NCBI RefSeq assembly: GCF_003628755.1
Contig: NZ_CP029256.1
Span: 2,809,585-2,873,584 of the forward strand
DNA length: 64,000 bases
Direction: 5' to 3'
From: Christensenella minuta
GTDB lineage: Bacteria; Bacillota; Clostridia; Christensenellales; Christensenellaceae
A program made the translations under genes and the position numbers. This document shows positions 1-64,000 of this stretch, piece after piece. The notes beneath the pieces are model-generated. The model did no database searches. It was not told the origin of the DNA and worked only from the letters and a program-made list of their open reading frames with translations. Numbering within the stretch: position 1 is the first letter of the stretch; the number at the start of each line of letters is the position of its first letter.

Positions 1-1205
1 GTGCGTGCGTCCTGATCTCGCAGTATTGGGGCAAGAAAGATAAAGATACGATCTCGCGGATATTCGGTATCGTCCTGCGGATCGCGGTGCTCGTGGGCGT
101 GGGCGTCACGGCGGTGGCCCTTCTCTTTCCGCACGGGGTCATGGGCCTTTATACCAACGAACAGCCTGTCATCGAATACGGCGTGCAGTACCTGCGTGTC
201 GTTGCCTTTTCCTATATTCCCTTTGCGTTCACAAACGGCTACCTTACCTGTGTACGCAGCGTGGAGCGCGTAAAGATTGCGGTCGTCACCTACAGCATTT
301 CGTTTGTTGTGAACGTATTCTTCAATTATATGTTTATCTTTGGCAAATTTGGCGCGCCGGCCCTCGGCGTCGCGGGCGCGGGCGTGGGAACCATCATTGC
401 CCGCGCGGCGGAACTTGTTATCGTGCTCCTGTACGCGCTCAAAAAGGAGACGCGCGTTACCCTGAAATGGGGCTATATCGTAAAAAACGAAAAATGGATT
501 CTGCACGACTATATGAAATTTTCCATGCCTGTACTGGTCAACGAAATGATGTGGGCGGTCGGTTCGTCGGCGACCACCGCCATCCTCGGGCGCATGAGCG
601 TTTCGGCGGTCGCGGCGGTCAGCATCGTTTCGACCGCATTCCAGATCGTCACGGTATTCATCTACGGCGCGGCTTCCGCAACGTTGGTCATCGTAGGCAA
701 ATATATCGGGGAACGGAAATTCGCGCTGGCGCGCAAAAGCGCAAACTGGCTGGTGGTCGCCAATATCGTCATTGCGGCGGCAACCGCCGCCGTATTCCTG
801 CTTTTAAAAGACACCTTCATGGGCTTTTATACGATTACGCTCGAAACGCGCGAGGCGCTCGACATGACGATGGTCGTGGCAGCGGTGATAATCCTTTTCT
901 ATGCGGTCAACATGGCGTGCATCGTGGGTGTGTTCCGAGGCGGCGGCGATACGGTTTTTGCCATGCTCCTCGATATCATCGCCATGTGGGGCGTCGCCGT
1001 GCCGCTGGGCGCACTCGGCGCATTTGCGTGGGGGCTGTCCATTCCGCTGGTCTATTTCCTCCTGCGCTCTGACGAGGTCGTCAAGGCCTTCGTCTGTCTC
1101 GTACGCATGAAGAGCGGCAAGTGGCTGCGCGTAGTTACGCGCAATGCGGACGGGACAGGAGGCGCCGGGCCCATGCCGCCGGAATCAAGCCAGGTACTGG
1201 AATGA
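1..1205 (+). CDS. MATE-family multidrug/toxin efflux protein (5' truncated)
   Basis: The frame is open from base 3 at the left edge, so the true start and about the first two helices lie outside the window. Roughly 400 residues are visible, with about ten hydrophobic segments; the motif SQYWGKKD near the edge is typical of the first half of MATE transporters. The family consists of Na+- or H+-coupled antiporters in the cytoplasmic membrane that export cationic drugs and metabolites. The last 35 or so residues form a polar tail. The gene ends in its own terminator hairpin, whose 5' arm overlaps the stop codon. The substrate cannot be told. A second, complete MATE gene lies at 29071-30414. Confidence 0.9.
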   Translation, partial: ACVLISQYWGKKDKDTISRIFGIVLRIAVLVGVGVTAVALLFPHGVMGLYTNEQPVIEYGVQYLRVVAFSYIPFAFTNGYLTCVRSVERVKIAVVTYSISFVVNVFFNYMFIFGKFGAPALGVAGAGVGTIIARAAELVIVLLYALKKETRVTLKWGYIVKNEKWILHDYMKFSMPVLVNEMMWAVGSSATTAILGRMSVSAVAAVSIVSTAFQIVTVFIYGAASATLVIVGKYIGERKFALARKSANWLVVANIVIAAATAAVFLLLKDTFMGFYTITLETREALDMTMVVAAVIILFYAVNMACIVGVFRGGGDTVFAMLLDIIAMWGVAVPLGALGAFAWGLSIPLVYFLLRSDEVVKAFVCLVRMKSGKWLRVVTRNADGTGGAGPMPPESSQVLE

Positions 1206-1230
1206 GCCGAACAGGCTCATTTTCTTTTTC
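1201..1230 (+). terminator. Intrinsic terminator of the MATE gene
   Basis: AATGAGCC (1201-1208), loop GAACA and GGCTCATT (1214-1221) are followed by a T-rich run to 1229. The 5' arm overlaps the TGA stop codon. Confidence 0.8.
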
Positions 1231-1241
1231 CGGGGAAACCA

Positions 1242-1250
1242 TGATATAAT
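1242..1250 (+). promoter_or_regulatory. Extended -10 promoter for the amylase operon
   Basis: TGATATAAT is a perfect extended -10 box (TG at 1242, TATAAT at 1245-1250), about 80 bases before the amylase start. No good -35 box is visible; the T-rich terminator tail occupies that place, which is common for extended -10 promoters. Confidence 0.5.
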
Positions 1251-1331
1251 AGGAAAGAAGAAATTGTGTATTTTGCGGACCTTTTGTTTATAACATATGG
1301 AAACCAGGCAGAAACGAGAGGTGGAGGTAAT

Positions 1332-2774
1332 ATGGCGCAAAACGGAACGATGATGCAGTATTTTGAGTGGTATTTGCCCCCGGGAATGCTGTGGAATAAA
1401 ATGAAGGACGAAGCGCAGGTCCTTGCGCAAAGCGGGATCACCGCGCTGTGGATTCCGCCGGCCTATAAGGGCAGTGCAGGTGTAAACGATGTCGGCTACG
1501 GCGTCTACGATATTTACGATCTCGGCGAATTTGGGCAGAAGGGGACGGTGGCGACCAAATACGGCACGAAGGACGAGCTTCTCGCGGCAATCCGGGCCCT
1601 TCACGGGGCGGGGATCGCGGTCTATGCGGATGTGGTGCTCGACCACATGATGGGCGCGGACGGGGTGGAGCTCGTAAACGCCTCGGAGGTCAATCCAGGC
1701 AACCGCAACGAAGAAGAGGGGGGGCCGCAGCAGATCGCGGCATGGACGCATTTTTATTTTCCCGGCCGGAACAAAGTATATTCGGACTTCGAGTGGCACT
1801 GGTACCATTTCACGGGAATCGACTGGGACCAGAAAGCGAAGGAGACGGCAGTCTTTAAATTTGAAGGCAAGGAATGGGACGAGGAAGTGGATGCGGAAAA
1901 CGGTAACTTCGATTACCTGATGGGCGCGGATCTCGACCTTGACCATTTCGATGTAATTACCGAGCTGACCCGGTGGGGCAAATGGTTCATCGAAACGACG
2001 GATATCGACGGCTTTCGCTTCGACGCGGTCAAGCACATGAAATTTTCATTTTATCAGAACTGGCTCGATTCCATGCGGCGCGACGCCAAGGAAGAGCTTT
2101 TTTCCGTAGGCGAATACTGGAACGCGGATATCGGGGCGCTCAAAAACTATATTGATACGACGAAGGGCGCGCTGTCGCTGTTTGACGTGCCCCTGCATTA
2201 CCGCTTTGTGGATGCGGCGAATTCGGGTGGGGCGTTCGATATGCGTACGATTTTTGACGGAACGCTCACGCAGGATAATCCCACGCGTTCCGTTACCTTT
2301 GTAGACAATCACGATACACAGCCGGGGCAGGCGCTCGAATCGTGGGTGCCGGATTGGTTCAAGCCCCTTGCCTACGCCCTCATCTTGCTGCGGCAGGACG
2401 GCTACCCCTGCGTTTTTTACGGAGATTATTACGGCATCGGACAGAGCAATATTGCTCCCAAAAAGCAGGCGCTCGACTGCCTGCTTGCAGCGCGGCGGGA
2501 CCATGCCTACGGAAAACAGAACGATTATTTTGACCATCCGGATATCATCGGGTGGACGCGCGAGGGCGACGAAGAGCACCCGGACGGGCTTGCCGCGGTT
2601 GTCACCAACGGCGGAGGCGGCACAAAGCATATGTATGCAGGGCGGGCGCATGCCGGGGAAACCTGGTACGACTGCACGGGAAACCGCACGGAGGAAGTGA
2701 CCGTCGGGGAAGACGGCAACGGAGATTTTCCGGTCAACGGCGGTTCGGTGTCGGTGTGGGTCAAAAAGGAATGA
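1332..2774 (+). CDS. Cytoplasmic alpha-amylase (glycoside hydrolase family 13)
   Basis: An endo-acting alpha-1,4-glucan hydrolase. The 480-residue protein starts at the ATG at 1332, behind GGAGG; the longer frame from 1266 has no ribosome site. MMQYFEWY near the N-terminus and the overall length match bacterial amylases such as E. coli AmyA and the Bacillus liquefying type (subfamily 5). Catalytic residues are readable: nucleophile Asp231 in GFRFDAVKH, acid/base Glu261 in VGEYW, and Asp328 in FVDNHD. There is no signal peptide, so it should act inside the cell on glycogen or imported maltodextrins. The stop codon overlaps the start of the aldo/keto reductase gene (ATGA), so the two are cotranscribed. 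The exact product spectrum is not predictable. Confidence 0.93.
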   Translation: MAQNGTMMQYFEWYLPPGMLWNKMKDEAQVLAQSGITALWIPPAYKGSAGVNDVGYGVYDIYDLGEFGQKGTVATKYGTKDELLAAIRALHGAGIAVYADVVLDHMMGADGVELVNASEVNPGNRNEEEGGPQQIAAWTHFYFPGRNKVYSDFEWHWYHFTGIDWDQKAKETAVFKFEGKEWDEEVDAENGNFDYLMGADLDLDHFDVITELTRWGKWFIETTDIDGFRFDAVKHMKFSFYQNWLDSMRRDAKEELFSVGEYWNADIGALKNYIDTTKGALSLFDVPLHYRFVDAANSGGAFDMRTIFDGTLTQDNPTRSVTFVDNHDTQPGQALESWVPDWFKPLAYALILLRQDGYPCVFYGDYYGIGQSNIAPKKQALDCLLAARRDHAYGKQNDYFDHPDIIGWTREGDEEHPDGLAAVVTNGGGGTKHMYAGRAHAGETWYDCTGNRTEEVTVGEDGNGDFPVNGGSVSVWVKKE

Positions 2775-3649
2775 GCAGGGAAGAAAACCAAATGAACGGA
2801 AGAACGGTGCGCCTCAAAGACGGCGGTGAAATGCCCGCTCTCGGGCAGGGTACGTGGCGCATGGGCGGACATAAGGGCAGGGAGGAACAGGAGATCGGGA
2901 GCATCCGCCTCGGGATATCCCTTGGCATGACGCTTCTTGATACGGCGGAAATGTATGGCGAGGGCGCTGCTGAACGTATGCTCGGCAAAGCCATCGCACC
3001 GTTTGAGCGGGACGAATTGTTCCTTGTTTCCAAGGTTTATCCGTGGAATGCGGGGCGGGCAAATATATTTGAAAGCTGCGAAAACAGCCTGCGGCGGCTG
3101 GGGACGGATTATCTCGACCTCTATTTGCTGCACTGGCCGGGCAGCGTGCCGCTGGCGGAAACGGTGGACTGTATGGAGCGGCTCGCGGCGGAGGGCAAAA
3201 TATTGCGCTGGGGCGTTTCCAATTTTGATACGGACGATATGGAGCGGCTGTGGGCTGTGCCGGGCGGCGACAAATGCGCGGTCGATCAGGTGCTCTACCA
3301 TCTCGGTTCGCGCGGTGTGGAATACGGCCTGCTTCCGTGGCTGCGGCAGCATGAAACGGCAATGATGGCCTACTGCCCGGTTGCGCAGGGCGGCGCATTG
3401 CGGCGCCAGCTCCTCGGGAACAAGGTCCTCCGTGAGGCGGCGGACGCCCACGGGATCACAGTGATCCAGCTTTTGCTTGCCTTTATACTCCGGCAGAAAG
3501 GCGTAGCGGCAATTCCCAAAGCGGGAACGCCGCGGCACACGCGCGAAAACGCGGAAGCGGCGGAGATCCGGCTCTCGGATGCGGAATGGGAACGGATCGG
3601 GGCGGAATTTCCCGCCCCAACGCATAAAATGCCCCTCGACATCCAATAG
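2771..3649 (+). CDS. Aldo/keto reductase
   Basis: An NAD(P)H-dependent oxidoreductase of the aldo/keto reductase superfamily, 292 residues, single TIM-barrel domain. The catalytic tetrad is present: Asp57 and Tyr62 in LLDTAEMYGEG, Lys88 in SKVYP and His121 in LLHWPG. The start overlaps the amylase stop (ATGA); AAAAAGGA lies just upstream. A second in-frame ATG at 2792 is also possible. Its place behind the amylase suggests reduction of a sugar-derived aldehyde or a detoxifying role, but that is inference only. The reading ends in a strong hairpin terminator. Confidence 0.9.
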   Translation: MSREENQMNGRTVRLKDGGEMPALGQGTWRMGGHKGREEQEIGSIRLGISLGMTLLDTAEMYGEGAAERMLGKAIAPFERDELFLVSKVYPWNAGRANIFESCENSLRRLGTDYLDLYLLHWPGSVPLAETVDCMERLAAEGKILRWGVSNFDTDDMERLWAVPGGDKCAVDQVLYHLGSRGVEYGLLPWLRQHETAMMAYCPVAQGGALRRQLLGNKVLREAADAHGITVIQLLLAFILRQKGVAAIPKAGTPRHTRENAEAAEIRLSDAEWERIGAEFPAPTHKMPLDIQ

Positions 3650-3661
3650 CGGGTAAACAGG

Positions 3662-3690
3662 AAAAACCGTTCCGAAAGGAACGGTTTTTA
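3662..3690 (+). terminator. Terminator after the amylase/AKR operon
   Basis: Stem CCGTTCC / GGAACGG with GAAA tetraloop, flanked by five A and five T, so it could work in both directions. Confidence 0.85.
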
Positions 3691-3716
3691 GATATGGGGC
3701 GTCTCATATAATATCA

Positions 3717-3810
3717 TACCAGAAAGAAATAGCCTATATTTTGTTTCGTTTCTGGTAAGCTTATATCACTGCTGGACATAAAGGCGGCTGCCCTGGGGCA
3801 GCCGCCTTTT
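3717..3810. terminator. Two further hairpins between convergent genes
   Basis: Positions 3717-3757 form a long AT-rich stem (TACCAGAAA / TTTCTGGTA, plus four more pairs past a bulge). Positions 3781-3808 form a GC-rich stem (AAGGCGGCTGCC / GGCAGCCGCCTT) followed by TT on the + strand. The second probably ends the minus-strand zinc-ribbon gene that stops at 3813; the first has no clear role. Confidence 0.5.
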
Positions 3811-3812
3811 GC

Positions 3813-3989
3813 TTACTCATAGTCTCTTTTAAAATTGCCGCGCTGCTGCTTTCTCGCCTTCCTGCAAGCCGGGCACCTGACCGGGTCGTTGTCAAAGCCT
3901 TTTTCTCTGAAAAATTCCTGCTCACCCTCCGTAAATACGAATTCGTTTCCGCAATCCTTGCAGATCAGGGTCTTGTCAGCCATGTTCAT
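3813..3989 (-). CDS. Small zinc-ribbon protein
   Basis: A 58-residue protein on the minus strand, beginning MNMADKTLICKDCGNEF. Four cysteines in two pairs, CKDC and CPAC, about 33 residues apart, form a zinc ribbon; the C-terminal third is basic (RKARKQQR). It matches the small zinc-ribbon domain proteins common in Firmicutes (Pfam PF13451 type). AGGAGG (3994-3999) lies 4 bases before the ATG at 3989 and 10 before the in-frame ATG at 3983, so either may be the start. It stands alone, convergent with the aldo/keto reductase gene. The function is unknown; nucleic-acid or protein binding is the usual guess for such ribbons. Confidence 0.8.
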   Translation of the reverse strand: MNMADKTLICKDCGNEFVFTEGEQEFFREKGFDNDPVRCPACRKARKQQRGNFKRDYE

Positions 3990-4277
3990 GCATCCTCCTG
4001 AAAAATAATTTGGGAAAAGAGACCTTGGTTAAAATCTCCCCCAAATCGAATTTTCTGAAGGATTTTTTTAATTTGCGGTTCTTTTTCTGGCTTCATTTTA
4101 ACATGGCGTTTTTGGCTTTACAACGTTTTTTTCGCAGGGGAAAAACAAAATTTACAGAAAAATAATTTTCTGCCGCCAGGTTTTGTGATATAATCAATAC
4201 AATATATCATGGGAAAGGTGTTCGGTTTTTCATGGCGTGCACAGCCGCCCGCAAAAACCTTTCCATGGTGGAAAGAA

Positions 4278-4718
4278 ATGGATATGACGAAAACAACGCA
4301 AAATATTATGGTCAACATACGCGGAAGCCAAGCGGACGAGTATGACGACAGCACGATGGAGCTCTATACCGAGGGAATGCTCACGCACGACGGCGGAAAA
4401 TATATCATCGAATACGACGAAAGCGAAATCTCGGGTATGGAAAATACGCGGACATCCCTTACGGTGGAGGGAGACCGCGTACAGCTCAGAAGGACGGGCG
4501 CGGTGGAAACGGAATTCGTGTTTTTAAAGAGCCGTGTGTTCGAGGCCGCCTACGAAACGCCGTTTGGCATGATGCAGATGTCGGTGCTGCCCACGCAGAT
4601 TTTAAGCGAGCTTTCCGAGGAAAAGGGAAAGATCAACCTCGAATATGTTATCCGTATTGGCGACCAGCAGGCCGTGAACAAGCTGAATATCGATTATAAA
4701 AAGTTACCGAAAGCGTAA
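4278..4718 (+). CDS. DUF1934 (YwiB-like) beta-barrel protein
   Basis: A 146-residue soluble protein of the DUF1934 family, related to Bacillus YwiB, predicted to fold as a lipocalin-like beta-barrel. The start at 4278 (MDMTKTTQNIMV) follows GGAAAG; an in-frame ATG at 4284 is an alternative. The frame extends upstream to 4209 without a ribosome site. Conserved features include the ELYTEG stretch and the alternating beta-strand pattern up to the end. No enzymatic residues are known for the family. The metallo-beta-lactamase-fold gene follows after 47 bases, so the two may share a transcript. Confidence 0.8.
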   Translation: MDMTKTTQNIMVNIRGSQADEYDDSTMELYTEGMLTHDGGKYIIEYDESEISGMENTRTSLTVEGDRVQLRRTGAVETEFVFLKSRVFEAAYETPFGMMQMSVLPTQILSELSEEKGKINLEYVIRIGDQQAVNKLNIDYKKLPKA

Positions 4719-4765
4719 GCTTTGTAATATGTTTTAAATGCTTCCCGGAGGAGGATTGATGAATT

Positions 4766-5434
4766 ATGTTGATTGAATGGATTGGACATTCGTGTTTTTA
4801 TATGACAACGGAGGCGGGCAAAACGATACTGATAGATCCCTACGATAATACGATAGGGCTTCGTGTGCCCGAAGCGCGCGCGGATATCGTGCTCGTAACG
4901 CACGACCACTTTGACCATAAAAACCAGGCGTATCTTGACGGTATGCGCGACGGCGACGTGCTGATCGCGGAAGCGGGCGAGTTCGAGGCAGGCGGGATCA
5001 GGGTCACGGGGATTCCCGTTTGGCATGATGACCGGCAGGGCAGTGAGCGCGGGCAGGTCATTACCTACCTGATCGAGGCGGATGGAATGCGCCTTCTCCA
5101 CATGGGCGACGTGGGCGAGATGCCTGCGCCCTCGTATTTTGAGAAAATCGGGAAGATCGATATCCTGATGATCCCGGTGGGCGGCTACTATACCGTAGAC
5201 GCAAAGGGCGCGCTGAATATTATGGATACGATCCATCCGAATATTACGATTCCGATGCATTATCTTGTAAACGGCCTTACGCTGACCGAGCTTGCAAGCC
5301 CGCATGATTTCCTTGCGCGTGCTGCGAGCCGCGAATACGATGTTTCGCGTCTCGGCGGCGGAGTGTTCGAGATCACAAAAGACAACCTGAAGAAGCGGAA
5401 CAGGATCGTCGTGATGGAATGTTCGCATTGCTGA
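4766..5434 (+). CDS. Metallo-beta-lactamase-fold hydrolase (UPF0173-like)
   Basis: A 222-residue metal-dependent hydrolase of the metallo-beta-lactamase superfamily, close to the UPF0173 proteins. The zinc motif THDHFDH (His46, His48, Asp50, His51) is intact, and further ligands are offered by HMGD near residue 111 and the His of PMHYL. The ATG at 4766 follows GGAGGAGG at 4747-4754; a competing ATG at 4759 runs into a stop after five codons. There is no signal peptide, so it is cytoplasmic. The substrate is unknown; the shape of the active site in this family suggests a phosphoester or lactone. A terminator hairpin follows at about 5522. Confidence 0.87.
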   Translation: MLIEWIGHSCFYMTTEAGKTILIDPYDNTIGLRVPEARADIVLVTHDHFDHKNQAYLDGMRDGDVLIAEAGEFEAGGIRVTGIPVWHDDRQGSERGQVITYLIEADGMRLLHMGDVGEMPAPSYFEKIGKIDILMIPVGGYYTVDAKGALNIMDTIHPNITIPMHYLVNGLTLTELASPHDFLARAASREYDVSRLGGGVFEITKDNLKKRNRIVVMECSHC

Positions 5435-5521
5435 CGGCGGTGCAATGCGCGCTTCTTAAACGGATTGTGCGCGGCAGCATAAGGCCGCGGCAGGTACCTA
5501 TATAATATGAAGCATTGAAAA

Positions 5522-5550
5522 CGGGAACGCATTTTATGCGTTCCGTTTCT
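5522..5550 (+). terminator. Terminator after the metallo-hydrolase gene
   Basis: CGGGAACGCA / TGCGTTCCG stem with a TTTTA loop, followed by TTTCTT. Confidence 0.75.
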
Positions 5551-5639
5551 TGTGAATTTGTAAAATTTGGCGTAGTTTCTTTTGGATTCTTTTGCTTTCT
5601 CAAAGAAAAAAGAATTGAGTATCGTTTCGGGAGGCTTAT

Positions 5640-7130
5640 GTGTTTATGAAGACCGGGTTTGACAATGAACTGTATATTGAGAAGCAGACGGAAAAAATAC
5701 GCGAGCGGATCGCGCTTTTTAAGGGGAAGCTGTACCTTGAATTCGGAGGGAAGCTGTTCGACGATTACCACGCCTCGCGGGTACTGCCCGGGTTTGACGT
5801 AAACGGAAAAGCAAAGCTCCTGCAAAGCCTTAAGGACCAGGCAGAAATCATCTTCTGCATCAACGCGGGAGACATCGAGAAAAACAAGGTACGGGCAGAC
5901 CTTGGCATCACCTACGATCTCGATGTGCTGCGCCTGATCGACAACCTGCGCGGGATGGGCCTCTATATCGGCAGCGTAGTCATCACCCAGTATACCGAGC
6001 AGCAGGCGGCCGATATGTTTCGCCAGAAGCTCGAACGCAGGGGCGTTAAAACCTATATTCACAAGCATACGAAAGGCTACCCAAATGAAATCGAACTGAT
6101 CGTGAGCGACGAGGGCTACGGCATGAATCCCTACATCGAAACGGCACGCCCGTTGGTGGTGGTAACGGCTCCCGGCCCGGGCAGCGGTAAACTTGCGACC
6201 TGCCTTTCCCAGCTCTATCATGAAAATAAGCGGGGCGTGAAGGCGGGTTACGCGAAATTCGAGACCTTCCCCATCTGGAACCTTCCCCTCAAGCATCCGG
6301 TCAATATGGCGTATGAAGCGGCGACATCCGATCTCAACGATGTGAATATGATCGATCCGTTCCACTTGGAAGCATACGGGAAAACAGCGGTTAACTATAA
6401 CCGTGACATCGAGGCGTTCCCTATTGTCAAGACGATCCTCGCCAAAATCACGGGAAACAGAGACTATTACCAGTCGCCCACGGATATGGGAGTCAACATG
6501 GCGGGATACGCCATCACGGACGACGAAGTGTGCCGGCAGGCGGCATGCCAGGAGGTTATCCGTCGCTATTATAACGCGCAGTGCGATTTCAAGAAAGGAC
6601 TCGTGCAGCAGGAAGCCCTGCAAAAGAACCTGATGGTCATGAAACAGCTTGAGCTTGAGCCGGCGGACCGCGTGGTGGTCGGCCCGGCAATCGCGAAGTC
6701 CGAGAAGGAGGGCGTCCCCGCCGCCGCGATCGAGATGCCGGACGGCACAATCATCACAGGAAAGACGACAGAGCTGATGAACAACGTTTCAAGTATGCTG
6801 CTTAATGCCATCAAACATCTTGGCAATATTGCCGACGAGATACGGCTCATTTCCCCGATGGTGCTGGAGCCGATCCTGAAGCTTAAGGAGGGTGCGCTCA
6901 AAGAAATCGATCCAATCCTCAACATCGAGGACGTCCTCATCGCTCTTTCCATCAGCGCGGCGATGAACCCGATGGCCGAGGTCGCGATGGATAAGCTGAA
7001 AGACCTTGCGGGTTGCGAGGTGCATTCCACCTGCATGCTGACGCAGACGGACGAATCGGCGCTGAAAAAGCTCAATGTGAACCTCACCTGCGAGCCGGCA
7101 TATCCATCCAAGGACCTGTATTACGTGTAA
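5640..7130 (+). CDS. DUF1846 (UPF0371) family protein
   Basis: A 496-residue soluble protein of the DUF1846 family, found widely in Firmicutes and Actinobacteria. The opening, TGFDNELYIEKQTEKIRERI, and the glycine-rich VTAPGPGSGKLATCLSQL (near residue 180) are the family signature and look like a nucleotide-binding P-loop. The start is probably the GTG at 5640, 5 bases after GGGAGG (5629-5634); the ATG at 5646 is the alternative. The length equals the family norm. A role in nucleotide metabolism has been suggested for the family, but no reaction is established. It stands alone between terminators. Confidence 0.88.
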   Translation: MFMKTGFDNELYIEKQTEKIRERIALFKGKLYLEFGGKLFDDYHASRVLPGFDVNGKAKLLQSLKDQAEIIFCINAGDIEKNKVRADLGITYDLDVLRLIDNLRGMGLYIGSVVITQYTEQQAADMFRQKLERRGVKTYIHKHTKGYPNEIELIVSDEGYGMNPYIETARPLVVVTAPGPGSGKLATCLSQLYHENKRGVKAGYAKFETFPIWNLPLKHPVNMAYEAATSDLNDVNMIDPFHLEAYGKTAVNYNRDIEAFPIVKTILAKITGNRDYYQSPTDMGVNMAGYAITDDEVCRQAACQEVIRRYYNAQCDFKKGLVQQEALQKNLMVMKQLELEPADRVVVGPAIAKSEKEGVPAAAIEMPDGTIITGKTTELMNNVSSMLLNAIKHLGNIADEIRLISPMVLEPILKLKEGALKEIDPILNIEDVLIALSISAAMNPMAEVAMDKLKDLAGCEVHSTCMLTQTDESALKKLNVNLTCEPAYPSKDLYYV

Positions 7131-7148
7131 GCGGGATTGATATGGGTT

Positions 7149-7183
7149 AAAACGGGAATGCGCAAAAGGCATTCCCGTTTTTG
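7149..7183 (+). terminator. Terminator after the DUF1846 gene
   Basis: AACGGGAATGC / GCATTCCCGTT stem with T5 on the + strand; the upstream A-rich side could also serve the convergent lgt gene. Confidence 0.85.
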
Positions 7184-7263
7184 ACTGTGTTTTTAACCGG
7201 TTCAGAAAACGCGAAGCGGCCGAAGCGGAAAACCGGCCGCAATGCGGCGGCCATAATTTGAAA

Positions 7264-8040
7264 TTAAGACGAAGCCTTTTTCCTTCCGGCGCATGGATAC
7301 CAAAACCAGAAAAAAACGCCGAGAGCGATGAGCGCGAGACTGATCCACTGGGAAACGGAAAAAATGCCATAGATACCGCGGATTGCGTCGTAGCGGAAGA
7401 ATTCGAGCACGAAACGGATGATTCCGTAGCCGGTCAAATAGAATGCGAGAACCTTGCCCGGCGGCCGTTTTTCTCGTCCATAGCGAAGCATAAGAAAAAA
7501 CAAGGCCAGCAGGCATGCCGCTTCGATCAGCTGAACGGGCAAGAGCCTTACGCCGTGCGGCGCAAAGGGAGAAGCGTCGAAATAGACGCCGAAGCCGCAG
7601 GGAAGCCCATAGCAGCACCCGGCGGAAAAGCAGCCGATGCGCCCTATGGCGTGCATCAGCGGGATAGAGGGCAGTATGGTGTCGATCATAGCCCATACCG
7701 GCGTACCAACAAGCTTTGCGGTCATGAGTACAAACAGGACCGCGCCGGTAAAACCACCGTAATAGACAAGGCCCGCATCCCTGAAATATTCGAGAACCGT
7801 ATAGCCCGTTTCTCGCGCCAGCTCCAAAAACTGTGGGAAGCCCTGGATCATATAGAACAGTTTGCCGCCGAGAAGCGCGCCGGCTGCCGCAATAAATAAG
7901 CAGGCGACAAGATCGTCTGCACGGATTTCGTTTATCTTACGCCGCAGAACGGCACAAACAAGTCCGGCTGCAAAGCCGATGATAATCATGATTGAATAGG
8001 TAGATACGGAAATACCAAAAATTTGTGTTACAGGGCACAT
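7264..8040 (-). CDS. lgt: Prolipoprotein diacylglyceryl transferase (Lgt family)
   Basis: A membrane enzyme that moves diacylglycerol from phosphatidylglycerol onto the lipobox cysteine of prelipoproteins. The protein has 258 residues with about seven helices. The start is the ATG at 8040, 7 bases after AAAGGA; the frame runs on upstream through a TTG at 8058. The signature GRIGCFSAGCCYG matches the variant seen in many Firmicutes Lgt proteins rather than the proteobacterial GRxGNFxN form, and the usual HGG of the active region reads YYGG. The three or more lipoproteins encoded in the window would need such an enzyme. It could be a second, divergent Lgt paralogue. Confidence 0.85.
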   Translation of the reverse strand: MCPVTQIFGISVSTYSIMIIIGFAAGLVCAVLRRKINEIRADDLVACLFIAAAGALLGGKLFYMIQGFPQFLELARETGYTVLEYFRDAGLVYYGGFTGAVLFVLMTAKLVGTPVWAMIDTILPSIPLMHAIGRIGCFSAGCCYGLPCGFGVYFDASPFAPHGVRLLPVQLIEAACLLALFFLMLRYGREKRPPGKVLAFYLTGYGIIRFVLEFFRYDAIRGIYGIFSVSQWISLALIALGVFFWFWYPCAGRKKASS

Positions 8041-8063
8041 GGAAAAATCCTTTCCCAAAGAGA

Positions 8064-8097
8064 AAAACAGGCAAACCTTTCGGTTCGCCTGTTTTTA
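8064..8097 (-). terminator. Terminator of the DUF4190 gene
   Basis: AAAACAGGC and GCCTGTTTTT pair around a CC-TTTC-GG core; on the minus strand it ends in five T. Confidence 0.8.
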
Positions 8098-8109
8098 AAC
8101 CCAGCCAGA

Positions 8110-8388
8110 TTAACCAAGCATACTTGCAGCGGTCATACCTGCAGCGAGAAGTGCGCCCGCGCAGGCAATCGCAACGATAATCAGGATAACCGAGAGAATC
8201 AGGCCGATCAGGGAAAGAATCCAACCAGCGGTTGCCATCCCGGAAGGAGCCTGCTTTTTCGCCTTGGAACCGAGTACGAGACCAATAATACCGCACACGA
8301 GACCAACCGGCCAGAAGACAAAGGCGAAAATAATCGCTACGATACCAAGCACGAGCGATACAACTGCAAAAGTACTTTTGTTTTCCAT
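8110..8388 (-). CDS. Small DUF4190-type membrane protein
   Basis: A 92-residue protein with two hydrophobic hairpins (residues 7-40 and 52-88) separated by the basic turn SKAKKQAP. This layout, with the glycine-rich VCGIIGLVLGS segment, is typical of DUF4190 membrane proteins. GGAGG stands 10 bases upstream of the ATG. No enzymatic motif is present and the family's function is unknown. It is transcribed toward lgt but separated from it by a terminator. A similar 88-residue protein is encoded at 33295-33561. Confidence 0.75.
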   Translation of the reverse strand: MENKSTFAVVSLVLGIVAIIFAFVFWPVGLVCGIIGLVLGSKAKKQAPSGMATAGWILSLIGLILSVILIIVAIACAGALLAAGMTAASMLG

Positions 8389-8854
8389 AATTATGATACC
8401 TCCGATAAATAATATATGATATTTGGAATTATACAGCCGGACATGAAACCTTACCTAAAAAGCAGGGTTTTACGCCGTTTTCCATAGTTTTATTATATAA
8501 TGAAACTGTGCCGCAAGTCAAATTCGGAAGGTAAAAAAACAGTAAAATCGTGACAATTTGGTGCAGGCTGTCTTTTTTGGGAAAAAAATAGTTTTTTCGT
8601 GTAATAAACGTAATATTTTTGTATAAAATATAAATAAATTTCATTGACAAGAGCGCCGTTTTTGCGCATAATAAAAGGGACAGAAGTGGAAATTTATAAA
8701 AATGGAGTTCACAACCGTTTTTTCCTGTATATTTTAGTGTATATATAATTTTATCACTTCCATGCACGTTAAAGGGTTTTGATTGACGCTGTTTCATTAC
8801 TGTTGTATTTAAATTTTAATAATTTTAACATACCAAAAAGGAGTAATCATTGTC
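8389..8854. other. AT-rich intergenic region and long rho leader
   Basis: No convincing gene is seen in these 466 bases; a minus-strand frame of 122 codons lacks a ribosome site and coding character. The part after 8680 would be the untranslated leader of rho, about 175 bases. It is very AT-rich compared with the genes on both sides. Confidence 0.6.
8644..8672 (+). promoter_or_regulatory. Sigma-A promoter for rho
   Basis: TTGACA at 8644-8649, a 17-base spacer and CATAAT at 8667-8672. This is a near-consensus housekeeping promoter. Confidence 0.7.
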
Positions 8855-10456
8855 GTGGATACCAGTTTACTCGAATCCAAGAGTCTCGCAGACCTGCGCG
8901 AGATCGCAAAACTAGCAGGCGTAAAGTCCCCAACAAAATATAAAAAGGCAGACCTCCTTGCGAAGCTGCTCGAGATGGAGCAGGCGGAAGAGCAAAATGC
9001 CGCGTCTGAGCCGGAGGCCGTCATGAACGGGCCGGAGGCTTCCGCGCAGCCGGTCCCGGAGGCCGGGCCGGTTCCGGAAAAAGCGCCCGCATCAGGGCGG
9101 GGGCGGCCGCGGTCAAAAGCCAAACCGGAGCCGGAGGCTTCCGCACAACCGGAAGAAAAGGTGGCGGAACCCATGCAGGATTTCGGCGACGAAGAGCCTT
9201 CCGGGGAAGGAGAGCAGCATGATTCCCGACGGCGCAGGATCATTGAATATGTACCGAACAACGATGCGGTGAACGAAATACTCAATACCGGGGAATGCAA
9301 GGAAGCCAACGGCATTCTTGAGGTGCATTCCGAGGGATATGGCTTTTTGCGCAGCGAAAATTACCTGCCGGGTTCTAAAGATGTATACGTATCACAGGCG
9401 CAGATTCGTAAGTTCAACCTCAAAACAGGCGATAAGGTGCGCGGGAAAACCCGTCCGTCCAAAGACGGAGAGCGTCTTCTGGCGCTCCTGTATATTGAAA
9501 CGGTGAATGACGAGCCGGTGGAAAACTGCCAGACGCGTCCGGCGTTTGAAACGCTGACGCCGATTTACCCGGACGAACGCTTTACACTGGAAAATATCCG
9601 CGCCTCGCGCGATCTTGCCATCCGCATGATTGATCTTATTTCGCCGATCGGCAAAGGCCAGCGCGGCCTCATCGTCGCGCCGCCGAAGGCAGGTAAAACG
9701 ATCCTGCTGAAAAAGATCGCCAACAGCATTACCACCAATTATCCGGAAGTAGAGCTCTTGGTGCTGTTGATTGACGAACGCCCGGAGGAAGTTACGGATA
9801 TGCAGCGCTCGATTGCCGGCGAGGTGGTCTATTCCACCTTTGATGAAAAACCGGAAAACCATGCGCGCGTATCGGATATGGTCATCGAACGTGCCAAACG
9901 CCTCGTGGAGCACGGGCGCGACGTCGTTATTCTGCTCGACAGCCTGACACGCCTCGGCCGTGCGTACAACCTCATCGTCCCGCCGTCCGGACGGACGCTT
10001 TCCGGCGGTCTCGATCCGGCGTCGCTCTATAAGCCCAAGCGCTTTTTCGGTGCGGCGCGCAACATTGAGGGAGGCGGTTCCCTTACCATCATCGCCACGG
10101 CGCTGGTAGAAACGGGCTCCCGCATGGACGAGATCATTTATGAAGAATTCAAGGGCACGGGCAATATGGAGATTCATCTTGACCGCAAGCTGTCCGAAAA
10201 GCGTATCTTCCCGGCAGTAGACCTTGCGAAATCGGGAACCCGCCGCGAAGACCTGTTGCTTTCGCAAAAGGAGCTTGAGGGAACGTGGGCGCTGCGCAAG
10301 GCGCTTTCCTCGGGGAATACGACGGAGGTCACGGAGCAGCTCATCGGTATGCTCGTACGCACGCAGACCAACGAGGAATTCCTCGCGCGGCTGCATGAAT
10401 GGTTCCGCATCTGGGAAAAGGAAGGCTATAATTCCGGCAGCGGCGGACGCTATTAA
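8855..10456 (+). CDS. rho: Transcription termination factor Rho
   Basis: The hexameric RNA-dependent ATPase that ends transcription at Rho-dependent sites. The 533-residue protein starts with a GTG behind AAGGAG. Domains in order: SAP-like N-terminal domain (1-42), a low-complexity Pro/Glu/Ala-rich linker with one basic patch GRGRPRSK (about 45-128), the RNA-binding cold-shock-like domain with [10 protein letters not shown] (about 150-220), and the ATPase domain with the P-loop APPKAGKT (275-282), [12 protein letters not shown] and the conserved arginines of the C-terminal half. E. coli Rho has 419 residues; the difference is mostly the linker. The long leader may allow autoregulation, as known for rho in other bacteria. 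Confidence 0.97.
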
Positions 10457-10470
10457 TTATTAGACGGAAG

Positions 10471-10506
10471 AAAAACGGATATCCGCTCCCGGATATCCGT
10501 TTTTTC
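10471..10506 (+). terminator. Terminator of rho
   Basis: ACGGATATCCG / CGGATATCCGT stem around CTCC, flanked by A5 and T6; it can serve rho and the convergent esterase gene. Confidence 0.9.
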
Positions 10507-10519
10507 GTGACGCCCTGCT

Positions 10520-11155
10520 TTATCCCAGTATTTCCTTTACACATTGGTAAAACGCGCGCGCCAGCTTTTCATGGCCCTCTTTATCCAAATGGAGCTGGTC
10601 GAGCGGCGACGGCGCAGCCAGCTTCGCGGCATCGATATAGTGGCAGCCATGAAGCTCCGCCATATTCCTGTAGCGCGGCGCCAGCTCCCCGGCCGTTAAA
10701 ACGGAGCGCTCGTCGAAGCAGTCGCCAAAACAGCTCTCCGCTATCCTTTCCCCGATCCTGATGGGCGATACGACCAAAATTTCAGGAACGCCGTCCCTGC
10801 CATAGATAGGGCTCTGCGCTTTGACGATCAGCTGCTCGAGGCATTTGGAAATAGAAAACGCGGTCTGTCCAAGGTGCACCTTGGTGTCGTTGGTACCCAG
10901 CATAATAACCAGCAGGTCCACCGGCTTTTTGGTCAGCAGGCACGGCTCCAGGTAAGAAAGACCGTTCCGGCAGGGCTCTGCCGGGTCGTCCAGACCCGTG
11001 GTGCGGGCGTTCATCCCCTCCTCATAAACGAGGTATCCGTCCCCAAGAAGCGTTTGGAGTATGCCCGTCCAGCGTTCGTGGTAGGGCGCGCGGCGCCCGT
11101 CCGCCGGGCGGTATCCCCATGTATTGGAATCGCCGTAACAAACGATCGTTTTCAT
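10520..11155 (-). CDS. SGNH/GDSL-family hydrolase (esterase)
   Basis: A 211-residue SGNH hydrolase, probably an esterase or arylesterase-like deacetylase. All four blocks are readable: block I YGDSNTWG with the nucleophilic Ser, the Gly/Asn block, GTND (block III), and block V DQLHLDKEGH with the catalytic Asp and His. The start is taken as the ATG at 11155, 9 bases after GGCGGG; the in-frame ATG at 11164 touches the ribosome site. No signal peptide is present, so it acts in the cytoplasm. It stands alone between rho and a divergent sensor kinase gene; substrates of this group include acetylated sugars and aryl esters. Confidence 0.88.
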   Translation of the reverse strand: MKTIVCYGDSNTWGYRPADGRRAPYHERWTGILQTLLGDGYLVYEEGMNARTTGLDDPAEPCRNGLSYLEPCLLTKKPVDLLVIMLGTNDTKVHLGQTAFSISKCLEQLIVKAQSPIYGRDGVPEILVVSPIRIGERIAESCFGDCFDERSVLTAGELAPRYRNMAELHGCHYIDAAKLAAPSPLDQLHLDKEGHEKLARAFYQCVKEILG

Positions 11156-11314
11156 TTCATTCATCCCGCCTTTTACTTTTGCAGCCTTTTGAATAAAAAT
11201 ACGGATGCTCCAACAGGCCCTGTGCTGCGCGGCCGGAAGGACCGCGGAAACTCTTTGTCCCGCGCCGTATGTATGCCTTTATGATACAACAAAGCGCGTC
11301 CCGGTTCAATGGAC

Positions 11315-11343
11315 TTTACCAAAACGGCTTTTTGTGCTATATT
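11315..11343 (+). promoter_or_regulatory. Possible promoter of the kinase/regulator pair
   Basis: TTTACC (11315-11320), 17 bases, TATATT (11338-11343), about 30 bases before the kinase start. The -35 box is only a partial match. Confidence 0.4.
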
Positions 11344-11375
11344 TTGAGCTGTATCGAAGAATTGCGGAGGCGCGT

Positions 11376-12872
11376 GTGAAACTCAGGGACCTCGATGTGC
11401 GAAAAAAAATAATGCTCACAAACTTTATGATGATCGTGATCCCGGTCCTCATCATTTTGCTGATTACGATGGGGATACTCGTCGGGATACTCACGGACGC
11501 GGGTTCCAGCGTAACGATTGCGGCGGCAAGCAAGTGGGCGGGGGAAACGACCAATTACCAGCTCCAGCTGATGGTCGATTCGCTGAACGAAGACCTTGTG
11601 GAAAATAAAGACGCGTTTAGGGAAGGCTCGTCCTTTTTAGAGATTTGCTCGGAGCTCGAACAGATCGGCGTAAAAATTGCGGTTTCGGATGAAACGGACG
11701 TCCGCTATGTGTCGCCCGGCACATCCTATGAAGAGCTTGACGCGCAGGCCGGCGCGCTCCATGCGGCCGGCGCGCCTTCCTTTGTACGCACGCAGGAGGG
11801 ATTTGCCTGCCGCACTGTGACGGAAAGTGAAAACGGCGTTTTTTCCATCATTGCCGCCGCTCCCGGCCTCGCATATCCTGCGGGGGAATATTATGCTTAT
11901 GATTCGCTGAAAAGCCACCTGAAGGTGATCCTCGTGGCTGTGGGCGCGGCCGCTATTATCATCATTATTTTTACCGGGATCAATCTTTCCAAACGGCTGT
12001 CGCGCAGTATCCTTGCTCCGGTACGGAAACTCGGGGAAGCGACCTTCGCGGTGCGCAGCGGCAACCTTAATCACCCGGTGGGTTATGCGTCCGGGGATGA
12101 ACTTGGGCAGGTATGCGTTCTCTTCGACGAGATGCGCCTGCGTCTCAAGGAGTCCGAGCAGGCGGAAAAGCGTTACGAACAGCAGCGGAAACAGCTCATA
12201 GCGGGCATTTCCCACGATCTTTCCACCCCGCTCACAACGATCAAGGGCTATGTGAGCGGTATCCTCGACGGAGTTGCGGATACACCGGAAAAGAGGGAGC
12301 ATTATCTGCGCACCATTTACGACCGGGCGTGCGGCATGGATAAAATGGTAGACAGCCTGTTCCTGTTCTCCAAACTCGATCTTAATCAGGAACCCTTCCG
12401 CATGGAGCGGGTCGACCTCGTGCCCTATTTCGAAGATTGGTGCGGCGCGGCGCGGGAAAAGGCCGACGGCATGGAGATCGTGCTTCGGCGCGGCACTTGC
12501 GAAAGCGCGCCGGTCATAGTCGACCGTTTTCAGTTCGACCGGGTAGTGGCCAACCTGCTCGACAACAGCATCAAATACCGCCGGGGGGATTCCGGGAAAA
12601 TAGAGCTTTGCCTCAGCTGCGCCGGGAATACGGTTGCGCTGGTTTTTCAGGATAATGGCATCGGCGTTGCCGAGGGAGAAACGGAAAAAATATTTGAAAG
12701 CTTTTACCGCACGGACCCGGCCCGCGGCAACGCCGCTAGGGGAAACGGGCTCGGGCTTGCCATTGTACGGCGGATCATAGAGCGCATGGGCGGCAGTATC
12801 AGCGCGCACGCGCGGAAAAGCGGCGGCCTGCGGCTGGCCATTATCCTGCCAAAGGCGGAAGGAGACATATGA
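11376..12872 (+). CDS. Sensor histidine kinase (HAMP, HisKA, HATPase)
   Basis: A membrane sensor kinase of 498 residues. The GTG at 11376 follows GGAGG by 5 bases. A first helix (about residues 14-36) and a second (about 185-207) enclose an extracellular domain of about 150 residues. HAMP follows, then the phospho-acceptor His280 in AGISHDLSTPLTTIKGY, the N box LLDNSIKYR, and the G boxes DNGIGV and GNGLGLAIVRR. The stop overlaps the start of the response regulator gene (ATGA), so the two form a cognate pair. The signal is unknown; the extracellular domain shows no family I recognise. Confidence 0.93.
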   Translation: MKLRDLDVRKKIMLTNFMMIVIPVLIILLITMGILVGILTDAGSSVTIAAASKWAGETTNYQLQLMVDSLNEDLVENKDAFREGSSFLEICSELEQIGVKIAVSDETDVRYVSPGTSYEELDAQAGALHAAGAPSFVRTQEGFACRTVTESENGVFSIIAAAPGLAYPAGEYYAYDSLKSHLKVILVAVGAAAIIIIIFTGINLSKRLSRSILAPVRKLGEATFAVRSGNLNHPVGYASGDELGQVCVLFDEMRLRLKESEQAEKRYEQQRKQLIAGISHDLSTPLTTIKGYVSGILDGVADTPEKREHYLRTIYDRACGMDKMVDSLFLFSKLDLNQEPFRMERVDLVPYFEDWCGAAREKADGMEIVLRRGTCESAPVIVDRFQFDRVVANLLDNSIKYRRGDSGKIELCLSCAGNTVALVFQDNGIGVAEGETEKIFESFYRTDPARGNAARGNGLGLAIVRRIIERMGGSISAHARKSGGLRLAIILPKAEGDI

Positions 12873-13543
12873 AAAAAATATTGATTATCGAAGACGACGC
12901 GAGCATCGCGGAGCTTGAGCGGGATTACCTGATGGCGAACGGCTTTGAGGTAACGGTCATAGGAGACGGCCGCGAAGGCCTCAGGAAAGCCCTGGAGGAA
13001 GAATTCGCCCTCATTGTGCTCGATGTGATGCTGCCCGGCGCGGACGGCTTTGAGATTTGTACGGAGATCCGCGCGCATAAAAACACGCCGGTGCTGATGG
13101 TGTCGGCGCGGCGGGACGATGTGGATAAGGTAAAGGGCCTTGGCCTCGGTGCGGACGACTATATGGTCAAGCCCTTCAGTCCGTCCGAGCTGGTCGCCCG
13201 CGTGCGGGCACATATCTCCCGTTACGAGAGGCTGACCAATAAGGCGGAGGGAAGCACGCTTTCCGTGCGCGGCCTCACAATCGATATCCCCGCACGCCGG
13301 GTCTATGTGCAGGGCGAAGAAGCGGTGCTGAAAAACAAGGAGTTCGAGCTGCTGTTGTTTTTCGCGGAAAATCCGAATATTGTGTTCAGCAAGGAGACCC
13401 TGTTCGACCGCATCTGGGGGATGGATTCCCTTGGCGATACGGCGACCGTAACGGTGCATGTGAACCGGATTCGCGATAAGATCGAGCATGCGGATAAATA
13501 TATTGAAACGGTATGGGGGTCGGGCTACCGCTTCCGCGGATGA
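12869..13543 (+). CDS. OmpR/PhoB-family response regulator
   Basis: A 224-residue regulator: receiver domain (1-115) with the acidic pair Glu8/Asp9, phosphorylated Asp52 in IVLDVMLPG, and Lys in MVKPFSP; then a winged-helix DNA-binding domain (about 128-222) ending in VWGSGYRFRG. It is translationally coupled to the kinase upstream and should be phosphorylated by it. Its 3' end overlaps the 3' end of the convergent rlmA gene by 19 bases, so no terminator can lie between them. Targets are not evident in the window. Confidence 0.95.
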   Translation: MKKILIIEDDASIAELERDYLMANGFEVTVIGDGREGLRKALEEEFALIVLDVMLPGADGFEICTEIRAHKNTPVLMVSARRDDVDKVKGLGLGADDYMVKPFSPSELVARVRAHISRYERLTNKAEGSTLSVRGLTIDIPARRVYVQGEEAVLKNKEFELLLFFAENPNIVFSKETLFDRIWGMDSLGDTATVTVHVNRIRDKIEHADKYIETVWGSGYRFRG

Positions 13544-14397
13544 TCTTTCCGGCCGCCCGGCAGGAACGCGGCGAAAATTTCCATGTGGATGGTGATCTCC
13601 CGGACCTGGGAAAGGTCCGCCTGCTCTATGGGTACGCCCGAGGTAAGGGGTGTCATCCGGTAAAAAGCCTCGAGCTGCCTCCCTGAAACGGGCAGCGTAT
13701 ACCGAAGGGACTGGTGATCGGCGATATCGGCGTTTTCCGCCATATGGCCGATTATTTTTTTGTTGGAATAATCCGCGCGGGAAAGATGCGCCGCCACGCA
13801 CCGCCGCAGCTCGCGCAGGTAATCCTCCCCGGGGACGGCCTTTATGAGCACGCCGCCCGGTGCGAGCACGCGCGCAAATTCTCCATAGTTCGCGGGCGAG
13901 AGGATACTCAGGACCGCCCCTGCCGAGCCTCCTGCGGCCGGAATATTCGCGAGGTCGGCAACCATGTAACGCACTGCCGCAGGCTCGCGGCACGCGGAAA
14001 GCACAGCCTCGCGGGCATTGTCCATCGCGTATACATCCCAGCCCTCCGCGGAAAGCATGCGCGCGTAATAGCCCTCGCCGCAGCCCGCATCGAGGACCAC
14101 GCGCGGACCGTCCGGCATATGTTTTTGCAGCAGGGTCCGGACCGTCTGTGCAGCGGGAACGTAAAATCCCTCTTCAAAAACAGCCCTCCTGCTTTCAAAC
14201 AGGTCCTTTCCATAATACGCGCCCGTTCCGCAGCCGGAAAGGAAATTCACATACCCTTTGCCGGACAGGTCGAAGCAATGCCCGTTTGCGCACAAAAAGC
14301 TGCCTGTTTCCCGCAAGGAAAACGGTTGGTTGCAGATAGGGCACCTGAAAAAGGCCTCGCTGCCTTGGAATTTTTGTACGACGGTTTTGATTTTCAT
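13525..14397 (-). CDS. rlmA: 23S rRNA guanine-N1 methyltransferase RlmA family
   Basis: A SAM-dependent methyltransferase of 290 residues. An N-terminal zinc finger (CPICNQPFSL ... CANGHCFD, residues 19-41) precedes the Rossmann fold with motif I VLDAGCGEGYYAR near residue 96. This zinc-finger-plus-methyltransferase layout is that of RlmA, which methylates G745 (or G748 in the TlrB branch) of 23S rRNA and thereby affects antibiotic binding. The conserved GKGYVNFL stretch after the finger also fits. The gene is convergent with and overlaps the response regulator gene. Which of the two guanines is the target cannot be told. Confidence 0.88.
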   Translation of the reverse strand: MKIKTVVQKFQGSEAFFRCPICNQPFSLRETGSFLCANGHCFDLSGKGYVNFLSGCGTGAYYGKDLFESRRAVFEEGFYVPAAQTVRTLLQKHMPDGPRVVLDAGCGEGYYARMLSAEGWDVYAMDNAREAVLSACREPAAVRYMVADLANIPAAGGSAGAVLSILSPANYGEFARVLAPGGVLIKAVPGEDYLRELRRCVAAHLSRADYSNKKIIGHMAENADIADHQSLRYTLPVSGRQLEAFYRMTPLTSGVPIEQADLSQVREITIHMEIFAAFLPGGRKDHPRKR

Positions 14398-14806
14398 TAC
14401 GGGACCTCAAAAGCGGGAGTTGCGTCCTTGCGCACCCCGCCGTTTTCTCTTTATTTACATTTGCATTGCTGCAGCGGCTGTACCGGTCGCAGGGGCCTGC
14501 ATACCCGCCGCAGTACGCGAAGCCCTTTTCCTCTGCGCAGCAGGTGTAAAATCGGGCATACATCCTCCGGCCCATACCGGAACCGGAACGCCCTGCCCCG
14601 GGCAGCCTTCGCGCTCCTGCGGATGATCTTGGCGCCGTAAGTACCCGGACACGCAGCAGCCGGCCTTCATTGGCGGTTCTCCCTTCCGGGAACGCATTTA
14701 TCATAACATTTATTTTTTGGAAAGGAAACGTTTATCTCCCGTTTAGGGATTCTTTAGAATTGCGGGGTATCAAGGAAGTAAGGCAACGGAAAGGCAGGTT
14801 TCAAGA
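14398..14806. other. Intergenic stretch with doubtful Cys-rich frames
   Basis: About 400 bases without a secure gene. On the minus strand a frame starting at 14672 (MKAGCCVSGYLRR, 71 codons) has a ribosome site GGGAG at 7 bases, and a second overlapping frame contains a Cys-rich run (FYTCCAEEKGF, YCGGYAGPC). Neither resembles a family I know, and both lie in GC-rich sequence where chance frames are long. They may be remnants of one frameshifted small gene. Confidence 0.3.
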
Positions 14807-15430
14807 ATGGATTGGATTGTTACCCTGATGGATCAGTTTGGATATGCCGGCGTCGGGCTTCTCATTGCGGTGGAGAATATTTTCCCGCCCATCCCCTCGG
14901 AGGTCGTCCTTGCGTTCGGCGGTTTTATGACCACATACTCGAGCCTCGGCGTATGGGGCGTTGTGCTGGCGGCAACGGCCGGATCAGTTGCAGGCGCACT
15001 CGTTCTTTACTGGGTAGGGCGTATGCTGAATGCGGAACGGCTCGAAAAATGGCTGGGGGGAAAGCTGGGACGGATTTTGCACCTTCGCCCGGATGATGTG
15101 GAAAAAGCGCGCGTCTGGTTTGAAAAGCGCGGCGGAAAAGCGGTATTCCTGTGCCGCTTTATCCCCATCGTGCGCAGCCTGATCTCGGTCCCAGCGGGCA
15201 TGACGCGGATGAACGTGTCTAAATTCCTTGCGTTTTCTGCGGCAGGCACCTTTCTGTGGAACCTTGTACTGGTGAATCTCGGCGCGTTTATGGGCGCCTC
15301 CTGGGAAAAAATAGCGGACGCGGTCGGCGCCTACGCAGGCGCCGTTGCGGCGGTTATTGCCGCGGCGCTCCTGGCCGCGGGCTTCCTCTTCTACAAAAAA
15401 CGGCTGGCGAAGAAAAAAGGGACGGTGTGA
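14807..15430 (+). CDS. DedA-family membrane protein
   Basis: A 207-residue integral membrane protein of the DedA (SNARE-associated/VTT) family. The hallmarks are present: the early re-entrant region ENIFPPIPSEVVL, the GSVAGALVLYWVGR segment, and the arginine-containing motif CRFIPIVRSLISVPAGMTRM near residue 120. Members move undecaprenyl phosphate or phospholipids across the membrane and support membrane potential and drug tolerance; some are specific C55-P flippases. The C-terminus is a basic tail (YKKRLAKKKG). It appears to be a single-gene unit. Which lipid it handles is not readable from the sequence. Confidence 0.92.
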   Translation: MDWIVTLMDQFGYAGVGLLIAVENIFPPIPSEVVLAFGGFMTTYSSLGVWGVVLAATAGSVAGALVLYWVGRMLNAERLEKWLGGKLGRILHLRPDDVEKARVWFEKRGGKAVFLCRFIPIVRSLISVPAGMTRMNVSKFLAFSAAGTFLWNLVLVNLGAFMGASWEKIADAVGAYAGAVAAVIAAALLAAGFLFYKKRLAKKKGTV

Positions 15431-15588
15431 AAGGAAGCCGCATTGACAGCGCCTTCCCAAGCCGATACAATAAAAAGGAGCATTTTTACGGCAAATTTTA
15501 TTCAACACGGCGGTAAATGATTGCTGTACGGCCATTTTGGAAAAGGCGGGCACGGCATCTTTCAAACACGCAGAATGGGGAAATTTAA

Positions 15589-16134
15589 ATGAACGAACAG
15601 GTAAAACAGATTGCGGCGCGGATTCGCGAATTGCGCGAAATCCTTGATATCCCGCAGGAAGAAGTTGCGAAAAAAGTCGAGGTGAGCCTCGGCGAATACC
15701 AAAAATACGAGCAGGCCGAGGACGATATCCCGATCGGCGTCCTGTACGGCGTGGCGGCGGAGCTCGGCGTGGACCCGACGGAACTTTTAACGGGCGAAGC
15801 CCCGCGGATGGACGAATATACCATCGTGCGCGGCGGGAACGGCGTAAGCGTGGAGAGGTATCCGGGCTACGCGTTCACGGCCCTTGCCTATAACTATAAA
15901 AACCGTGATATGGAGCCAATGATCGTCACGATTTCACCGAATGACGAGGCGGAGCTCGTGACGCACAGCGGGCAGGAGTTCAATTATGTCCTCGAAGGGG
16001 CGATTAAGGTTGTGATCCGCGGGCGTGAATTTGTCCTCAAAGCGGGCGACAGCATCTATTTCAATCCCGAGCTTCCCCATGGGCAGCGCGCGGTGACGGA
16101 TGTGGCAAAATTTTTGACGATTATCAACGAGTGA
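15589..16134 (+). CDS. XRE-family regulator with C-terminal cupin domain
   Basis: A 181-residue regulator: helix-turn-helix of the lambda repressor type (about residues 5-65, IPQEEVAKKVEVSLGEYQKYE) followed by a cupin-2 sensor domain (about 105-175, HSGQEFNYVLEGAIKV ... FNPELPHGQRA). Such proteins bind a small effector in the cupin barrel. The acyl-CoA synthetase gene starts 10 bases downstream, so the regulator probably controls its own operon and senses the acid or acyl-CoA handled there. This pairing is recurrent in anaerobic Firmicutes. The ribosome site is weak (GGGG). Confidence 0.9.
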   Translation: MNEQVKQIAARIRELREILDIPQEEVAKKVEVSLGEYQKYEQAEDDIPIGVLYGVAAELGVDPTELLTGEAPRMDEYTIVRGGNGVSVERYPGYAFTALAYNYKNRDMEPMIVTISPNDEAELVTHSGQEFNYVLEGAIKVVIRGREFVLKAGDSIYFNPELPHGQRAVTDVAKFLTIINE

Positions 16135-16144
16135 GGGCAGGCGG

Positions 16145-17800
16145 ATGTTAGAAAAGTTTTTGGACAGGACGGAATTTACGGGCTACGATGATTTCAAGCA
16201 GAATTATAAGCTGAACATCCCGGATCATTTCAATTTTAGTTACGATATCGTAGACGAATGGGCAAAACAGGACGAAAACAAGCCCGCGCTCGTGTGGTGT
16301 GACGACGACGGCAATGAAAAACGCTTTTCGTTCGGCGACATAAAACGGATGAGTGACAAAGCCGCCAACATGTTGAAAAGCATGGGGGTCAGGCGGGGCG
16401 AACCGGTGATGCTGATGCTCAAGCAGCGGCCGGAGGTGTGGTTTATGATGGTGGGGCTGCATAAGCTCGGCGCCATCTGTATTCCCGCGACATTCCAGCT
16501 GACGCCCAAGGATATTATTTACCGCTGCAACGCGGCGGATGTGAAAATGATCTGCGCGGTGGACGATGATGAGATGCTGCGGCACATCGAGGCGTCGCTT
16601 CCCGAATGCAAAACGGTCGAAAACGTCGGCGTGGTGGGGGAGAATGTTCCCGCCTGGGGGTTTGACCTGCGCGCGGCTCTTGGAGAAGCAAGCGAAAACT
16701 GGACACGCGAATATTTCAATGAGACAGGCGATCCCATGCTGATCTATTTCTCTTCGGGTACGACGGGAATGCCGAAGATGATTCTGCACGATTTTACCTA
16801 TCCGCTCGGGCATATCGTGACGGCAAAATACTGGCAGAAGGTGGAAGACGGCGGCCTGCATCTCACGGTGTCCGATTCCGGCTGGGCAAAATTCGGCTGG
16901 GGCAAGATCTATGGCCAGTGGATCTGCGGGGCGGTGATCGTCGCCTACGATACGGAAAAATTCAATCCGCAGAAGCTGCTCGAGACGATTGACCGCCTGA
17001 AACTGACGACTTTCTGCGCGCCGCCCACCATCTACCGTTTTCTGATAAAGGAAGATATGAGCCACTGCGACTTTTCCACGATCAAGCATGCGGGGATCGC
17101 GGGCGAACCGCTCAATCCCGAGGTGTATAACCGCTTCCTGGAGACGACCGGCCTTGCGGTTACGGAAGGCTTTGGCCAGTCGGAAACCAGCGTGCTGATC
17201 GCTAACTTCGGCTGGGACCCGATCAAGCCCGGTTCCACGGGCAAACCGTCCCCGCTTTACGACGTCGACATTGTGGACGAAGACGGAAATTCGTGCGAAG
17301 ACGGCGTGGTCGGCTCCATTGTCGTCAAAAATACGGACAAAAAACACCCGGCTGGGCTGTTCAAGAAATATTACCGGGATGAAGAAGCGACGAACCGTTG
17401 CTGGAAAAACGGTGTGTATAATACGGGCGATACGGCATGGCGGGATGCGGAGGGCTATTTCTGGTTTGTGGGCAGGAACGACGACGTGATTAAATGTTCG
17501 GGCTACCGTATCGGGCCGTTCGAGGTGGAAAGCGCGCTCCTCACGCATCCCTGCGTGCTGGAATGCGCGGTTACAGCGGTGCCCGATCCGGTCCGCGGCC
17601 AGGTGGTAAAGGCGACGGTGGTGCTCGCGCGGGGGTTTGAGGCTTCGGACACGCTCAAAAAAGAGCTTCAGACGCATGTGAAAAATGTCACCGCGCCTTA
17701 TAAATACCCCCGCGTGGTGGAATTTGTAGACGAGCTTCCCAAGACAGTCAGCGGAAAAATCCGCCGGGTACAGATACGTAACGAGGACGCGGATAAGTAG
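16145..17800 (+). CDS. AMP-forming acyl-CoA synthetase
   Basis: A 551-residue ATP-dependent acyl-CoA ligase of the ANL superfamily, closest in layout to medium-chain/acetyl-CoA synthetase-like enzymes. Visible motifs: P-loop YFSSGTTGMPK (201-211), the acyl-pocket region GFGQSET, the adenylate motif YNTGDTAWRDAEGYFWFVGR, the hinge CSGYRIGP, and the C-terminal catalytic lysine in KTVSGKIRR. It activates a carboxylic acid to its CoA thioester in the cytoplasm, with AMP and PPi released. Its start is 10 bases after the cupin regulator. The chain length of the substrate is not clear; a branched or aromatic acid is also possible. Confidence 0.9.
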   Translation: MLEKFLDRTEFTGYDDFKQNYKLNIPDHFNFSYDIVDEWAKQDENKPALVWCDDDGNEKRFSFGDIKRMSDKAANMLKSMGVRRGEPVMLMLKQRPEVWFMMVGLHKLGAICIPATFQLTPKDIIYRCNAADVKMICAVDDDEMLRHIEASLPECKTVENVGVVGENVPAWGFDLRAALGEASENWTREYFNETGDPMLIYFSSGTTGMPKMILHDFTYPLGHIVTAKYWQKVEDGGLHLTVSDSGWAKFGWGKIYGQWICGAVIVAYDTEKFNPQKLLETIDRLKLTTFCAPPTIYRFLIKEDMSHCDFSTIKHAGIAGEPLNPEVYNRFLETTGLAVTEGFGQSETSVLIANFGWDPIKPGSTGKPSPLYDVDIVDEDGNSCEDGVVGSIVVKNTDKKHPAGLFKKYYRDEEATNRCWKNGVYNTGDTAWRDAEGYFWFVGRNDDVIKCSGYRIGPFEVESALLTHPCVLECAVTAVPDPVRGQVVKATVVLARGFEASDTLKKELQTHVKNVTAPYKYPRVVEFVDELPKTVSGKIRRVQIRNEDADK

Positions 17801-17920
17801 AATGAAACGGGGAGCGGCGCTTCCGTGACCGGCCAAGGGCTTCAGGAGCAGGAATGTCCGCAAAGCAGGAAGCAGGCACGTTGAGTGTTTTGCTGTCCCG
17901 CACCCGCCCGGGTGCCCGTC

Positions 17921-17957
17921 AAAAAAGCGTTCCCCGTGCGAAAGGGAACGCTTTTTT
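17921..17957 (+). terminator. Terminator after the acyl-CoA synthetase gene
   Basis: AAAAAAGCGTTCCC / GGGAACGCTTTTTT, loop CGTGCGAAA; symmetrical, so it may also stop the convergent GNAT gene. Confidence 0.9.
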
Positions 17958-18000
17958 GAAATAGAAGAGGAGAGAAAATTGCACTGAAGACGGCCGTAGC

Positions 18001-18543
18001 CTATCTCAGTTTGATAAATTCACAGTTGCCGTCCGGGCAGGCCCTCCGCCACATTTTGGCGGTCATGCACTGCAAGGACACGTCGTAATATTTTCCGCCG
18101 AGGAGCACGTGGTCAACGAGCACTCCTTCCTGCACGCATCCGTTTTCTGAACGGCGGCCCACCGCGCAGTGGTTCTCTGTAAAGGCGGTAAAAGTAACTT
18201 TGTTAAATCCAAGCTCCATGAACACATGGTGATAGATGCTTCGTTCGAGAAGTGCGGACAGCTCGTCCGTATCGTCCGCCGGATCGTGCACATAATAGCT
18301 CCATCCGCAGCGCTTGTTCTCGAGGTTGATGTCCACAATGGCCAGCACGCCGATCGGCGTGTTGTCACGACGCACGATCCAGTGCGTCGTGAACGGGTCA
18401 CCTCTCCGCTCCCCGATCCAGCGGAACTGCCCCGCGAGAGACATCTGCACATCGCATGCAAGAAATTCCCGGGCGCTTTCCCCCGCCATCCATTCGGAGA
18501 GCAATCCGATTTCTTCCTGTCCGATTTTTGTGCAGCTTATCAT
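18001..18543 (-). CDS. GNAT-family N-acetyltransferase
   Basis: A 180-residue acetyltransferase of the GNAT fold, RimJ/RimL- or PseH-like in order of motifs. The beta-4/alpha-3 region reads PIGVLAIVDINLENKRCGWSYYV, and the core ends in NKVTFTAFTENHCAVGRRSENGCVQEGVL, the usual pattern after the acetyl-CoA site. The C-terminal 25 residues carry three cysteines, unusual for this group. The acceptor is unknown: a ribosomal protein, a nucleotide sugar or an amino acid are all possible. It is a single gene on the minus strand with a poor ribosome site. Confidence 0.85.
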   Translation of the reverse strand: MISCTKIGQEEIGLLSEWMAGESAREFLACDVQMSLAGQFRWIGERRGDPFTTHWIVRRDNTPIGVLAIVDINLENKRCGWSYYVHDPADDTDELSALLERSIYHHVFMELGFNKVTFTAFTENHCAVGRRSENGCVQEGVLVDHVLLGGKYYDVSLQCMTAKMWRRACPDGNCEFIKLR

Positions 18544-18653
18544 TGCCGTTACCGTCCTGTCCTGCTTGGGTTATTCTTTGTATAAACGAAAGAGGGGATG
18601 GCTAAACGGGATTATTTGCCTTATCATGGAATTATTCCGGAGGAGGACAGCAT

Positions 18654-19199
18654 ATGCAAAAAACAGGCCGGCTTTTTATCGCGGCAGAGCTGCCCGCGAA
18701 TTTGACAGGAGAACTTGCGGCGGCGGCAAAGAGGCTGCGGGAGAAGATCGGCGCGCGCTGGCCGCGCAGGGAAAACTATCATGTAACGCTCGCGTTCCTC
18801 GGGGAAACGGAGCTTGCGCGCGCTGCGCAGGTCGGCCACATCATTTCCCGCGCCGCAGACGGCGTGGGGCCGGTCCGCGTTTCCCTTTCGGAGCTTGGCT
18901 TTTTCGGAAAGCAAAACGATGCGGTCCTGTGGTGCGGCCTTTCGGGGACGCAGCCGCTCGAGGATTTGGCGGGAAAGATCCGCGCGGGCCTTGCAAAAGC
19001 CGGACTCCCTTTCGATGGGAAACCGCTGCGCCCGCATATCACCCTCGCCCGCAGAGCCGGGGTCTCCGCCGCTGCACTCAAGGCGTTTTCTCCCGCGCGG
19101 GAAGAAGGAACGGTCGATAAAATTACGCTCTTCCTCAGCACGCGGAAGAACGGGTGCCTTGTATACCGGCCTTTATTTGCATATCATCTCGGCGGATAA
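18654..19199 (+). CDS. thpR: RNA 2',3'-cyclic phosphodiesterase
   Basis: A 181-residue 2H phosphoesterase (formerly 2'-5' RNA ligase LigT). The two catalytic tetrapeptides are in place, HVTL at residues 43-46 and HITL at 128-131, with the family spacing. The enzyme opens 2',3'-cyclic phosphates at RNA ends to 2'-phosphates. The ATG follows GGAGGAGG by 7 bases. It is a single gene in the cytoplasmic housekeeping set; its physiological RNA is unknown in most bacteria. Confidence 0.93.
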   Translation: MQKTGRLFIAAELPANLTGELAAAAKRLREKIGARWPRRENYHVTLAFLGETELARAAQVGHIISRAADGVGPVRVSLSELGFFGKQNDAVLWCGLSGTQPLEDLAGKIRAGLAKAGLPFDGKPLRPHITLARRAGVSAAALKAFSPAREEGTVDKITLFLSTRKNGCLVYRPLFAYHLGG

Positions 19200-19267
19200 T
19201 TGTTTCCCGCCTATGTGTTTGCGGTATCAATAGGATCGGAGTATAATGCTGTCTTGAGGTGAAAAAA

Positions 19268-21007
19268 TTGTCGGTAATGAAAAGCTTTGTCAGTTATTAT
19301 AAACCATACCGCGGTCTTTTTTATTTTGATATGTTTTGTGCGCTCGTGGTGTCCGTGGTAGACCTCGCGTTCCCGCAGATCCTCAATTTCCTGACGGACG
19401 GCCTGTATACCCAGGATGCGGACGTGATTTTAAGGTCCCTGTGGATCGTTGCCGTTTCGCTGGTCGCGATGTATGTGGTCCGCTACGGCTGCCAATATTT
19501 CATCACTACCTGGGGGCATGTGATGGGCGCGCGTATGGAAAGCGATATGAGGCAGGACCTTTTCGACCAGATGCAGCGTCTTTCCTTTTCCTACTATGAT
19601 AAAAACAATACGGGCGATATGATGTCGCGCCTTGTGTCAGACCTGTTCGACATTTCAGAGCTTGCGCACCACGGCCCGGAAAATATCTTTATTTCCGCAC
19701 TGAAGATCATAGGATCGTTTGTACTGCTGATGACGATCAACGTGCCCATGACGCTGATCCTGCTTGCGGTCACCATCGTGATGATCCTGTTCAGCCTGAG
19801 CAAAAACAAGAAGATGCGCGCCGTCTTTATGGATAACCGCAGGAAAATATCGAATGTCAACAAGCAGGTGCAGGACAGCCTCGCGGGCATCCGCGTGGTC
19901 AAATCCTTTGCCAATGAAGATATCGAGCGCAGGAAATTCGAGCACAGCAACCTCGAGTTCCTCGATTCCAAACAAAGCAGCTATAAGATCATGGGAACGT
20001 TCCAGGCGGGGAACAACTTTTTTACCGGGCTTTTGTATACGGCGGTGCTCGTCTCGGGCGGTTTTTTCATCGCAGGCGGCGCCCTGCGTGTGACTGATCT
20101 TGCGATCTATGCCCTCTATATCGGAATTTTCGTTGCGCCGATCGATGTGCTGATCAATTTCACGGAGCAATTCCAGAAGGGCTTCGCGGGCTTTAAGCGC
20201 TTCCTCGAAATCGTGCGCACCGAACCTGAGGTGAGGGATAAGCCCGGTGCGCAGCCCTTAAAGAACGTCGTGGGCAACATCAAATACAGCGGCGTATCCT
20301 TTGCGTACGACGAGGGGACCCACGTCTTCAGAAATATCGACGTAGAGATCGGGGCCGGGAGAACCATAGCGCTCGTGGGGCCGTCGGGCGGCGGCAAAAC
20401 CACCTTTTGTTCCCTGCTTCCCCGGTTTTACGATGTCACGGCAGGCTCCGTTTCCATCGACGGACAGGACGTGCGGGATGTGACCTTAAAATCCTTGCGG
20501 AGCGCCATCGGCATCGTGCAGCAGGATGTGTATATGTTCGGCGGCACCATCCGGGACAATATTGCCTATGGCAAGCCGGGCGCAACGGACGATGAGGTTG
20601 TGCGTGCGGCAAAAGACGCCAACATCCATGATTTTATCATGAGCCTTGAGGACGGTTACGGCACCAGTGTGGGCGAACGCGGCGTGCGTCTCTCAGGCGG
20701 GCAGAAACAGCGTATCGCCATTGCGCGCGTCTTTTTGAAAAACCCGCGGATACTGATTCTCGACGAGGCGACGTCTGCGCTCGATAATGAGAGCGAACGG
20801 CATATCCAGCTTTCTCTGGAGAAGCTGTCGCAGGACAGGACTACAATCGTAATCGCGCATCGGCTTTCGACGATCCGGAATGCGGATGAAATTATTGTGA
20901 TGAGCGCGGACGGCATTCGGGAGCGCGGCACGCACGAAGAGCTGCTGGAGAAGAAAGGACTGTACGCAAGCTATTACAATATGCAGTTCGAGGGGCTGGA
21001 GGACTGA
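19268..21007 (+). CDS. ABC transporter, fused permease/ATPase (exporter type)
   Basis: A half-transporter with an N-terminal six-helix membrane domain (about 10-320) and a C-terminal nucleotide-binding domain: Walker A GPSGGGKTT, Q-loop QQDVYMF, signature LSGGQKQR, Walker B ILILDEATSALD, and the switch His in IVIAHRLSTI. It works as a homodimer or with a partner not present here; MsbA/LmrA-type exporters move lipids or drugs outward. The start is chosen at the TTG at 19268, 6 bases behind GAGGTG; a GTG at 19259 and an ATG at 19277 are alternatives. It overlaps the NUDIX gene by one base (TGATG). Confidence 0.93.
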   Translation: MSVMKSFVSYYKPYRGLFYFDMFCALVVSVVDLAFPQILNFLTDGLYTQDADVILRSLWIVAVSLVAMYVVRYGCQYFITTWGHVMGARMESDMRQDLFDQMQRLSFSYYDKNNTGDMMSRLVSDLFDISELAHHGPENIFISALKIIGSFVLLMTINVPMTLILLAVTIVMILFSLSKNKKMRAVFMDNRRKISNVNKQVQDSLAGIRVVKSFANEDIERRKFEHSNLEFLDSKQSSYKIMGTFQAGNNFFTGLLYTAVLVSGGFFIAGGALRVTDLAIYALYIGIFVAPIDVLINFTEQFQKGFAGFKRFLEIVRTEPEVRDKPGAQPLKNVVGNIKYSGVSFAYDEGTHVFRNIDVEIGAGRTIALVGPSGGGKTTFCSLLPRFYDVTAGSVSIDGQDVRDVTLKSLRSAIGIVQQDVYMFGGTIRDNIAYGKPGATDDEVVRAAKDANIHDFIMSLEDGYGTSVGERGVRLSGGQKQRIAIARVFLKNPRILILDEATSALDNESERHIQLSLEKLSQDRTTIVIAHRLSTIRNADEIIVMSADGIRERGTHEELLEKKGLYASYYNMQFEGLED

Positions 21008-21390
21008 TGGTAAAGGTAGTCGCGGCGGTGATCGAGCAGGACGGCAGGATCCTTATCTGCCGGCGTAGAAATAAGGACGGCAGCGCGGGAAAATGGGAAT
21101 TTCCCGGCGGCAAGCAAGAGCTGGGAGAAACGGAGCAGGAATGCCTCGTGCGGGAGCTGAGGGAGGAACTGTGCCTTGTGGTGCGGCCGGGGGAAAAAAT
21201 AGAGACCGTCCGCCACGATTACGGCGGTTTCTCGGTCGAAGTCGCGTTTTACCGGGCGGAGGCGCTTTGCGGGGAAATGAAGCTGATGGTTCATGCGGAC
21301 GCCGTGTGGACGCAAAAAAAGGAGCTTTGCAGCTATGATTTTCTGGAAGCGGATATCGGATTTGTAAGATGGTTAGCGGAGAGTAAATGA
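21007..21390 (+). CDS. NUDIX hydrolase (MutT-like)
   Basis: A 127-residue NUDIX pyrophosphohydrolase. The Nudix box runs from about residue 34 to 56, GGKQELGETE followed by REELCL, and matches GX5EX7REUXEEXGU except for Cys at the last Gly. The ICRRRNKDGSAGKWEFPGG context is typical of MutT-type enzymes that clean up 8-oxo-dGTP or related nucleotides. It is translationally coupled on both sides: its start overlaps the ABC exporter stop and its stop overlaps the PatB gene start. The link between the three functions is not evident. Confidence 0.9.
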   Translation: MVKVVAAVIEQDGRILICRRRNKDGSAGKWEFPGGKQELGETEQECLVRELREELCLVVRPGEKIETVRHDYGGFSVEVAFYRAEALCGEMKLMVHADAVWTQKKELCSYDFLEADIGFVRWLAESK

Positions 21391-22559
21391 TGAAATATGA
21401 TTTTGAAACATGTACTGACAAACGAAACAGCGGCTCCGTAAAATGGCGGGACATGCTGGAAAAACAGCCGGACGTACCGGAGGGCGTCGTGCCGCTTTCG
21501 GTTGCGGATATGGAATTTAAAACAGCCCCGGAGATCACAGCCGGCCTTAAGGAATACATTGAAACGCAGGCGCTCGGGTATACCGAGGCGACGGATACCT
21601 ATTACGATGCGGTGGCCGGATGGATGAAGGACCGCCACGGCTGGGACGTAAAGCGGGAATGGATCGTGACGACCCCGGGTATCGTGCTTGCGCTCGGCCT
21701 TGCCGTGCGCGCGTTTACACAGCCGGGCGAAGGCGTCATCATCATGACGCCCGTCTATTATCCTTTCTATATGGTGGTGGAAAAGCAGGGCAGGAAACTT
21801 GCGGAAAATGAACTTAAAAACCGTGCGGGCCGCTATGAAATCGACTTTGACGGCCTCGAGAAAAAAGCGGAAGACCCGAACAATAGAATGCTCCTGCTGT
21901 GCAGCCCGCATAACCCGGTCGGCCGCGTGTGGACCCGGGAAGAGCTTGCCCGCGTAAGCGAGATTTGCGCGCGGAACGGCGTGCTTGTGGTTGCCGACGA
22001 GATTCATCACGACCTTATTATGCCCGGTTATTCCCATACCGTGTTCACTCAGGCGGGAGATCCGGAAAATGTCATTGTATGCACCGCGCCCAGCAAAACA
22101 TTCAATCTAGCGGGTATGCAGGTATCGAATATCATCATCCCAAACGAAGGACTGCGCAGGCGGTTCCGCAACTATAAAGCCGAGAGCGGCCTCAGGGAAC
22201 TGGGAGCGCTTTCCTACCGCGCGTGCGAACTGGCGTATACGCGCTGCGCGGGGTGGCTTAACGGGCTGCTTGCCGTGCTGGATGAAAACCGCAGGCTTAC
22301 GGAGCGGTTCGCGGCACAGGAGCTAGGAAGGGCGCACGTCACGCAGCTTGAAGGGACATACCTGCAATGGATCGACCTGCGGGCTTACGGGCTTACGGGA
22401 AAGGAACTGGAACGGAAGATGCTCGGCGCGCACCTCTTTCTCGACGAAGGGTATATTTTTGGAAAAACGGGCGCGGGCTTCGAGCGCATCAACATCGCCT
22501 GTCCTTCCCGGGTGCTTGAAGAGGCGCTTTCCCGGATGAAAGACGCACTCGAAAAATAA
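21387..22559 (+). CDS. MalY/PatB-family PLP aminotransferase (C-S lyase)
   Basis: A 390-residue fold-type I PLP enzyme of the MalY/PatB branch, whose best-known activity is cystathionine beta-lyase (cystathionine to homocysteine, pyruvate and ammonia). The opening CTDKRNSGSVKW and LSVADMEF are family hallmarks; CSPHNPVGR and the PLP lysine Lys237 in APSKTFNLAG are intact, with the phosphate-binding Arg region near RRFRNYK. Start ATG at 21387, with a second ATG directly behind it. It is the last gene of the exporter/NUDIX operon. Transamination instead of beta-elimination cannot be excluded. Confidence 0.92.
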   Translation: MMKYDFETCTDKRNSGSVKWRDMLEKQPDVPEGVVPLSVADMEFKTAPEITAGLKEYIETQALGYTEATDTYYDAVAGWMKDRHGWDVKREWIVTTPGIVLALGLAVRAFTQPGEGVIIMTPVYYPFYMVVEKQGRKLAENELKNRAGRYEIDFDGLEKKAEDPNNRMLLLCSPHNPVGRVWTREELARVSEICARNGVLVVADEIHHDLIMPGYSHTVFTQAGDPENVIVCTAPSKTFNLAGMQVSNIIIPNEGLRRRFRNYKAESGLRELGALSYRACELAYTRCAGWLNGLLAVLDENRRLTERFAAQELGRAHVTQLEGTYLQWIDLRAYGLTGKELERKMLGAHLFLDEGYIFGKTGAGFERINIACPSRVLEEALSRMKDALEK

Positions 22560-22583
22560 AGTTTAGAGACAGGGAAAACAGGT

Positions 22584-22756
22584 TATTATAAAATGAAGGG
22601 TCAGCTATGGGTGCAAACCTGTAGTTGATTTTTCTGTAGCCAACAGATAAACGGCGGCGTGTACAACGCGCTGCAAAATGTATGCTGCATAGCAGTTTTC
22701 TGCAAAGGGTTCACCGTTAACCATTTGAGGAACTGTAGTAATAAATAAGGAGTGTG
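22584..22756 (+). ncRNA. Possible structured leader before a 44-residue gene
   Basis: Downstream of an AT-rich -10-like run (TATTATAAAAT from 22584) the sequence can fold well. CGGCGTG / CGCGCTG pair around TACAA (near 22655), TGCAAAA pairs with TTTT-TGCA around an inner GCTGC-ATA-GCAG, and AACGG (near 22650) pairs with CCGTT (near 22710), closing a branched structure. No known riboswitch class was recognised. It could be a leader of the small gene or a separate small RNA. Evidence is manual pairing only. Confidence 0.35.
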
Positions 22757-22891
22757 ATGGATATGAAGGACAGGAAAATGTCCAAGGCTGTCACAGATTC
22801 CGATTTTCGCAGGCTCGTGGAGAGCAAGAATGTCAGAAAAGCTGTGATGGTAAAAGACGGAAAAGTATTCAAATATGGGTACGACAAATAA
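22757..22891 (+). CDS. Small basic protein, 44 residues
   Basis: A short frame, MDMKDRKMSKAVTDSDF..., ending VKDGKVFKYGYDK. AAGGAG stands at 22747-22752, 4 bases from the first ATG and 10 from an in-frame ATG at 22763. A strong terminator begins right at the stop codon, so this is a self-contained transcription unit, which makes a real gene likely despite its size. The peptide is rich in Lys and Asp, with no membrane segment and no cysteine. I do not recognise a family and propose no function. Confidence 0.65.
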   Translation: MDMKDRKMSKAVTDSDFRRLVESKNVRKAVMVKDGKVFKYGYDK

Positions 22892-22923
22892 ACCGCGCGC
22901 GGATCACCGCTCGCGGTTTTTTG
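22891..22923 (+). terminator. Terminator of the 44-residue gene
   Basis: AACCGCG / CGCGGTT with inner GCGG / CCGC, followed by T6. Confidence 0.88.
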
Positions 22924-23184
22924 TTGTCTGGGTCATGAAACCTTTCCTACAGCCTTTTGAATAAAAAATTGGGACAATACTGCGGGCTGCATACTGCGTT
23001 TCATTTTTTGCGGCCCGCAATAGGGCGCCTCCAATAATTTACAAATATATTACATAAATATGAAAATATTGTAAATAAAACACCTGCTTTCCGTCATATT
23101 GTGTTATGCTGAAAACGCAGGAAAGAGAAATACGGTCGTGAACGGAGCGGTCAAATAACGGATCAAATGAAAGGAGCAGGAAAA

Positions 23185-23613
23185 ATGACGGGAAACGAAC
23201 TCGCAATGAGAGAGGATATTACGGTGGCAAAACGGGAAAGCTATGGGACGGTTGCGTTTGCAAGCGAGGTGATCGCCACCCTTGCCGGACTCGCGGCGGT
23301 GGACGTTCCGGGGGTCGCGGGAATGAGCGGAGGCTTTGTGGACGGGCTTGTGGAACTTTTAGGGCGCAGGAACCTTTCCAAAGGCATTAAGGTAGAGCTT
23401 GGGCAGAAGGAGGTTGCCGTCGATGCGGCGATCATTGTGGAATATGGGAAATCGATTCCCGAGATTGCCGGAATGATCCAATCAGGCGTAAAACGGGCGA
23501 TTGAAAGCATGACGGGACTTAAGGTAACGCAGGTGAACGTCCGCATACAGGGCCTGAAACTTGAGGCGCAGGCGCAGCCGGCCGGAGAACCGGAGCTAGC
23601 AAGGGTAAACTAG
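23185..23613 (+). CDS. Asp23/Gls24-family envelope stress protein
   Basis: A 142-residue protein of the Asp23 (alkaline shock protein 23/Gls24) family. The start at 23185 (MTGNELAMRED) is 8 bases after AAGGAG; the upstream in-frame ATG at 23167 lacks a site. The core GTVAFASEVIATLAGLAAVDVPGV, the GRRNLSKGIKVELG and VNVRIQGLKLE stretches are the family pattern. Such proteins lie under the membrane, held by small membrane partners, and respond to cell-envelope stress. No AmaP-like anchor is next to it. It is monocistronic, ending in a very long perfect hairpin. Confidence 0.92.
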   Translation: MTGNELAMREDITVAKRESYGTVAFASEVIATLAGLAAVDVPGVAGMSGGFVDGLVELLGRRNLSKGIKVELGQKEVAVDAAIIVEYGKSIPEIAGMIQSGVKRAIESMTGLKVTQVNVRIQGLKLEAQAQPAGEPELARVN

Positions 23614-23631
23614 ACCCTTTTTACATAGGAT

Positions 23632-23666
23632 AGGGAAAAGCACAGGAGCCTCCTGTGCTTTTCCCT
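23632..23666 (+). terminator. Long perfect hairpin after the Asp23 gene
   Basis: A 17-base inverted repeat (AGGGAAAAGCACAGGAG and its complement) with a single central base. The T4 inside the 3' arm serves as the tail. Confidence 0.75.
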
Positions 23667-23720
23667 GTGCGGGGCAAACCAAAAGGAGTGAGGAGTGAGG
23701 ATCATATTTGCCGGAAAGGA

Positions 23721-23749
23721 TTGACAAGAGATCGAAAGTATGATAAATT
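23721..23749 (+). promoter_or_regulatory. Promoter of the DUF3793/flavodoxin operon
   Basis: TTGACA at 23721-23726, a 17-base spacer and TAAATT at 23744-23749. The predicted start, near 23756, falls inside the first palindrome. Confidence 0.6.
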
Positions 23750-23754
23750 ACCAT

Positions 23755-23774
23755 TAGTTAGCAATCGCTAACTA
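23755..23774 (+). promoter_or_regulatory. Palindromic operator, copy 1 (iron-regulator-like)
   Basis: TAGTTAGC-AATC-GCTAACTA, a perfect 8+4+8 palindrome over the predicted start site. The TTAG-TTAG half-site resembles DtxR/IdeR-type metal-regulator boxes. Exactly 60 bases before copy 2. Confidence 0.6.
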
Positions 23775-23782
23775 TAAAATGC

Positions 23783-23808
23783 GCGTACGGAAGTACGCAT
23801 ACTTTTTT
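23783..23808 (+). terminator. Hairpin with T6 between the two operators
   Basis: GCGTAC-GGAA-GTACGC followed by ATAC and T6. It sits in the leader of the DUF3793 operon and looks like a weak terminator or attenuator. Confidence 0.45.
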
Positions 23809-23811
23809 GGG

Positions 23812-23837
23812 ATATAGTTAGCAATCGCTAACTATAT
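23812..23837 (+). promoter_or_regulatory. Palindromic operator, copy 2
   Basis: A perfect palindrome with 11-base arms (ATATAGTTAGC and its complement) around AATC. Its last base is adjacent to the ribosome site GGAAGGA, so as RNA it would also form a hairpin beside the ribosome site. Confidence 0.6.
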
Positions 23838-23851
23838 GGAAGGATAATTGC

Positions 23852-24412
23852 ATGGACGAAATGGAAATGACGGTCGCCTATCATTGCGCGCCCGCGCTCG
23901 CGGGGATCAAGCCCTCTAATTTGGTTTCCTTTTGCAGCAAAAAGCATTCCGATCTCGACGCGCGTATCGCCGCATGGAATACGCAGCTGAATCCGAGCGG
24001 TATCTATTTTGAAAAAATATGCAAGTGCAGAAAAAGGGTGCTTGTCCTCGTTTACCGCAGGAAAAATATGGAAGCCCTGCTTGCGGAGAAAGATGTTGCC
24101 GCAGAACTTGGAAAAGCGGGATATCCTGCCGGGGAAGGGCTCGAAGCGGTCATTGGTCACCTTAAAACAAGGCTTTCAGCAAACGGCGGTTTCCCGCATG
24201 AGGTGGGGCTGTTCCTGGGATATCCGCTTGAAGATGTGCACGGCTTTGTCAGGAGCGGGGGCCGGAACTATAAGCTGAACGGTTATTGGAAAGTATATTC
24301 CGACGAGCAGAAGGCAAGGGAGCTGTTCCGGCGGTATACGAAATGCAGGAAAGCGGTGTGCGCCCGAATGGGGATGGGAATGTCGATCGCGCGGCTGTTC
24401 GCTGCTGCGTAA
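23852..24412 (+). CDS. DUF3793 family protein
   Basis: A 186-residue soluble protein of the DUF3793 family. The family pattern is visible: HCAPALAGIKPSNLVSF near the start, KICKCRKRVLVLVYR in the middle, and HEVGLFLGYPLEDVHGF and GYWKVYSDEQKARELFRRYTKC in the C-terminal half. Members are found in anaerobes next to flavodoxins and iron-uptake genes; here the flavodoxin gene follows after 24 bases. The function is unknown. Control by the twin palindromes upstream suggests a response to metal supply. Several cysteines (Cys in CKC, CRKAVC) could bind metal, but this is a guess. Confidence 0.85.
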   Translation: MDEMEMTVAYHCAPALAGIKPSNLVSFCSKKHSDLDARIAAWNTQLNPSGIYFEKICKCRKRVLVLVYRRKNMEALLAEKDVAAELGKAGYPAGEGLEAVIGHLKTRLSANGGFPHEVGLFLGYPLEDVHGFVRSGGRNYKLNGYWKVYSDEQKARELFRRYTKCRKAVCARMGMGMSIARLFAAA

Positions 24413-24436
24413 AAAATAGTTTGAGGAGGAATCATC

Positions 24437-24868
24437 ATGGGTAAAAAAGCAGTGGTTTATTGGAGCCTTACAGGCAACACGGAGCAAATGGCAAATGCGG
24501 TCTTCGAGGGCGCTAAGGAGGCGGGAGCAGATGTGGAGCTGCTGAAATTCTCGGATACCAGCGTAGACGATGTGCTCGGGTTTGACGCCGTTGCGCTCGG
24601 TTGCCCGGCTATGGGCAATGAAGTGCTCGAAGAGGGCGAGGTAGAGCCGTTTTTCACCGAAATGGAAGGGAAAATGGCAGGCAAGAAAATCGCGCTGTTT
24701 GGCTCGTACGATTGGGGCGGCGGCGAATGGATGCGCGAATGGGAAAAGCGTGTTTCCGCCGGAGGCGCGACGCTCCTTTCCGGTGAAGGGCTGATCGTAA
24801 ACAATGAACCCGACGAATTCGCCGTCGGCGAATGCAAAAAACTCGGTCAGGCGCTGGCAAACGCCTGA
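24437..24868 (+). CDS. Short-chain flavodoxin
   Basis: A 143-residue FMN electron carrier. The phosphate-binding loop reads YWSLTGNTEQMANAV (residues 9-23), the 60-loop region GCPAMGNE, and the 90-loop GSYDWGGGEWM, all typical of clostridial flavodoxins. Flavodoxins replace ferredoxin when iron is scarce. The gene lies 24 bases behind the DUF3793 gene and shares its promoter and palindromic operators, which fits iron-responsive control. GAGGAGG precedes the ATG. It ends in a bidirectional terminator. Confidence 0.95.
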   Translation: MGKKAVVYWSLTGNTEQMANAVFEGAKEAGADVELLKFSDTSVDDVLGFDAVALGCPAMGNEVLEEGEVEPFFTEMEGKMAGKKIALFGSYDWGGGEWMREWEKRVSAGGATLLSGEGLIVNNEPDEFAVGECKKLGQALANA

Positions 24869-24884
24869 CCCTCTCCATAGGATA

Positions 24885-24912
24885 TGAAAAAGAGCCTTAA
24901 GGCTCTTTTTCA
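24885..24912. terminator. Bidirectional terminator
   Basis: TGAAAAAGAGCC-TTAA-GGCTCTTTTTCA, between the flavodoxin gene and the convergent lipoprotein gene. Confidence 0.9.
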
Positions 24913-24936
24913 TTTGCGTTTTTATCGAATGCAGTT

Positions 24937-26538
24937 TTATCCGGCGGTGAGGTCTCCCTCACGGATTACCTCGCCCGTCACCGCGTTCAGCAGGAGATAT
25001 GGGGAAGCGCCGTCGGGGAATGTGGTCGGATCGAATCCGTCCGTATATCGCCGCTCTCCATAGCCGTAAAAGCCCCATGCCGGAATCAGCGTGCCCCTGG
25101 TGATCGAATCCTGCTCCGATACACGGAAATACCCGAGCGCAATGTGGTTCACGTGGAAGTACAGTCTTGTAACCTCCGGCTGGTCGGTAACCCGTTTGTT
25201 CGCCTGTACGAGCAGCGTTTCAAATGTATTCATGATTTCCGAAAAGGGAAGGAGCGCCTGCTCCTGCGGCAGCTCCCGCACAATGGAAAGGGGAGAATGC
25301 CATTCGATGCCCGTAATGCCCGTATCGTCAACCGTAACATTGCACGTCTCATAGGTCCAGCTGTGCGCATCCTTTTTTCCAAAATCGGGGTCTTCGGGAG
25401 ATGGATCCGATGCTTCGCCGTAAATATACAGGCTGTTCGCCTCGTTTGTACGGCGTACGAAAACCATGCTGTATGCGGTATAGCCGTCCGCGGCCGCAAA
25501 CGCTTCCGCGGGCATGTTATCCGGATTCACAGTCACAAGCGACATATTGTACAGCGACATATCCGTTCCCGCGGCCGCAAAGAATTCCTGCGCCTTAAAG
25601 AGCGCCTGCCCCGGAGTCAGGGAAATACCGTCCGCGTGGTCCTGCTGAGGCTGGCCTTCTTTGACGGGTATGGGCGTCTTGGTGAAAAACGAGCTGTAAT
25701 CGCCGTCCGGAAGGAGATCATAGAATTCCTGCAAATGACTGTTGTCTGAAAATGCCAGGTCCGCGCCGGACCTGTAGTTGTCCGTCACGATCGACGCCGC
25801 TTCCGAAACGCCGTCTGCGGCCTCAAAGGTGCTGTAGCCTTTGCTTATGCGGATCAGGTCATTCCCGTTGTTTACGGAAAAATAAGCGGAGGCCGGGTCC
25901 GCGGGATCGGTTCGTACCGCCAGGCCTTCATAACTTTCCGCCTCATAACCGATGGAACGAGGCTTTATCGTCCGCAGTTTACCGTTTGAAAGCGGCGGTT
26001 CCACTGTTTCGGGAGCTGTCTCAAGCTGTCCGCGCATCTTGCTTAAGTATTGCTCCGCTTCTTCGGCGCTCCCGGAAAAGGCAGCTTCCCCCTTGTTGAT
26101 TTCTTCCAGCTGGCGTTCGGCGCTGCGAATACACCATTCGACCTCTTCCTTCGTAAGCTGTGTCGGTTCGTCGTAGAGGGGCGTATCGCCGAACAGGTAG
26201 GCGAGCATACCGTCCACCTGTTCCTGCGTAAATGGGGATGCCTCGATCTCGAGCGCCGGCAGCGCGGCCGTCTTTGGCACCTCTACCCATGCGTCAAACG
26301 CGCACTCCAACTTGCCATCCGCCGCCGTAAACCCGCCGCTGTATTCTGTGGGCGCGTCCAACTGTTCCGCAAGGGGCGGCAGTGCGGGGGTGGACGGCGC
26401 AATGGCTTGCAGCGCGGCCGGTTCCTGTACTCCAGCTGCTTCCGTAGGGAAGCCTGCCTGCGCCTCTGCAATGCCGCAGCCCGCGCAAAGGCCCGCGCAA
26501 AGCAGCAAAGATAGTCCAAGCGTAATTGTTTTTTTCAT
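24937..26538 (-). CDS. Large lipoprotein, DUF6034-like
   Basis: A 533-residue exported lipoprotein. The signal peptide MKKTITLGLSLLLCAGLCAGC ends in a lipobox cysteine at residue 21. A Pro/Ala-rich stretch follows, then a long acidic region with no repeats and no transmembrane segment. It resembles the DUF6034 proteins of gut Firmicutes, though I rate that match as moderate. It is the third gene behind a response regulator and a sensor kinase, 69 bases after the kinase. It may be the membrane-bound partner or sensor subunit of that two-component system. The start follows AAGGATG by 8 bases. Confidence 0.7.
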   Translation of the reverse strand: MKKTITLGLSLLLCAGLCAGCGIAEAQAGFPTEAAGVQEPAALQAIAPSTPALPPLAEQLDAPTEYSGGFTAADGKLECAFDAWVEVPKTAALPALEIEASPFTQEQVDGMLAYLFGDTPLYDEPTQLTKEEVEWCIRSAERQLEEINKGEAAFSGSAEEAEQYLSKMRGQLETAPETVEPPLSNGKLRTIKPRSIGYEAESYEGLAVRTDPADPASAYFSVNNGNDLIRISKGYSTFEAADGVSEAASIVTDNYRSGADLAFSDNSHLQEFYDLLPDGDYSSFFTKTPIPVKEGQPQQDHADGISLTPGQALFKAQEFFAAAGTDMSLYNMSLVTVNPDNMPAEAFAAADGYTAYSMVFVRRTNEANSLYIYGEASDPSPEDPDFGKKDAHSWTYETCNVTVDDTGITGIEWHSPLSIVRELPQEQALLPFSEIMNTFETLLVQANKRVTDQPEVTRLYFHVNHIALGYFRVSEQDSITRGTLIPAWGFYGYGERRYTDGFDPTTFPDGASPYLLLNAVTGEVIREGDLTAG

Positions 26539-26607
26539 GACTTCACATCCTTTCTGATGTGCCTATCATAACGCGGACATTGCATTCGAGTATTCAGCAA
26601 ACTGTAA

Positions 26608-28011
26608 TCAATTTGTAAAAATGATATGTACGGTTGTCCCTGTTCCGGGGCTGCTGTCGATGGCAAGCAGCGCGCCGTGCAGGCGCGCAATCTTCTGGCA
26701 CAGCGCAAGCCCAAGCCCGAGTCCGCCTTTTTTGCGTGAAGCGGAGGGATCGCCCTTGTAAAAGGGCTGCGCCACATGCGCGAGTTTCTCCTCGGGAATA
26801 CCGCACCCGTCGTCCCTGACGAAGATATCGTTTTTTTGCGCTACAATGGAAATATGGCTGCTTCCGGCCTTGCGTGAATTGTCTATCAGGTTTAGGAGCA
26901 GGTCCGTCATCAGGTCGCGATCCATGGCAAGCAGCCCGCCGTCCGAATAAACGGAAATTTCCGTTTCCTGTAACCCCTGGCCCGAAACAACGGTTTTCCT
27001 GACTTCGTCCAGCAGTACGGCCGTGCTTTCCTCCCGCAGGGAAAGGGCCGCGTGATCGGTTGCGATCAGTTTCGCAAGCTTTTGGATCAGCCGTTCCATA
27101 TAGCGGCATTCTGTATGGATTCTGGAAATAGCGTTTTGTTGCTGTACCTCCGTGAGCCTTGTTCGCTGCAGGGTATCCGCATAGCCGATGACGGAAGTCA
27201 TCGGCGTTTTGATTTCATGGGCCACGGCGGCAAGCAGCATTTCCTGCTGCTGCGCTTTTAATTCAAGCGAATTGATGTTCCGTTCCACCGCTCCGGCCAT
27301 GGCGTTAAAACTTTGCGCGAGGGCGGCAATTTCGTCCGAACCTCTCGGGCAGGCCCGTTCGCTGTAAACGCCGCCCGCAATTTGCGCCGCCTGCTGTTTC
27401 AACATTTCGAGCGGGAAAAGCGCCCGCTTGAGCAGGAAGACGAGGAGCGGCACACAAACGGCAGCCGTCAGCCCGCCGATCAAAACCGCTCCGGGCACGA
27501 ATGTTTGAAGACCGCGATAAACCTGCGTTATGTTGGAGACCATATAAACCGTGTAAGGCTCCCGTGCAAAGGAAAAGGCCTGTCTGGTCAGGAAAAGAAT
27601 TTCATTCCCCGCTTTCACGGTCGTATATTCCACAGCGTCATAGCTGGCGCCGAGGGTTCGGATTTCTCCGTAGGACATTAAAATATCCGGCTGGTACCCG
27701 GATGTATTGCAGACTGTTTCACTTCCGTGCATCAGGATGAAATCCGCGTCTCCCGCCGTCCTCCGGGCATATTCGCGGAACAGGTATTGGATCAGGCTGC
27801 TGCGCGCATTACCGGCAGCGGAGAAAAAGGCCGATTCGTTTACGGCATTTTTGAAAGAAATGCTCATATAGCGGCTTTGGGAAAGCGCGGACTCCTCTGC
27901 CTGCTGTATGCTGTTCTGGGCGGACAGCAAAACCAGCAGGCAGCCGCTTACAAGAATCGCCGCTAAAATAACGGCGAGGGAAATCAGCGTAATCCTCGTA
28001 CGAAGCTTCAT
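26608..28011 (-). CDS. Sensor histidine kinase
   Basis: A 467-residue membrane kinase. Two helices (about 7-30 and 172-194) enclose an extracellular domain of about 140 residues; a HAMP segment follows (FNAMAGAVERN). The phospho-acceptor is His265 in AAVAHEIKTPMTSVIGY; the N box LLNLIDNSRKAG, the G boxes RDDGCGIPEE and GLGLGLALCQKI complete the ATPase domain. Its start lies 3 bases after the response regulator stop, with GGAGG inside that gene, so translation is linked. A lipoprotein gene follows and may belong to signal detection. Confidence 0.94.
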   Translation of the reverse strand: MKLRTRITLISLAVILAAILVSGCLLVLLSAQNSIQQAEESALSQSRYMSISFKNAVNESAFFSAAGNARSSLIQYLFREYARRTAGDADFILMHGSETVCNTSGYQPDILMSYGEIRTLGASYDAVEYTTVKAGNEILFLTRQAFSFAREPYTVYMVSNITQVYRGLQTFVPGAVLIGGLTAAVCVPLLVFLLKRALFPLEMLKQQAAQIAGGVYSERACPRGSDEIAALAQSFNAMAGAVERNINSLELKAQQQEMLLAAVAHEIKTPMTSVIGYADTLQRTRLTEVQQQNAISRIHTECRYMERLIQKLAKLIATDHAALSLREESTAVLLDEVRKTVVSGQGLQETEISVYSDGGLLAMDRDLMTDLLLNLIDNSRKAGSSHISIVAQKNDIFVRDDGCGIPEEKLAHVAQPFYKGDPSASRKKGGLGLGLALCQKIARLHGALLAIDSSPGTGTTVHIIFTN

Positions 28012-28014
28012 CCA

Positions 28015-28659
28015 TCAGTCCTCCAGACGATAGCCTACTTTTGGAATAGTTGCAATGGAAATGCCGAGCTTCTTGCGCAGCTGCGCGATGTGTACGTCCA
28101 CCGTGCGCGTTTCGCCCATAAAATCGATACCCCATACGCTCAAGAGTAGCGCATCGCGGGACATAGCGATATTTTTGTTTTTGGCAAGAGTCAGCAGAAG
28201 ATCAAATTCCAGCGGCTTTAGGGAAACGGACCGGCCGTCCTTTTTTACGCTGTGGCGCTGTTCGTCAATTTCCACATCGCCCGCGCGGAACACATGAGGA
28301 AAACGGCCCGTTCGCCGCAGGACCTTTTCCATACGCACCATCAGCTCCAAGATATCGAAGGGCTTGACGATATAATCCTCGGCTTTAAGGAGCCCCTTAA
28401 CCTTGGATTCCGTGTCGTTTACGGCAGTCAGGTAGATTACGGGAATACCATGCTGCGCAAAGCAGGAAAAAAGGGAAAAGCCGTCTATTCCGGGCAGCAT
28501 CACATCCAGCAGCGCCAAGTCAAATTGTTCCGTTTGGAGCCGTTCCGGCACCTCGCTTCCATCGCATAGGGGGATTACTTCATAACCCGCTGCGCTCAGG
28601 TTCAGGCAAATCAGCGAAGAAATTGCTTCATCGTCTTCGACGACAAGGATCTTATTCAT
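28015..28659 (-). CDS. OmpR/PhoB-family response regulator
   Basis: A 214-residue regulator: receiver domain with acidic pocket EDDE and phosphorylated Asp52 in LALLDVMLPG, the KPFDILELMVR switch region, then a winged-helix DNA-binding domain with the C-terminal TIPKVGYRLED. The start at 28659 (MNKILVVEDD) follows GAGGTG; the frame upstream to 28830 is not used. It is the first gene of a minus-strand operon with the kinase and lipoprotein. It diverges from the leader of the MATE gene. Confidence 0.94.
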   Translation of the reverse strand: MNKILVVEDDEAISSLICLNLSAAGYEVIPLCDGSEVPERLQTEQFDLALLDVMLPGIDGFSLFSCFAQHGIPVIYLTAVNDTESKVKGLLKAEDYIVKPFDILELMVRMEKVLRRTGRFPHVFRAGDVEIDEQRHSVKKDGRSVSLKPLEFDLLLTLAKNKNIAMSRDALLLSVWGIDFMGETRTVDVHIAQLRKKLGISIATIPKVGYRLED

Positions 28660-28771
28660 TTCACACCTCACCGCTGTCATATTATTCCATGTGTGTTTCA
28701 AAATTGTATCACCTGCGGGATGAAAAAACATCATCAAAATGTAAAACCTTTGAAGGGTCGTGGACGCGCAC

Positions 28772-28800
28772 TTGACAGGAAAGGCGCGCCCCTGTATCAT
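28772..28800 (+). promoter_or_regulatory. Promoter of the MATE leader
   Basis: TTGACA (28772-28777), 17 bases, TATCAT (28795-28800). Transcription should start near 28807, about 265 bases before the MATE start codon. Confidence 0.75.
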
Positions 28801-28830
28801 AAAGGCAAATAAAAACAAAGGATAAATCAT

Positions 28831-28972
28831 GTATTACAGCAGGCTTTGTATCCTAGGAAGCTCCGCACAAATGGAATGGATGAGACATTGTACGGAGCCT
28901 AAAACGGCGGAAGGCCGGTTCATCAGTCAATCGTACCAGCAGGATGCGGGAACGCCCGCTTTGTTGTAATAC
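28831..28972 (+). ncRNA. Riboswitch-like leader RNA upstream of a MATE gene, class unknown
   Basis: The domain is closed by GTATTACA (28831-28838) and TGTAATAC (28965-28972), eight pairs. Inside are GCTCCG/CGGAGC (28860-28865/28893-28898), CGGC/GCCG (28905-28908/28914-28917) and GCGGG-AACG-CCCGC (28946-28959). The loop GATGA near 28880 can pair with TCATC near 28920 (pseudoknot). AGCAGG occurs twice. The strand GCGGGAA (28946-28952) can instead pair with TTCCCGC (28989-28995), so two exclusive folds exist before the terminator. I could not match it to the guanidine, SAM, preQ1, THF, purine or other classes I know. Confidence 0.6.
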
Positions 28973-29004
28973 GAAAAAACGGATGATTTTCCCGCAAAGG
29001 GGGG

Positions 29005-29036
29005 GCCGCGGACAATGTCGCGCGGTTCTTTTTTTA
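29005..29036 (+). terminator. Leader terminator (attenuator) before the MATE gene
   Basis: CCGCG-GAC / GTC-G-CGCGG with an AAT loop, followed by a T-rich tail ending in T7. It lies 35 bases before the MATE start, so it must be bypassed for expression. Confidence 0.75.
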
Positions 29037-29070
29037 TGCCGCGAAACGCTTTGTTTCAGGGAGGATTATC

Positions 29071-30414
29071 ATGAATACAAAGATACGGGATTTAACGTCG
29101 GGACATGTGACCCGGACGCTTCTTCGGTTTGCGGGGCCGATGTTCCTTGCAAATCTCCTGCAGTCTTTTTACAGCCTTGTGGATATGGCTGTGGTCGGCC
29201 GGTTTGTGGGCAGCGGAGGCCTTGCCGCCGTCAGCAGCGCGTCTATGCTCGTTTTCCTCATTACGTCGGCCTGCACGGGCCTCGCACAGGGCGGGGCGGT
29301 GCTTGTGGCACAATACGAGGGCGCGCGCCAAAAAAAACAGCAGGCGGAAGCCGTCTTAACGCTGTTTGTCTTGGCTGCTGTCTTTGCCGCCGCGGTAACG
29401 GCGGCAGGATTTCTTTTGTATCATCCGGCGCTGCTGCTGATGCGTGTGCCGCAGGACGCGATGGCGGATGCGGACGGATATATGAGCGTCGTCTGCGGAG
29501 GAACGGCCTTTGTTTTTGGTTATAATGCGGTCTGCGCGATCCTGCGCGGCCTTGGGGATTCAAAGCGTCCCCTGTATTTTGTGCTCGCGGCGGCCATAGT
29601 CAATGTTGCGCTCGACCTGCTGCTTGTTGGCGGATTCCATAAGGGTACGTGGGGAGCTGCGGTTGCCACTGTTTCATCACAGGGGGTTTCTTTTTTCATT
29701 GCGGCGGTATACCTTTGGCGCAGCCGGCTGGTCGCCATCCGTTGGAAGTGGAAAGTCAGCAAAGAAAAAGCGGCGGCGATCCTGCGGGTGGGCGTCCCTT
29801 CCGCCGGGCAGATGGCAGTGCTCAATTTTTCTTACATGGCAGCTACCGGAATGCTGAATGTATATGGCGTGGCGGTTGCCGCGGCGTCAGGGATCGGTCT
29901 TAAGGTGAACACATTTGCAGCCATGCCTGTGTGGGCGGTCGGGCAGGCCGTGAGCGCAATGGCGGGGCAAACTATGGGCGCGGGCCGCCTTGCGCGTACT
30001 GAGAGCGTGGCCCGGGCGGGCGTGAAGGTCAGCGTGACCGCATCGCTTGTCATGATCGTATTTTTCCAGCTGTTTGCCGCCCGGGTTATCCTGCTGTTCA
30101 ATGACGACCCACAGGTCGTGAGCGAGGGGATTTTATACCTGCGCATTTGCTGCTCGCTCAATTGCGCCGCGTATGCCGTGATGTATGCCTTGAATTCGTT
30201 CGCCACAGGTCTTGGAGACGCGGCCTTTGCGTTCTGGAATTCCATGCTCGACTGTGTGCTCATCCGCATTTTCGGCAGCTGGCTTCTCGGTATGGTCCTC
30301 GGGTATGGTTTTGTGGGGATATACCTCGCGGAGATGTTCGCGCCCGTGCTTCCGGCCCTTGCGGGCGTAATCTATTTTAAGCGCGGTAAGTGGAAAACGC
30401 GGCGGTTAATCTGA
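29071..30414 (+). CDS. MATE-family multidrug efflux protein
   Basis: A complete 447-residue MATE exporter with twelve predicted helices in two six-helix bundles. The N-terminal bundle carries FAGPMFLANLLQSFYSLVDMAVVGRFVG, the usual substrate/ion region; ARQKKQQ after helix 4 is the cytoplasmic loop seen in the family. GGGAGGATTATC precedes the ATG. It is monocistronic and sits behind a promoter, a structured leader and an intrinsic terminator, so its expression is probably controlled by a ligand of that RNA, perhaps the exported compound. The substrate is unknown. Confidence 0.95.
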   Translation: MNTKIRDLTSGHVTRTLLRFAGPMFLANLLQSFYSLVDMAVVGRFVGSGGLAAVSSASMLVFLITSACTGLAQGGAVLVAQYEGARQKKQQAEAVLTLFVLAAVFAAAVTAAGFLLYHPALLLMRVPQDAMADADGYMSVVCGGTAFVFGYNAVCAILRGLGDSKRPLYFVLAAAIVNVALDLLLVGGFHKGTWGAAVATVSSQGVSFFIAAVYLWRSRLVAIRWKWKVSKEKAAAILRVGVPSAGQMAVLNFSYMAATGMLNVYGVAVAAASGIGLKVNTFAAMPVWAVGQAVSAMAGQTMGAGRLARTESVARAGVKVSVTASLVMIVFFQLFAARVILLFNDDPQVVSEGILYLRICCSLNCAAYAVMYALNSFATGLGDAAFAFWNSMLDCVLIRIFGSWLLGMVLGYGFVGIYLAEMFAPVLPALAGVIYFKRGKWKTRRLI

Positions 30415-30667
30415 AAAGACGGACCGCTGCGGCGCACGTTTTTCAGTTGAGTCCAGCGCCGCGTTTGGATCATTGCGGGTCAGGATCGCCAGCTATGCTT
30501 GGTGGCGCGCCCGAAATCCGTTCCGGTTGCTGTGGGGCCGGCCGCCGTTAAAATGGCCAAGTTATTTTCGCCGCCGCCAGCCTTGCGGCTGGTACCAAGG
30601 GAAAAAACGGAAAAGCAAAAGCCCATTTATCCCGCGTGGCCGGGGAATTTATCATAGTTAGGCCAAT
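30415..30667. other. Intergenic stretch without a gene
   Basis: No credible gene. The sequence contains local inverted repeats (for example CCAGCC-TTGC-GGCTGG near 30590), but no T-run or conserved element that I recognise. Confidence 0.5.
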
Positions 30668-30705
30668 AAAAATCCTGCCGCGGAGGCTTCCGCGGCAGGA
30701 TTTTC
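30668..30705 (-). terminator. Terminator of the DUF2148 operon
   Basis: AAAATCCTGCCGCGGAAG stem pairs with its complement around 30684; A/T runs on both sides allow use in both directions. Confidence 0.88.
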
Positions 30706-30718
30706 TGTCTGTCGTTTT

Positions 30719-31252
30719 TTATTTGCGGTCAAAATAAGGAGATTTGCTCCCGGCGGAAAGCGGAACTGCCAGGATCACCTTTACATCCTCGTCCATGACC
30801 TGCATAGATAATGCCGCGCGTCCGGCGGAAAACATCACGCGGTTATCGATGCGGGAATCCGCGGCCGCCGATACGGCCGAACCGACCGCAATTCCAAGGT
30901 CCACATTGTCGTACGCGCACACGCCGTTTTGCTGCGCGCACTCCCCGCAGTTGGTATGGTTGCAGTACTGGCAGCCTTCGTTGAGGCCGCGCTGCTGGTA
31001 GGACGTACCGATCAAAACAACGGCCTGGCTCGCGCGGATATTTCCCGCGTCCCGCGTAAAAAACGGATAGTCAAGCACCGGGGCAAGACGGTCCATCTCT
31101 TGTGCCAGCGCTTCCTTTTCTTCACCGGTCAGGACGCATGTGCGGATAAAATCAATCCCGCGCGTCTTTGGGGCTGTGCGCGCCGCCGCGCACAGCCTTG
31201 CCGCCGTATCCAGTACGGCCTTCTCCTCCAGTTTCTTTGAATCGTACCTCAT
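30719..31252 (-). CDS. DUF2148 (ferredoxin-like) protein
   Basis: A 177-residue protein of the DUF2148 family, annotated in anaerobes as a ferredoxin-domain protein. The central cysteine cluster CQYCNHTNCGEC plus a further Cys in NGVCAYDNVDLGIAVGSAV fits an iron-sulfur or zinc site. The start at 31252 (MRYDSKKLEEKA) is preceded by AAGGAGGAAACGGT; the frame upstream is not used. It is the last gene of a three-gene operon with a MarR regulator and a small zinc-ribbon protein. No biochemical role is established. Confidence 0.88.
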   Translation of the reverse strand: MRYDSKKLEEKAVLDTAARLCAAARTAPKTRGIDFIRTCVLTGEEKEALAQEMDRLAPVLDYPFFTRDAGNIRASQAVVLIGTSYQQRGLNEGCQYCNHTNCGECAQQNGVCAYDNVDLGIAVGSAVSAAADSRIDNRVMFSAGRAALSMQVMDEDVKVILAVPLSAGSKSPYFDRK

Positions 31253-31265
31253 ACCGTTTCCTCCT

Positions 31266-31676
31266 TCAAAGCGTCTCGATCTTCGCAAGCGTTTTCATCA
31301 ATGTTTTCAGTTTTTTTTCACCGATCAGGTCCTTTACCGCGCACTGCGCTTTTTTCCACAGCTTTTCCGCATACAAAAGAGTCCGGCCGCCCGTTTCGGT
31401 CAGCGCGAGACAGCGGTCGCGGGCATCTTTTTTAGCCGTGTCCGTAACGAGACCGGCGCCGAAAAGCGGCTTTAAGTTCCGTACCAGCGTACTGCGGTCG
31501 AGTTTCATGCTGGCTGCAAGCGCACTGGTGCTGGCCGTACCCAGCTGATCCAAATGGCAGAGCAGGGAATACTGCGCTGCGGTAATTCCGGAAGGGGCGA
31601 GCATACGGTCATAATATGAAGCAAGCGTCCGGCCCGCGCGCCGAAGGTGGATGTATACGCATTTTTCCTTAGTCAT
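31266..31676 (-). CDS. MarR-family transcriptional regulator
   Basis: A 136-residue winged-helix regulator. The HTH reads STSALAASMKLDRSTLVRNLKPLFGAGLV, and the wing carries DARDRCLALTETG, as in MarR/OhrR proteins. Two Cys residues (Cys6 and the one in DRCLAL) might sense oxidants, but their positions do not match OhrR. The gene overlaps the preceding zinc-ribbon gene by 8 bases and is followed 13 bases later by the DUF2148 gene, which it probably controls together with itself. Confidence 0.93.
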   Translation of the reverse strand: MTKEKCVYIHLRRAGRTLASYYDRMLAPSGITAAQYSLLCHLDQLGTASTSALAASMKLDRSTLVRNLKPLFGAGLVTDTAKKDARDRCLALTETGGRTLLYAEKLWKKAQCAVKDLIGEKKLKTLMKTLAKIETL

Positions 31677-31872
31677 CCCGGCCCTCCTTTTTTAAATAGG
31701 CGGCTTCAAAATCCGGGCTGTCCTCGAGCGCCCGCAGCTCTTCGCGCGAGAGGACGCTGTTCGTCCCGAGGCATGCCGTGCACCGGGCCTTGCATTCGGG
31801 GCAGACGCAGCCGAGCGCAAGGTCCTCCGCGTGCACCATATACGTGCCGCATTGGGCACATTCACATCTCAT
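31669..31872 (-). CDS. Small zinc-ribbon protein
   Basis: A 67-residue protein with eight cysteines arranged in pairs: CECAQC near the N-terminus, CVCPEC in the middle, CTAC after it. These make one or two zinc ribbons. The C-terminal 30 residues are acidic and helical. The start is set at the ATG at 31872, 7 bases behind GGAGG; the ATG at 31878 is too close to the site. It opens the operon with MarR and DUF2148 genes and overlaps MarR by 8 bases. Function unknown. Confidence 0.75.
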   Translation of the reverse strand: MRCECAQCGTYMVHAEDLALGCVCPECKARCTACLGTNSVLSREELRALEDSPDFEAAYLKKEGRDD

Positions 31873-31935
31873 ATCCATACCTCCGATGCGTGTATATACA
31901 ACATAATAACACCCGCATATTCCCGTGTCAAATAA

Positions 31936-32580
31936 TCAGACTACAACCACGCCGAGGAGCTTTGCCAGCTCCGCCGCCTGTGCGGGAGAAACAACCGCGC
32001 CTCGAAGCTCCCACGCGGAAGCAAGGATGTCCGCAATTTCGCTCGCAGTAAAATCAATCCCCGCAAGCGGTGTGTGCGAAAAATTTACCCGCACAAGCTC
32101 CACATTGGAAAGCTCCAGGTTTTTGAGGGAACATTCCCCAAAATCCGCATTGGAAAAAGAAGAGTCCGCGATGGATACATTTTTCCATTTGGAGCAGTTG
32201 CAGTTCGCATATCCAAAATTACAGCCGGAAAATAAAACGTCCTGCAGGAAAGCCCGGTACAGGCTGCCGCCTACGTTTTTACAGGCGTGGAACTCGCAGC
32301 GGGAAAGGTAGCCTCCCTCGAGCAAGCTGCCCGAAAAATCGCAGGTGCGGAAAATTACGTCCATAAATTCTGTCTTTTTCAAATTACACCGTGTAAACCG
32401 GCAGCGTTCAAATATACATCCTTTAAAAACGGTTTGCGAAAAGTCCTTCTCTTCAAAGGCAAAGCCGTGGAATGTTTTATTCTCGACCGCTGTCTCCTCT
32501 TCCTGCGCCTCCCGCACGAGCGGCTCGAAATCCGTGCGTGCCTCCGGGCTGCCCGCGGTCCTCGGCTTCAGTCGTTTCAT
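31936..32580 (-). CDS. Pentapeptide-repeat protein
   Basis: A 214-residue protein whose central part (about 45-190) is built from pentapeptide repeats of the A(D/N)LXX type with F or L at the centre, for example FKGCIFERCRFTRCNLKKTEF. These fold as a right-handed quadrilateral beta-helix. The start is taken at 32580, 9 bases behind AAAGG; an in-frame ATG at 32589 is closer to the site. Some members mimic DNA and shield gyrase from quinolones, but most have no known role. The many cysteines in the helix are unusual. Single gene. Confidence 0.9.
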   Translation of the reverse strand: MKRLKPRTAGSPEARTDFEPLVREAQEEETAVENKTFHGFAFEEKDFSQTVFKGCIFERCRFTRCNLKKTEFMDVIFRTCDFSGSLLEGGYLSRCEFHACKNVGGSLYRAFLQDVLFSGCNFGYANCNCSKWKNVSIADSSFSNADFGECSLKNLELSNVELVRVNFSHTPLAGIDFTASEIADILASAWELRGAVVSPAQAAELAKLLGVVVV

Positions 32581-32589
32581 AATATCCAT

Positions 32590-32899
32590 CCTTTCCGTAT
32601 GATTGGATTATACCACACGGAAACGGCAAAAAGGCGCGGATTCAAAAATATGTGCGTTTCAGCCGTGCGGTGCTTGCGGGCTGCTGGCGCTGTGGTCGAT
32701 GTGGCAGGCTGTTTTCCCGATAATTGCCGCGAACGGCGTGGGCGGCAGCCGTGCCCGCATGGCTCGCGCCGGCCAAAGAAATCCTGTTTATGGTTCGTGC
32801 GTCCTGCGCATTTTTCAGATGCTTTGCCAGAGGAGAACGGTTATGCTGCTGATACACAGGTCATAACGGGATCCCATAGGTTTTGGAAAAGCCGCATAC
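32590..32899. other. Intergenic stretch without a convincing gene
   Basis: Open frames exist on both strands (71 codons on minus, 214 on plus overlapping the pentapeptide gene), but none has a ribosome site or recognisable protein. I see no regulatory element. Confidence 0.5.
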
Positions 32900-32930
32900 A
32901 AAAAACACGCACGAAGCGTGCGTGTTTTTA
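32900..32930 (-). terminator. Terminator after the small ACT-like gene
   Basis: AAAAACACGCACG-AAG-CGTGCGTGTTTTT, usable on both strands; ends the minus-strand gene that stops at 32940. Confidence 0.88.
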
Positions 32931-32939
32931 AAGCGAAAT

Positions 32940-33194
32940 TTAGTTGAGATCGATCAGCTTTGCGGTCACACCCTCCACGGCGCTGAAATCGGCGATCATT
33001 TTGTCGATAGTCTCCTTATCGCCGCATGCCTGCAGCATGATGACTCCGTCGTCTGCGCAATAATCGTCGCTCGTTTCGTGCATGCCCACGCGCATTCTGA
33101 TATTGCAGCCATGCGCGGTGAGCGCCTCCTGGAGCTTCGACGCATTGGCGGTGCGGTGGTCCAGCCTGATTCCAATAATATAGTAGCAAGACAT
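32940..33194 (-). CDS. Small ferredoxin-fold regulator-like protein (TM1266/NikR-C type)
   Basis: An 84-residue protein with a predicted beta-alpha-beta-beta-alpha-beta fold (YYIIGIRLDHR, a helix, RMRVGMHE, GVIMLQACG, a helix, VTAKLIDLN). This layout is shared by the small TM1266-like proteins described near iron-only hydrogenase genes and by NikR C-terminal domains. The match is by shape, not by strict motif. GGAGGG precedes the ATG. It is monocistronic here, with no hydrogenase gene nearby. A ligand-binding or regulatory role is likely but unproved. Confidence 0.6.
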   Translation of the reverse strand: MSCYYIIGIRLDHRTANASKLQEALTAHGCNIRMRVGMHETSDDYCADDGVIMLQACGDKETIDKMIADFSAVEGVTAKLIDLN

Positions 33195-33294
33195 AAATAA
33201 ACTCCCTCCTTTTTTAGTCCCCTTTTCCGCATGGAGCGCGGTTTGTTACGCATAATATAAAAGCTGCGGTATCCGGCCGCAGGAAATGCGGAGA

Positions 33295-33561
33295 CTAGGC
33301 AAACAGCCCGATCACCCCGGTTACGCATGTCATCAGCGAAATCATGCGCAGGATACTGACGGCAACGACAATAATACCGATGATAAGAGCGGCATTCGTG
33401 ACATTCGTCCGCTGTTTTGCGCGGGCGACGATCCCGAGCACCAATCCAACCACACCGATTGCAAGCCCGATGAATGGACCAATGAAATAGCTGAGTGGAA
33501 AGCCCAGGATGAAACTCAGGACAAAGCCTACGAGGCTTACGATAATGGAAGCAATTCCCAT
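33295..33561 (-). CDS. Small DUF4190-like membrane protein
   Basis: An 88-residue protein with two long hydrophobic hairpins (1-45 and 55-88) separated by the basic turn ARAKQRT. It has the same outline as the 92-residue protein at 8110-8388 and belongs to the same loose DUF4190-type group. The upstream site is weak (AAGGAGACGGG before the ATG). No function is known. Confidence 0.7.
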   Translation of the reverse strand: MGIASIIVSLVGFVLSFILGFPLSYFIGPFIGLAIGVVGLVLGIVARAKQRTNVTNAALIIGIIVVAVSILRMISLMTCVTGVIGLFA

Positions 33562-33727
33562 ACCCGTCTCCTTGCGATAAATGATTTAATTTAATAATAC
33601 CCCGGAACAATGACTTTATGCAAGCAATCTGCAGAATATGTCTGAAATCCCGGCATGCGGCAGTGGCGTGAGGGGAATAAACGGAGCATTCTATAGGCGC
33701 ATATATGTGCAAACCAAAAAAACGGAT

Positions 33728-33789
33728 AAGCCAAGAGAGCCTGCCCAAGGGCGCAGCAGCCGGCGCCCTTGGGCAGGCTCTCTTGGCTT
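33728..33789 (-). terminator. 27-bp perfect hairpin ending the E2-LpdA-E1 operon
   Basis: Arms 33728-33754 and 33763-33789 are perfectly complementary, with an 8-base loop (AGCAGCCG). On the minus strand the stem is followed by ATCCG and T7. It is far longer than a normal terminator stem. Confidence 0.8.
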
Positions 33790-33823
33790 TTATACCGTGG
33801 GGCAGTGAACTTATCGGCTTTGT

Positions 33824-36289
33824 TTACACACCCGCTTTGTTCCTGCGGTCCATTTCCGCGACGGAGAAGGAATGCCTTGGGGTATAATCCGGCAGGGGCT
33901 GTATCTTTTGATGGTATGCGTCGAGAAACCAGTCCGCCTGCGGGAAGAAGGAATCCTCCAATTCATATACGGGAGTGATCCAGTTCCTTGCGCCCAATAC
34001 AACGGGCGGCGCGTCCAGGTAATTAAACAAGGAGGAACAAAGATTCTGGGCAAAATCATTGATGATGGAGCCCTTCTGGCATGCGTCGCTTGCGATGATG
34101 ATGCGGCCCGTTTTTTTCACAGACTCCTGAACCGGTGCGAAGTTAAAAGGAACGATGCTGCGTGCATCGATTATCTCTGTACTGATCCCATACTGCTCCT
34201 CGAACAGTGTTGCGGCCTCCATAGCCTTATACAGCGTTGCGCCGATGGTCAGGATCGTGAGGTCGGAGCCATTCTTTTTGATATCCGGCTCGCCGATCGG
34301 GATTTCATAATAATTCTCCGGTACGCCGCCCTCGTGGAACGTTTCCCCGATGCCGTACAGGGATTGGCTCTCAAGGTAGATGACGGGATCAGTCCCGGAA
34401 AGCGCCGTGTTCAGCAGGCCTTTTGCGTCATAGGGAGTGACCGGGAATACGATCTTGAGGCCGGGGACGTGGGCGCAGATACTCGACCAGTCTTGGGAGT
34501 GCTGCGCGCCATATTTCGCGCCCACGCCCATGCGCAGGACGACGGGCATTTTCACCTGCCCGGCAGTCATCGCCTGCCATTTCGCGAGCTGATTGAGGAC
34601 TTCGTCACCCGCGCGGCCAAGAAAATCGCAATACATCAATTCCGGAAGGGCCCGGCCGCCCATCATGGCATAGCCCACGGAAGCGCCGACGATGGCGGAT
34701 TCCGATATCCCGGAATTAAACAAGCGGTGGTAAGGCACAGATTTGTCGAGGTCCTTATAAGCTCCATAGGCGCTGCCCCAAATCCGCAGATCTTCCCCGA
34801 AGGAGACCAGCGTGGGATCTTCGTAAAATTTATCTAAAGCGGATTCAAAGATTGCGTCACGCAGTTGTAGGACCGCTGAGGAAGGAAGTTCCCTGCCGTT
34901 TTTCATACCGTCGCGGCTTTTCTTTTGCAGGCGCTGGAGACGCGGGTTTTCTTCCTTGGGCGCACAGACGTCCACGGGAATATCCGCCATTTTAGGAATG
35001 TGCTGGTTGGAATACATATACTTTTCGATGCTGTCCGGCTCTTTTTGTAGGTCCATGCGCGGGGAGACGCTGTCGTCGATTGCCAGTCTGAACACGGAGA
35101 GGATCAAGCCGCGCACCTCCTCCCGCAGGGAGGCGGTCTGATCCTTTGTCAGGATATTGTTCTCCACAAGTTGTTTTTCGTAATCGGCAATCGCATCCTG
35201 CGCTTCCCAGGCGTTGATTTCCTCCTGCGTGCGGTTAGGATTGGCATCCGACGTGGAGTGGCCGGAAAAACGGTAGGTGATAACGTCAAGGAGCGCAGGG
35301 CCTTTTCCTTCTTCGAGCAGCCTTTTTTTGCGTTTCATAGCGTCGATCACAGCAAAAACGTTGAAGCCGTCTACCCGTTCCGCGTGCATCTGGTCCGGAT
35401 TGATGCCGGCGCCTGCGCGCGCGAGGATGCCATAGGCCATCGTTTCGCCGCTGGTCTGGCCGCCCATCCCGTATCCGTTGTTGTTGAAATTGAAGAGGAC
35501 CGGCAGGCCGCCCTTATATCCTTCCTCCCACAGCGTATGATATTGATCCATGGAAGCGAAGTTCATAGATTCCCATACCGGACCGCAGCCGAGCGAACCG
35601 TCTCCCGCATTGGCGACCACGATCCCTTTTTTCTTCATGTTTTTTTTGTAGAGCGCCGCACCCGTCGCGATCGGCGCGCTGCCACCGACGATCGCGTTGT
35701 TGGGATAGACGCCGAATGGGATGAAGAATGCGTGCATAGAATTTCCCAGTCCTTCCGCAAAGCCGTTCTTGCGGCCGAATATTTCCGCCATGATACCGTA
35801 CAGGTAGAAACGTTTCGCGGACTCGTGAATGCCGAGGGAAAAATGTTCTTTCACAACGCGGTACTGCGCGCCGTCATTTGATTGTTCCATGATCTCTTCA
35901 AGTTCCTGATCCGTCAGCTTCCGCAAGGCGGAAAAACCTTTGGCGATCAGTTCGCCGTGGCTGCGGTGTGTGCCGAAAACGGCATCGTCCCGGTCAAGCA
36001 GGAACGCTTGGCCGACGGCGACGCTTTCCTGGCCGATACCGAGATGTGCCGGGCCGGAATAGTTGTAGGCCACATCGCAGTATTTTCCCGTTAGGCGGAG
36101 ATCCTGCATCATTGTCTCGAATTCACGGATGGTCAGCATATCGAAAAAAATATTGGTGAGATCTTCCTTGGAAAATTCACCGAGGACATCCTTCATTCTT
36201 TTTTGATAATTGTTCAGCGGGATGTCTTTAAATGCGGCAACACCGCGCGCCCTGATTTGGGCTGGATTGATATATAATTCTTTCGTCAT
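33824..36289 (-). CDS. Thiamine-diphosphate 2-oxoacid dehydrogenase E1, alpha and beta fused
   Basis: An 821-residue fusion of the two E1 subunits of a pyruvate/acetoin/branched-chain type dehydrogenase. The alpha half (about 1-430) has the ThDP motif GDGSLG (229-234) ending in FNFNNNGYG (267-275) and the GTHRSHGELIAKG loop. The beta half (about 470-821) starts with LRDAIFESALDKFYEDPTLVSFGED and contains the YCDFLGRAGDEVLNQLAKWQAM segment. It decarboxylates the oxoacid (or acetoin) and loads the acyl group onto E2 lipoyl. Start ATG at 36289 behind GGAGGTAATCAAAACT. It is the last gene of the E2-LpdA-E1 operon. Acetoin is a good candidate substrate; branched-chain acids are the alternative. 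Confidence 0.9.
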   Translation of the reverse strand: MTKELYINPAQIRARGVAAFKDIPLNNYQKRMKDVLGEFSKEDLTNIFFDMLTIREFETMMQDLRLTGKYCDVAYNYSGPAHLGIGQESVAVGQAFLLDRDDAVFGTHRSHGELIAKGFSALRKLTDQELEEIMEQSNDGAQYRVVKEHFSLGIHESAKRFYLYGIMAEIFGRKNGFAEGLGNSMHAFFIPFGVYPNNAIVGGSAPIATGAALYKKNMKKKGIVVANAGDGSLGCGPVWESMNFASMDQYHTLWEEGYKGGLPVLFNFNNNGYGMGGQTSGETMAYGILARAGAGINPDQMHAERVDGFNVFAVIDAMKRKKRLLEEGKGPALLDVITYRFSGHSTSDANPNRTQEEINAWEAQDAIADYEKQLVENNILTKDQTASLREEVRGLILSVFRLAIDDSVSPRMDLQKEPDSIEKYMYSNQHIPKMADIPVDVCAPKEENPRLQRLQKKSRDGMKNGRELPSSAVLQLRDAIFESALDKFYEDPTLVSFGEDLRIWGSAYGAYKDLDKSVPYHRLFNSGISESAIVGASVGYAMMGGRALPELMYCDFLGRAGDEVLNQLAKWQAMTAGQVKMPVVLRMGVGAKYGAQHSQDWSSICAHVPGLKIVFPVTPYDAKGLLNTALSGTDPVIYLESQSLYGIGETFHEGGVPENYYEIPIGEPDIKKNGSDLTILTIGATLYKAMEAATLFEEQYGISTEIIDARSIVPFNFAPVQESVKKTGRIIIASDACQKGSIINDFAQNLCSSLFNYLDAPPVVLGARNWITPVYELEDSFFPQADWFLDAYHQKIQPLPDYTPRHSFSVAEMDRRNKAGV

Positions 36290-36312
36290 AGTTTTGATTA
36301 CCTCCTGAAAAA

Positions 36313-37677
36313 TTAAATGAAAAGCGTTTCGCGGACGATCTCACAAACTGTTGGATGGGGAAAGATCGTTTTTTTGATGCTTTTTACCGGAATTTTGTTC
36401 TGAATGATCAGCGCAAGGGAATAGACGATCTCGGAAGCATATGCGCAGAACAGCGACGCGCCCAGGATTGTTTGCCCTCTTTGGTCCAGAACCAGTTTGC
36501 AGAAGCCGTCACTCATACCGTATTCTGCAATGTGCCGGCCGCTTAGGTTGATCGCAGCCTTTTTTATCACCGGATTTATTCCCTGGGCGGCTGCCTGCTG
36601 TTCCGTAAGGCCGCAGAAGGCGGCTTCGGGCTGCGCATAGATCACGCCGGGCACTGCGGAATAATCCATCTCGTCGGGCGTCCCTGTCATGTTGTTTACC
36701 GCCGTTTCAGCTTCCCGGTAGGCAACGTGTGCGAGCATACACTTTCCGTTGACGTCGCCCGCCGCAAACAGGTTTGGTATATTGGTTTCGCAGTGTAAAT
36801 CTGTAACGACAGCGCCGTGTTCCATACAAAGGTTCATACCGGACAGCCCCGGGATATGCAGGGATGGTTTTCTTCCCACACACATCAGGAGCTTATCATA
36901 AGGGAGTTCCCGGACACCCGAGGGTGTTTCGACATGCGCGGTTTTCCCGGATACGTCAAAGACCTTGCTGCCCAGCACAAACTCGATCCCCGTTTTTTCC
37001 AAGTGCCTTTGCAGCGCGCCGGAAAGGTCGGTGTCGATTGGGCCGCCGACCTGTTTCAGCATTTCGACAACGGTGACTTTGCTGCCGGCAATACTGAAAT
37101 AAGCGGCCATCTCGAGGCCGATGACGCCCGCACCCACAATGACGAGCTTTTCTGGAAGCTCCTGAAGGTCCAAAATATCGCGGCTGGTGAGTACCGAACC
37201 GTCTCCGATACCGCCCGCAACGCCGGGAATATTGGGGATAACAGGTTCGGAACCGGTCGCGAGCAGGACTTTTTCCGCAAAGAAGGATTCCCTGCCGCAC
37301 AGGATGGCGAATCCGCGTTCTTCCCTGCGCAGCCCCGCTTCCGCCTGTACAACGTCGACCTTTTTACGCGCAAGGGCGGAGGATACGCCGCCGACGAGTG
37401 TGTTTACCACCGTTTGCTTGCGGGCAAGCACCTTGGCGTGGTCAAGCGCTGCATTTTCACAGCAAAGACCAAGGTCTTTGCCTTTATGGGCTTCGTATTC
37501 AAATATTTTTGCGGAGTAAAGGAAAGCTTTGGTGGGAATGCATCCTTCGTTGAGGCACACGCCTCCGACCGTCCGCTTCTCCGCAAGGAGAACTTTTTTC
37601 CCGGTTTCGGCCGCGCGCTCCGCCGCGAGATATCCGGCAGGGCCGCCGCCGATCACGGCAATATCATATGATTTCAT
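36313..37677 (-). CDS. lpdA: Dihydrolipoyl dehydrogenase (E3)
   Basis: The flavoprotein that reoxidises dihydrolipoyl groups of E2 with NAD+. The 454-residue protein shows the FAD motif GGGPAGYLAAE, the redox disulfide Cys41/Cys46 in GGVCLNEGCIPTK, the NAD-binding GAGVIGLEMA, and the C-terminal HPTVCE with the catalytic His. The start at 37677 (MKSYDIAVIGG) lies 8 bases after AGGAGGG; the longer frame to 37707 would run into the E2 gene. Middle gene of the operon, 13 bases behind E2 and 23 before E1. Confidence 0.96.
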   Translation of the reverse strand: MKSYDIAVIGGGPAGYLAAERAAETGKKVLLAEKRTVGGVCLNEGCIPTKAFLYSAKIFEYEAHKGKDLGLCCENAALDHAKVLARKQTVVNTLVGGVSSALARKKVDVVQAEAGLRREERGFAILCGRESFFAEKVLLATGSEPVIPNIPGVAGGIGDGSVLTSRDILDLQELPEKLVIVGAGVIGLEMAAYFSIAGSKVTVVEMLKQVGGPIDTDLSGALQRHLEKTGIEFVLGSKVFDVSGKTAHVETPSGVRELPYDKLLMCVGRKPSLHIPGLSGMNLCMEHGAVVTDLHCETNIPNLFAAGDVNGKCMLAHVAYREAETAVNNMTGTPDEMDYSAVPGVIYAQPEAAFCGLTEQQAAAQGINPVIKKAAINLSGRHIAEYGMSDGFCKLVLDQRGQTILGASLFCAYASEIVYSLALIIQNKIPVKSIKKTIFPHPTVCEIVRETLFI

Positions 37678-37690
37678 AATATGGTCCCTC

Positions 37691-38932
37691 CTATACGAGT
37701 TGGTCAAACTGTTCCAGGTTCCTGCACAGCGCCTGTAAAAAGCGTGCGGACGGAGCGCCGTCTACGGCCCGGTGGTCGTAGGTGAGGGACAAATGACCGG
37801 CCGGGTAATAAAGGATGCCTTCGCTTGTTTTTTTGACCGCATAATCGATGGCGTCGATGCCGAGGATGCCTACCTGAGGCGGATTTAAAATGGGCGTAAA
37901 TCCGGTCACACCGAATCCACCGAGGTTGGAGACGGTAAAGGTCGCGCCGGACATCTCTTCCGGACGGATGCTTCCATCGCGGCATTTCGCCGCAAGCTCC
38001 TTGAGCTTCCTCGACAGCTCAACGAGCGAAAGCGTTTGGGCTTTGCGGATCGTGGGAACCATTAGCCCGCGCTCCGTATCGACCGCGCAGCCAAGGTTGA
38101 TATCTTCGAAATATTCGATCTCTTTATCGCTGACCATATGCGCATTCATATAATCGAATTGCTGGAGCGTTTTTGCCGCTGTGAACAGGATCATGTCCGT
38201 GACCGTAATGTTTTTTTCATCTCCCGGCGACAGCCTTAGCCATTCGCGGTACCGTTGGATGCACGAAGCATTGTAGGTCATGTGCGAGGTAAGCTGCGCG
38301 GTGCTGCTCAAAGAGTGCATCATGTTTTTGGAGATCGTGCGGCGGACCGTGGATATTTTTTCAATCCGCGAACTGCCTGGATGTACCGGAGCAAGGGGTC
38401 CAGCTGCCGGAGACGAGGTTTGCGCTGCCGGAGCGGGCGCAGCCTCCATTGCGCGGATCACATCCGCCTCGATGATCCTGCCCTCCGCACCGGACGCGGC
38501 AAGCCCGGACGCATCTATGCCGTTTGCTTCGGTAAGCTTGCGCGCCCGGGGAGATAGAAATCCTCCTGCCGGAGGCTGCGCCGTGAGAGCAGGCGCCTTT
38601 GCTGCCGGGACCGGGACGGGCGCAGCTTCCGGCTTCTGCTCCGGCGCGGCTTCCGTCCCGGTATCCGCTGGTTGGATACCGCTGATATCCTCTCCCGGCT
38701 GCCCGATCACGCAGACCGGCGTCATCACGGGGACGACGTCATAGGATTCATAGAACCGTTTCAGGACTGTTCCGTTTGTTTCGGAATAAACGGTCATAGA
38801 GGATTTGTCTGTTTCGATGGAAAAAAGTTCACTGCCGTTTTGAACGGAATCACCTTCGGACACGAACCATTCGCCGAGGACGCTGGTATCTTCGTTGAGG
38901 CCGAGCCGGGGCATGTTTACAACTTCTGCCAT
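37691..38932 (-). CDS. Dihydrolipoamide acyltransferase (E2)
   Basis: The core of the complex, 413 residues. One lipoyl domain (1-78) with the lipoylated Lys43 in ETDKSSM; a Pro/Ala-rich linker; a peripheral subunit-binding domain (about 124-163, FLSPRARKLTEANGID); a second Pro/Ala linker; and the catalytic domain (about 190-413) with the active-site motif TYDHRAVDG (His near 387). It passes the acyl group to CoA. The ATG follows GGAGG. First gene of the operon, directly behind a good promoter. The acyl specificity (acetyl from acetoin or pyruvate, or branched) is not settled by the motifs. Confidence 0.94.
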   Translation of the reverse strand: MAEVVNMPRLGLNEDTSVLGEWFVSEGDSVQNGSELFSIETDKSSMTVYSETNGTVLKRFYESYDVVPVMTPVCVIGQPGEDISGIQPADTGTEAAPEQKPEAAPVPVPAAKAPALTAQPPAGGFLSPRARKLTEANGIDASGLAASGAEGRIIEADVIRAMEAAPAPAAQTSSPAAGPLAPVHPGSSRIEKISTVRRTISKNMMHSLSSTAQLTSHMTYNASCIQRYREWLRLSPGDEKNITVTDMILFTAAKTLQQFDYMNAHMVSDKEIEYFEDINLGCAVDTERGLMVPTIRKAQTLSLVELSRKLKELAAKCRDGSIRPEEMSGATFTVSNLGGFGVTGFTPILNPPQVGILGIDAIDYAVKKTSEGILYYPAGHLSLTYDHRAVDGAPSARFLQALCRNLEQFDQLV

Positions 38933-38974
38933 ATTGTTCCTCCTTGGTAAAATGATATTTGGGAAATCGGTTGC

Positions 38975-39002
38975 AGTATACCATCGTGAAGATCCCTGTC
39001 CA
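38975..39002 (-). promoter_or_regulatory. Promoter of the E2-LpdA-E1 operon
   Basis: On the minus strand TGGACA (39002-38997), 16 bases, TATACT (38980-38975). Leader of about 35 bases. The regulator gene upstream ends in a terminator just behind it, so the operon has its own start. Confidence 0.6.
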
Positions 39003-39039
39003 GCAAAAAGGCGGAATCTGGTAAAAATTCCACAAAAAA

Positions 39040-39068
39040 AGCCCTTTTGAAATTAGTTTCAAAAGGGT
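39040..39068 (-). terminator. Terminator of the SorC-type regulator gene
   Basis: CCCTTTTGAAA / TTTCAAAAGGG around a 4-base loop (TTAG on the + strand), followed on the minus strand by C and T7. Confidence 0.88.
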
Positions 39069-39087
39069 ACGGCTGCGGGGGAAAAGC

Positions 39088-40053
39088 TTACTTCCTGAGC
39101 AGGCGGGCTTTTTTCAGGATGTCTTTGGCCGTGATCTCGTCCGTATAAAGGCGGTTCACGATACCGCCGCGCAGCGCGCCGAGGATGGCCTGGCTTTTAT
39201 GCTCGCCGATCGCGATGCAGATGCGGTTTCTCTTTTGCTTGAGTTCGGAAAGAGAAATACTGATGATTCGGCCGGTAATGTTGCTCTGTATCTCGTTTCC
39301 GTTGATATCGAAATTGCGTCCGGCGATGTCGCCCACCCCTCCGCTGTGCACGATTTTATTGTAAACACTAAGGTTATAGGTCCCTTCGTCTGTCAGGAAA
39401 GTATCCTTCAAATCCGTTCCTCCAACGGAAAGGATAACAGTCTGTGCCCTGCGGCAGAGATCCATGACATAGCGGATATTGGAATCGGACAGTAGTACCT
39501 GCGCAATGTGCTCCGTATCGACCAGCAGAGGGGCTGGCATAACAAAGCCCTGCGCGGAAAAAATATCGGCAAATTTTTCTATGATATGGGTCGCTTTCAT
39601 GGAGGCAATGGTTCCCGTCACGAAACCGCTCAGCATACAGACCTTTACCCCATGTTTTTCCTGCGGAGGCGGGACCAGGTTCTTGGCGAGATATTCGGTG
39701 GTACGCCCCCATGTGACGCCGACAATCTCATCGTCTTCGATGAGCGTAGGGATATCGTGCGCGGCGTATGCGCACACATCGTCCAGCCGCGGGAGGTAAT
39801 CGTCCACAAAGGCGGGGAGCACCGTGCAGGGAATGCCGGAGAGGTCGAATAGCTCCTGCTGGAGGTGGGTTACAGCTTCGCCCGAATAATTGATCTTGAA
39901 TTCGACATACCCGAGATCAACCGCTTTGCGGATCAGGCGAGAGACCGTAGATTTGGAGACATAGGCCTTCCGTGCGATTTCTTCCTGGCTGATCCCAAGC
40001 TGGTAGTATTGCTTTGCAGCACTTATCATCAACTGAAATTCTTTTTCGTTCAT
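39088..40053 (-). CDS. SorC/DeoR-family sugar-binding transcriptional regulator
   Basis: A 321-residue regulator with an N-terminal HTH (GISQEEIARKAYVSKSTVSRLIRKA, about 18-42) and a C-terminal SorC-type effector domain, whose GVTWGRTTEYLA and LSVGGTD segments form the phosphosugar pocket. The start is taken as the ATG at 40053; a GTG at 40059 is possible. It lies upstream of the E2-LpdA-E1 operon on the same strand, separated by a terminator and a promoter, and is the likely regulator of it. SorC proteins usually sense phosphorylated sugars, so control of an oxoacid dehydrogenase by one is of note. Confidence 0.9.
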   Translation of the reverse strand: MNEKEFQLMISAAKQYYQLGISQEEIARKAYVSKSTVSRLIRKAVDLGYVEFKINYSGEAVTHLQQELFDLSGIPCTVLPAFVDDYLPRLDDVCAYAAHDIPTLIEDDEIVGVTWGRTTEYLAKNLVPPPQEKHGVKVCMLSGFVTGTIASMKATHIIEKFADIFSAQGFVMPAPLLVDTEHIAQVLLSDSNIRYVMDLCRRAQTVILSVGGTDLKDTFLTDEGTYNLSVYNKIVHSGGVGDIAGRNFDINGNEIQSNITGRIISISLSELKQKRNRICIAIGEHKSQAILGALRGGIVNRLYTDEITAKDILKKARLLRK

Positions 40054-40077
40054 GAGCACTCATCCCTCCCGGATCGT

Positions 40078-40086
40078 ATTATATCA
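40078..40086 (-). promoter_or_regulatory. Extended -10 promoter of the SorC-type gene
   Basis: TGATATAAT read on the minus strand (40086-40078); no clear -35. Confidence 0.5.
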
Positions 40087-40203
40087 TAAATGGAAAAGAA
40101 AGAAAAAAGGGACAAAAAATGCCAGGGGCAGTTATTTTTAAGAATAGACCTATACAAAAAACAGATGGATAAAAAGTGTTTTGATAAAAAAGGTAAAAAA
40201 TAA

Positions 40204-40219
40204 AAGAGAACGTTATCAA
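40204..40219 (+). promoter_or_regulatory. LacI-family operator-like site 1
   Basis: AAGAGAACGTTATCAA matches 13 of 16 bases of the perfect palindrome at 40437-40452 and lies just upstream of the -35 box. Confidence 0.5.
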
Positions 40220-40227
40220 TAAATCTC

Positions 40228-40256
40228 TTGACAATATTTTTTCCTTTTTGTATAAT
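40228..40256 (+). promoter_or_regulatory. Consensus sigma-A promoter of the lacI-type gene
   Basis: TTGACA (40228-40233), 17 bases, TATAAT (40251-40256): full consensus at both boxes. The leader would be about 210 bases and ends in operator 2. Confidence 0.8.
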
Positions 40257-40436
40257 GAAGCCATCAGCAAGATAAACCGTAAATAACGTCAATATTTGTA
40301 GTATTTCAACAGGATTTTCATTTAGAGTACATTTAAGATAACGAAATTTAAAGAAGGTATGTATTTCCATAGAAAATTGGAATACATGGAAAAAAGATTT
40401 GATTTTTACTAAAGCACCCTGTATTTGCTCGAAATA

Positions 40437-40452
40437 TTGATAACGTTATCAA
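40437..40452 (+). promoter_or_regulatory. LacI-family operator, site 2
   Basis: TTGATAACGTTATCAA, a perfect 16-base palindrome with central CG, the classic LacI/PurR-type form, 24 bases before the regulator gene. Confidence 0.7.
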
Positions 40453-40475
40453 AATATAGAAGAGAGTAAGGAAAA

Positions 40476-41537
40476 ATGGAAAGCGTGGCAGGAAAGCAAA
40501 ATATTACAATTATAGACGTAGCGCAAAAGGCAGGATTATCGTCCGCGACTGCCGGACGTGTGCTCGGAGGATATGGGAACGTTTCGGAAAAGGCACGTTT
40601 AAAGGTGATGAAAGCAGCTAAGGAACTTGGCTATATGCCCAATGCGATTGCGCAGAGTATGAAAAGCCAGGTTACCAAAACGATCGGGGTCTTGGTCGGG
40701 AATATTGCAAATCCGTTTTTTAGCGAGATCATTCATTCCATTGAGGTGAAAGGCGCGGAAGCAGGATATAGCGTGATTATCGCCAATACGGGCGAAGATA
40801 TCGACGAGGAAGTAAAAGCCATCAAAACATTATATGCAAAGCGCATTGACGGTCTGATTATTGCAACGGCGCAGCCGAACGATATGATACTGGATGCCTC
40901 GAAAAAAAGGCTGTATGCCGGAGATGTTCCGGTAGTATATATTGACCGCGAATTATTGAATGTCAACGAATTGATCATTAAGGCGGACAATTTTTCAGGA
41001 AGTTATGAAGCGACCCGCTATTTGATCCAAAAGGGACATGAGAACATTGGCCTGATCGCAAGTATTTTTACGTCGACTATGTACGAGCGGATCGACGGAT
41101 ATAAAAAGGCATTAAGCGATGCGGGGATGCCTTGCCACAAAGAATATATCAAAATCGGGAGCACTGCATCCGTTGAAGAAGGGAATCGATTCACTAAGGA
41201 GTTGCTGGCGCAAAGCGCGGAGCTGACGGCTTTATTCGTTCTTAATAATATTACATGTACAGGGGCGTTACTGGCCCTGCGGGAAATGAATAAAAAAATT
41301 GGCCGTGATATCAGCTTCATTGCCTGGGACGACTTTGAATTGGCGAAGATACTTGATCCCCCGTTGACGACGGTAACGCAGGATCCCAAAAAAATGGGAG
41401 AATTGGCTGCGGAAAAATTATTTGAGAAAATCAACGCAAAACGGGAGAATAAGGAATGGTTTGGAGAATCGACAATCGTGCTCAAAACACAAATGATCGA
41501 GCGCCAATCATGCCGCGATATTAACCTTTTAAAATAA
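40476..41537 (+). CDS. LacI-family transcriptional regulator
   Basis: A 353-residue repressor. N-terminal HTH ITIIDVAQKAGLSSATAGRVL plus hinge helix (about 8-60), then a periplasmic-binding-protein-like effector domain (FFSEIIHSIEVKGAEAGYSVIIANT, YIDREL, SFIAWDDFELAKILDPPLTTV). The gene sits upstream of the sugar operon on the same strand and is flanked by two LacI-type operator sites, so it probably represses itself and the operon until a sugar is bound. Its codons are more AT-rich than those of the genes before 39 kb. Confidence 0.94.
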   Translation: MESVAGKQNITIIDVAQKAGLSSATAGRVLGGYGNVSEKARLKVMKAAKELGYMPNAIAQSMKSQVTKTIGVLVGNIANPFFSEIIHSIEVKGAEAGYSVIIANTGEDIDEEVKAIKTLYAKRIDGLIIATAQPNDMILDASKKRLYAGDVPVVYIDRELLNVNELIIKADNFSGSYEATRYLIQKGHENIGLIASIFTSTMYERIDGYKKALSDAGMPCHKEYIKIGSTASVEEGNRFTKELLAQSAELTALFVLNNITCTGALLALREMNKKIGRDISFIAWDDFELAKILDPPLTTVTQDPKKMGELAAEKLFEKINAKRENKEWFGESTIVLKTQMIERQSCRDINLLK

Positions 41538-41628
41538 AAATTTACTTTAAGCTGTGGAGGTGATGAGATAGGAAGGATGGATTTTTATTTACGGTTTTTA
41601 AAAAAGACAGCACGGGAAAGACAAAAAA

Positions 41629-41660
41629 GTGCTACAAACATGTAGCGATGTTTGTAGCAC
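41629..41660 (+). repeat. 13-bp perfect inverted repeat before the anhydrosugar-kinase gene
   Basis: GTGCTACAAACAT (41629-41641), 6 bases, ATGTTTGTAGCAC (41648-41660). A second pairing, GCTACA-AACA-TGTAGC, overlaps the left part. No T-run follows, so it is an operator or an mRNA structure rather than a terminator. It is 123 bases before the start codon of the first operon gene. Confidence 0.6.
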
Positions 41661-41782
41661 GGGCGGATATCAGGGAGAAGATGTGTGTTCTTTTTGTACC
41701 CTTTTATCCAATGAAATTGTAACACTATATTCATTAAAAAGCAAATTAAACGTAAATCTCAAATTATATTCAGGAGGAAGAA

Positions 41783-43018
41783 ATGGCATTAATTATGGGG
41801 ATGAACAGTGGTTCATCATTCGATGGAATTGACGTTATTCTTGCGGAAACAGAAATTGCGGAAGACGGTTTTCCGAAGCCGACAAAATTTTTGAAAGGAG
41901 GATCGTATCAATGGCCTAAAGAAGTGGAAGATATGATCGTCCCTGCATTCGACAATAAAGTCGATATGGTAGGGCTTACCCGTCTCACCTATATTGCGGG
42001 AGCACAGATGGCGGAAGCGGTCCGCCAGTTCATGAAGGAAAACGGAATTGATCCGAGGGATATCGAAGTATTGGGAGTGGACGGCCAGACGATCTATCAG
42101 GAGCAGCCCGACCATGTGAAGATCGCAGCGATGACGGATACGCAAAAGGATGACTGGGTGCATCGCTGGCTGGATGGACCGTATCCGTGCGGCTACCAAA
42201 TCGGCGATACATCTGTGATTGCCGGCCTGACCAATATTACCACTGTGACGAATTTTCGGCAGGCCGACCATGTATGGGGCGGCAGCGCAGCACCGTTGAT
42301 GCAGTATTTTGATTTCGTTTTATTCCGTGATAAGGAAGAGCCAACACTTACGCTGAATATTGGTGGGATTGCAAATGTGCATCTTGCATATAAAGACCGC
42401 CGTAAAATGGTCGCATTTGATACTGGTCCCGGGAATCTGATGTCTGACAATGCGGCAAGAAGGCTTCTTGGGCAGCCGTGCGATTATGACGGTGCTGTTG
42501 CGGCCAAGGGAACGGTAAATGAAAAAATGCTGGCGGAATTTATGGAGCATGAATTCTTCAAGCGGCCTGTACCGCGTTCCGGATGGAAATATGATTTTTC
42601 AGAGGAATACAGTAATAAGATGCTGGACAAATATTCAAATCTCTCTACGGAAGATATTATGGCGACGGTCTGTGCCTTTACAGCAGAAGCGATCGTACGC
42701 AATATGAACGATTATATTCCGCAGGATATGCTTGAGCGGGTGAAAGTAATGTATGCATCCGGCGGTGGCGTAAAAAATCCGACCATTATGAAATATATCC
42801 AGGAAAAATTGCCCCGGAACATCCGCCTGACATCTTCCGAGGAGATCGGTATCCCTCCGGAATATAAAGAAGCATGCAAATTTGCGACACTAGCATATTC
42901 GACAATGCATAATATTGCGGATAACATTCCGGCCGCATGCCATGCATCCCAGTATACGATCCTGGGGAAAGTATCGTTTGCGCCATGGAAGGCGAAAAAT
43001 GTTGGGCCTTTGGATTAA
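41783..43018 (+). CDS. AnmK-family anhydrosugar kinase, divergent
   Basis: A 411-residue ATP-dependent sugar kinase of the AnmK (anhydro-N-acetylmuramic acid kinase) family, which also includes fungal levoglucosan kinase; these open a 1,6-anhydro ring while phosphorylating O6. Family motifs: MGMNSGSSFDGIDV, LNIGGIANV, FDTGPGNLMSDN and YASGGGVKNP. Changes from the usual sequence are seen: HGQT reads DGQT, and the DFRxxDxAxGGQGAPL block reads NFRQADHVWGGSAAPL. It is 40 residues longer than typical AnmK. GGAGGAAGAA precedes the ATG. It heads a sugar-uptake operon without MurQ, so the substrate is probably another sugar. Confidence 0.82.
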   Translation: MALIMGMNSGSSFDGIDVILAETEIAEDGFPKPTKFLKGGSYQWPKEVEDMIVPAFDNKVDMVGLTRLTYIAGAQMAEAVRQFMKENGIDPRDIEVLGVDGQTIYQEQPDHVKIAAMTDTQKDDWVHRWLDGPYPCGYQIGDTSVIAGLTNITTVTNFRQADHVWGGSAAPLMQYFDFVLFRDKEEPTLTLNIGGIANVHLAYKDRRKMVAFDTGPGNLMSDNAARRLLGQPCDYDGAVAAKGTVNEKMLAEFMEHEFFKRPVPRSGWKYDFSEEYSNKMLDKYSNLSTEDIMATVCAFTAEAIVRNMNDYIPQDMLERVKVMYASGGGVKNPTIMKYIQEKLPRNIRLTSSEEIGIPPEYKEACKFATLAYSTMHNIADNIPAACHASQYTILGKVSFAPWKAKNVGPLD

Positions 43019-43056
43019 AATGTCCTAAAAATAATCAAAAGTGTGAGGTAAAAAAC

Positions 43057-44115
43057 ATGAAAAAGTCTATTGTTGTAACTCTGGTATGTTTAATGGTCAT
43101 TTCGGCAATGCTATTCGTAGCTTGCGGCGCACCTGCGGCGGAAGTCTCCGCACCTGCGGAATCAACAGCAGCAGAAACGCCTGCATCATCTGAAGAACCC
43201 GCTTCCGAGGAACCGGCAGAGAGTGCGGGGGCGGCTTCGGCAGAAGGCGTAAAGATCGGCTTTTCTTTCGGACAGAGCGTTCATCCGTTTTTCGTAGCCA
43301 TGCAGCAAGGGGCGGAAGCAGCGGCGAAAGAAGCGGGAGTACAACTGGTCGTTACCACCGCTGATTATGAAGTCGAGACACAGGTTTCAGACGTGGAAAA
43401 TCTGATGCAGCAAGGTGTAAAAGCAATTATGGTAAACCCGATCGACTCTGCGGCACTTAGCAATGTATGCAATGAAGCGTTGGGAAAGGGGATCGGAATT
43501 TTCCCGGTCGATATCAATGTGGACAACTGTGAGGTAACGGCATTTGTTTCTTCTGACAATAAAGAAATCGGAAAAATGGAAGCGGAATATATTATAGAAC
43601 AGTTGGGCGGCGAAGGCACGGTTGCATGGCTGGGAAATCCGAGCATTACATCTCTGCGCGACCGGCAGGAAGGCTTTTTTGAAGTGATGGACGCGCAGGA
43701 GGGAATCAAAGTTGTCGCGACGAACGAAACGGCGGCAATTGAGCGGACCAAAGCGCTCGAAGCGGCAGAGACTATCCTACAGGCGAATCCTGATTTGGAC
43801 TGCATAGCGGGTTCAAACGAATCTTCCGCCCTGGGTGCGCTTTCGGCGGCACAGGCTGCCGGCAAAACCGATGTTCTGATTACGGGAGTTGACGCAACAG
43901 AAGACAATCTCAATGCGATCAAATCTGGCACGCCATTCTCGATGGCAGTTGCCCAGGATCCCTACCAGATGGGCTACCAGGCAGTACAGAATGCACTCAA
44001 ATGGATCAATGGAGAAGAAGTGGAAGAGTTCATTTCCGTACCGATCGGCTTGATTACGATTGATAATGTGGATGAATATATCGAACGTGAGGCGCAGTAC
44101 GCTGCCGCTGAATAA
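43057..44115 (+). CDS. Ribose-type sugar-binding lipoprotein (ABC importer)
   Basis: A 352-residue substrate-binding protein of the RbsB type. Lipoprotein signal peptide with the cysteine in LFVACGAP (Cys24), then an acidic Ser/Pro/Glu linker (to about residue 65), then the two-lobed binding fold starting VKIGFSFGQSVHPFFVAMQQGAE. The start at 43057 follows GTGAGG; the frame upstream belongs to the end of the kinase gene in another phase. It delivers an unknown sugar to the ATPase and permease encoded downstream. A hairpin lies between it and the ATPase gene, probably protecting the abundant binding-protein mRNA. Confidence 0.93.
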   Translation: MKKSIVVTLVCLMVISAMLFVACGAPAAEVSAPAESTAAETPASSEEPASEEPAESAGAASAEGVKIGFSFGQSVHPFFVAMQQGAEAAAKEAGVQLVVTTADYEVETQVSDVENLMQQGVKAIMVNPIDSAALSNVCNEALGKGIGIFPVDINVDNCEVTAFVSSDNKEIGKMEAEYIIEQLGGEGTVAWLGNPSITSLRDRQEGFFEVMDAQEGIKVVATNETAAIERTKALEAAETILQANPDLDCIAGSNESSALGALSAAQAAGKTDVLITGVDATEDNLNAIKSGTPFSMAVAQDPYQMGYQAVQNALKWINGEEVEEFISVPIGLITIDNVDEYIEREAQYAAAE

Positions 44116-44134
44116 AAATCGGAAGTAGAGTTGA

Positions 44135-44160
44135 CGTGGGGAGCTTTCCGGTTCCCCACG
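44135..44160 (+). other. mRNA hairpin between binding-protein and ATPase genes
   Basis: CGTGGGGA / TCCCCACG with a 10-base loop, without a T-run. Likely a stabilising or processing structure at the 3' end of the binding-protein message. Confidence 0.55.
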
Positions 44161-44210
44161 CTTTGCTCAAAAAAGGTTAAGAGTATTATCATTTGGAGAG
44201 GTGTGGTAAC

Positions 44211-45725
44211 GTGCCCAGAAAAATTTTGAATATGAAAAGCATCACCAAATCCTTTGCCGGCGTTACAGTGCTTGACAATATACAATTCGACCTAATGGAG
44301 GGCGAAGTACACGCGCTGATGGGTGAAAACGGAGCAGGGAAATCTACTCTGATGAAGATATTGACGGGCGTATATACAAAAGACAGCGGAATCGTAGAAA
44401 AACTGGACCAGGGTGGAAACATGGTGCAAATGGAACATATTACGCCAAAGGAAGCACAGGAGAAGGGAATCAGTATCGTGTTCCAAGAGTTCAACCTTCT
44501 TAACAATATGAGTATTGCCGAGAACGTTTTTATCGGCAGGGAACCCAAAACAAAAGCGGGCACGATGGACTGGAAAAAACTGTATGCAGATACCCGGGAT
44601 ATATTGAAGCGCGTCAAAGTAGACAAAGAACCGCGAGTCCTGGTCTCGGAACTGAGCGTAGCGGAAAAACAACTGGTTGAAATTGCAAAATGCCTGTCCT
44701 ATCAGGCGGATATTATCGTATTGGATGAACCAACTTCCAGTCTGACAGACCGCGAAGTAGATATCCTATTTGATTTAATTACCGAACTGAAATCAAAGGG
44801 AACGAGTATCATTTATATTTCCCATCGAATGGAGGAAATTTTTAAAATAACAGATCGGATCACGGTATTTCGGGACGGAAAATTTGTCGATACATTCAAA
44901 ACGGCTGACACTACCAATGAAGAATTGGTGCAATGCATGATTGGCAGGAAACTAAATTTAGAAAAGAACACTCAGGCAAAGGATTACAAGGATAAGGACG
45001 TTGCACTTGAAGTTAAAAATGTGAATGTAAATGTTACGCTGAAATCAAAGCCTTTTGATTTTAGACTCCATAAAGGAGAAATATTAGGCTTTTTTGGCCT
45101 TGTGGGCGCAGGCAGGACTGAGATGGCGCGTATTATCTTTGGGATCGATAAAGCGGATAAGGCGGAAGTGTATAAAAACGGCCGGAAGATTATCCTTAAG
45201 TCGCCAATCGATGCGATCAACAATGGAATTGCGCTGATTCCGGAGGACAGGAAAGAATTGGGATTGGTTTTATCCTTGTCCGTGCAAAACAATTTGGTAT
45301 TATCGTGCCTGAAAAATTTAAGCCCGATCAGGGCGCGAAAGGCGGAAGAGAAGGAAATCGCCCTGAAATATATCAAGGACCTTTCAGTAGCTTTGAGCAG
45401 CGAAGAACAGGCAGTGGAGGAACTTTCCGGAGGAAACCAGCAAAAGGTTGTTTTGGGGAAATGGCTGGCGATGAAACCGGATATCCTGATTATGGATGAA
45501 CCGACACGCGGAATTGACGTAGGAGCAAAGGCAGAGATCTATTCGATCATGCGGCAACTTGCAGAAAATGGAACAAGTATTTTGATGATTTCATCAGAAA
45601 TGCCGGAAATTTTACATATCAGTGATCGTGTGATCGTACTTTATGAAGGACAGAAAACACTGGATGCACCTGTTACGGGTCTCAACCAGGAAAAGCTGAT
45701 GCATGCAGCGATTGGAGGAATTTAA
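44211..45725 (+). CDS. Ribose-type ABC importer, duplicated ATP-binding protein
   Basis: A 504-residue RbsA-type ATPase with two nucleotide-binding domains. First domain: Walker A GENGAGKST, signature LSVAEKQLVEIAK, Walker B IIVLDEPTSSL. Second domain: degenerate Walker A GLVGAGRTE, signature LSGGNQQKV, Walker B ILIMDEPTRGIDVG, as usual for carbohydrate family 2 importers. The start is the GTG at 44211 after GGAGAGG; an ATG at 44232 is an alternative. It powers uptake with the permease that follows one base later. Confidence 0.94.
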   Translation: MPRKILNMKSITKSFAGVTVLDNIQFDLMEGEVHALMGENGAGKSTLMKILTGVYTKDSGIVEKLDQGGNMVQMEHITPKEAQEKGISIVFQEFNLLNNMSIAENVFIGREPKTKAGTMDWKKLYADTRDILKRVKVDKEPRVLVSELSVAEKQLVEIAKCLSYQADIIVLDEPTSSLTDREVDILFDLITELKSKGTSIIYISHRMEEIFKITDRITVFRDGKFVDTFKTADTTNEELVQCMIGRKLNLEKNTQAKDYKDKDVALEVKNVNVNVTLKSKPFDFRLHKGEILGFFGLVGAGRTEMARIIFGIDKADKAEVYKNGRKIILKSPIDAINNGIALIPEDRKELGLVLSLSVQNNLVLSCLKNLSPIRARKAEEKEIALKYIKDLSVALSSEEQAVEELSGGNQQKVVLGKWLAMKPDILIMDEPTRGIDVGAKAEIYSIMRQLAENGTSILMISSEMPEILHISDRVIVLYEGQKTLDAPVTGLNQEKLMHAAIGGI

Positions 45726-45726
45726 T

Positions 45727-46701
45727 ATGTCGAATAATGAAGCAATAATCGCTTCTAAAGCGAAGCGTGGAAGAAAGGCTGCAAACTTGCGGCAATATGC
45801 GCTTATTTTTATTATGATTGGCCTGTTTGTGGTCTTTACCTGTTTGACAAACGCATTTTTTACGCCGGATAATCTGCTCAACATGTTTCGGCAGGTGTCG
45901 ATGATATGCATCGTTGGGGTCGGAATGACCATGATTATTATCCTAGGAGATATTGACCTGTCTCCGGGATCAGTAATGGCATTTGTCGGCGTAATGGGTG
46001 CAACAGTATATAAAATGACTCAAAGTCCCTTTCTGACATTGGTATTTTCGCTCGCGATCGGCGCGGGAGTTGGTTTTGTAAATGGATTTATCACCGCGAA
46101 AGGCCGAATCCCAGCGTTTATTACAACATTGGCGACGATGCAGATTTTCCGCGGAATATCTTTTATTTATACGGGGGGCAACCCGGTGTCGGTATTTGAT
46201 GAAGGATTTACACAATTTGGAACGGGATATGTGGGAGCGATCCCGCTGCCGGTTGTATTGATGGCTGCGGTTGTTGTCGTTGGCATTTTTATTACACAAT
46301 ACACACGGTTCGGACGGCATATTTATGCAGTCGGCGGAAACTCTAAAGCAAGTCAATGGTCTGGTATCAGCGTAGATAGAATAAAAATTGGCGTGTTTAC
46401 CCTGAGCGGTCTTTTTACCGGACTGGCAGGTCTTGTGATGGCAGCACGTCTCGGATCGGGGCAGCCTTCGGCAGCGGATGGATTTGAAATGGATGTTATC
46501 GCCGCCGTTATCCTGGGCGGAGCCTCTTTGGCTGGCGGCAGGGGGACGATTTTTGGAACGGTAATTGGTGTAATTATTATTGGCGTTCTGGCGAATGGGC
46601 TGACGCTTCTGGATGTTTCCTCCTATTGGCAGCAAGTGGTAAAGGGACTGATTATTGTTGTTGCTGTACTTATTGATACGAAAAGCAGGAAGAAGGCATA
46701 A
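45727..46701 (+). CDS. Ribose-type ABC importer, permease
   Basis: A 324-residue RbsC-type membrane subunit with about eight to ten helices. The signature GDIDLSPGSVMAFVGVMGA and NGFITAKGRIPAFITTLATMQIFRG mark the family. The start at 45727 (MSNNEAII) follows GGAGG that overlaps the end of the ATPase gene. It forms a homodimeric channel with the ATPase and binding protein. A GC-rich inverted repeat (46704-46721) without T-run lies behind it. Confidence 0.94.
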   Translation: MSNNEAIIASKAKRGRKAANLRQYALIFIMIGLFVVFTCLTNAFFTPDNLLNMFRQVSMICIVGVGMTMIIILGDIDLSPGSVMAFVGVMGATVYKMTQSPFLTLVFSLAIGAGVGFVNGFITAKGRIPAFITTLATMQIFRGISFIYTGGNPVSVFDEGFTQFGTGYVGAIPLPVVLMAAVVVVGIFITQYTRFGRHIYAVGGNSKASQWSGISVDRIKIGVFTLSGLFTGLAGLVMAARLGSGQPSAADGFEMDVIAAVILGGASLAGGRGTIFGTVIGVIIIGVLANGLTLLDVSSYWQQVVKGLIIVVAVLIDTKSRKKA

Positions 46702-46744
46702 GCGGGGGGCATCATGCCCCCGTAGGGCTTTTATGAGGTGACAT

Positions 46745-47725
46745 ATGCTATATCCATTTAAGTTTAATCATATTTATATCAATAAAATATGGGGGAGCCG
46801 GGATTTTTCATTATTCCGCAATGATCTTCCCGAGGGAAAAATTGGGGAAACATGGGATATTGCCTGCCATGAAGAAGGCACAAGCGTTGTAACGAATGGG
46901 CAATACGCAGGGAAAACATTGCAGGAAATGATCTACACGTTCGGTCATGACCTGCTTGGAAGCAGAATAGCTCCGGAGAATTTCCCTTTCATGATCCGTT
47001 TGGTCAATCCGCGGGAAAAGCTGTCTATCCAGGTACATCCCAATGATGAATACGCGCGCAGCAAAGGTATGGCGGCAGGGAAAACAGAAGCATGGTATGT
47101 TATGGAGACCTTTGAAGAACCCTTTTTATATTTGGGCACGAAGGCTTGTACGGAAGAAGAATTCCGCAAGAGCATCAAAACAGGGAAAACGGAAAGGTAT
47201 ATGAAGCGGTATGAAGCAAAAAAAGGAGATGTATACCTTATTCCTAGCGGCTTGGTGCATGCAATGGGAAGCGACTTGATTATGGTAGAGATCGGGCAAA
47301 ACTCCAATACGACCTACCGTATATTTGACTATGGGCGCGGAAGACAAGTGGATGTAGAAGACGCATTGAATGTGGCTGATCTCAATATGCGCGGGAGGCG
47401 CTCCCCGGGCATCTCCGTTAATTACGGCGGATACAGGAGGACGATCTATTTTCTCCATGAAGCATTTGCCTGGGAATGCTATGAAATCAGCTCCCATATG
47501 AAGAGCTGTACGGATAAAGGGCGCTTCCATGCCTATACCTGTGTTGAAGGCTGCGGGATGCTGAAATACGGAAATAAGTGCGAATATATCCAATGCGGAG
47601 AAAGCGTGCTTATGCCAGCTTGTCTGGAAGAGTATGAGGTGCTGGGCAATTTGAAGCTGCTCAAATCGTACGTGCCGGATAAGATTACCGCAAAACAGGA
47701 ATTGTGCAGAATGATAGGAATATGA
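46745..47725 (+). CDS. Mannose-6-phosphate isomerase-like enzyme (type I)
   Basis: A 326-residue cupin-fold aldose/ketose phosphate isomerase of the ManA type. Zinc ligands are in IQVHPND (Gln96, His98), Glu115 in KTEAWYV and the His of SGLVHAMG; the catalytic Arg lies in TYRIFDYGR. The length is that of short Firmicutes ManA proteins. In this operon it would convert the aldose-6-phosphate made by the kinase to a ketose-6-phosphate, not necessarily mannose. GAGGTGACAT precedes the ATG; its stop overlaps the MFS gene (ATGA). Confidence 0.9.
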   Translation: MLYPFKFNHIYINKIWGSRDFSLFRNDLPEGKIGETWDIACHEEGTSVVTNGQYAGKTLQEMIYTFGHDLLGSRIAPENFPFMIRLVNPREKLSIQVHPNDEYARSKGMAAGKTEAWYVMETFEEPFLYLGTKACTEEEFRKSIKTGKTERYMKRYEAKKGDVYLIPSGLVHAMGSDLIMVEIGQNSNTTYRIFDYGRGRQVDVEDALNVADLNMRGRRSPGISVNYGGYRRTIYFLHEAFAWECYEISSHMKSCTDKGRFHAYTCVEGCGMLKYGNKCEYIQCGESVLMPACLEEYEVLGNLKLLKSYVPDKITAKQELCRMIGI

Positions 47726-48984
47726 AAAAACCAGATTACAGATATACGGTACGGGCATGCTATATGGGATATATCGTGCTGGCAATCGTGATAAATTTGA
47801 CACCGATCCTGTTTGTTCCGCTGCAAAGCCTGTATGGAATTACCTATGCTCAGCTTGGCATATTGATTTCGGTAAATTTTATTGTACAGGTAACGTCTGA
47901 CCTTGCGTTTGGCAGACCGGCCGATGCGTTGGGTGCGCGCCCGTTCGTAATATTGGCACAAGTGCTGACTGTAGCGGGTCTGGTGGTATTTGTGTTTGCG
48001 GCAGACTTGTTTGCAGATGTATTTACGGGTCTGCTGGTTGGCACGATTCTTTTTTCAATAGGGGGCGGGCTACTGGAATTGCTAATCAATCCTATTGTGA
48101 ACGCAATCCCGACCAAAGAGAAAATTTCAGCAATAAATGTACTGCATTCCTTTTATTCCTGGGGGCAGATCGTGGTCATTATTGTTACTACGGTACTGAT
48201 TTATACCTGGGGAGCGGCAAGCTGGAGGCAGATTGCATTGTTATGGCTGGCAATTCCGGCAATTAACATATTTTTATTTTCCAAAGCGCCTATTGCTCCT
48301 TTTGTAAAGGAAGGGAAACAGAAGATGCCGCTTAAAAAGGTAGCGAAGAACAAATACTTCCTGCTTGTGGTGTCATGTATTATTATGGCCGCAGCTTCTG
48401 AGCATGTAATGGGCGAATGGAGCTCGACATTTATGGAAAAGGCTGCGGGATTTCCAAAAATTGTCGGCGATACGGCAGGCGTATGCATGTTTGCGCTTAT
48501 GATGGGAGTGGGAAGAATCATCTATGCCAAATTGGGCGGGAAAAATTTGCTGAATGCTCTTGCTGCAGGCGCGGGCTTAGCTTTGGCGGCATATTTATTA
48601 ATTGCATTTACGAACAATGGAGTACTAGCTTTGGCGGCATGCGCATTGTGTGGATTTGCGGTAAGCACCATGTGGCCGGGCTGTATCGTACTTGCTGCGG
48701 ACCGTTTCCCACGGGCGGGAGCTTCAATGTTTTCTCTGCTTGCGGCAAGCGGCGACGCAGGCGCTGCATTTGCTCCGTGGCTTGCAGGTATGGTTGCGCA
48801 GGGGGTATCCGCAGTAAGCGGGGATCAGGCGGGCCTTCGGATGGCAATGCTTATAACGGCTGTGTTTCCGCTGACCATGCTGGCGGTCATATCGGTAATC
48901 AAAAAAGAACATAAAAAATCTGGAACACAAGAAAAGGAGTATAAAGGTGAAGACGGGAATCTCAGCATCGATGATGTGCGCTGA
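47722..48984 (+). CDS. Major facilitator superfamily transporter
   Basis: A 420-residue MFS carrier with twelve predicted helices; the loop between helices 2 and 3 reads FGRPADALGARP, a form of the MFS signature. It resembles sugar MFS proteins (fucose/glucose-type). The start overlaps the isomerase stop and the 3' end overlaps the epimerase gene by 38 bases, so the three are translated together. It offers a second way for the sugar across the membrane, or export of a by-product. Confidence 0.88.
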   Translation: MKKPDYRYTVRACYMGYIVLAIVINLTPILFVPLQSLYGITYAQLGILISVNFIVQVTSDLAFGRPADALGARPFVILAQVLTVAGLVVFVFAADLFADVFTGLLVGTILFSIGGGLLELLINPIVNAIPTKEKISAINVLHSFYSWGQIVVIIVTTVLIYTWGAASWRQIALLWLAIPAINIFLFSKAPIAPFVKEGKQKMPLKKVAKNKYFLLVVSCIIMAAASEHVMGEWSSTFMEKAAGFPKIVGDTAGVCMFALMMGVGRIIYAKLGGKNLLNALAAGAGLALAAYLLIAFTNNGVLALAACALCGFAVSTMWPGCIVLAADRFPRAGASMFSLLAASGDAGAAFAPWLAGMVAQGVSAVSGDQAGLRMAMLITAVFPLTMLAVISVIKKEHKKSGTQEKEYKGEDGNLSIDDVR

Positions 48985-49612
48985 TCTTATAGATATGAAA
49001 AAAGACATACGCGCAATGGAAAACGCGGGAATCGAGTACCTGCATTTTGATATTATGGACGGAAGCTTTGTGCCCAATTATGCACTGGGGGTATGCATGA
49101 TTGAACAGGTTAGAAGAGAGACAAATTTACCGTTAGATATTCATTTAATGGTAGAACGTCCGGAGCTGAAAACAGGATACTTTCCTTTTCGTGAGGGAGA
49201 TACAGTATCGGTGCATGCAGAAGGCACAGTTCACCTGCAAAGACTGCTGCAATCTCTTAGAAGGGAAGGGATACATCCGGGTGTTGCAATGAATCCGGCT
49301 ACTCCTGTTGAAGTGTTGGAATATGTGCTGGATGTGGCGGATTTTGTGTTGGTAATGACGGTGAATCCGGGATTCGCAGGACAGGTAATCGTAGAAGAGA
49401 CGCTGAGAAAAATTGAGAATGTACGCAGCTATCTGGATGAACGGGGTTACCGAGATACGGTGATTCAGGTTGATGGGAATGTAAGCTTTGAAAATGCAAG
49501 AAAAATGAAAGCTGCCGGTGCGGGGAATTTTGTAGCGGGGAGCGCGGGATTGTTCCGGACGGATATGACAATCCCGGAGGCTGCTAAAAAGCTGCGTGAA
49601 GCCATCCGGTAG
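48947..49612 (+). CDS. Ribulose-phosphate 3-epimerase family protein (AlsE-like)
   Basis: A 221-residue TIM-barrel epimerase. Family motifs: HFDIMDGSFVPNYALG, DIHLMVERPE, GVAMNPATP, VMTVNPGFAGQ and QVDGNVS. The family holds ribulose-5-phosphate epimerase (Rpe) and allulose-6-phosphate epimerase (AlsE). Departures from Rpe (VSVHAEGT, VDGNV) and the operon setting favour a hexulose-6-phosphate. GTG start 7 bases after AAGGAG, inside the MFS gene. Last gene of the operon; its product could be fructose-6-phosphate. Confidence 0.85.
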   Translation: MKTGISASMMCADLIDMKKDIRAMENAGIEYLHFDIMDGSFVPNYALGVCMIEQVRRETNLPLDIHLMVERPELKTGYFPFREGDTVSVHAEGTVHLQRLLQSLRREGIHPGVAMNPATPVEVLEYVLDVADFVLVMTVNPGFAGQVIVEETLRKIENVRSYLDERGYRDTVIQVDGNVSFENARKMKAAGAGNFVAGSAGLFRTDMTIPEAAKKLREAIR

Positions 49613-49654
49613 AAACTATATTGAGCAGTTTTTTGATTTTTTAAGAGAATTATA

Positions 49655-49684
49655 AAAGAAACAGATATTCCTATACGGATATCC
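49655..49684 (-). terminator. Possible terminator behind the crotonase gene
   Basis: On the minus strand a GGATATC / GATATTCC hairpin is followed by TGTTTCTTTT. An imperfect GC-rich hairpin (about 49700-49746) lies closer to the gene. Neither is strong. Confidence 0.35.
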
Positions 49685-49758
49685 AAAAATGATTCAAGGG
49701 CAGGCAGTCTGAACCGCGGAATCCCTTGTTCTGATCGTCTGCCCCATACAAAATTTTG

Positions 49759-50538
49759 TCAACGGTTTTGAAAGTTGGCCTTTGTTTTATTCAAGAAAGC
49801 AGTCATACCGGTGATGCGGTCTTCTGTAGCGAAGGTTGTCGCATAGGCTTCGCTATCAAAGACAATGGAAGGACGTAGGCCAAGGTTGGCGCCTTCGTTG
49901 ATTACGCGTTTGGCCATGCGCACGGCGATGGGGCCCTGTTTTGCAATCTTATCAGCAATTTCCTGTGCGCGCCCGGTCAAATCCCCGGACCCTGTTACTT
50001 CCTGCACAATACCGAGCTCGTACGCCCTTTGCGCAGGAATATGTTCCCCTGTATAAATGTAATATTTCGCATAGCCGTTATTTATGAGCCGGGGTAGCCG
50101 TTGCGTACCCCCGCCGCCGGGAAAGATGCCCAGAGCTACTTCGGGCAAACCAATTTTTGCGTCTTGTGCAATAATGCGGATATCACAGGCCAGAGCAAGC
50201 TCGAGTCCGCCCCCCAACGCATAACCATTGATGGCGCAAATCACGGGCACAGGTAGGTTTTCCAGATTGTTGATCTGCTGTTGTACGTACAAGTTAAACT
50301 CGCGCCCTTCTGCAGCTGTGAAATCTCGCATAGCAGCGATATCTGCGCCCGCGATAAACGCTTTGCCCGCCCCCGTTACGATTATGGCGCGGATGCCCTC
50401 ATCCCGGCGTAAATCGTCAGTGATGCGCGCTAGATCATCAAGCATTTCACGGTTTATTGCGTTGAGCACTTTGGGCCGATTGAATGTGATGTACGCGAAG
50501 GCATCTCTTTTTTCATAAATGATAGTATTAAGTTTCAT
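49759..50538 (-). CDS. crt: Enoyl-CoA hydratase (crotonase)
   Basis: A 259-residue crotonase-fold hydratase: crotonyl-CoA + water to (S)-3-hydroxybutyryl-CoA. The oxyanion-hole segment GAGKAFIAGADIAAM and INGYALGGGLELALACD are intact, and the two catalytic Glu lie in the following helix region (LPEVALGIFPGGGGTQRLPR). It is the last gene of the six-gene CoA operon, 12 bases behind hbd. In the oxidative direction it feeds the product of the 4-hydroxybutyryl-CoA dehydratase to hbd. Confidence 0.94.
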   Translation of the reverse strand: MKLNTIIYEKRDAFAYITFNRPKVLNAINREMLDDLARITDDLRRDEGIRAIIVTGAGKAFIAGADIAAMRDFTAAEGREFNLYVQQQINNLENLPVPVICAINGYALGGGLELALACDIRIIAQDAKIGLPEVALGIFPGGGGTQRLPRLINNGYAKYYIYTGEHIPAQRAYELGIVQEVTGSGDLTGRAQEIADKIAKQGPIAVRMAKRVINEGANLGLRPSIVFDSEAYATTFATEDRITGMTAFLNKTKANFQNR

Positions 50539-50550
50539 GCGGTATACTCC

Positions 50551-51402
50551 TCATTCGTAATCGTAAAAGCCTTTGCCTGTTTTGCGGCCCAGCAAACCGG
50601 CGTCTATCATCTGTTTTAGCAGTGGGCAGGGGCGGTATTTCTGGTCGCCCGTATCATAATGCAGCACCTCCATAACGGCGTAAATGATATCAATGCCAAT
50701 CATATCTATCAGTTTTAATGGACCCATCGGATGGTTCAGGCCGTTTTGCATGGCAAGGTCAATGGCCTCCGGCGAAGCGACTCCTTCCTGCACCAAATAT
50801 GCAGCTTCGTTCAGCATCGGGTCAAACAGACGATTGACAATAAACCCAGGGCTGTCTTTGCAGACCACGGCGATCTTGCCCATCGATTCCCCCAGCGCCT
50901 GGGCGGTGGCAACCGTTTTTTCAGACGTGCGCAGGCCCCTGACAATCTCTACTAATTTCATAGCGGGTACGGGGTTAAAGAAGTGCATTCCCACTACGCG
51001 TTCGGGTGTATCTGTAAAAGAGCCGATTTTGGTGATAGAGATGGAAGAGGTATTGCTGGCTAGGATTGCGTCCTTGCGCATGACTGCGGCAAGTCCGGCG
51101 AATACCTTCTTTTTAATTTCCGTTTCCTCGGAAACGGCCTCAATGGCCACTTCACAATCCGCTGCTTCCTCCAGCTGGGCAACCGGTGTAATGAAGGAGA
51201 GCGTGGCCGTGACAGCTTCCGGTGTGATGCGCCCTTTTTGCGCTTGGCGCTGTAATCCTGTTTGTATTTTTTCCTTGGCCTTCGATGCGATATCCAGCGT
51301 GATATCATAAAGCTTTACCTGATATCCGCTGGCGGCCGCAACCTGCGCGATCCCGGAGCCCATCTGCCCGGCGCCTGTTACAAAGATTCGTTGAATATGC
51401 AT
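50551..51402 (-). CDS. hbd: 3-hydroxybutyryl-CoA dehydrogenase
   Basis: A 283-residue NAD(P)-dependent dehydrogenase interconverting (S)-3-hydroxybutyryl-CoA and acetoacetyl-CoA. The dinucleotide fold begins [25 protein letters not shown] and [15 protein letters not shown] with the catalytic His, and the C-terminal dimer domain [16 protein letters not shown] are typical. AAAGGAGATT precedes the start. It lies between thiolase and crotonase, as in clostridial butyrate genes, but no butyryl-CoA dehydrogenase or Etf genes follow. Confidence 0.96.
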
Positions 51403-51417
51403 AATTTTAAATCTCCT

Positions 51418-52605
51418 TTATTCGCAGAGTTCATACAGTGTAGAAAGCCCCTGACCGCCACCGATACACAATGTAACGATGCCGTATTTGACACCGCGAC
51501 GTCGCATTTCGCCAATCAAGGTAAGCGAGAGGCGCGCGCCGGTTGAGCCGACCGGGTGTCCTAAAGCAATAGAGCCTCCGTTGACATTAACAAAATCCAT
51601 GTTCAATCCGAGATCGCGGCAAACGGCAACGCTCTGCGCGGCAAACGCTTCATTCACTTCCCAAAGGCCGATATCCTCTATCTTCAGGCTTGTTTTTTTG
51701 AGCAGCTTCTGAACGGACAGGACAGGCGCATAACCCATATATGCGGGGCTGAGCGCGGCTGCAGCACTGGTGACATAACGGGCCAGCGGCGGTATGCTGC
51801 GTTCTCTGGCTGTCGTCTCATCTGCTAATATGAGCACGCAGGCACCGTCGTTGAGCGGGGAGGAGTTGAGCGAGGTAACCGTACCCCCCTCCGGTTTGAA
51901 ATAAGGCTTTGCCGCCTGAAAGGTTTCCAGGACAGCGTTTTCCATATACGTTTCGTCTTTGCTGAACGTTACATTTTTCTTCTTCACCTTCACTTCGACT
52001 GGTACGATATCCGAGTCATATTTGCCGGTGTTCCAGGCCTTTTCCGCAAGCAAGTGGCTGCGCAGGGCGAATTCATCCTGTGCTTCGCGGGAAATGTTGT
52101 ATTTTTCGGCTACATTTTCCGCTGTAAGGCCCATATGATAATTTTCAAAGGGGTCTACCAAGCCGTCGTAGAGCATACCATCCAGCAGTTCGCCGGTCCC
52201 CATGCGATAGCCGAAACGGGCTTTTGCGAGGAGATAGGGGATACGGCTCATGGCTTCGCAGCCGCCTGCCGCTACGATGACGTTATCTCCCAGCATAATA
52301 GACTGTGCCGCCAGATTGATGGCTTTTAACGCTGTGGCGCAATTTTTATTCGGGGTAAATGCGGGCGTGCTGTCCGGCAGACCCGCATAAATTGCCGCCT
52401 GCCGCGCAGGATTAGAACGAGTGCCAGCCTGAAAATGTGTGCCGATGATTACCTCGTCAATGTCCTCCGGCGCTATCCGGGCTTTTTTGATCGCTGCGTT
52501 CAGGGCAGCCGCGCCCAACTCAGGCGCAGGAATACCGGCCAGAGATTGTCCGAATTTTCCAGTGGCGGTTCTGGCACCGCCCAATACAACCGGTTTATTC
52601 AACAT
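51418..52605 (-). CDS. thl: Acetyl-CoA acetyltransferase (thiolase)
   Basis: A 395-residue degradative/biosynthetic thiolase: acetoacetyl-CoA + CoA to two acetyl-CoA, or the reverse. The nucleophilic Cys lies in NKNCATALKAI (near residue 88), the GHPVGSTGARL and CIGGGQG blocks hold His and the second Cys. The start at 52605 (MLNKPVVLGG) has AGGAGAAGG upstream; it overlaps the dehydratase gene by 11 bases, showing tight coupling. Confidence 0.95.
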   Translation of the reverse strand: MLNKPVVLGGARTATGKFGQSLAGIPAPELGAAALNAAIKKARIAPEDIDEVIIGTHFQAGTRSNPARQAAIYAGLPDSTPAFTPNKNCATALKAINLAAQSIMLGDNVIVAAGGCEAMSRIPYLLAKARFGYRMGTGELLDGMLYDGLVDPFENYHMGLTAENVAEKYNISREAQDEFALRSHLLAEKAWNTGKYDSDIVPVEVKVKKKNVTFSKDETYMENAVLETFQAAKPYFKPEGGTVTSLNSSPLNDGACVLILADETTARERSIPPLARYVTSAAAALSPAYMGYAPVLSVQKLLKKTSLKIEDIGLWEVNEAFAAQSVAVCRDLGLNMDFVNVNGGSIALGHPVGSTGARLSLTLIGEMRRRGVKYGIVTLCIGGGQGLSTLYELCE

Positions 52606-54064
52606 AATCCTTCTCCTCATCTTTTTTTGTGATTTTATCGATCTTTGCAAGTTTTTTTGCAAGCGCTTTTTTATGGTCTATATTACTTTCGCGATACAGC
52701 ATAATTTTCATAGCCTCTGGAGAGCCTGCGCCGTGCATTGATTCCGCAAGTGCGGTGCCTCCTGTCATATTTTCCAGCAGCCGTCCCATACGAATGCGTT
52801 CCTCTGTGGAAAAATCCGGATTGGCGCTGAAATATTTGTCAATATATCCTTTAGTCTCGGGATTGCGGTAATCTGCCTCGTAAGGCAGAGTAGCGATGAA
52901 GCCGCCCGCGATGTCGTGTGCAAGGCGCGAAATTTCATACATATAACGGGTACAGTTCAGCTTAACCGTATTGGCGAGCAGGGTATTGACGTAATAGGAG
53001 CCAGCTTCTGTCTTGGTACCCTGACAGGAACATCCCAAAGAGCAGTTATACATCGTTTCCGCCATATTAATCATTTCTGTGATCTTATCCCGTACATGGC
53101 TGGCCTTGACGCCGTTGTATTCGGCCATTGCCGCGGCAGAACCGATGATAACGTCGGCGAGGCCCACCTTACAGCCGCCGTAATTCTGTCTATGGTAAGC
53201 GGCGAAGGTGGAAACATATTCCTGTGCGAATTTATACTCGCCGCACATGAATACACGGTCCCACGGCACAAATACGTCATTCAGGACTGTCAGCGTTTCA
53301 CCGCCGACGATGGCGTATTCGCTGTTGCCGGTATCGATATCGCCGTCTAGGCGGCGGTTATCGTTGGTCTGCCGCCCGAACAAGTGTACAACGCCGGGCG
53401 CATCTACGCGGATTGCACACGCGACAGCATAGTCCTGATCCTCTTCCCCAAGGTTGGTGGTAGGAAGTATAAGCATTTCATGTGAATTAATCATGCCCGT
53501 CTGGTGCGCTTTGGCGCCGCGGATCACAATACCGTCCTCCCTGCGCTCCACGATGTGTACAAATAAATCCGGGTCTGCCTGGGCGCTGGGTTTCTTTGAA
53601 CGGTCGCCTTTGGGGTCCGTCATAGACCCGGCGATCATCAGGTCGTTCTCCTGCACATATTCCAGGTACTTCTTGAAGCGTTCATGGTAATCGGTGCCGC
53701 ATTCCCGGTCAATATTGAATGTGGTGATAAACGTGGAATTCATTGCGTCAAACCCCACGCAGCGCTGGAAGCATGTGCCTGTTTTCTGACCAATCATGCG
53801 CAGCATTTTCACTTTTTTAACCAGATCGTCCGTGCTCTGGTGCACGGAGGTAAAACGGTTGATCTTTTTGCCGGTCAGATGGGAAGTGGTTGTCATCAAT
53901 TCTTCGTACATGGGGTCAAATGCGAGCTCGTAAGTAACGGCTGCAGAGTTGACGTGGGGCCTTGTCATGGGGTCGTCCACGACACTTTCTACCAATCGCC
54001 CATTTAAGTAGACAATAGGCTTGTATTGGCGCAGGCTTTCAATATACTGTTCTTTGTTCATCAT
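52595..54064 (-). CDS. abfD: 4-hydroxybutyryl-CoA dehydratase/vinylacetyl-CoA isomerase
   Basis: A 489-residue FAD and [4Fe-4S] enzyme that turns 4-hydroxybutyryl-CoA into crotonyl-CoA by a radical route. The cluster ligands known from the Clostridium aminobutyricum enzyme (Cys99, Cys103, His292, Cys299) are all here with exact spacing: Cys98 and Cys102 in TCFQRCVG, His291 and Cys298 in YHRQNYGGC. This separates it from the flavin 4-hydroxyphenylacetate hydroxylases of the same fold. It is oxygen-sensitive, so the host is anaerobic. The ATG at 54064 follows GGAGG by 9 bases. Substrate relatives of 4-hydroxybutyrate cannot be excluded. Confidence 0.93.
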   Translation of the reverse strand: MMNKEQYIESLRQYKPIVYLNGRLVESVVDDPMTRPHVNSAAVTYELAFDPMYEELMTTTSHLTGKKINRFTSVHQSTDDLVKKVKMLRMIGQKTGTCFQRCVGFDAMNSTFITTFNIDRECGTDYHERFKKYLEYVQENDLMIAGSMTDPKGDRSKKPSAQADPDLFVHIVERREDGIVIRGAKAHQTGMINSHEMLILPTTNLGEEDQDYAVACAIRVDAPGVVHLFGRQTNDNRRLDGDIDTGNSEYAIVGGETLTVLNDVFVPWDRVFMCGEYKFAQEYVSTFAAYHRQNYGGCKVGLADVIIGSAAAMAEYNGVKASHVRDKITEMINMAETMYNCSLGCSCQGTKTEAGSYYVNTLLANTVKLNCTRYMYEISRLAHDIAGGFIATLPYEADYRNPETKGYIDKYFSANPDFSTEERIRMGRLLENMTGGTALAESMHGAGSPEAMKIMLYRESNIDHKKALAKKLAKIDKITKKDEEKDYVE

Positions 54065-54087
54065 GGCTAAGGACCTCCAATAACATT

Positions 54088-54453
54088 TTATAGATTGTCC
54101 TGCCGGGCGATCAGCCGTTTGAGCTTTTCGGCTGTACGCCGAACTTCCTCCGGTTTTTCGACCAGCAGTGAACACCAATTTGAAAAACGTTCAGGTTCCG
54201 GAAAGCAGTCGGATTGACACTGCTTTACCAAAATACAGATATCCGGCAGGTATGCAGCGTTCCAGTGATGAATGGAAACTCCCGCCAATGAAGAAATTTT
54301 TCTGACAGCCGCCGCCGCATCATAGTGAGGGTTACAACTGCCGCAATATTTTGCGGCGACGGTCGGGGAACGTCCGGCCGCAGGGATGCGGGCAGACAGA
54401 CGCGTTGGATCACATGCCGGCATAACGGTTTTTGCGATTGCACATGTAAACAT
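54088..54453 (-). CDS. Small Cys-rich protein in the CoA operon
   Basis: A 121-residue protein with the motif KYCGSCNPHYD (about residues 36-46) and four further cysteines (two near the N-terminus, two in ILVKQCQSDCFPE). The C-terminal 30 residues are a charged helix. The CGxCNPxxD motif recurs, as I recall, in small unannotated proteins of anaerobes; a metal or iron-sulfur site is plausible. GGAGGTG stands 10 bases upstream of the ATG. It lies between the CoA-transferase and the dehydratase gene (23 bases before it), so a role in cluster assembly or activation of the dehydratase is a fair guess, no more. Confidence 0.65.
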   Translation of the reverse strand: MFTCAIAKTVMPACDPTRLSARIPAAGRSPTVAAKYCGSCNPHYDAAAAVRKISSLAGVSIHHWNAAYLPDICILVKQCQSDCFPEPERFSNWCSLLVEKPEEVRRTAEKLKRLIARQDNL

Positions 54454-54592
54454 TGATTTTGTTCACCTCCACCATAGATTGGCAGATGAAGCGTCGGTGT
54501 GCGTCATATCCTTCCGGGGCAGTGCACTTCGTGCGCCATCCTGCTTCGTTTCTGTACAAGCGGCGGATTATCGAGCTATCTACCGTAAAAAA

Positions 54593-56155
54593 CTATTGGA
54601 TGCTCAGTCCCATTTTTTCCTGCCGGAACAATCGGGTATCCATTTCTTTCAGGCTGGGCGATATTTCTACGGACGCTTCCATTTTATCCAAAACATCATG
54701 TTTCAGGTCGATGCCCGGAGCGACTTCCTGCAGAACAAGTCCGTGGCTGCTTAATCCAAATACAGCCCGTTCGGTAATATACAAAACTTTTTGCCCTGTC
54801 TGAATCGCATATTTTGCGCTGAATGTAATCTGCTGGACTGCTTTGCAAATCTTGCGGATGCGTCCCTCCTTCAGGATGCGCAACTTGCCGTCTCCGGTGG
54901 AAACCGTCAGACCGCTTGAGGTAAACGTTCCGCAAAACGCTACCATTTTGGCGTTTTGGGTAATGTCGATAAACCCCCCCCAGCCCGCTATTTTAGGGCC
55001 AAATTTGCTGACATTGACGTTACCGCGCTCGTCACATTCCGCAAGACCCAAAAACGCTTGGTCCAGCCCGCGCCCCTGGTAAAAGTCAAACTGGCTTGCC
55101 TGCCCGATGATCGCCTGCGGGTTTGCCGCCGCACCAAAATCCAGCCCGGAAAGGGGCAGGCCGCCGATTGGTCCGGATTCTATGGTTAATGTAATTTTTT
55201 CCCGCTCTCCTTCATCCTGGGCGACTGCCGCAATGCCTTCCGGCATACCAATGCCAAGATTGACGATCGAACCCTTTTGCAGCTCCATTGCCGCCCGGCG
55301 GCAGATGATCTTCCGCGCATTGAGCGGCATATGGGTATGGGCTTCGGCAGGCAAGGAAATATGCACTTCTCCGCTGTATGACGGGTTATACAGTGTGGCA
55401 AATGTCTGCTGATGGTTCTCTTTTTGGCATACTGGCACAATGATATCCACATAGATACCGGGGATTATTACATTCTTGGCGGGGATATTGGTATCCACGA
55501 TCTTTTCCACTTGTACTATGACTGTGCCGCCTGAATTCTTACAAGCCTGCGCCACCGCGGTCAGCTCCAGTTTGCATGCTTCATGATCCAAGCTGATATT
55601 TCCATATTGGTCCGCGTAGGTTCCGCGAAGCAAGGCGTAGTGAATAGGGCGGGTTTTGTACACCAGATACTCCTCGCCATAAAGCTCCACCAGGTCCACG
55701 ATATCCTCGGTTGTACGTTTATTCAGCCGGCCGCCTTCCACACGGGGATCCACAAATGTTTTCAATCCGACTTTTGAGAGCAAAAACGGTTTACCCGCCG
55801 CCGTTTCACGAAATGTTTGCGATATAACGCCCAGCGGTAGGTTGTATGCGGTCATTTTATTTTCCATAGCGAGCTTTTGCAATTTGGGCGCGTTGTTCCA
55901 ATGTCCGCCTATCGCCGTTGAGACCAAACCTTCTTCCGCCAAATGATTAAAGCCGCGTTCGCTCATATCTCCCTGACAAGCGGCAAAAATCATCGTCATG
56001 TGGTTCGGTTTTCCTGTTTGCAGAAATCGTTCCTGTAAAGCAATATACAGTTCTTCCGGCACTCCGATCCCACAAAAACCATCCACTGCAAACGTTTTAC
56101 CGGACTCGATACAATCGATTGCTTTTCGTGCGGCCAATATCTTTGCTTTTTTCAT
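54593..56155 (-). CDS. Acyl-CoA:acyl CoA-transferase (family I, fused subunits)
   Basis: A 520-residue family I CoA-transferase of the propionate CoA-transferase/YdiF type, with alpha and beta halves fused. The first half has GFCGIGVPEELYIAL; the second holds the catalytic Glu326 in TIESGPIGGLP, to which CoA is bound during the reaction. It moves CoA from acetyl-CoA (or a similar donor) to a free acid; in this operon the acceptor would be 4-hydroxybutyrate or a relative, giving the substrate of the dehydratase. GGAGG lies 5 bases before the ATG. First gene of the operon; a 56-bp regulatory element begins 43 bases upstream. Confidence 0.92.
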   Translation of the reverse strand: MKKAKILAARKAIDCIESGKTFAVDGFCGIGVPEELYIALQERFLQTGKPNHMTMIFAACQGDMSERGFNHLAEEGLVSTAIGGHWNNAPKLQKLAMENKMTAYNLPLGVISQTFRETAAGKPFLLSKVGLKTFVDPRVEGGRLNKRTTEDIVDLVELYGEEYLVYKTRPIHYALLRGTYADQYGNISLDHEACKLELTAVAQACKNSGGTVIVQVEKIVDTNIPAKNVIIPGIYVDIIVPVCQKENHQQTFATLYNPSYSGEVHISLPAEAHTHMPLNARKIICRRAAMELQKGSIVNLGIGMPEGIAAVAQDEGEREKITLTIESGPIGGLPLSGLDFGAAANPQAIIGQASQFDFYQGRGLDQAFLGLAECDERGNVNVSKFGPKIAGWGGFIDITQNAKMVAFCGTFTSSGLTVSTGDGKLRILKEGRIRKICKAVQQITFSAKYAIQTGQKVLYITERAVFGLSSHGLVLQEVAPGIDLKHDVLDKMEASVEISPSLKEMDTRLFRQEKMGLSIQ

Positions 56156-56198
56156 CCGGACCTCCTCTATCTTGCCTTACTGTTATTTATTCACAATA

Positions 56199-56254
56199 CC
56201 TGAAAATTGGGAATAAGTGAGATTCCGAATGTCCTTTGGATTATTCACATGTTT
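56199..56254 (-). promoter_or_regulatory. Shared 56-bp regulatory element, copy 1
   Basis: Read on the minus strand it begins AAACATGTGAATAATCC and ends AATTTTCAGG. It matches 51 of 56 bases of the element at 60362-60417 and has the same orientation relative to the operon it precedes. Half-sites such as GAATAATC and GGAATCTC about 20 bases apart suit an AraC-type regulator. Confidence 0.75.
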
Positions 56255-56447
56255 TTGATTTACTGACCCCGGCTGCAATCGAAAGATGGAAGGATGCGCC
56301 ATTGGAGAGCGTGGGATGCAGAGATGGTATGGGATGCGGGAATGGCGGGCGCAATCAAAAAGACCCGAAGCCAAACACACATAGACCCGGGCTGCAGGCG
56401 AAAACCATACTGCCGTCAAAGCGGGCTGGCGACGGCAGGGATACTTA

Positions 56448-58313
56448 TTAATCTGGTTTCTGTTCCGTTTGATTGGACTGGATGGGTATCCTTATGGTAA
56501 CGATGGTACCCTTCCCCGGCTCGCTTGTGATCTCCAGGCCGTATTGTTGACCAAAGAGCAGGGCAATACGCTGATGCACGTTCAGAACGCCGTAAGCAGG
56601 CAATTTTTCACCTTCATTATCATAAATGGCATTTCTGAGCCGCTGCAACGTCTGTTTATCCATACCTGCGCCGGTATCGCAGATTTCAAATACGATACAA
56701 CCGCCCTGTTCATAACCTTTTACAAAAATATCTGATTTTTCGCGCGTCCTTTTCGCTCCATGATAGATCGCGTTCTCAATGATAGGTTGCAATATAAGCT
56801 TCAGCACTCTAAATGAACCAATGCGGTTGTCTACATCAATATGATAATCAAAGGTATCCCCATAACGAATCTTTTGTATCTCTAAATAACTTTGAGCGTG
56901 TTTCACCTCCTCGTCTACGGTGATGGTATCTTTTCCCCTGCTGAGGCCTGTTCGGTATAGCTGGATCAAGGCTTTTGTCAGCCGTATCACCTGGTCGTTA
57001 TCCTTTTCCAAGGCCAGCCAGATAATGGAATCCAATGTGTTGTATAAAAAATGCGGGTTGATCTGCATCTGCAAGACCTCATATTCCGCCTTCCGCAGCT
57101 GCCGTTGCTCGTGATACACCTCTTCCACCAAGTCTCCAAGCTTTGAGACCATGTTATTAAATCCTCTACGCAGCTGGGCAATCTCCTCTACTCCCTCCAC
57201 TGGAATAGAAAGATCAAACCTGCCTTTTTCCACCTCGGAATAATAGGTAAGCATCTCGTTGAGGGGGGCGGTTATTGCCTCCGCAGTAGATACGGAAATA
57301 TTGGTATAAATGACGAGGATTGCGAAGATAGTGATGACAATCACAATGCTGATCAGCCAGATGGACTGAAGTAATTCCGATTGCTCCACCAAATTGATTA
57401 TATGCCAGCCGGTTAAGGGATCCGATATGCTCATAATACTGGTATGTATTCCAAAATCTTGGTGGGTGATGTCCTCCAGATCTATGTTTGCGCGCTCTGT
57501 TTTAGTAAAATTTTTGCTGTTCATGTTGGACAGGTCTTCAAACGTCCATCGTTCCGAAAAAGGCAACATATCTGAATATTGCCCGAAGCTCTTTGCATCA
57601 TCCGTATGCTTATCGCTTACTGCAACAATATCCTTATTCTGATTGACAATCATCAATGTACGGTTATTCTCCAAATTCTCCTCAATCATGCTCTGCAAAA
57701 CATCCTGATGAAATTCAATGAGTAAAACTCCCTTCTTGCTAACCTTCTCCCTGTCGATGATCGGAGCGCTGAACGTTATGATGTCACTGTCTATACTGTC
57801 AACGTTTACAGATTTTCCCGGCCCCCACCAAGTTGTTCGGTTGGACTTCATTACGTCGCTGTACCAAGGGGAAACCTTAAATGCTCCATGAACCCTTGAA
57901 TCTCTTTGGTCGGAGCCGATTACTACCCCGTTTTCCCCGTAAATATAGATTCCAGAGTACGCCGGGTTGCTTTTGCACATTTGGTACAGTTCAACACCTG
58001 CAATCACTTCGGCTTCCAGTTTTTCCTGCTGTGTAGGGAAAGTCTCGCGTAAGACCTCATCCACAAAAGGCATATTATTTATAACTTCGGAAAACAGATA
58101 GGTATTATATGTGAAATTTTGAACCTGCAGGGCCGTTTTGCTCAACGCATTGATGTTGTCATTGCGGTCCGAATTTCCCAGGAGATTTGCTGTCATTGTG
58201 ATCGAAATCACGGGAATCAGGATAATCGGTATGATAGCCATGACCAAGCTGTTCACGGCTAATTTACTGCGCAGCAGGTTTTTACGTGTTTTGATAATAT
58301 CAATTATTTTCAT
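56448..58313 (-). CDS. YesM-like sensor histidine kinase
   Basis: A 621-residue membrane kinase. Helices at about 20-44 and 316-338 enclose an extracellular dCache-like domain of about 270 residues; HAMP follows (to about 395). The kinase part is of the LytS/YesM class: phospho-acceptor His421 in QINPHFLYNTLDSIIW, then a HATPase domain with ENAIYHGAK and GAGMDKQTL. Such kinases pair with AraC-type regulators. Its start overlaps the binding-protein stop (ATGA). With the regulator and the binding protein it forms one minus-strand operon. The ligand is probably presented by the binding protein. Confidence 0.93.
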   Translation of the reverse strand: MKIIDIIKTRKNLLRSKLAVNSLVMAIIPIILIPVISITMTANLLGNSDRNDNINALSKTALQVQNFTYNTYLFSEVINNMPFVDEVLRETFPTQQEKLEAEVIAGVELYQMCKSNPAYSGIYIYGENGVVIGSDQRDSRVHGAFKVSPWYSDVMKSNRTTWWGPGKSVNVDSIDSDIITFSAPIIDREKVSKKGVLLIEFHQDVLQSMIEENLENNRTLMIVNQNKDIVAVSDKHTDDAKSFGQYSDMLPFSERWTFEDLSNMNSKNFTKTERANIDLEDITHQDFGIHTSIMSISDPLTGWHIINLVEQSELLQSIWLISIVIVITIFAILVIYTNISVSTAEAITAPLNEMLTYYSEVEKGRFDLSIPVEGVEEIAQLRRGFNNMVSKLGDLVEEVYHEQRQLRKAEYEVLQMQINPHFLYNTLDSIIWLALEKDNDQVIRLTKALIQLYRTGLSRGKDTITVDEEVKHAQSYLEIQKIRYGDTFDYHIDVDNRIGSFRVLKLILQPIIENAIYHGAKRTREKSDIFVKGYEQGGCIVFEICDTGAGMDKQTLQRLRNAIYDNEGEKLPAYGVLNVHQRIALLFGQQYGLEITSEPGKGTIVTIRIPIQSNQTEQKPD

Positions 58314-59305
58314 GTTATTTCCTGCTTTAAAAACTGATCTACATTTTTTTTCGTAACTAGAACCGGCTCGATAACCTGCTCAAATTCAAATGCCTCCTTA
58401 TCCAGTAGTCGATGTACCGTCTCCACAACCCGTTTGCCAAGTTCCTGTTGATCCATCCACACTGTGCTCAAAAGCCTTCCGGCTTTTACCAGCTTCAAAG
58501 CATCCTGCGTTCCTCCGGTTGATACAAATATTAAATCCTCGTCTGTATCACCTTGCAAATTTGCATAGATGGCTCCAATAGAACATCTGTCGTTTATTGA
58601 CCACAATACCTTTATGGAAGGGTATTCGTCCATATAGGAATACAGGCAGTAAATACCGTCGTCAATGGTTCCTGCGACCACATATTCGGGCGGCAATATT
58701 CTTATGTTTTTATAAGAGCTGAGCCCTTCGATAAAGGCGTTGGAATTATGCACATTGTGGGAGCGTGTATTGTTGTTAATCATACCTATTTCGATCTCTG
58801 CCTCATCCAGAGATCCGTCTGCGGCCAAACGGGAGGCAACGGCCTTTGCTGTTTCTGCTCCAGCCCTCCAATAATCGAAATAAATCTGTGCGGATACTTG
58901 GTCTCTATACTTTGTCGTCGTTTGAAAAACGATAATGGGGATGCTCTTTGAATTGCAATAAGCGAATGCATTTTGCAGACCCGAATACCTGTTGGGAATA
59001 ACGAGCAGAACGTCGATCTCCTGATCTGCCAGCTCTATAATATCCGCTTCCTGTTTGTCATTACTGCCTTCCGCATCTTTCAGAATAATTTCTTCTTCCG
59101 GCTTTAAATTATTTTGTATACTTAATAAAGCATTAGTCACCGGAGCCTCTTCCGACCGTGGAACCGATATGCCTATTATAATGGGCGAAGCTGCCGGACT
59201 GTCTGTTGAAGCGCCGTGTTCTGCACAGCCACCGAAAGACAGAAGCACGCCGCAGGCAAACAGAATACATGCTACGGCAAGGGCAGCACGCCTAATTTTT
59301 CTCAT
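58310..59305 (-). CDS. Binding-protein-like lipoprotein of a two-component system
   Basis: A 331-residue lipoprotein of the ribose-binding type (Peripla_BP_4). Signal peptide with lipobox cysteine in LLSFGGCAEH, then the binding fold IIIGISVPRSEEAP ... IDVLLVIPNRYSGLQ. It has no transporter genes in its own operon; it lies between a response regulator (14-base overlap) and a sensor kinase (4-base overlap). It most likely binds a sugar-like ligand outside the membrane and hands the signal to the kinase. The start at 59305 follows GGAGG. Confidence 0.88.
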   Translation of the reverse strand: MRKIRRAALAVACILFACGVLLSFGGCAEHGASTDSPAASPIIIGISVPRSEEAPVTNALLSIQNNLKPEEEIILKDAEGSNDKQEADIIELADQEIDVLLVIPNRYSGLQNAFAYCNSKSIPIIVFQTTTKYRDQVSAQIYFDYWRAGAETAKAVASRLAADGSLDEAEIEIGMINNNTRSHNVHNSNAFIEGLSSYKNIRILPPEYVVAGTIDDGIYCLYSYMDEYPSIKVLWSINDRCSIGAIYANLQGDTDEDLIFVSTGGTQDALKLVKAGRLLSTVWMDQQELGKRVVETVHRLLDKEAFEFEQVIEPVLVTKKNVDQFLKQEIT

Positions 59306-60092
59306 TACAATCCTCCGTTCTGAAATAGGAAGGCGATTTTCCCGTTGCCGCTTTAAAAGCAGTGCTGAACCATGTCGGATCACTGTACCCTACCTGTTCG
59401 GCTATCTCATAAATCCGTTTGTTAGTAGTGCTCAAGAGCTCAATCGATTTAATAATACGCAGATTGTTTAAATATTTCAGGAATGAAATCCCCTGACTTT
59501 TTTTAAATACTGTGCAAAAATAATTTTTGCTCATACCTACATAATGAGAAACTTCTTTTAATGAAAGCTTTGAATTCGCTATGTTTTTCTCCATATAGCA
59601 TTTTGCCTTATTCAATAAATCAGAATTTTCATCTGACAACTGGTCGCATCCCAGCATGATTCTTTTTATACTTTCAATTTTCTTAGAATTCTTTTCCTGC
59701 AGGGATTTTTCCTCGCGGATTTTCAGCAAATAGGGAGACAGTGCTTCCTCTGTGATCGGTTTGAGCAGGTAAGCGTTTACACCAAACCGTATTGCCTCCT
59801 GCGCGTATTCAAATTCATCATAAGCACTCATAATAATGATGCCGATGTCCATTTCCTTTTCTTTGATGCGTTCGATTAGTTGGATACCGTTCATAAAGGG
59901 CATACACACGTCTGTCAGTAACAAATCAATATTCTGGCCGCTTTGTTCAAGATGGTTCAGGGCCAACTGGCCGTCTCTCGCATCGCAGGCTACGTGGAAT
60001 CCATATTTTTCCCAATCGATACTATTGGTGACTCCACGGAGGCAAAGAGCCTCATCGTCGACTACCATAACGTTTAACAGCTTTTCCTTCAT
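59292..60092 (-). CDS. YesN-like response regulator (receiver + AraC HTH)
   Basis: A 266-residue regulator. Receiver domain (1-120) with Asp61 in LLLTDVCMPFMNG and Lys in YLLKPITEE; linker; AraC-type double HTH (about 160-262) with SLKEVSHYVGMSKNYFCTVFKK and RIYEIAEQVGYSDPTWFSTAFK. It is the first gene of the sensor operon, with its own strong promoter. It is the best candidate to bind the 56-bp elements upstream of the CoA-transferase operon and of the ABC importer operon. AGGAG precedes the ATG by 8 bases. Confidence 0.94.
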   Translation of the reverse strand: MKEKLLNVMVVDDEALCLRGVTNSIDWEKYGFHVACDARDGQLALNHLEQSGQNIDLLLTDVCMPFMNGIQLIERIKEKEMDIGIIIMSAYDEFEYAQEAIRFGVNAYLLKPITEEALSPYLLKIREEKSLQEKNSKKIESIKRIMLGCDQLSDENSDLLNKAKCYMEKNIANSKLSLKEVSHYVGMSKNYFCTVFKKSQGISFLKYLNNLRIIKSIELLSTTNKRIYEIAEQVGYSDPTWFSTAFKAATGKSPSYFRTEDCNEKN

Positions 60093-60217
60093 CCGATTTG
60101 CTCCTATTCTGTTTTGCCAAAAGCAAGATGCACTAAAACACGTTTTTAACTGATATTTTGATTACTTAAAAGCTTTTCCTGAATAAAATGATGGAGTGTA
60201 AATCTTTTGTGAGGCTT

Positions 60218-60247
60218 ATTATAAATCATTATTTGCTTTATTGTCAA
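60218..60247 (-). promoter_or_regulatory. Promoter of the sensor operon
   Basis: On the minus strand TTGACA (60247-60242), 18 bases, TATAAT (60223-60218): full consensus boxes, so expression is probably constitutive. Leader about 120 bases. Confidence 0.75.
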
Positions 60248-60311
60248 CTCTGGATCACAGGTAAACCGTGGTTTTAATAATGGCAGATAAAAACGCCCTA
60301 TGAACCTATGA

Positions 60312-60342
60312 GGGTGGTTAAATATGATTTTACCACCCTTTT
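60312..60342 (+). other. Hairpin between the divergent operons
   Basis: GGGTGGT / ACCACCC with a 13-base loop, followed by TTTT on the + strand. It could stop stray + transcription or be an operator; no gene ends before it. Confidence 0.45.
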
Positions 60343-60361
60343 AAAACCGAAAAAAAGCAGT

Positions 60362-60417
60362 AAACATGTGAATAATCCAAAAGACATTCGGAATATCACT
60401 TATTCAAAATTTTCAGA
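60362..60417 (+). promoter_or_regulatory. Shared 56-bp regulatory element, copy 2
   Basis: AAACATGTGAATAATCC ... AATTTTCAGA, 51/56 identical to copy 1. A possible -10 (AATAAT, 60426-60431) follows without a good -35, as expected for an activator-dependent promoter. Confidence 0.75.
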
Positions 60418-60677
60418 GGTTTGCAAATAATAGTATTAAACGATATAACCCCATTGAGCAATTAAATGAATCGAAACTGGTCAGATCAGCATAATCCGCT
60501 GTTTCATAAATATATGAAGAGTGGTAAAACCGATAATTAATAATTCAAGAGTCAAAAGATAATTGAAATAAAATTACGTATATCCATGACTTTAAATAAA
60601 ATAAAGGGGGATGTTGTGTAGGCATAGGTTAGGTAGGTTAGGGCTCTCGATTATTCGAAATGATGAGGAGGATAGAA

Positions 60678-61880
60678 ATGAAGAAGTACGGTCAAATAAT
60701 TTGTTTGTTACTTGTAGGAATATTGCTTGTAACATTTGTTGGATGTAGCACGAACAGCAGCGCAGAAACAGCGTCTGAAACTACTGTGCAGCAATCATCG
60801 GCGGAAAATGAACCGGCAGAAGAAAAAGAATCGAAAGGAATTCCTTCAATAAAGATTGGCTGGGCACCGCCGGAGATATCCGATGTGTATGAAATTGCTA
60901 CCAGGAAGCTGGAAGAATCCCTGAACAATGCCCGCGCACTTGGTTTTGAAGTGGAAGTCATCCAAAAGTCAACCGCAAATCACACTCCTGCAGACCAGAT
61001 TCAGGTGATCGAGAACCTGGTTGAAAGTGGAATTGACGTTTTGATGCTTTGTGTTTCAGACTGGGATTCATTAACAGAGACACTAAAAGAAGTAAATGAA
61101 GCGGGGATTCCAATCGTTCTGGTAAACCAGATTGAAGAAGCGCCGGGCGTTGAGATATATGGGTATATCGGGTTTGACAATGCTTCGGCCTCCGCATGCG
61201 GCGCATGGAACGTGATCGATGCGCTGGGCGGCCCGGGGTTCCAGGGCGAAGGAGAAACGGTAGACGTACCGGCAGAGACTTACTTGGATGAATCCTTCTG
61301 GGAAGACCTTTATAAAGATTTCGACGTCAACCAGATAAGCGGCAAAATAGCGCTCATTGACGGAGTAGCTGGTACTACCTTTTCCAACATCCGCGCGGAT
61401 GGATTCAAGAGCGTAATCAGCCGTTTCCCGAATGTTGAGATTATTTCGGAACTTCCGGGAGATTGGGACAGACAGACCGGCATGGAAGCAGCTGAAAATA
61501 TCCTGCAAAACAATGACGATCTGGACGCAATCTATGCCTGCTGTGCTGAAATGGGAATCGGTGCATATATGGCCGTGGAAAACGCGGGCCGTCTGGACGA
61601 TGTGCAGGTATTCTGCCAGGATGGGCTGGAAGAATCAATGAAGTATGTTTCGGAAGGCAAGATCAAAGGCGATTCGTGGCATGGTATTTGGGAATGGTGC
61701 TGGTATGGTGCGGAATATTGTGTGAGAGCCGCGCTGGACTTAGAGCCGGAAAGCCAGGTATTTGATGTTCACGCGCGCTCTATTATCCTGCCCAATGTCG
61801 ATCAGTTCTATCCGGAACCTCAGCTTGAGGAAATAGACTGGCAGACTGTTTACGACGAAGCCGCAGCAAAATATGAATAG
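60678..61880 (+). CDS. Sugar-type ABC binding lipoprotein
   Basis: A 400-residue binding protein of the ribose type. Signal peptide with lipobox cysteine in VTFVGCSTN, a Glu/Ser-rich linker to about residue 58, then the binding fold IKIGWAPPEISDVYEIATRKLEES. It is about 80 residues longer than RbsB, partly from an acidic insertion near residue 195 (GEGETVDVPAETYLDES). GAGGAGG precedes the ATG. First gene of the importer operon. An unusually aromatic C-terminal part (WHGIWEWCWYGAEYCV) suggests a special ligand. Ligand unknown. Confidence 0.92.
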   Translation: MKKYGQIICLLLVGILLVTFVGCSTNSSAETASETTVQQSSAENEPAEEKESKGIPSIKIGWAPPEISDVYEIATRKLEESLNNARALGFEVEVIQKSTANHTPADQIQVIENLVESGIDVLMLCVSDWDSLTETLKEVNEAGIPIVLVNQIEEAPGVEIYGYIGFDNASASACGAWNVIDALGGPGFQGEGETVDVPAETYLDESFWEDLYKDFDVNQISGKIALIDGVAGTTFSNIRADGFKSVISRFPNVEIISELPGDWDRQTGMEAAENILQNNDDLDAIYACCAEMGIGAYMAVENAGRLDDVQVFCQDGLEESMKYVSEGKIKGDSWHGIWEWCWYGAEYCVRAALDLEPESQVFDVHARSIILPNVDQFYPEPQLEEIDWQTVYDEAAAKYE

Positions 61881-61913
61881 TATTTTGTGAAAGTTCCTTC
61901 ATAGGGGCGACCT

Positions 61914-61950
61914 GAATGCACCGCGTCCACTCTGGTGACGCGGTGCATTC
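61914..61950 (+). other. mRNA hairpin between binding-protein and ATPase genes
   Basis: A perfect 14-base stem (GAATGCACCGCGTC and its complement) with a 9-base loop and no T-run; it resembles the hairpin at the same place in the first importer operon. Confidence 0.65.
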
Positions 61951-61984
61951 AAAAAGGCATATACGTGCAGGGAGTGATAAAATC

Positions 61985-63484
61985 TTGAATGAATTTTTAT
62001 TGGAAATGAAGGACATCAAAAAAAGTTTTTTTGGGACTATGGTTCTCCGCGGACTTAGTTTTGCCGTCAAACCCGGCGAAGTTCATGTCCTACTGGGAGA
62101 AAATGGTGCAGGGAAGTCTACTTTGATGAAAATACTGTCGGGGGTATATTCCCTGGACAGCGGGGAAATCTATATTGATGGAAAGAAAGTAACGATCAGA
62201 GAACCTATGCATTCCATTGAACTGGGAATTGGAATGGTATATCAGGAGCTCTCGCTTGTGCCGGAATTAAATGTGATAGAGAATATATGGCTTGGAAATT
62301 TGCCGAAAAATAAAATAGGACTTGTGGATTGGAAAACGGCAAAGAGGAAAACGCGCGAGATTTTTAAAAAATTCGACTTGCCAATCGAAATAGAAAAAAA
62401 GGTGTCATCGTTTGATCTTGGGATACGGCAGCTTGTTGAAATAGCACGGGTTACATCACAGAATGCAAAGCTGATTATTCTGGATGAGCCAACTTCGTCT
62501 CTGACTAAAAGCGAAACGGAAAAGCTATTCCACACAATCAAAACCTTGAGAAATCAGGGAGTTTCATTCATCTATATTACCCACAGGTTAGAAGAGGTGG
62601 CGCAAATTGGAGATTGCGCAACGGTAATCCGAGATGGCCAGACAATTGGAAAAACAATCTATGATTTGTCTTCGGTGAGCAGAAAGGATCTCATAACCGC
62701 TATGGTGGGAAGAGATTTAAGCGAGCAATATCCAAAGGAACCCGCAATGAAAAATGAAGTGGTTTACGAAGTAAAAAACCTTTCGGACAAAAGGAATTTT
62801 TCAGATGTTTCCTTTGCGCTTCATAGAGGGGAAGTGCTTGGGATAGCGGGGCTGGTAGGGGCTGGACGAAGCGAACTCTTGGAAGCGTTGTTTGGTTCGA
62901 GAAAGGTTGAAAACGGAGAGGTCTACCTATATGGGAAACCCTTCGTTGTAAAAAATTCGCGCCACGCTATCGAAAACGGAATCGGATTGGTTACAAAAGA
63001 CAGGGCCGATGGACTCCTGCTGCATATGCCAATTTATGAAAACGTTGTAGTCAGTACATTCAAAAAGTATGAAAAATGCGGCTTTCGGCTAAAGAAAAAG
63101 GAAATAAAGGATGCTGAAGCCTATAAAAAGCTATTAAACATCGTCTCGGAATCCGTAATGCAAAAGGTACGCAACTTAAGCGGCGGAAACCAGCAAAAGG
63201 TAGCCGTTGCAAAATGGAACTGCAATGAGACGAAGATTTACCTGATGGACGATCCGACGAGGGGGGTCGATGTTGGTGCAAAGGTCGAAATATATAAGCT
63301 GATTAATTCGATTACCGCAAACGGCGGGGCAGTATTGATGGTGTCCTCCGATATGCCCGAGCTGTTAGGAATCTCGGACAACATTATGGTTATGCAAAAA
63401 GGGAAGGTTACTGCATATGTAAGTGCGGAAGAAAGCACGCAGGAATTCCTTCTGGAAAAAGCTGTTGGAAGTGAGGAATTATAA
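61985..63484 (+). CDS. Ribose-type ABC importer, duplicated ATP-binding protein
   Basis: A 499-residue RbsA-type ATPase. First domain: Walker A GENGAGKST, signature FDLGIRQLVEIAR (degenerate), Walker B LIILDEPTSSL. Second domain: GLVGAGRSE, LSGGNQQKV, YLMDDPTRGVDVG, where the usual catalytic Glu is Asp. The start is set at the TTG at 61985, 10 bases after GGGAG, which gives the normal family N-terminus; the ATG at 62006 is an alternative. It overlaps the permease gene by one base. Confidence 0.93.
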   Translation: MNEFLLEMKDIKKSFFGTMVLRGLSFAVKPGEVHVLLGENGAGKSTLMKILSGVYSLDSGEIYIDGKKVTIREPMHSIELGIGMVYQELSLVPELNVIENIWLGNLPKNKIGLVDWKTAKRKTREIFKKFDLPIEIEKKVSSFDLGIRQLVEIARVTSQNAKLIILDEPTSSLTKSETEKLFHTIKTLRNQGVSFIYITHRLEEVAQIGDCATVIRDGQTIGKTIYDLSSVSRKDLITAMVGRDLSEQYPKEPAMKNEVVYEVKNLSDKRNFSDVSFALHRGEVLGIAGLVGAGRSELLEALFGSRKVENGEVYLYGKPFVVKNSRHAIENGIGLVTKDRADGLLLHMPIYENVVVSTFKKYEKCGFRLKKKEIKDAEAYKKLLNIVSESVMQKVRNLSGGNQQKVAVAKWNCNETKIYLMDDPTRGVDVGAKVEIYKLINSITANGGAVLMVSSDMPELLGISDNIMVMQKGKVTAYVSAEESTQEFLLEKAVGSEEL

Positions 63485-64000
63485 TGGAAGACTTAGTAAG
63501 AGCAAACAAGAAGCGTTTGGTATCCAGCTACCTACAAAGATTCAGCTCAGTACTTATTTTGGTAGTCATTATCGTAGTATTGGCGATCGCCAATGAAAAA
63601 TTTTTTCAATTTAGCAATTTTACAAATATTTTCAAACAGACGGCAATATTGGGCGTGATGGCCTTGGGACAAACGATTTGCATCATTACAGGCGGCATCG
63701 ATTTATCCGTTGGAACCGTACAAAGCCTGAGCGGTGTCATCATGGCGGTTGCGGCGACAGAGTGGGGAGTTCCGACGGTCGTAGCCATTATTATGGGGCT
63801 TGCGGCCGGTACGCTGTGCGGGTTTGTAAGCGGCGTCATCATTGTAAAAAGCGGTATTCCGCCTTTTATCATGACAATGGGCATGATGACGATTGCGGAA
63901 GGCCTGGCACTGATTACAACGGGCGGCCTGATTATCAAGGATCTTCCGGAAGAGATGGTGTTCCTGGGTTCGGAAAGCGTTATGGAAATTCCCACCAGCA
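63484..64000 (+). CDS. Ribose-type ABC importer, permease (3' truncated)
   Basis: The first 172 codons of an RbsC-type permease; the frame is open at the right edge. It starts MEDLVRANKKRLVSS and shows the family signature GQTICIITGGIDLSVGTVQSLSGVI and VSGVIIVKSGIPPFIMTMGMMTIAEG. The ATG overlaps the TAA of the ATPase gene. It forms the membrane channel for the ligand bound by the first gene's product. About half of the protein lies outside the window. Confidence 0.93.
   Translation, partial: MEDLVRANKKRLVSSYLQRFSSVLILVVIIVVLAIANEKFFQFSNFTNIFKQTAILGVMALGQTICIITGGIDLSVGTVQSLSGVIMAVAATEWGVPTVVAIIMGLAAGTLCGFVSGVIIVKSGIPPFIMTMGMMTIAEGLALITTGGLIIKDLPEEMVFLGSESVMEIPTS

Follow-up and report, generated by a model that had tools for sequence, protein, structure and literature searches.

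A 56-bp element in two copies flanks a three-component sensor operon of Christensenella minuta and may link a sugar-type importer operon to a CoA-transferase/dehydratase operon

In Clostridium beijerinckii, where the sugar is xylose, the genes of a monosaccharide ABC importer adjoin the XylFII-LytS system with YesN, which consists of a binding protein, a LytS/YesM-type kinase and a YesN-type regulator. The 4-hydroxybutyrate branch of clostridial butyrate formation comprises a CoA-transferase, a dehydratase, a hydroxyacyl-CoA dehydrogenase, a thiolase and Bcd/Etf. PMC10384115, where the XylFII-LytS complex is also named, describes the CuaDSR system of Ruminiclostridium cellulolyticum, in which the sensor operon is constitutive and the importer operon is up-regulated by CuaR. 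A related arrangement was found in the window, i.e., the whole 64-kb stretch of DNA analysed here. As in CuaDSR/cuaABC-cbpA (PMC10384115), one operon encodes an extra binding lipoprotein, a sensor kinase and a YesN/AraC-type regulator. The sensor operon, constitutive there, has a consensus promoter here, and next to it lies an operon for a sugar ABC importer that includes a binding protein of its own; this importer operon is the target there and a candidate target here. On the other hand, CuaR is a protein of 538 aa in which 318 aa separate the receiver from the HTH, whereas the regulator described here has 266 aa in all, and the candidate target operons are two, unlike in CuaDSR, whose ligand is cellobiose (PMC10384115). 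Here, in contrast to XylFII-LytS, the same control seems to extend to a further operon, which encodes CoA-ester enzymes. A literature search gave no paper recognisably on this gene cluster, although such a paper may exist.

Table 1. Positions in the window of the element copies, promoter-like sequences and genes considered in this work
Feature	Position	Strand	Remarks
Thiolase	51418..52662	-	operon B
3-Hydroxyacyl-CoA dehydrogenase	50551..51402	-	operon B
Enoyl-CoA hydratase	49759..50538	-	operon B
4-Hydroxybutyryl-CoA dehydratase-like protein	52595..54178	-	1u8v match, 582 bits; probable start near 54064
CoA-transferase, first gene of operon B	54593..56155	-	PF01144
AATAAA, -10-like hexamer	56186..56191	-	7 nt downstream of copy B; read from sequence, below scan threshold
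Copy B of 56-bp element	56199..56254	-	upstream of CoA-transferase operon
YesM-like sensor kinase	56448..58313	-	HAMP, His_kinase PF06580, HATPase_c; NPHFLYN motif
Periplasmic-binding lipoprotein	58310..59383	-	Peripla_BP_4; lipobox-like LSFGGC
AraC-type response regulator, 266 aa	59292..60092	-	receiver DD at 12-13, D61, K111; HTH_18
Perfect consensus promoter TTGACA-18-TATAAT, sensor operon	60218..60247	-	12/12; 125 nt before regulator ATG
Copy A of 56-bp element	60362..60417	+	upstream of ABC importer operon
Promoter-like TTCAAA-17-AATAAT, importer operon	60403..60431	+	9/12 in promoter scan; -35 inside copy A
Sugar-type ABC binding protein, first gene of operon A	60660..61880	+	
Sugar-type ABC ATPase	61916..63484	+	by eye from sequence and gene context
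ABC permease	63484..63999	+	by eye; runs off window

The middle operon has the make-up of a three-component system, with a binding lipoprotein, a YesM/LytS-type kinase and a receiver-HTH_AraC regulator encoded together, and beside it lie the genes of a sugar ABC importer and of that importer's own binding protein; the ATPase and permease of the importer were named by eye. Signature residues are kept in regulator, lipoprotein and kinase, the operon looks intact, and the labels that the sequence-only reading had given to these three proteins, the CoA-transferase and the dehydratase fit the domain and structure matches. The lipoprotein is the probable signal receptor. On the plus strand, two more ORFs (59055-59471 and 59836-60153) reach 100 aa or more and overlap the sensor genes in antisense.

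The sensor operon is flanked by two copies of a 56-bp element at two promoter positions, an arrangement that had been proposed from the letters and that the analysis supports, including the ungapped agreement in 51 of 56 bases, which direct comparison confirmed. A weaker similarity extends the match to 78 nt (81%) and into the -10 region: the copies are closely alike as far as the -35 region and less so beyond it, and in the two bins just upstream of the copies identity amounts to 1/10 and 3/10. Copy B apart, no ungapped alignment of copy A within the 64-kb window exceeds 30/56, a value reached on the opposite strand of copy B, and among non-coding self-matches (blastn E<=1e-4, >=30 bp, >=78%) no pair but the element is dispersed, the remaining two being palindromes. 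In the chromosome, a single contig of 2,969,292 bases (2.97 Mb), BLAST at E<=0.001 returned two matches, both the copies themselves (E 4.3e-58 and 5.6e-17); a looser search of the genome at E<=1 again gave only two, and a 20-mer and a 22-mer spanning most of the element, with up to 3 mismatches each, were found only at copies A and B (0 matches for the reversed-pattern controls). With just two chromosomal copies in these searches, the 56 bp are not a scattered general repeat; scattering of that kind had been named beforehand as speaking against a regulatory role. A single pair of copies does not tell functional constraint apart from recent duplication, and the reading of the copies as such a duplication, or as the borders of a segment that can move or invert, draws on their being inverted repeats that face outwards around exactly the 4.1-kb sensor operon. 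We hold it very unlikely: the three genes of the enclosed segment are the sensor genes, no target duplication was seen by eye, only two copies were found in the genome, and the weak similarity runs into -10 regions outside the segment, with each copy at promoter distance.

It is proximity that ties the adjacent regulator to the element, and the latter might instead be the site of another DNA-binding protein, e.g., the global regulator CodY. The CodY consensus is AATTTTCWGAAAATT, half of which is resembled by the 3' part of the element, AATTTTCAG. A global regulator should, however, have more than two sites, and partial elements with 3 mismatches occur just twice in the chromosome. Moreover, CodY (PF06018) was not found in the organism's own genome (0/1, with control matches in 2/14 genomes), and membership of a CodY regulon was rejected for this lack of a PF06018 match. 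A site for a protein other than the adjacent regulator is, in our judgement, unlikely. As to the direct repeats near activated promoters that the sequence-only reading had invoked for YesN-type regulators, none stands clearly above chance within the element. The best 17-mer direct repeat has 12/17 in copy A, reached by 6/100 mononucleotide shuffles, and 9/17 in copy B, and the best 15-mer inverted repeat has 11/15 in both copies, reached by 5/100 shuffles of A; with eight length/type combinations tried, internal repeats are not convincing. For pneumococcal YesN, no clear repeat motif is reported in the accessible part of the source.

Each copy points toward the operon downstream, as originally read, with 43 nt from copy B to the start codon of the CoA-transferase and 242 nt from copy A to the first ATG of the importer binding-protein ORF. 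Both copies cover the -35 region of promoters without a good -35; the element lies next to or over this region, as in AraC-family activator operators that overlap the -35. The hexamer AATAAT follows copy A by 8 nt. The scan that gave the promoter-like sequence at copy A returned about as many promoter-like sites as chance would give (4 against an expectation of 3.4), and no site above threshold was detected around copy B (56100-56460). A 9/12 site at copy A and none above threshold at copy B fit the earlier description of -10-like sequences lacking a good -35. A cis-acting RNA common to both mRNAs, such as a leader or riboswitch, could also sit before the first genes of both operons and as near to a start codon as copy B does. 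This is nevertheless highly improbable: the distances to the two start codons are unequal, the promoter scan around copy B is without a site, a search of 54-64 kb of the window against Rfam stayed empty at E<=1, and the predicted RNA folds of the copies do not surpass those of dinucleotide shuffles (z -0.42 and 0.48; against mononucleotide shuffles, z -1.07 and -0.01). The fold of the 244-nt leader at 60437-60680 was likewise no better than shuffles. On balance, we regard the element as unlikely to be an RNA, a CodY site or a mobile repeat.

We consider it likely that the element is the operator of the adjacent AraC-type response regulator, which would activate two divergent operons for the uptake and fermentation of one compound. 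Binding of the regulator to the element we infer from proximity, and phosphorylation, activation and the ligand as steps of the control model. The sensor operon would be made constantly from its own consensus promoter, and the lipoprotein, working together with the YesM-like kinase, would take its ligand, probably a carbohydrate, from the outside. The phosphorylated regulator would then bind both copies and recruit RNA polymerase to the -10 just downstream, the element with the -35 region being the operator of two promoters too weak alone. In this way, the importer operon, with its sugar-processing, butyryl-CoA-dehydrogenase-like, Etf and transketolase genes, would be switched on jointly with the CoA-transferase/4-hydroxybutyryl-CoA-dehydratase/thiolase operon. 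Circuits with this logic are known, while the fermentation route apparently controlled is less usual. The element links two operons otherwise annotated apart and is a concrete, cheap handle on what the sensor of this anaerobe controls.

The dehydratase homolog is closest to 4-hydroxybutyryl-CoA dehydratase (582 bits for 1u8v vs 511 for the vinylacetyl-CoA isomerase 6vjr and at most 134 for HpaB-type chains), and its ORF has CxxxC and HxxxxxxC motifs, at 136 and 329, which we take to be the cluster ligands of this enzyme. Beyond the window, the same strand as the importer encodes DUF4432, D-psicose/tagatose 3-epimerase, FSA/transaldolase-like and VOC proteins and an aldehyde dehydrogenase, and then an acyl-CoA dehydrogenase, EtfB, EtfA-ECH, a nitroreductase and transketolase N and C, the acyl-CoA dehydrogenase being butyryl-CoA-dehydrogenase-like (best PDB match 5ol2 chain C). 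The gene sets are complementary, with CoA-transferase, 4-hydroxybutyryl-CoA dehydratase, thiolase, HBD and ECH on one side and butyryl-CoA-dehydrogenase-like protein, EtfB and EtfA on the other, and the importer-operon genes past the window appear, by their predicted functions, to provide the rest of the pathway that starts with the CoA-transferase/4-hydroxybutyryl-CoA-dehydratase operon. Like the 4-hydroxybutyrate branch, the locus has CoA-transferase, a dehydratase with both motifs, hydroxyacyl-CoA dehydrogenase, thiolase and Bcd/Etf-like genes; what sets it apart from that branch is the link of these genes with a sugar-type importer, a split transketolase, a transaldolase-like protein and a tagatose/psicose 3-epimerase. 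Operon continuity on both sides is taken from gene order, and internal promoters are possible: a gap of about 530 nt between CoA-transferase and dehydratase holds one weak promoter-like site (54069-54041), and weak 9/12 sites occur in or at the 156-nt gap from VOC to aldehyde dehydrogenase and the gap of about 270 nt to acyl-CoA dehydrogenase. At 1e-40 the transaldolase-like protein was found, in two copies, only in its own genome among 395 genomes of the order, and at 1e-25 the VOC protein in no other genome among 391 of the class, both sets being samples of larger groups.

In a congener (G005), the same functional core, a sugar-type importer and a split transketolase form a single uninterrupted run of genes, whose front end differs (zinc dehydrogenase and phosphotriesterase-like protein). 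Beside this run is a second, divergent binding protein, which shares 47-54% identity with the congener's importer binding protein, and a YesM-like kinase and YesN-type regulator lie a few kb from the cluster. The complementary gene sets and the congener's single run support uptake and breakdown of the same compound, as first proposed; this part is plausible from the gene content, not proven. The similarity of the binding proteins, on the other hand, gives no support for one common ligand: both match ribose/allose-type binding proteins, but the identity between sensor and importer proteins is no more than 25% over 201 residues, and an unrelated binding protein at 42937-44115 scores better against the importer protein. 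Element and congener run together point to a carbohydrate fermented via a 4-hydroxybutyryl-CoA-dehydratase homolog. Tentatively, and with somewhat more doubt than confidence, we suggest an undescribed route where an imported carbohydrate or carbohydrate acid would be cut by the transaldolase-like protein and transketolase. A fragment would be oxidised and activated with CoA, and a second 4-hydroxybutyryl-CoA-dehydratase homolog, dedicated to this route, would dehydrate it, with butyryl-CoA and acetyl-CoA as the end of the route.

The element was found at E<=0.01 in none but its own genome among 17 genomes of the family, and the best match in the congener's cluster (28/56) is at background level. 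The family has no close ortholog of the regulator (1e-20 matches in 7/17 genomes, with near-full-length identity of at most 38%), at 1e-45 the regulator was found in 1/395 genomes of the order, a sample of a larger group, namely in its own, and among the 80 retained of 173 confirmed loci in genome contigs the top near-full-length identity was 36%; phylogenetic footprinting of the element is therefore not possible. In a control self-repeat scan, 42 of these 80 regulator-homolog loci had some non-coding repeat among those listed, with palindromes only in 25 and other repeats in 17, of which 8 had copies more than 1 kb apart. None of these 8 loci clearly has the same arrangement, yet there may be parallels among them: on inspection, some repeats precede genes, while some are very AT-rich or common to Paenibacillus loci, and in one locus (L103) a repeat copy lies 286 bp before the regulator-containing ORF.

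The 56-bp elements in front of the ABC importer operon (operon A, with copy A) and the CoA-transferase operon (operon B, with copy B) agree in 51 of 56 positions when aligned without gaps, as the sequence-only reading had counted, with mismatches at element positions 21, 34, 45, 46 and 56. In a separate repeat search, the same pair appeared as inverted arms of 78 nt and 81% identity. Identity per 10-base bin from the element start runs 10, 10, 9, 9, 8, 7 and then 5, 5, 2, 2, while the two bins just upstream hold 1 and 3. The G+C content of the copies is 27% and 36%, versus 51% in the window, and internal repeats were not clearly above chance. That the element might be a scattered general repeat was not borne out: BLAST revealed only two copies in the chromosome (one contig of 2,969,292 bases, of which 2809585-2873584 is the window), and 20-mer and 22-mer patterns allowing up to three mismatches matched only these two places.

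A sigma-70-like site overlaps copy A, and no site above the threshold of the promoter scan was found at copy B. Such weak promoter-like sites are suggestive only, since their number within 60080-60700 was near chance (4 found, 3.4 expected). The strong promoter of the sensor operon set against the weak ones of the targets makes a pattern fitting a constitutive sensor with activated targets.

Features and their coordinates (window positions unless a locus is named)
Feature	Position	Strand	Remarks	Source
Copy A	60362-60417	+	before operon A	
Copy B	56199-56254	-	before operon B	
Inverted arms	56177-56254 / 60362-60439			repeat search
TTCAAA-17-AATAAT, copy A	60403-60431		-35 inside element	promoter scan
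AATAAA, copy B	56191-56186		7 nt past copy B (8 nt at copy A)	read from sequence
TTGACA-18-TATAAT, sensor operon	60247-60218		12/12; 125 nt before regulator ATG	promoter scan
121-aa ORF	54088-54453	-	contains CGSCNPHYD	
Fused Etf alpha/enoyl-CoA hydratase ORF	L018 (operon A locus past window end):12211-14037		608 aa	
Second sugar-type ABC importer cluster	42937-49612			
Binding protein of that cluster	42937-44115			
Paralogous cluster	L121 (own genome 2483000-2502999), 2719-10933			

The 266-aa regulator joins a receiver, with the residues expected for phosphorylation, to an AraC-type HTH; the lipoprotein carries Peripla_BP_4 and a lipobox-like LSFGGC, and the kinase HAMP, His_kinase and HATPase_c domains. 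Such sets are widespread, and XylFII-LytS with YesN is a known system of the same kind. CuaDSR is another, described in PMC10384115, which also names the XylFII-LytS complex. Among 80 of the 173 confirmed regulator loci, 78 had a kinase match, 56 a kinase and an ABC ATPase, and none a dehydratase (tblastn E<=1e-15); the genomes searched yielded no close regulator ortholog. Sensor and importer binding proteins share 25% identity over 201 residues, the latter scoring higher against that of the second importer cluster. The regulator would bind the element, a candidate site, and activate both operons in response to a putative ligand. Position and gene content back well this shared control, which is quite probable and of ordinary logic; the pathway apparently governed is the more interesting part.

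Operon B encodes a CoA-transferase, a 4-hydroxybutyryl-CoA-dehydratase homolog (582 bits against PDB 1u8v), a thiolase, a 3-hydroxyacyl-CoA dehydrogenase and an enoyl-CoA hydratase. Between its first two genes lies the 121-aa ORF (no Pfam match at E<=1). Operon A, traced beyond the window end in L018, begins with a sugar-type ABC importer and a DUF4432 protein; next come a tagatose/psicose 3-epimerase (scoring over the NF051856 cut-off), an FSA/transaldolase-like protein (below FSA cut-offs) and a VOC protein, and then an aldehyde dehydrogenase, an acyl-CoA dehydrogenase, EtfB, an EtfA-enoyl-CoA-hydratase fusion, a nitroreductase and a split transketolase. The best PDB match of the acyl-CoA dehydrogenase is 5ol2 chain C, of the C. 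difficile Bcd/Etf complex; the substrate assignment of this enzyme is tentative, as the best NCBIfam match, acryloyl-CoA reductase, falls below cut-off. Jointly, the operons contain a complete set of genes for the steps that begin with CoA activation and end in butyryl-CoA and acetyl-CoA. Each run may be one transcript: terminator-like sites were near chance number in both (16 found, 13.8 expected; 6 found, 8.8 expected). Less in keeping with this, some genes are separated by 156, about 270 and about 530 nt, with weak promoter-like sites in or at these gaps.

A second dehydratase homolog (55% identical) occurs in the same genome; others are present in all five congeners searched (55-56%), and one in another genus of the family (52%); overall, 7/17 family genomes have homologs. 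Congener G005 has an additional copy that shares 61% identity with the window homolog and lies in a contiguous same-strand run (L138): sugar-type binding protein, ATPase, two permeases, zinc dehydrogenase, phosphotriesterase-like protein, transketolase N and C, thiolase, dehydratase, HBD, ECH, SDR, two CoA-transferase subunits, acyl-CoA dehydrogenase, EtfB and EtfA. Pfam named the zinc dehydrogenase, phosphotriesterase-like protein, transketolase halves, CoA-transferase subunits and SDR, and tblastn with window proteins the remainder. A second binding protein, divergent from the run, is 47-54% identical to the G005 importer binding protein. Pfam also identified a YesM-like kinase and a YesN-type regulator of 525 aa; they lie a few kb off, past a dehydrogenase-like ORF and on the opposite strand to this protein, together with a further ORF of 536 aa that matches the regulator in its C-terminal part. 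Run, second binding protein and sensor genes may work together. G005 holds no copy of the element (best 28/56, background), as would follow from a non-orthologous regulator there. The run lends independent support to importer, transketolase and CoA-ester genes being one pathway, not to the element.

The paralogous cluster has a sugar ABC importer, a split transketolase, a ROK-type-looking regulator (by eye) and an ORF of 397 aa that shares 50% identity with the transaldolase-like protein in its C-terminal part; the chromosome searches by BLAST and 20-mer/22-mer patterns found no element there. In the second importer cluster, mannose-6-phosphate isomerase-, MFS transporter- and ribulose-phosphate epimerase-like genes (by eye) follow the importer genes.
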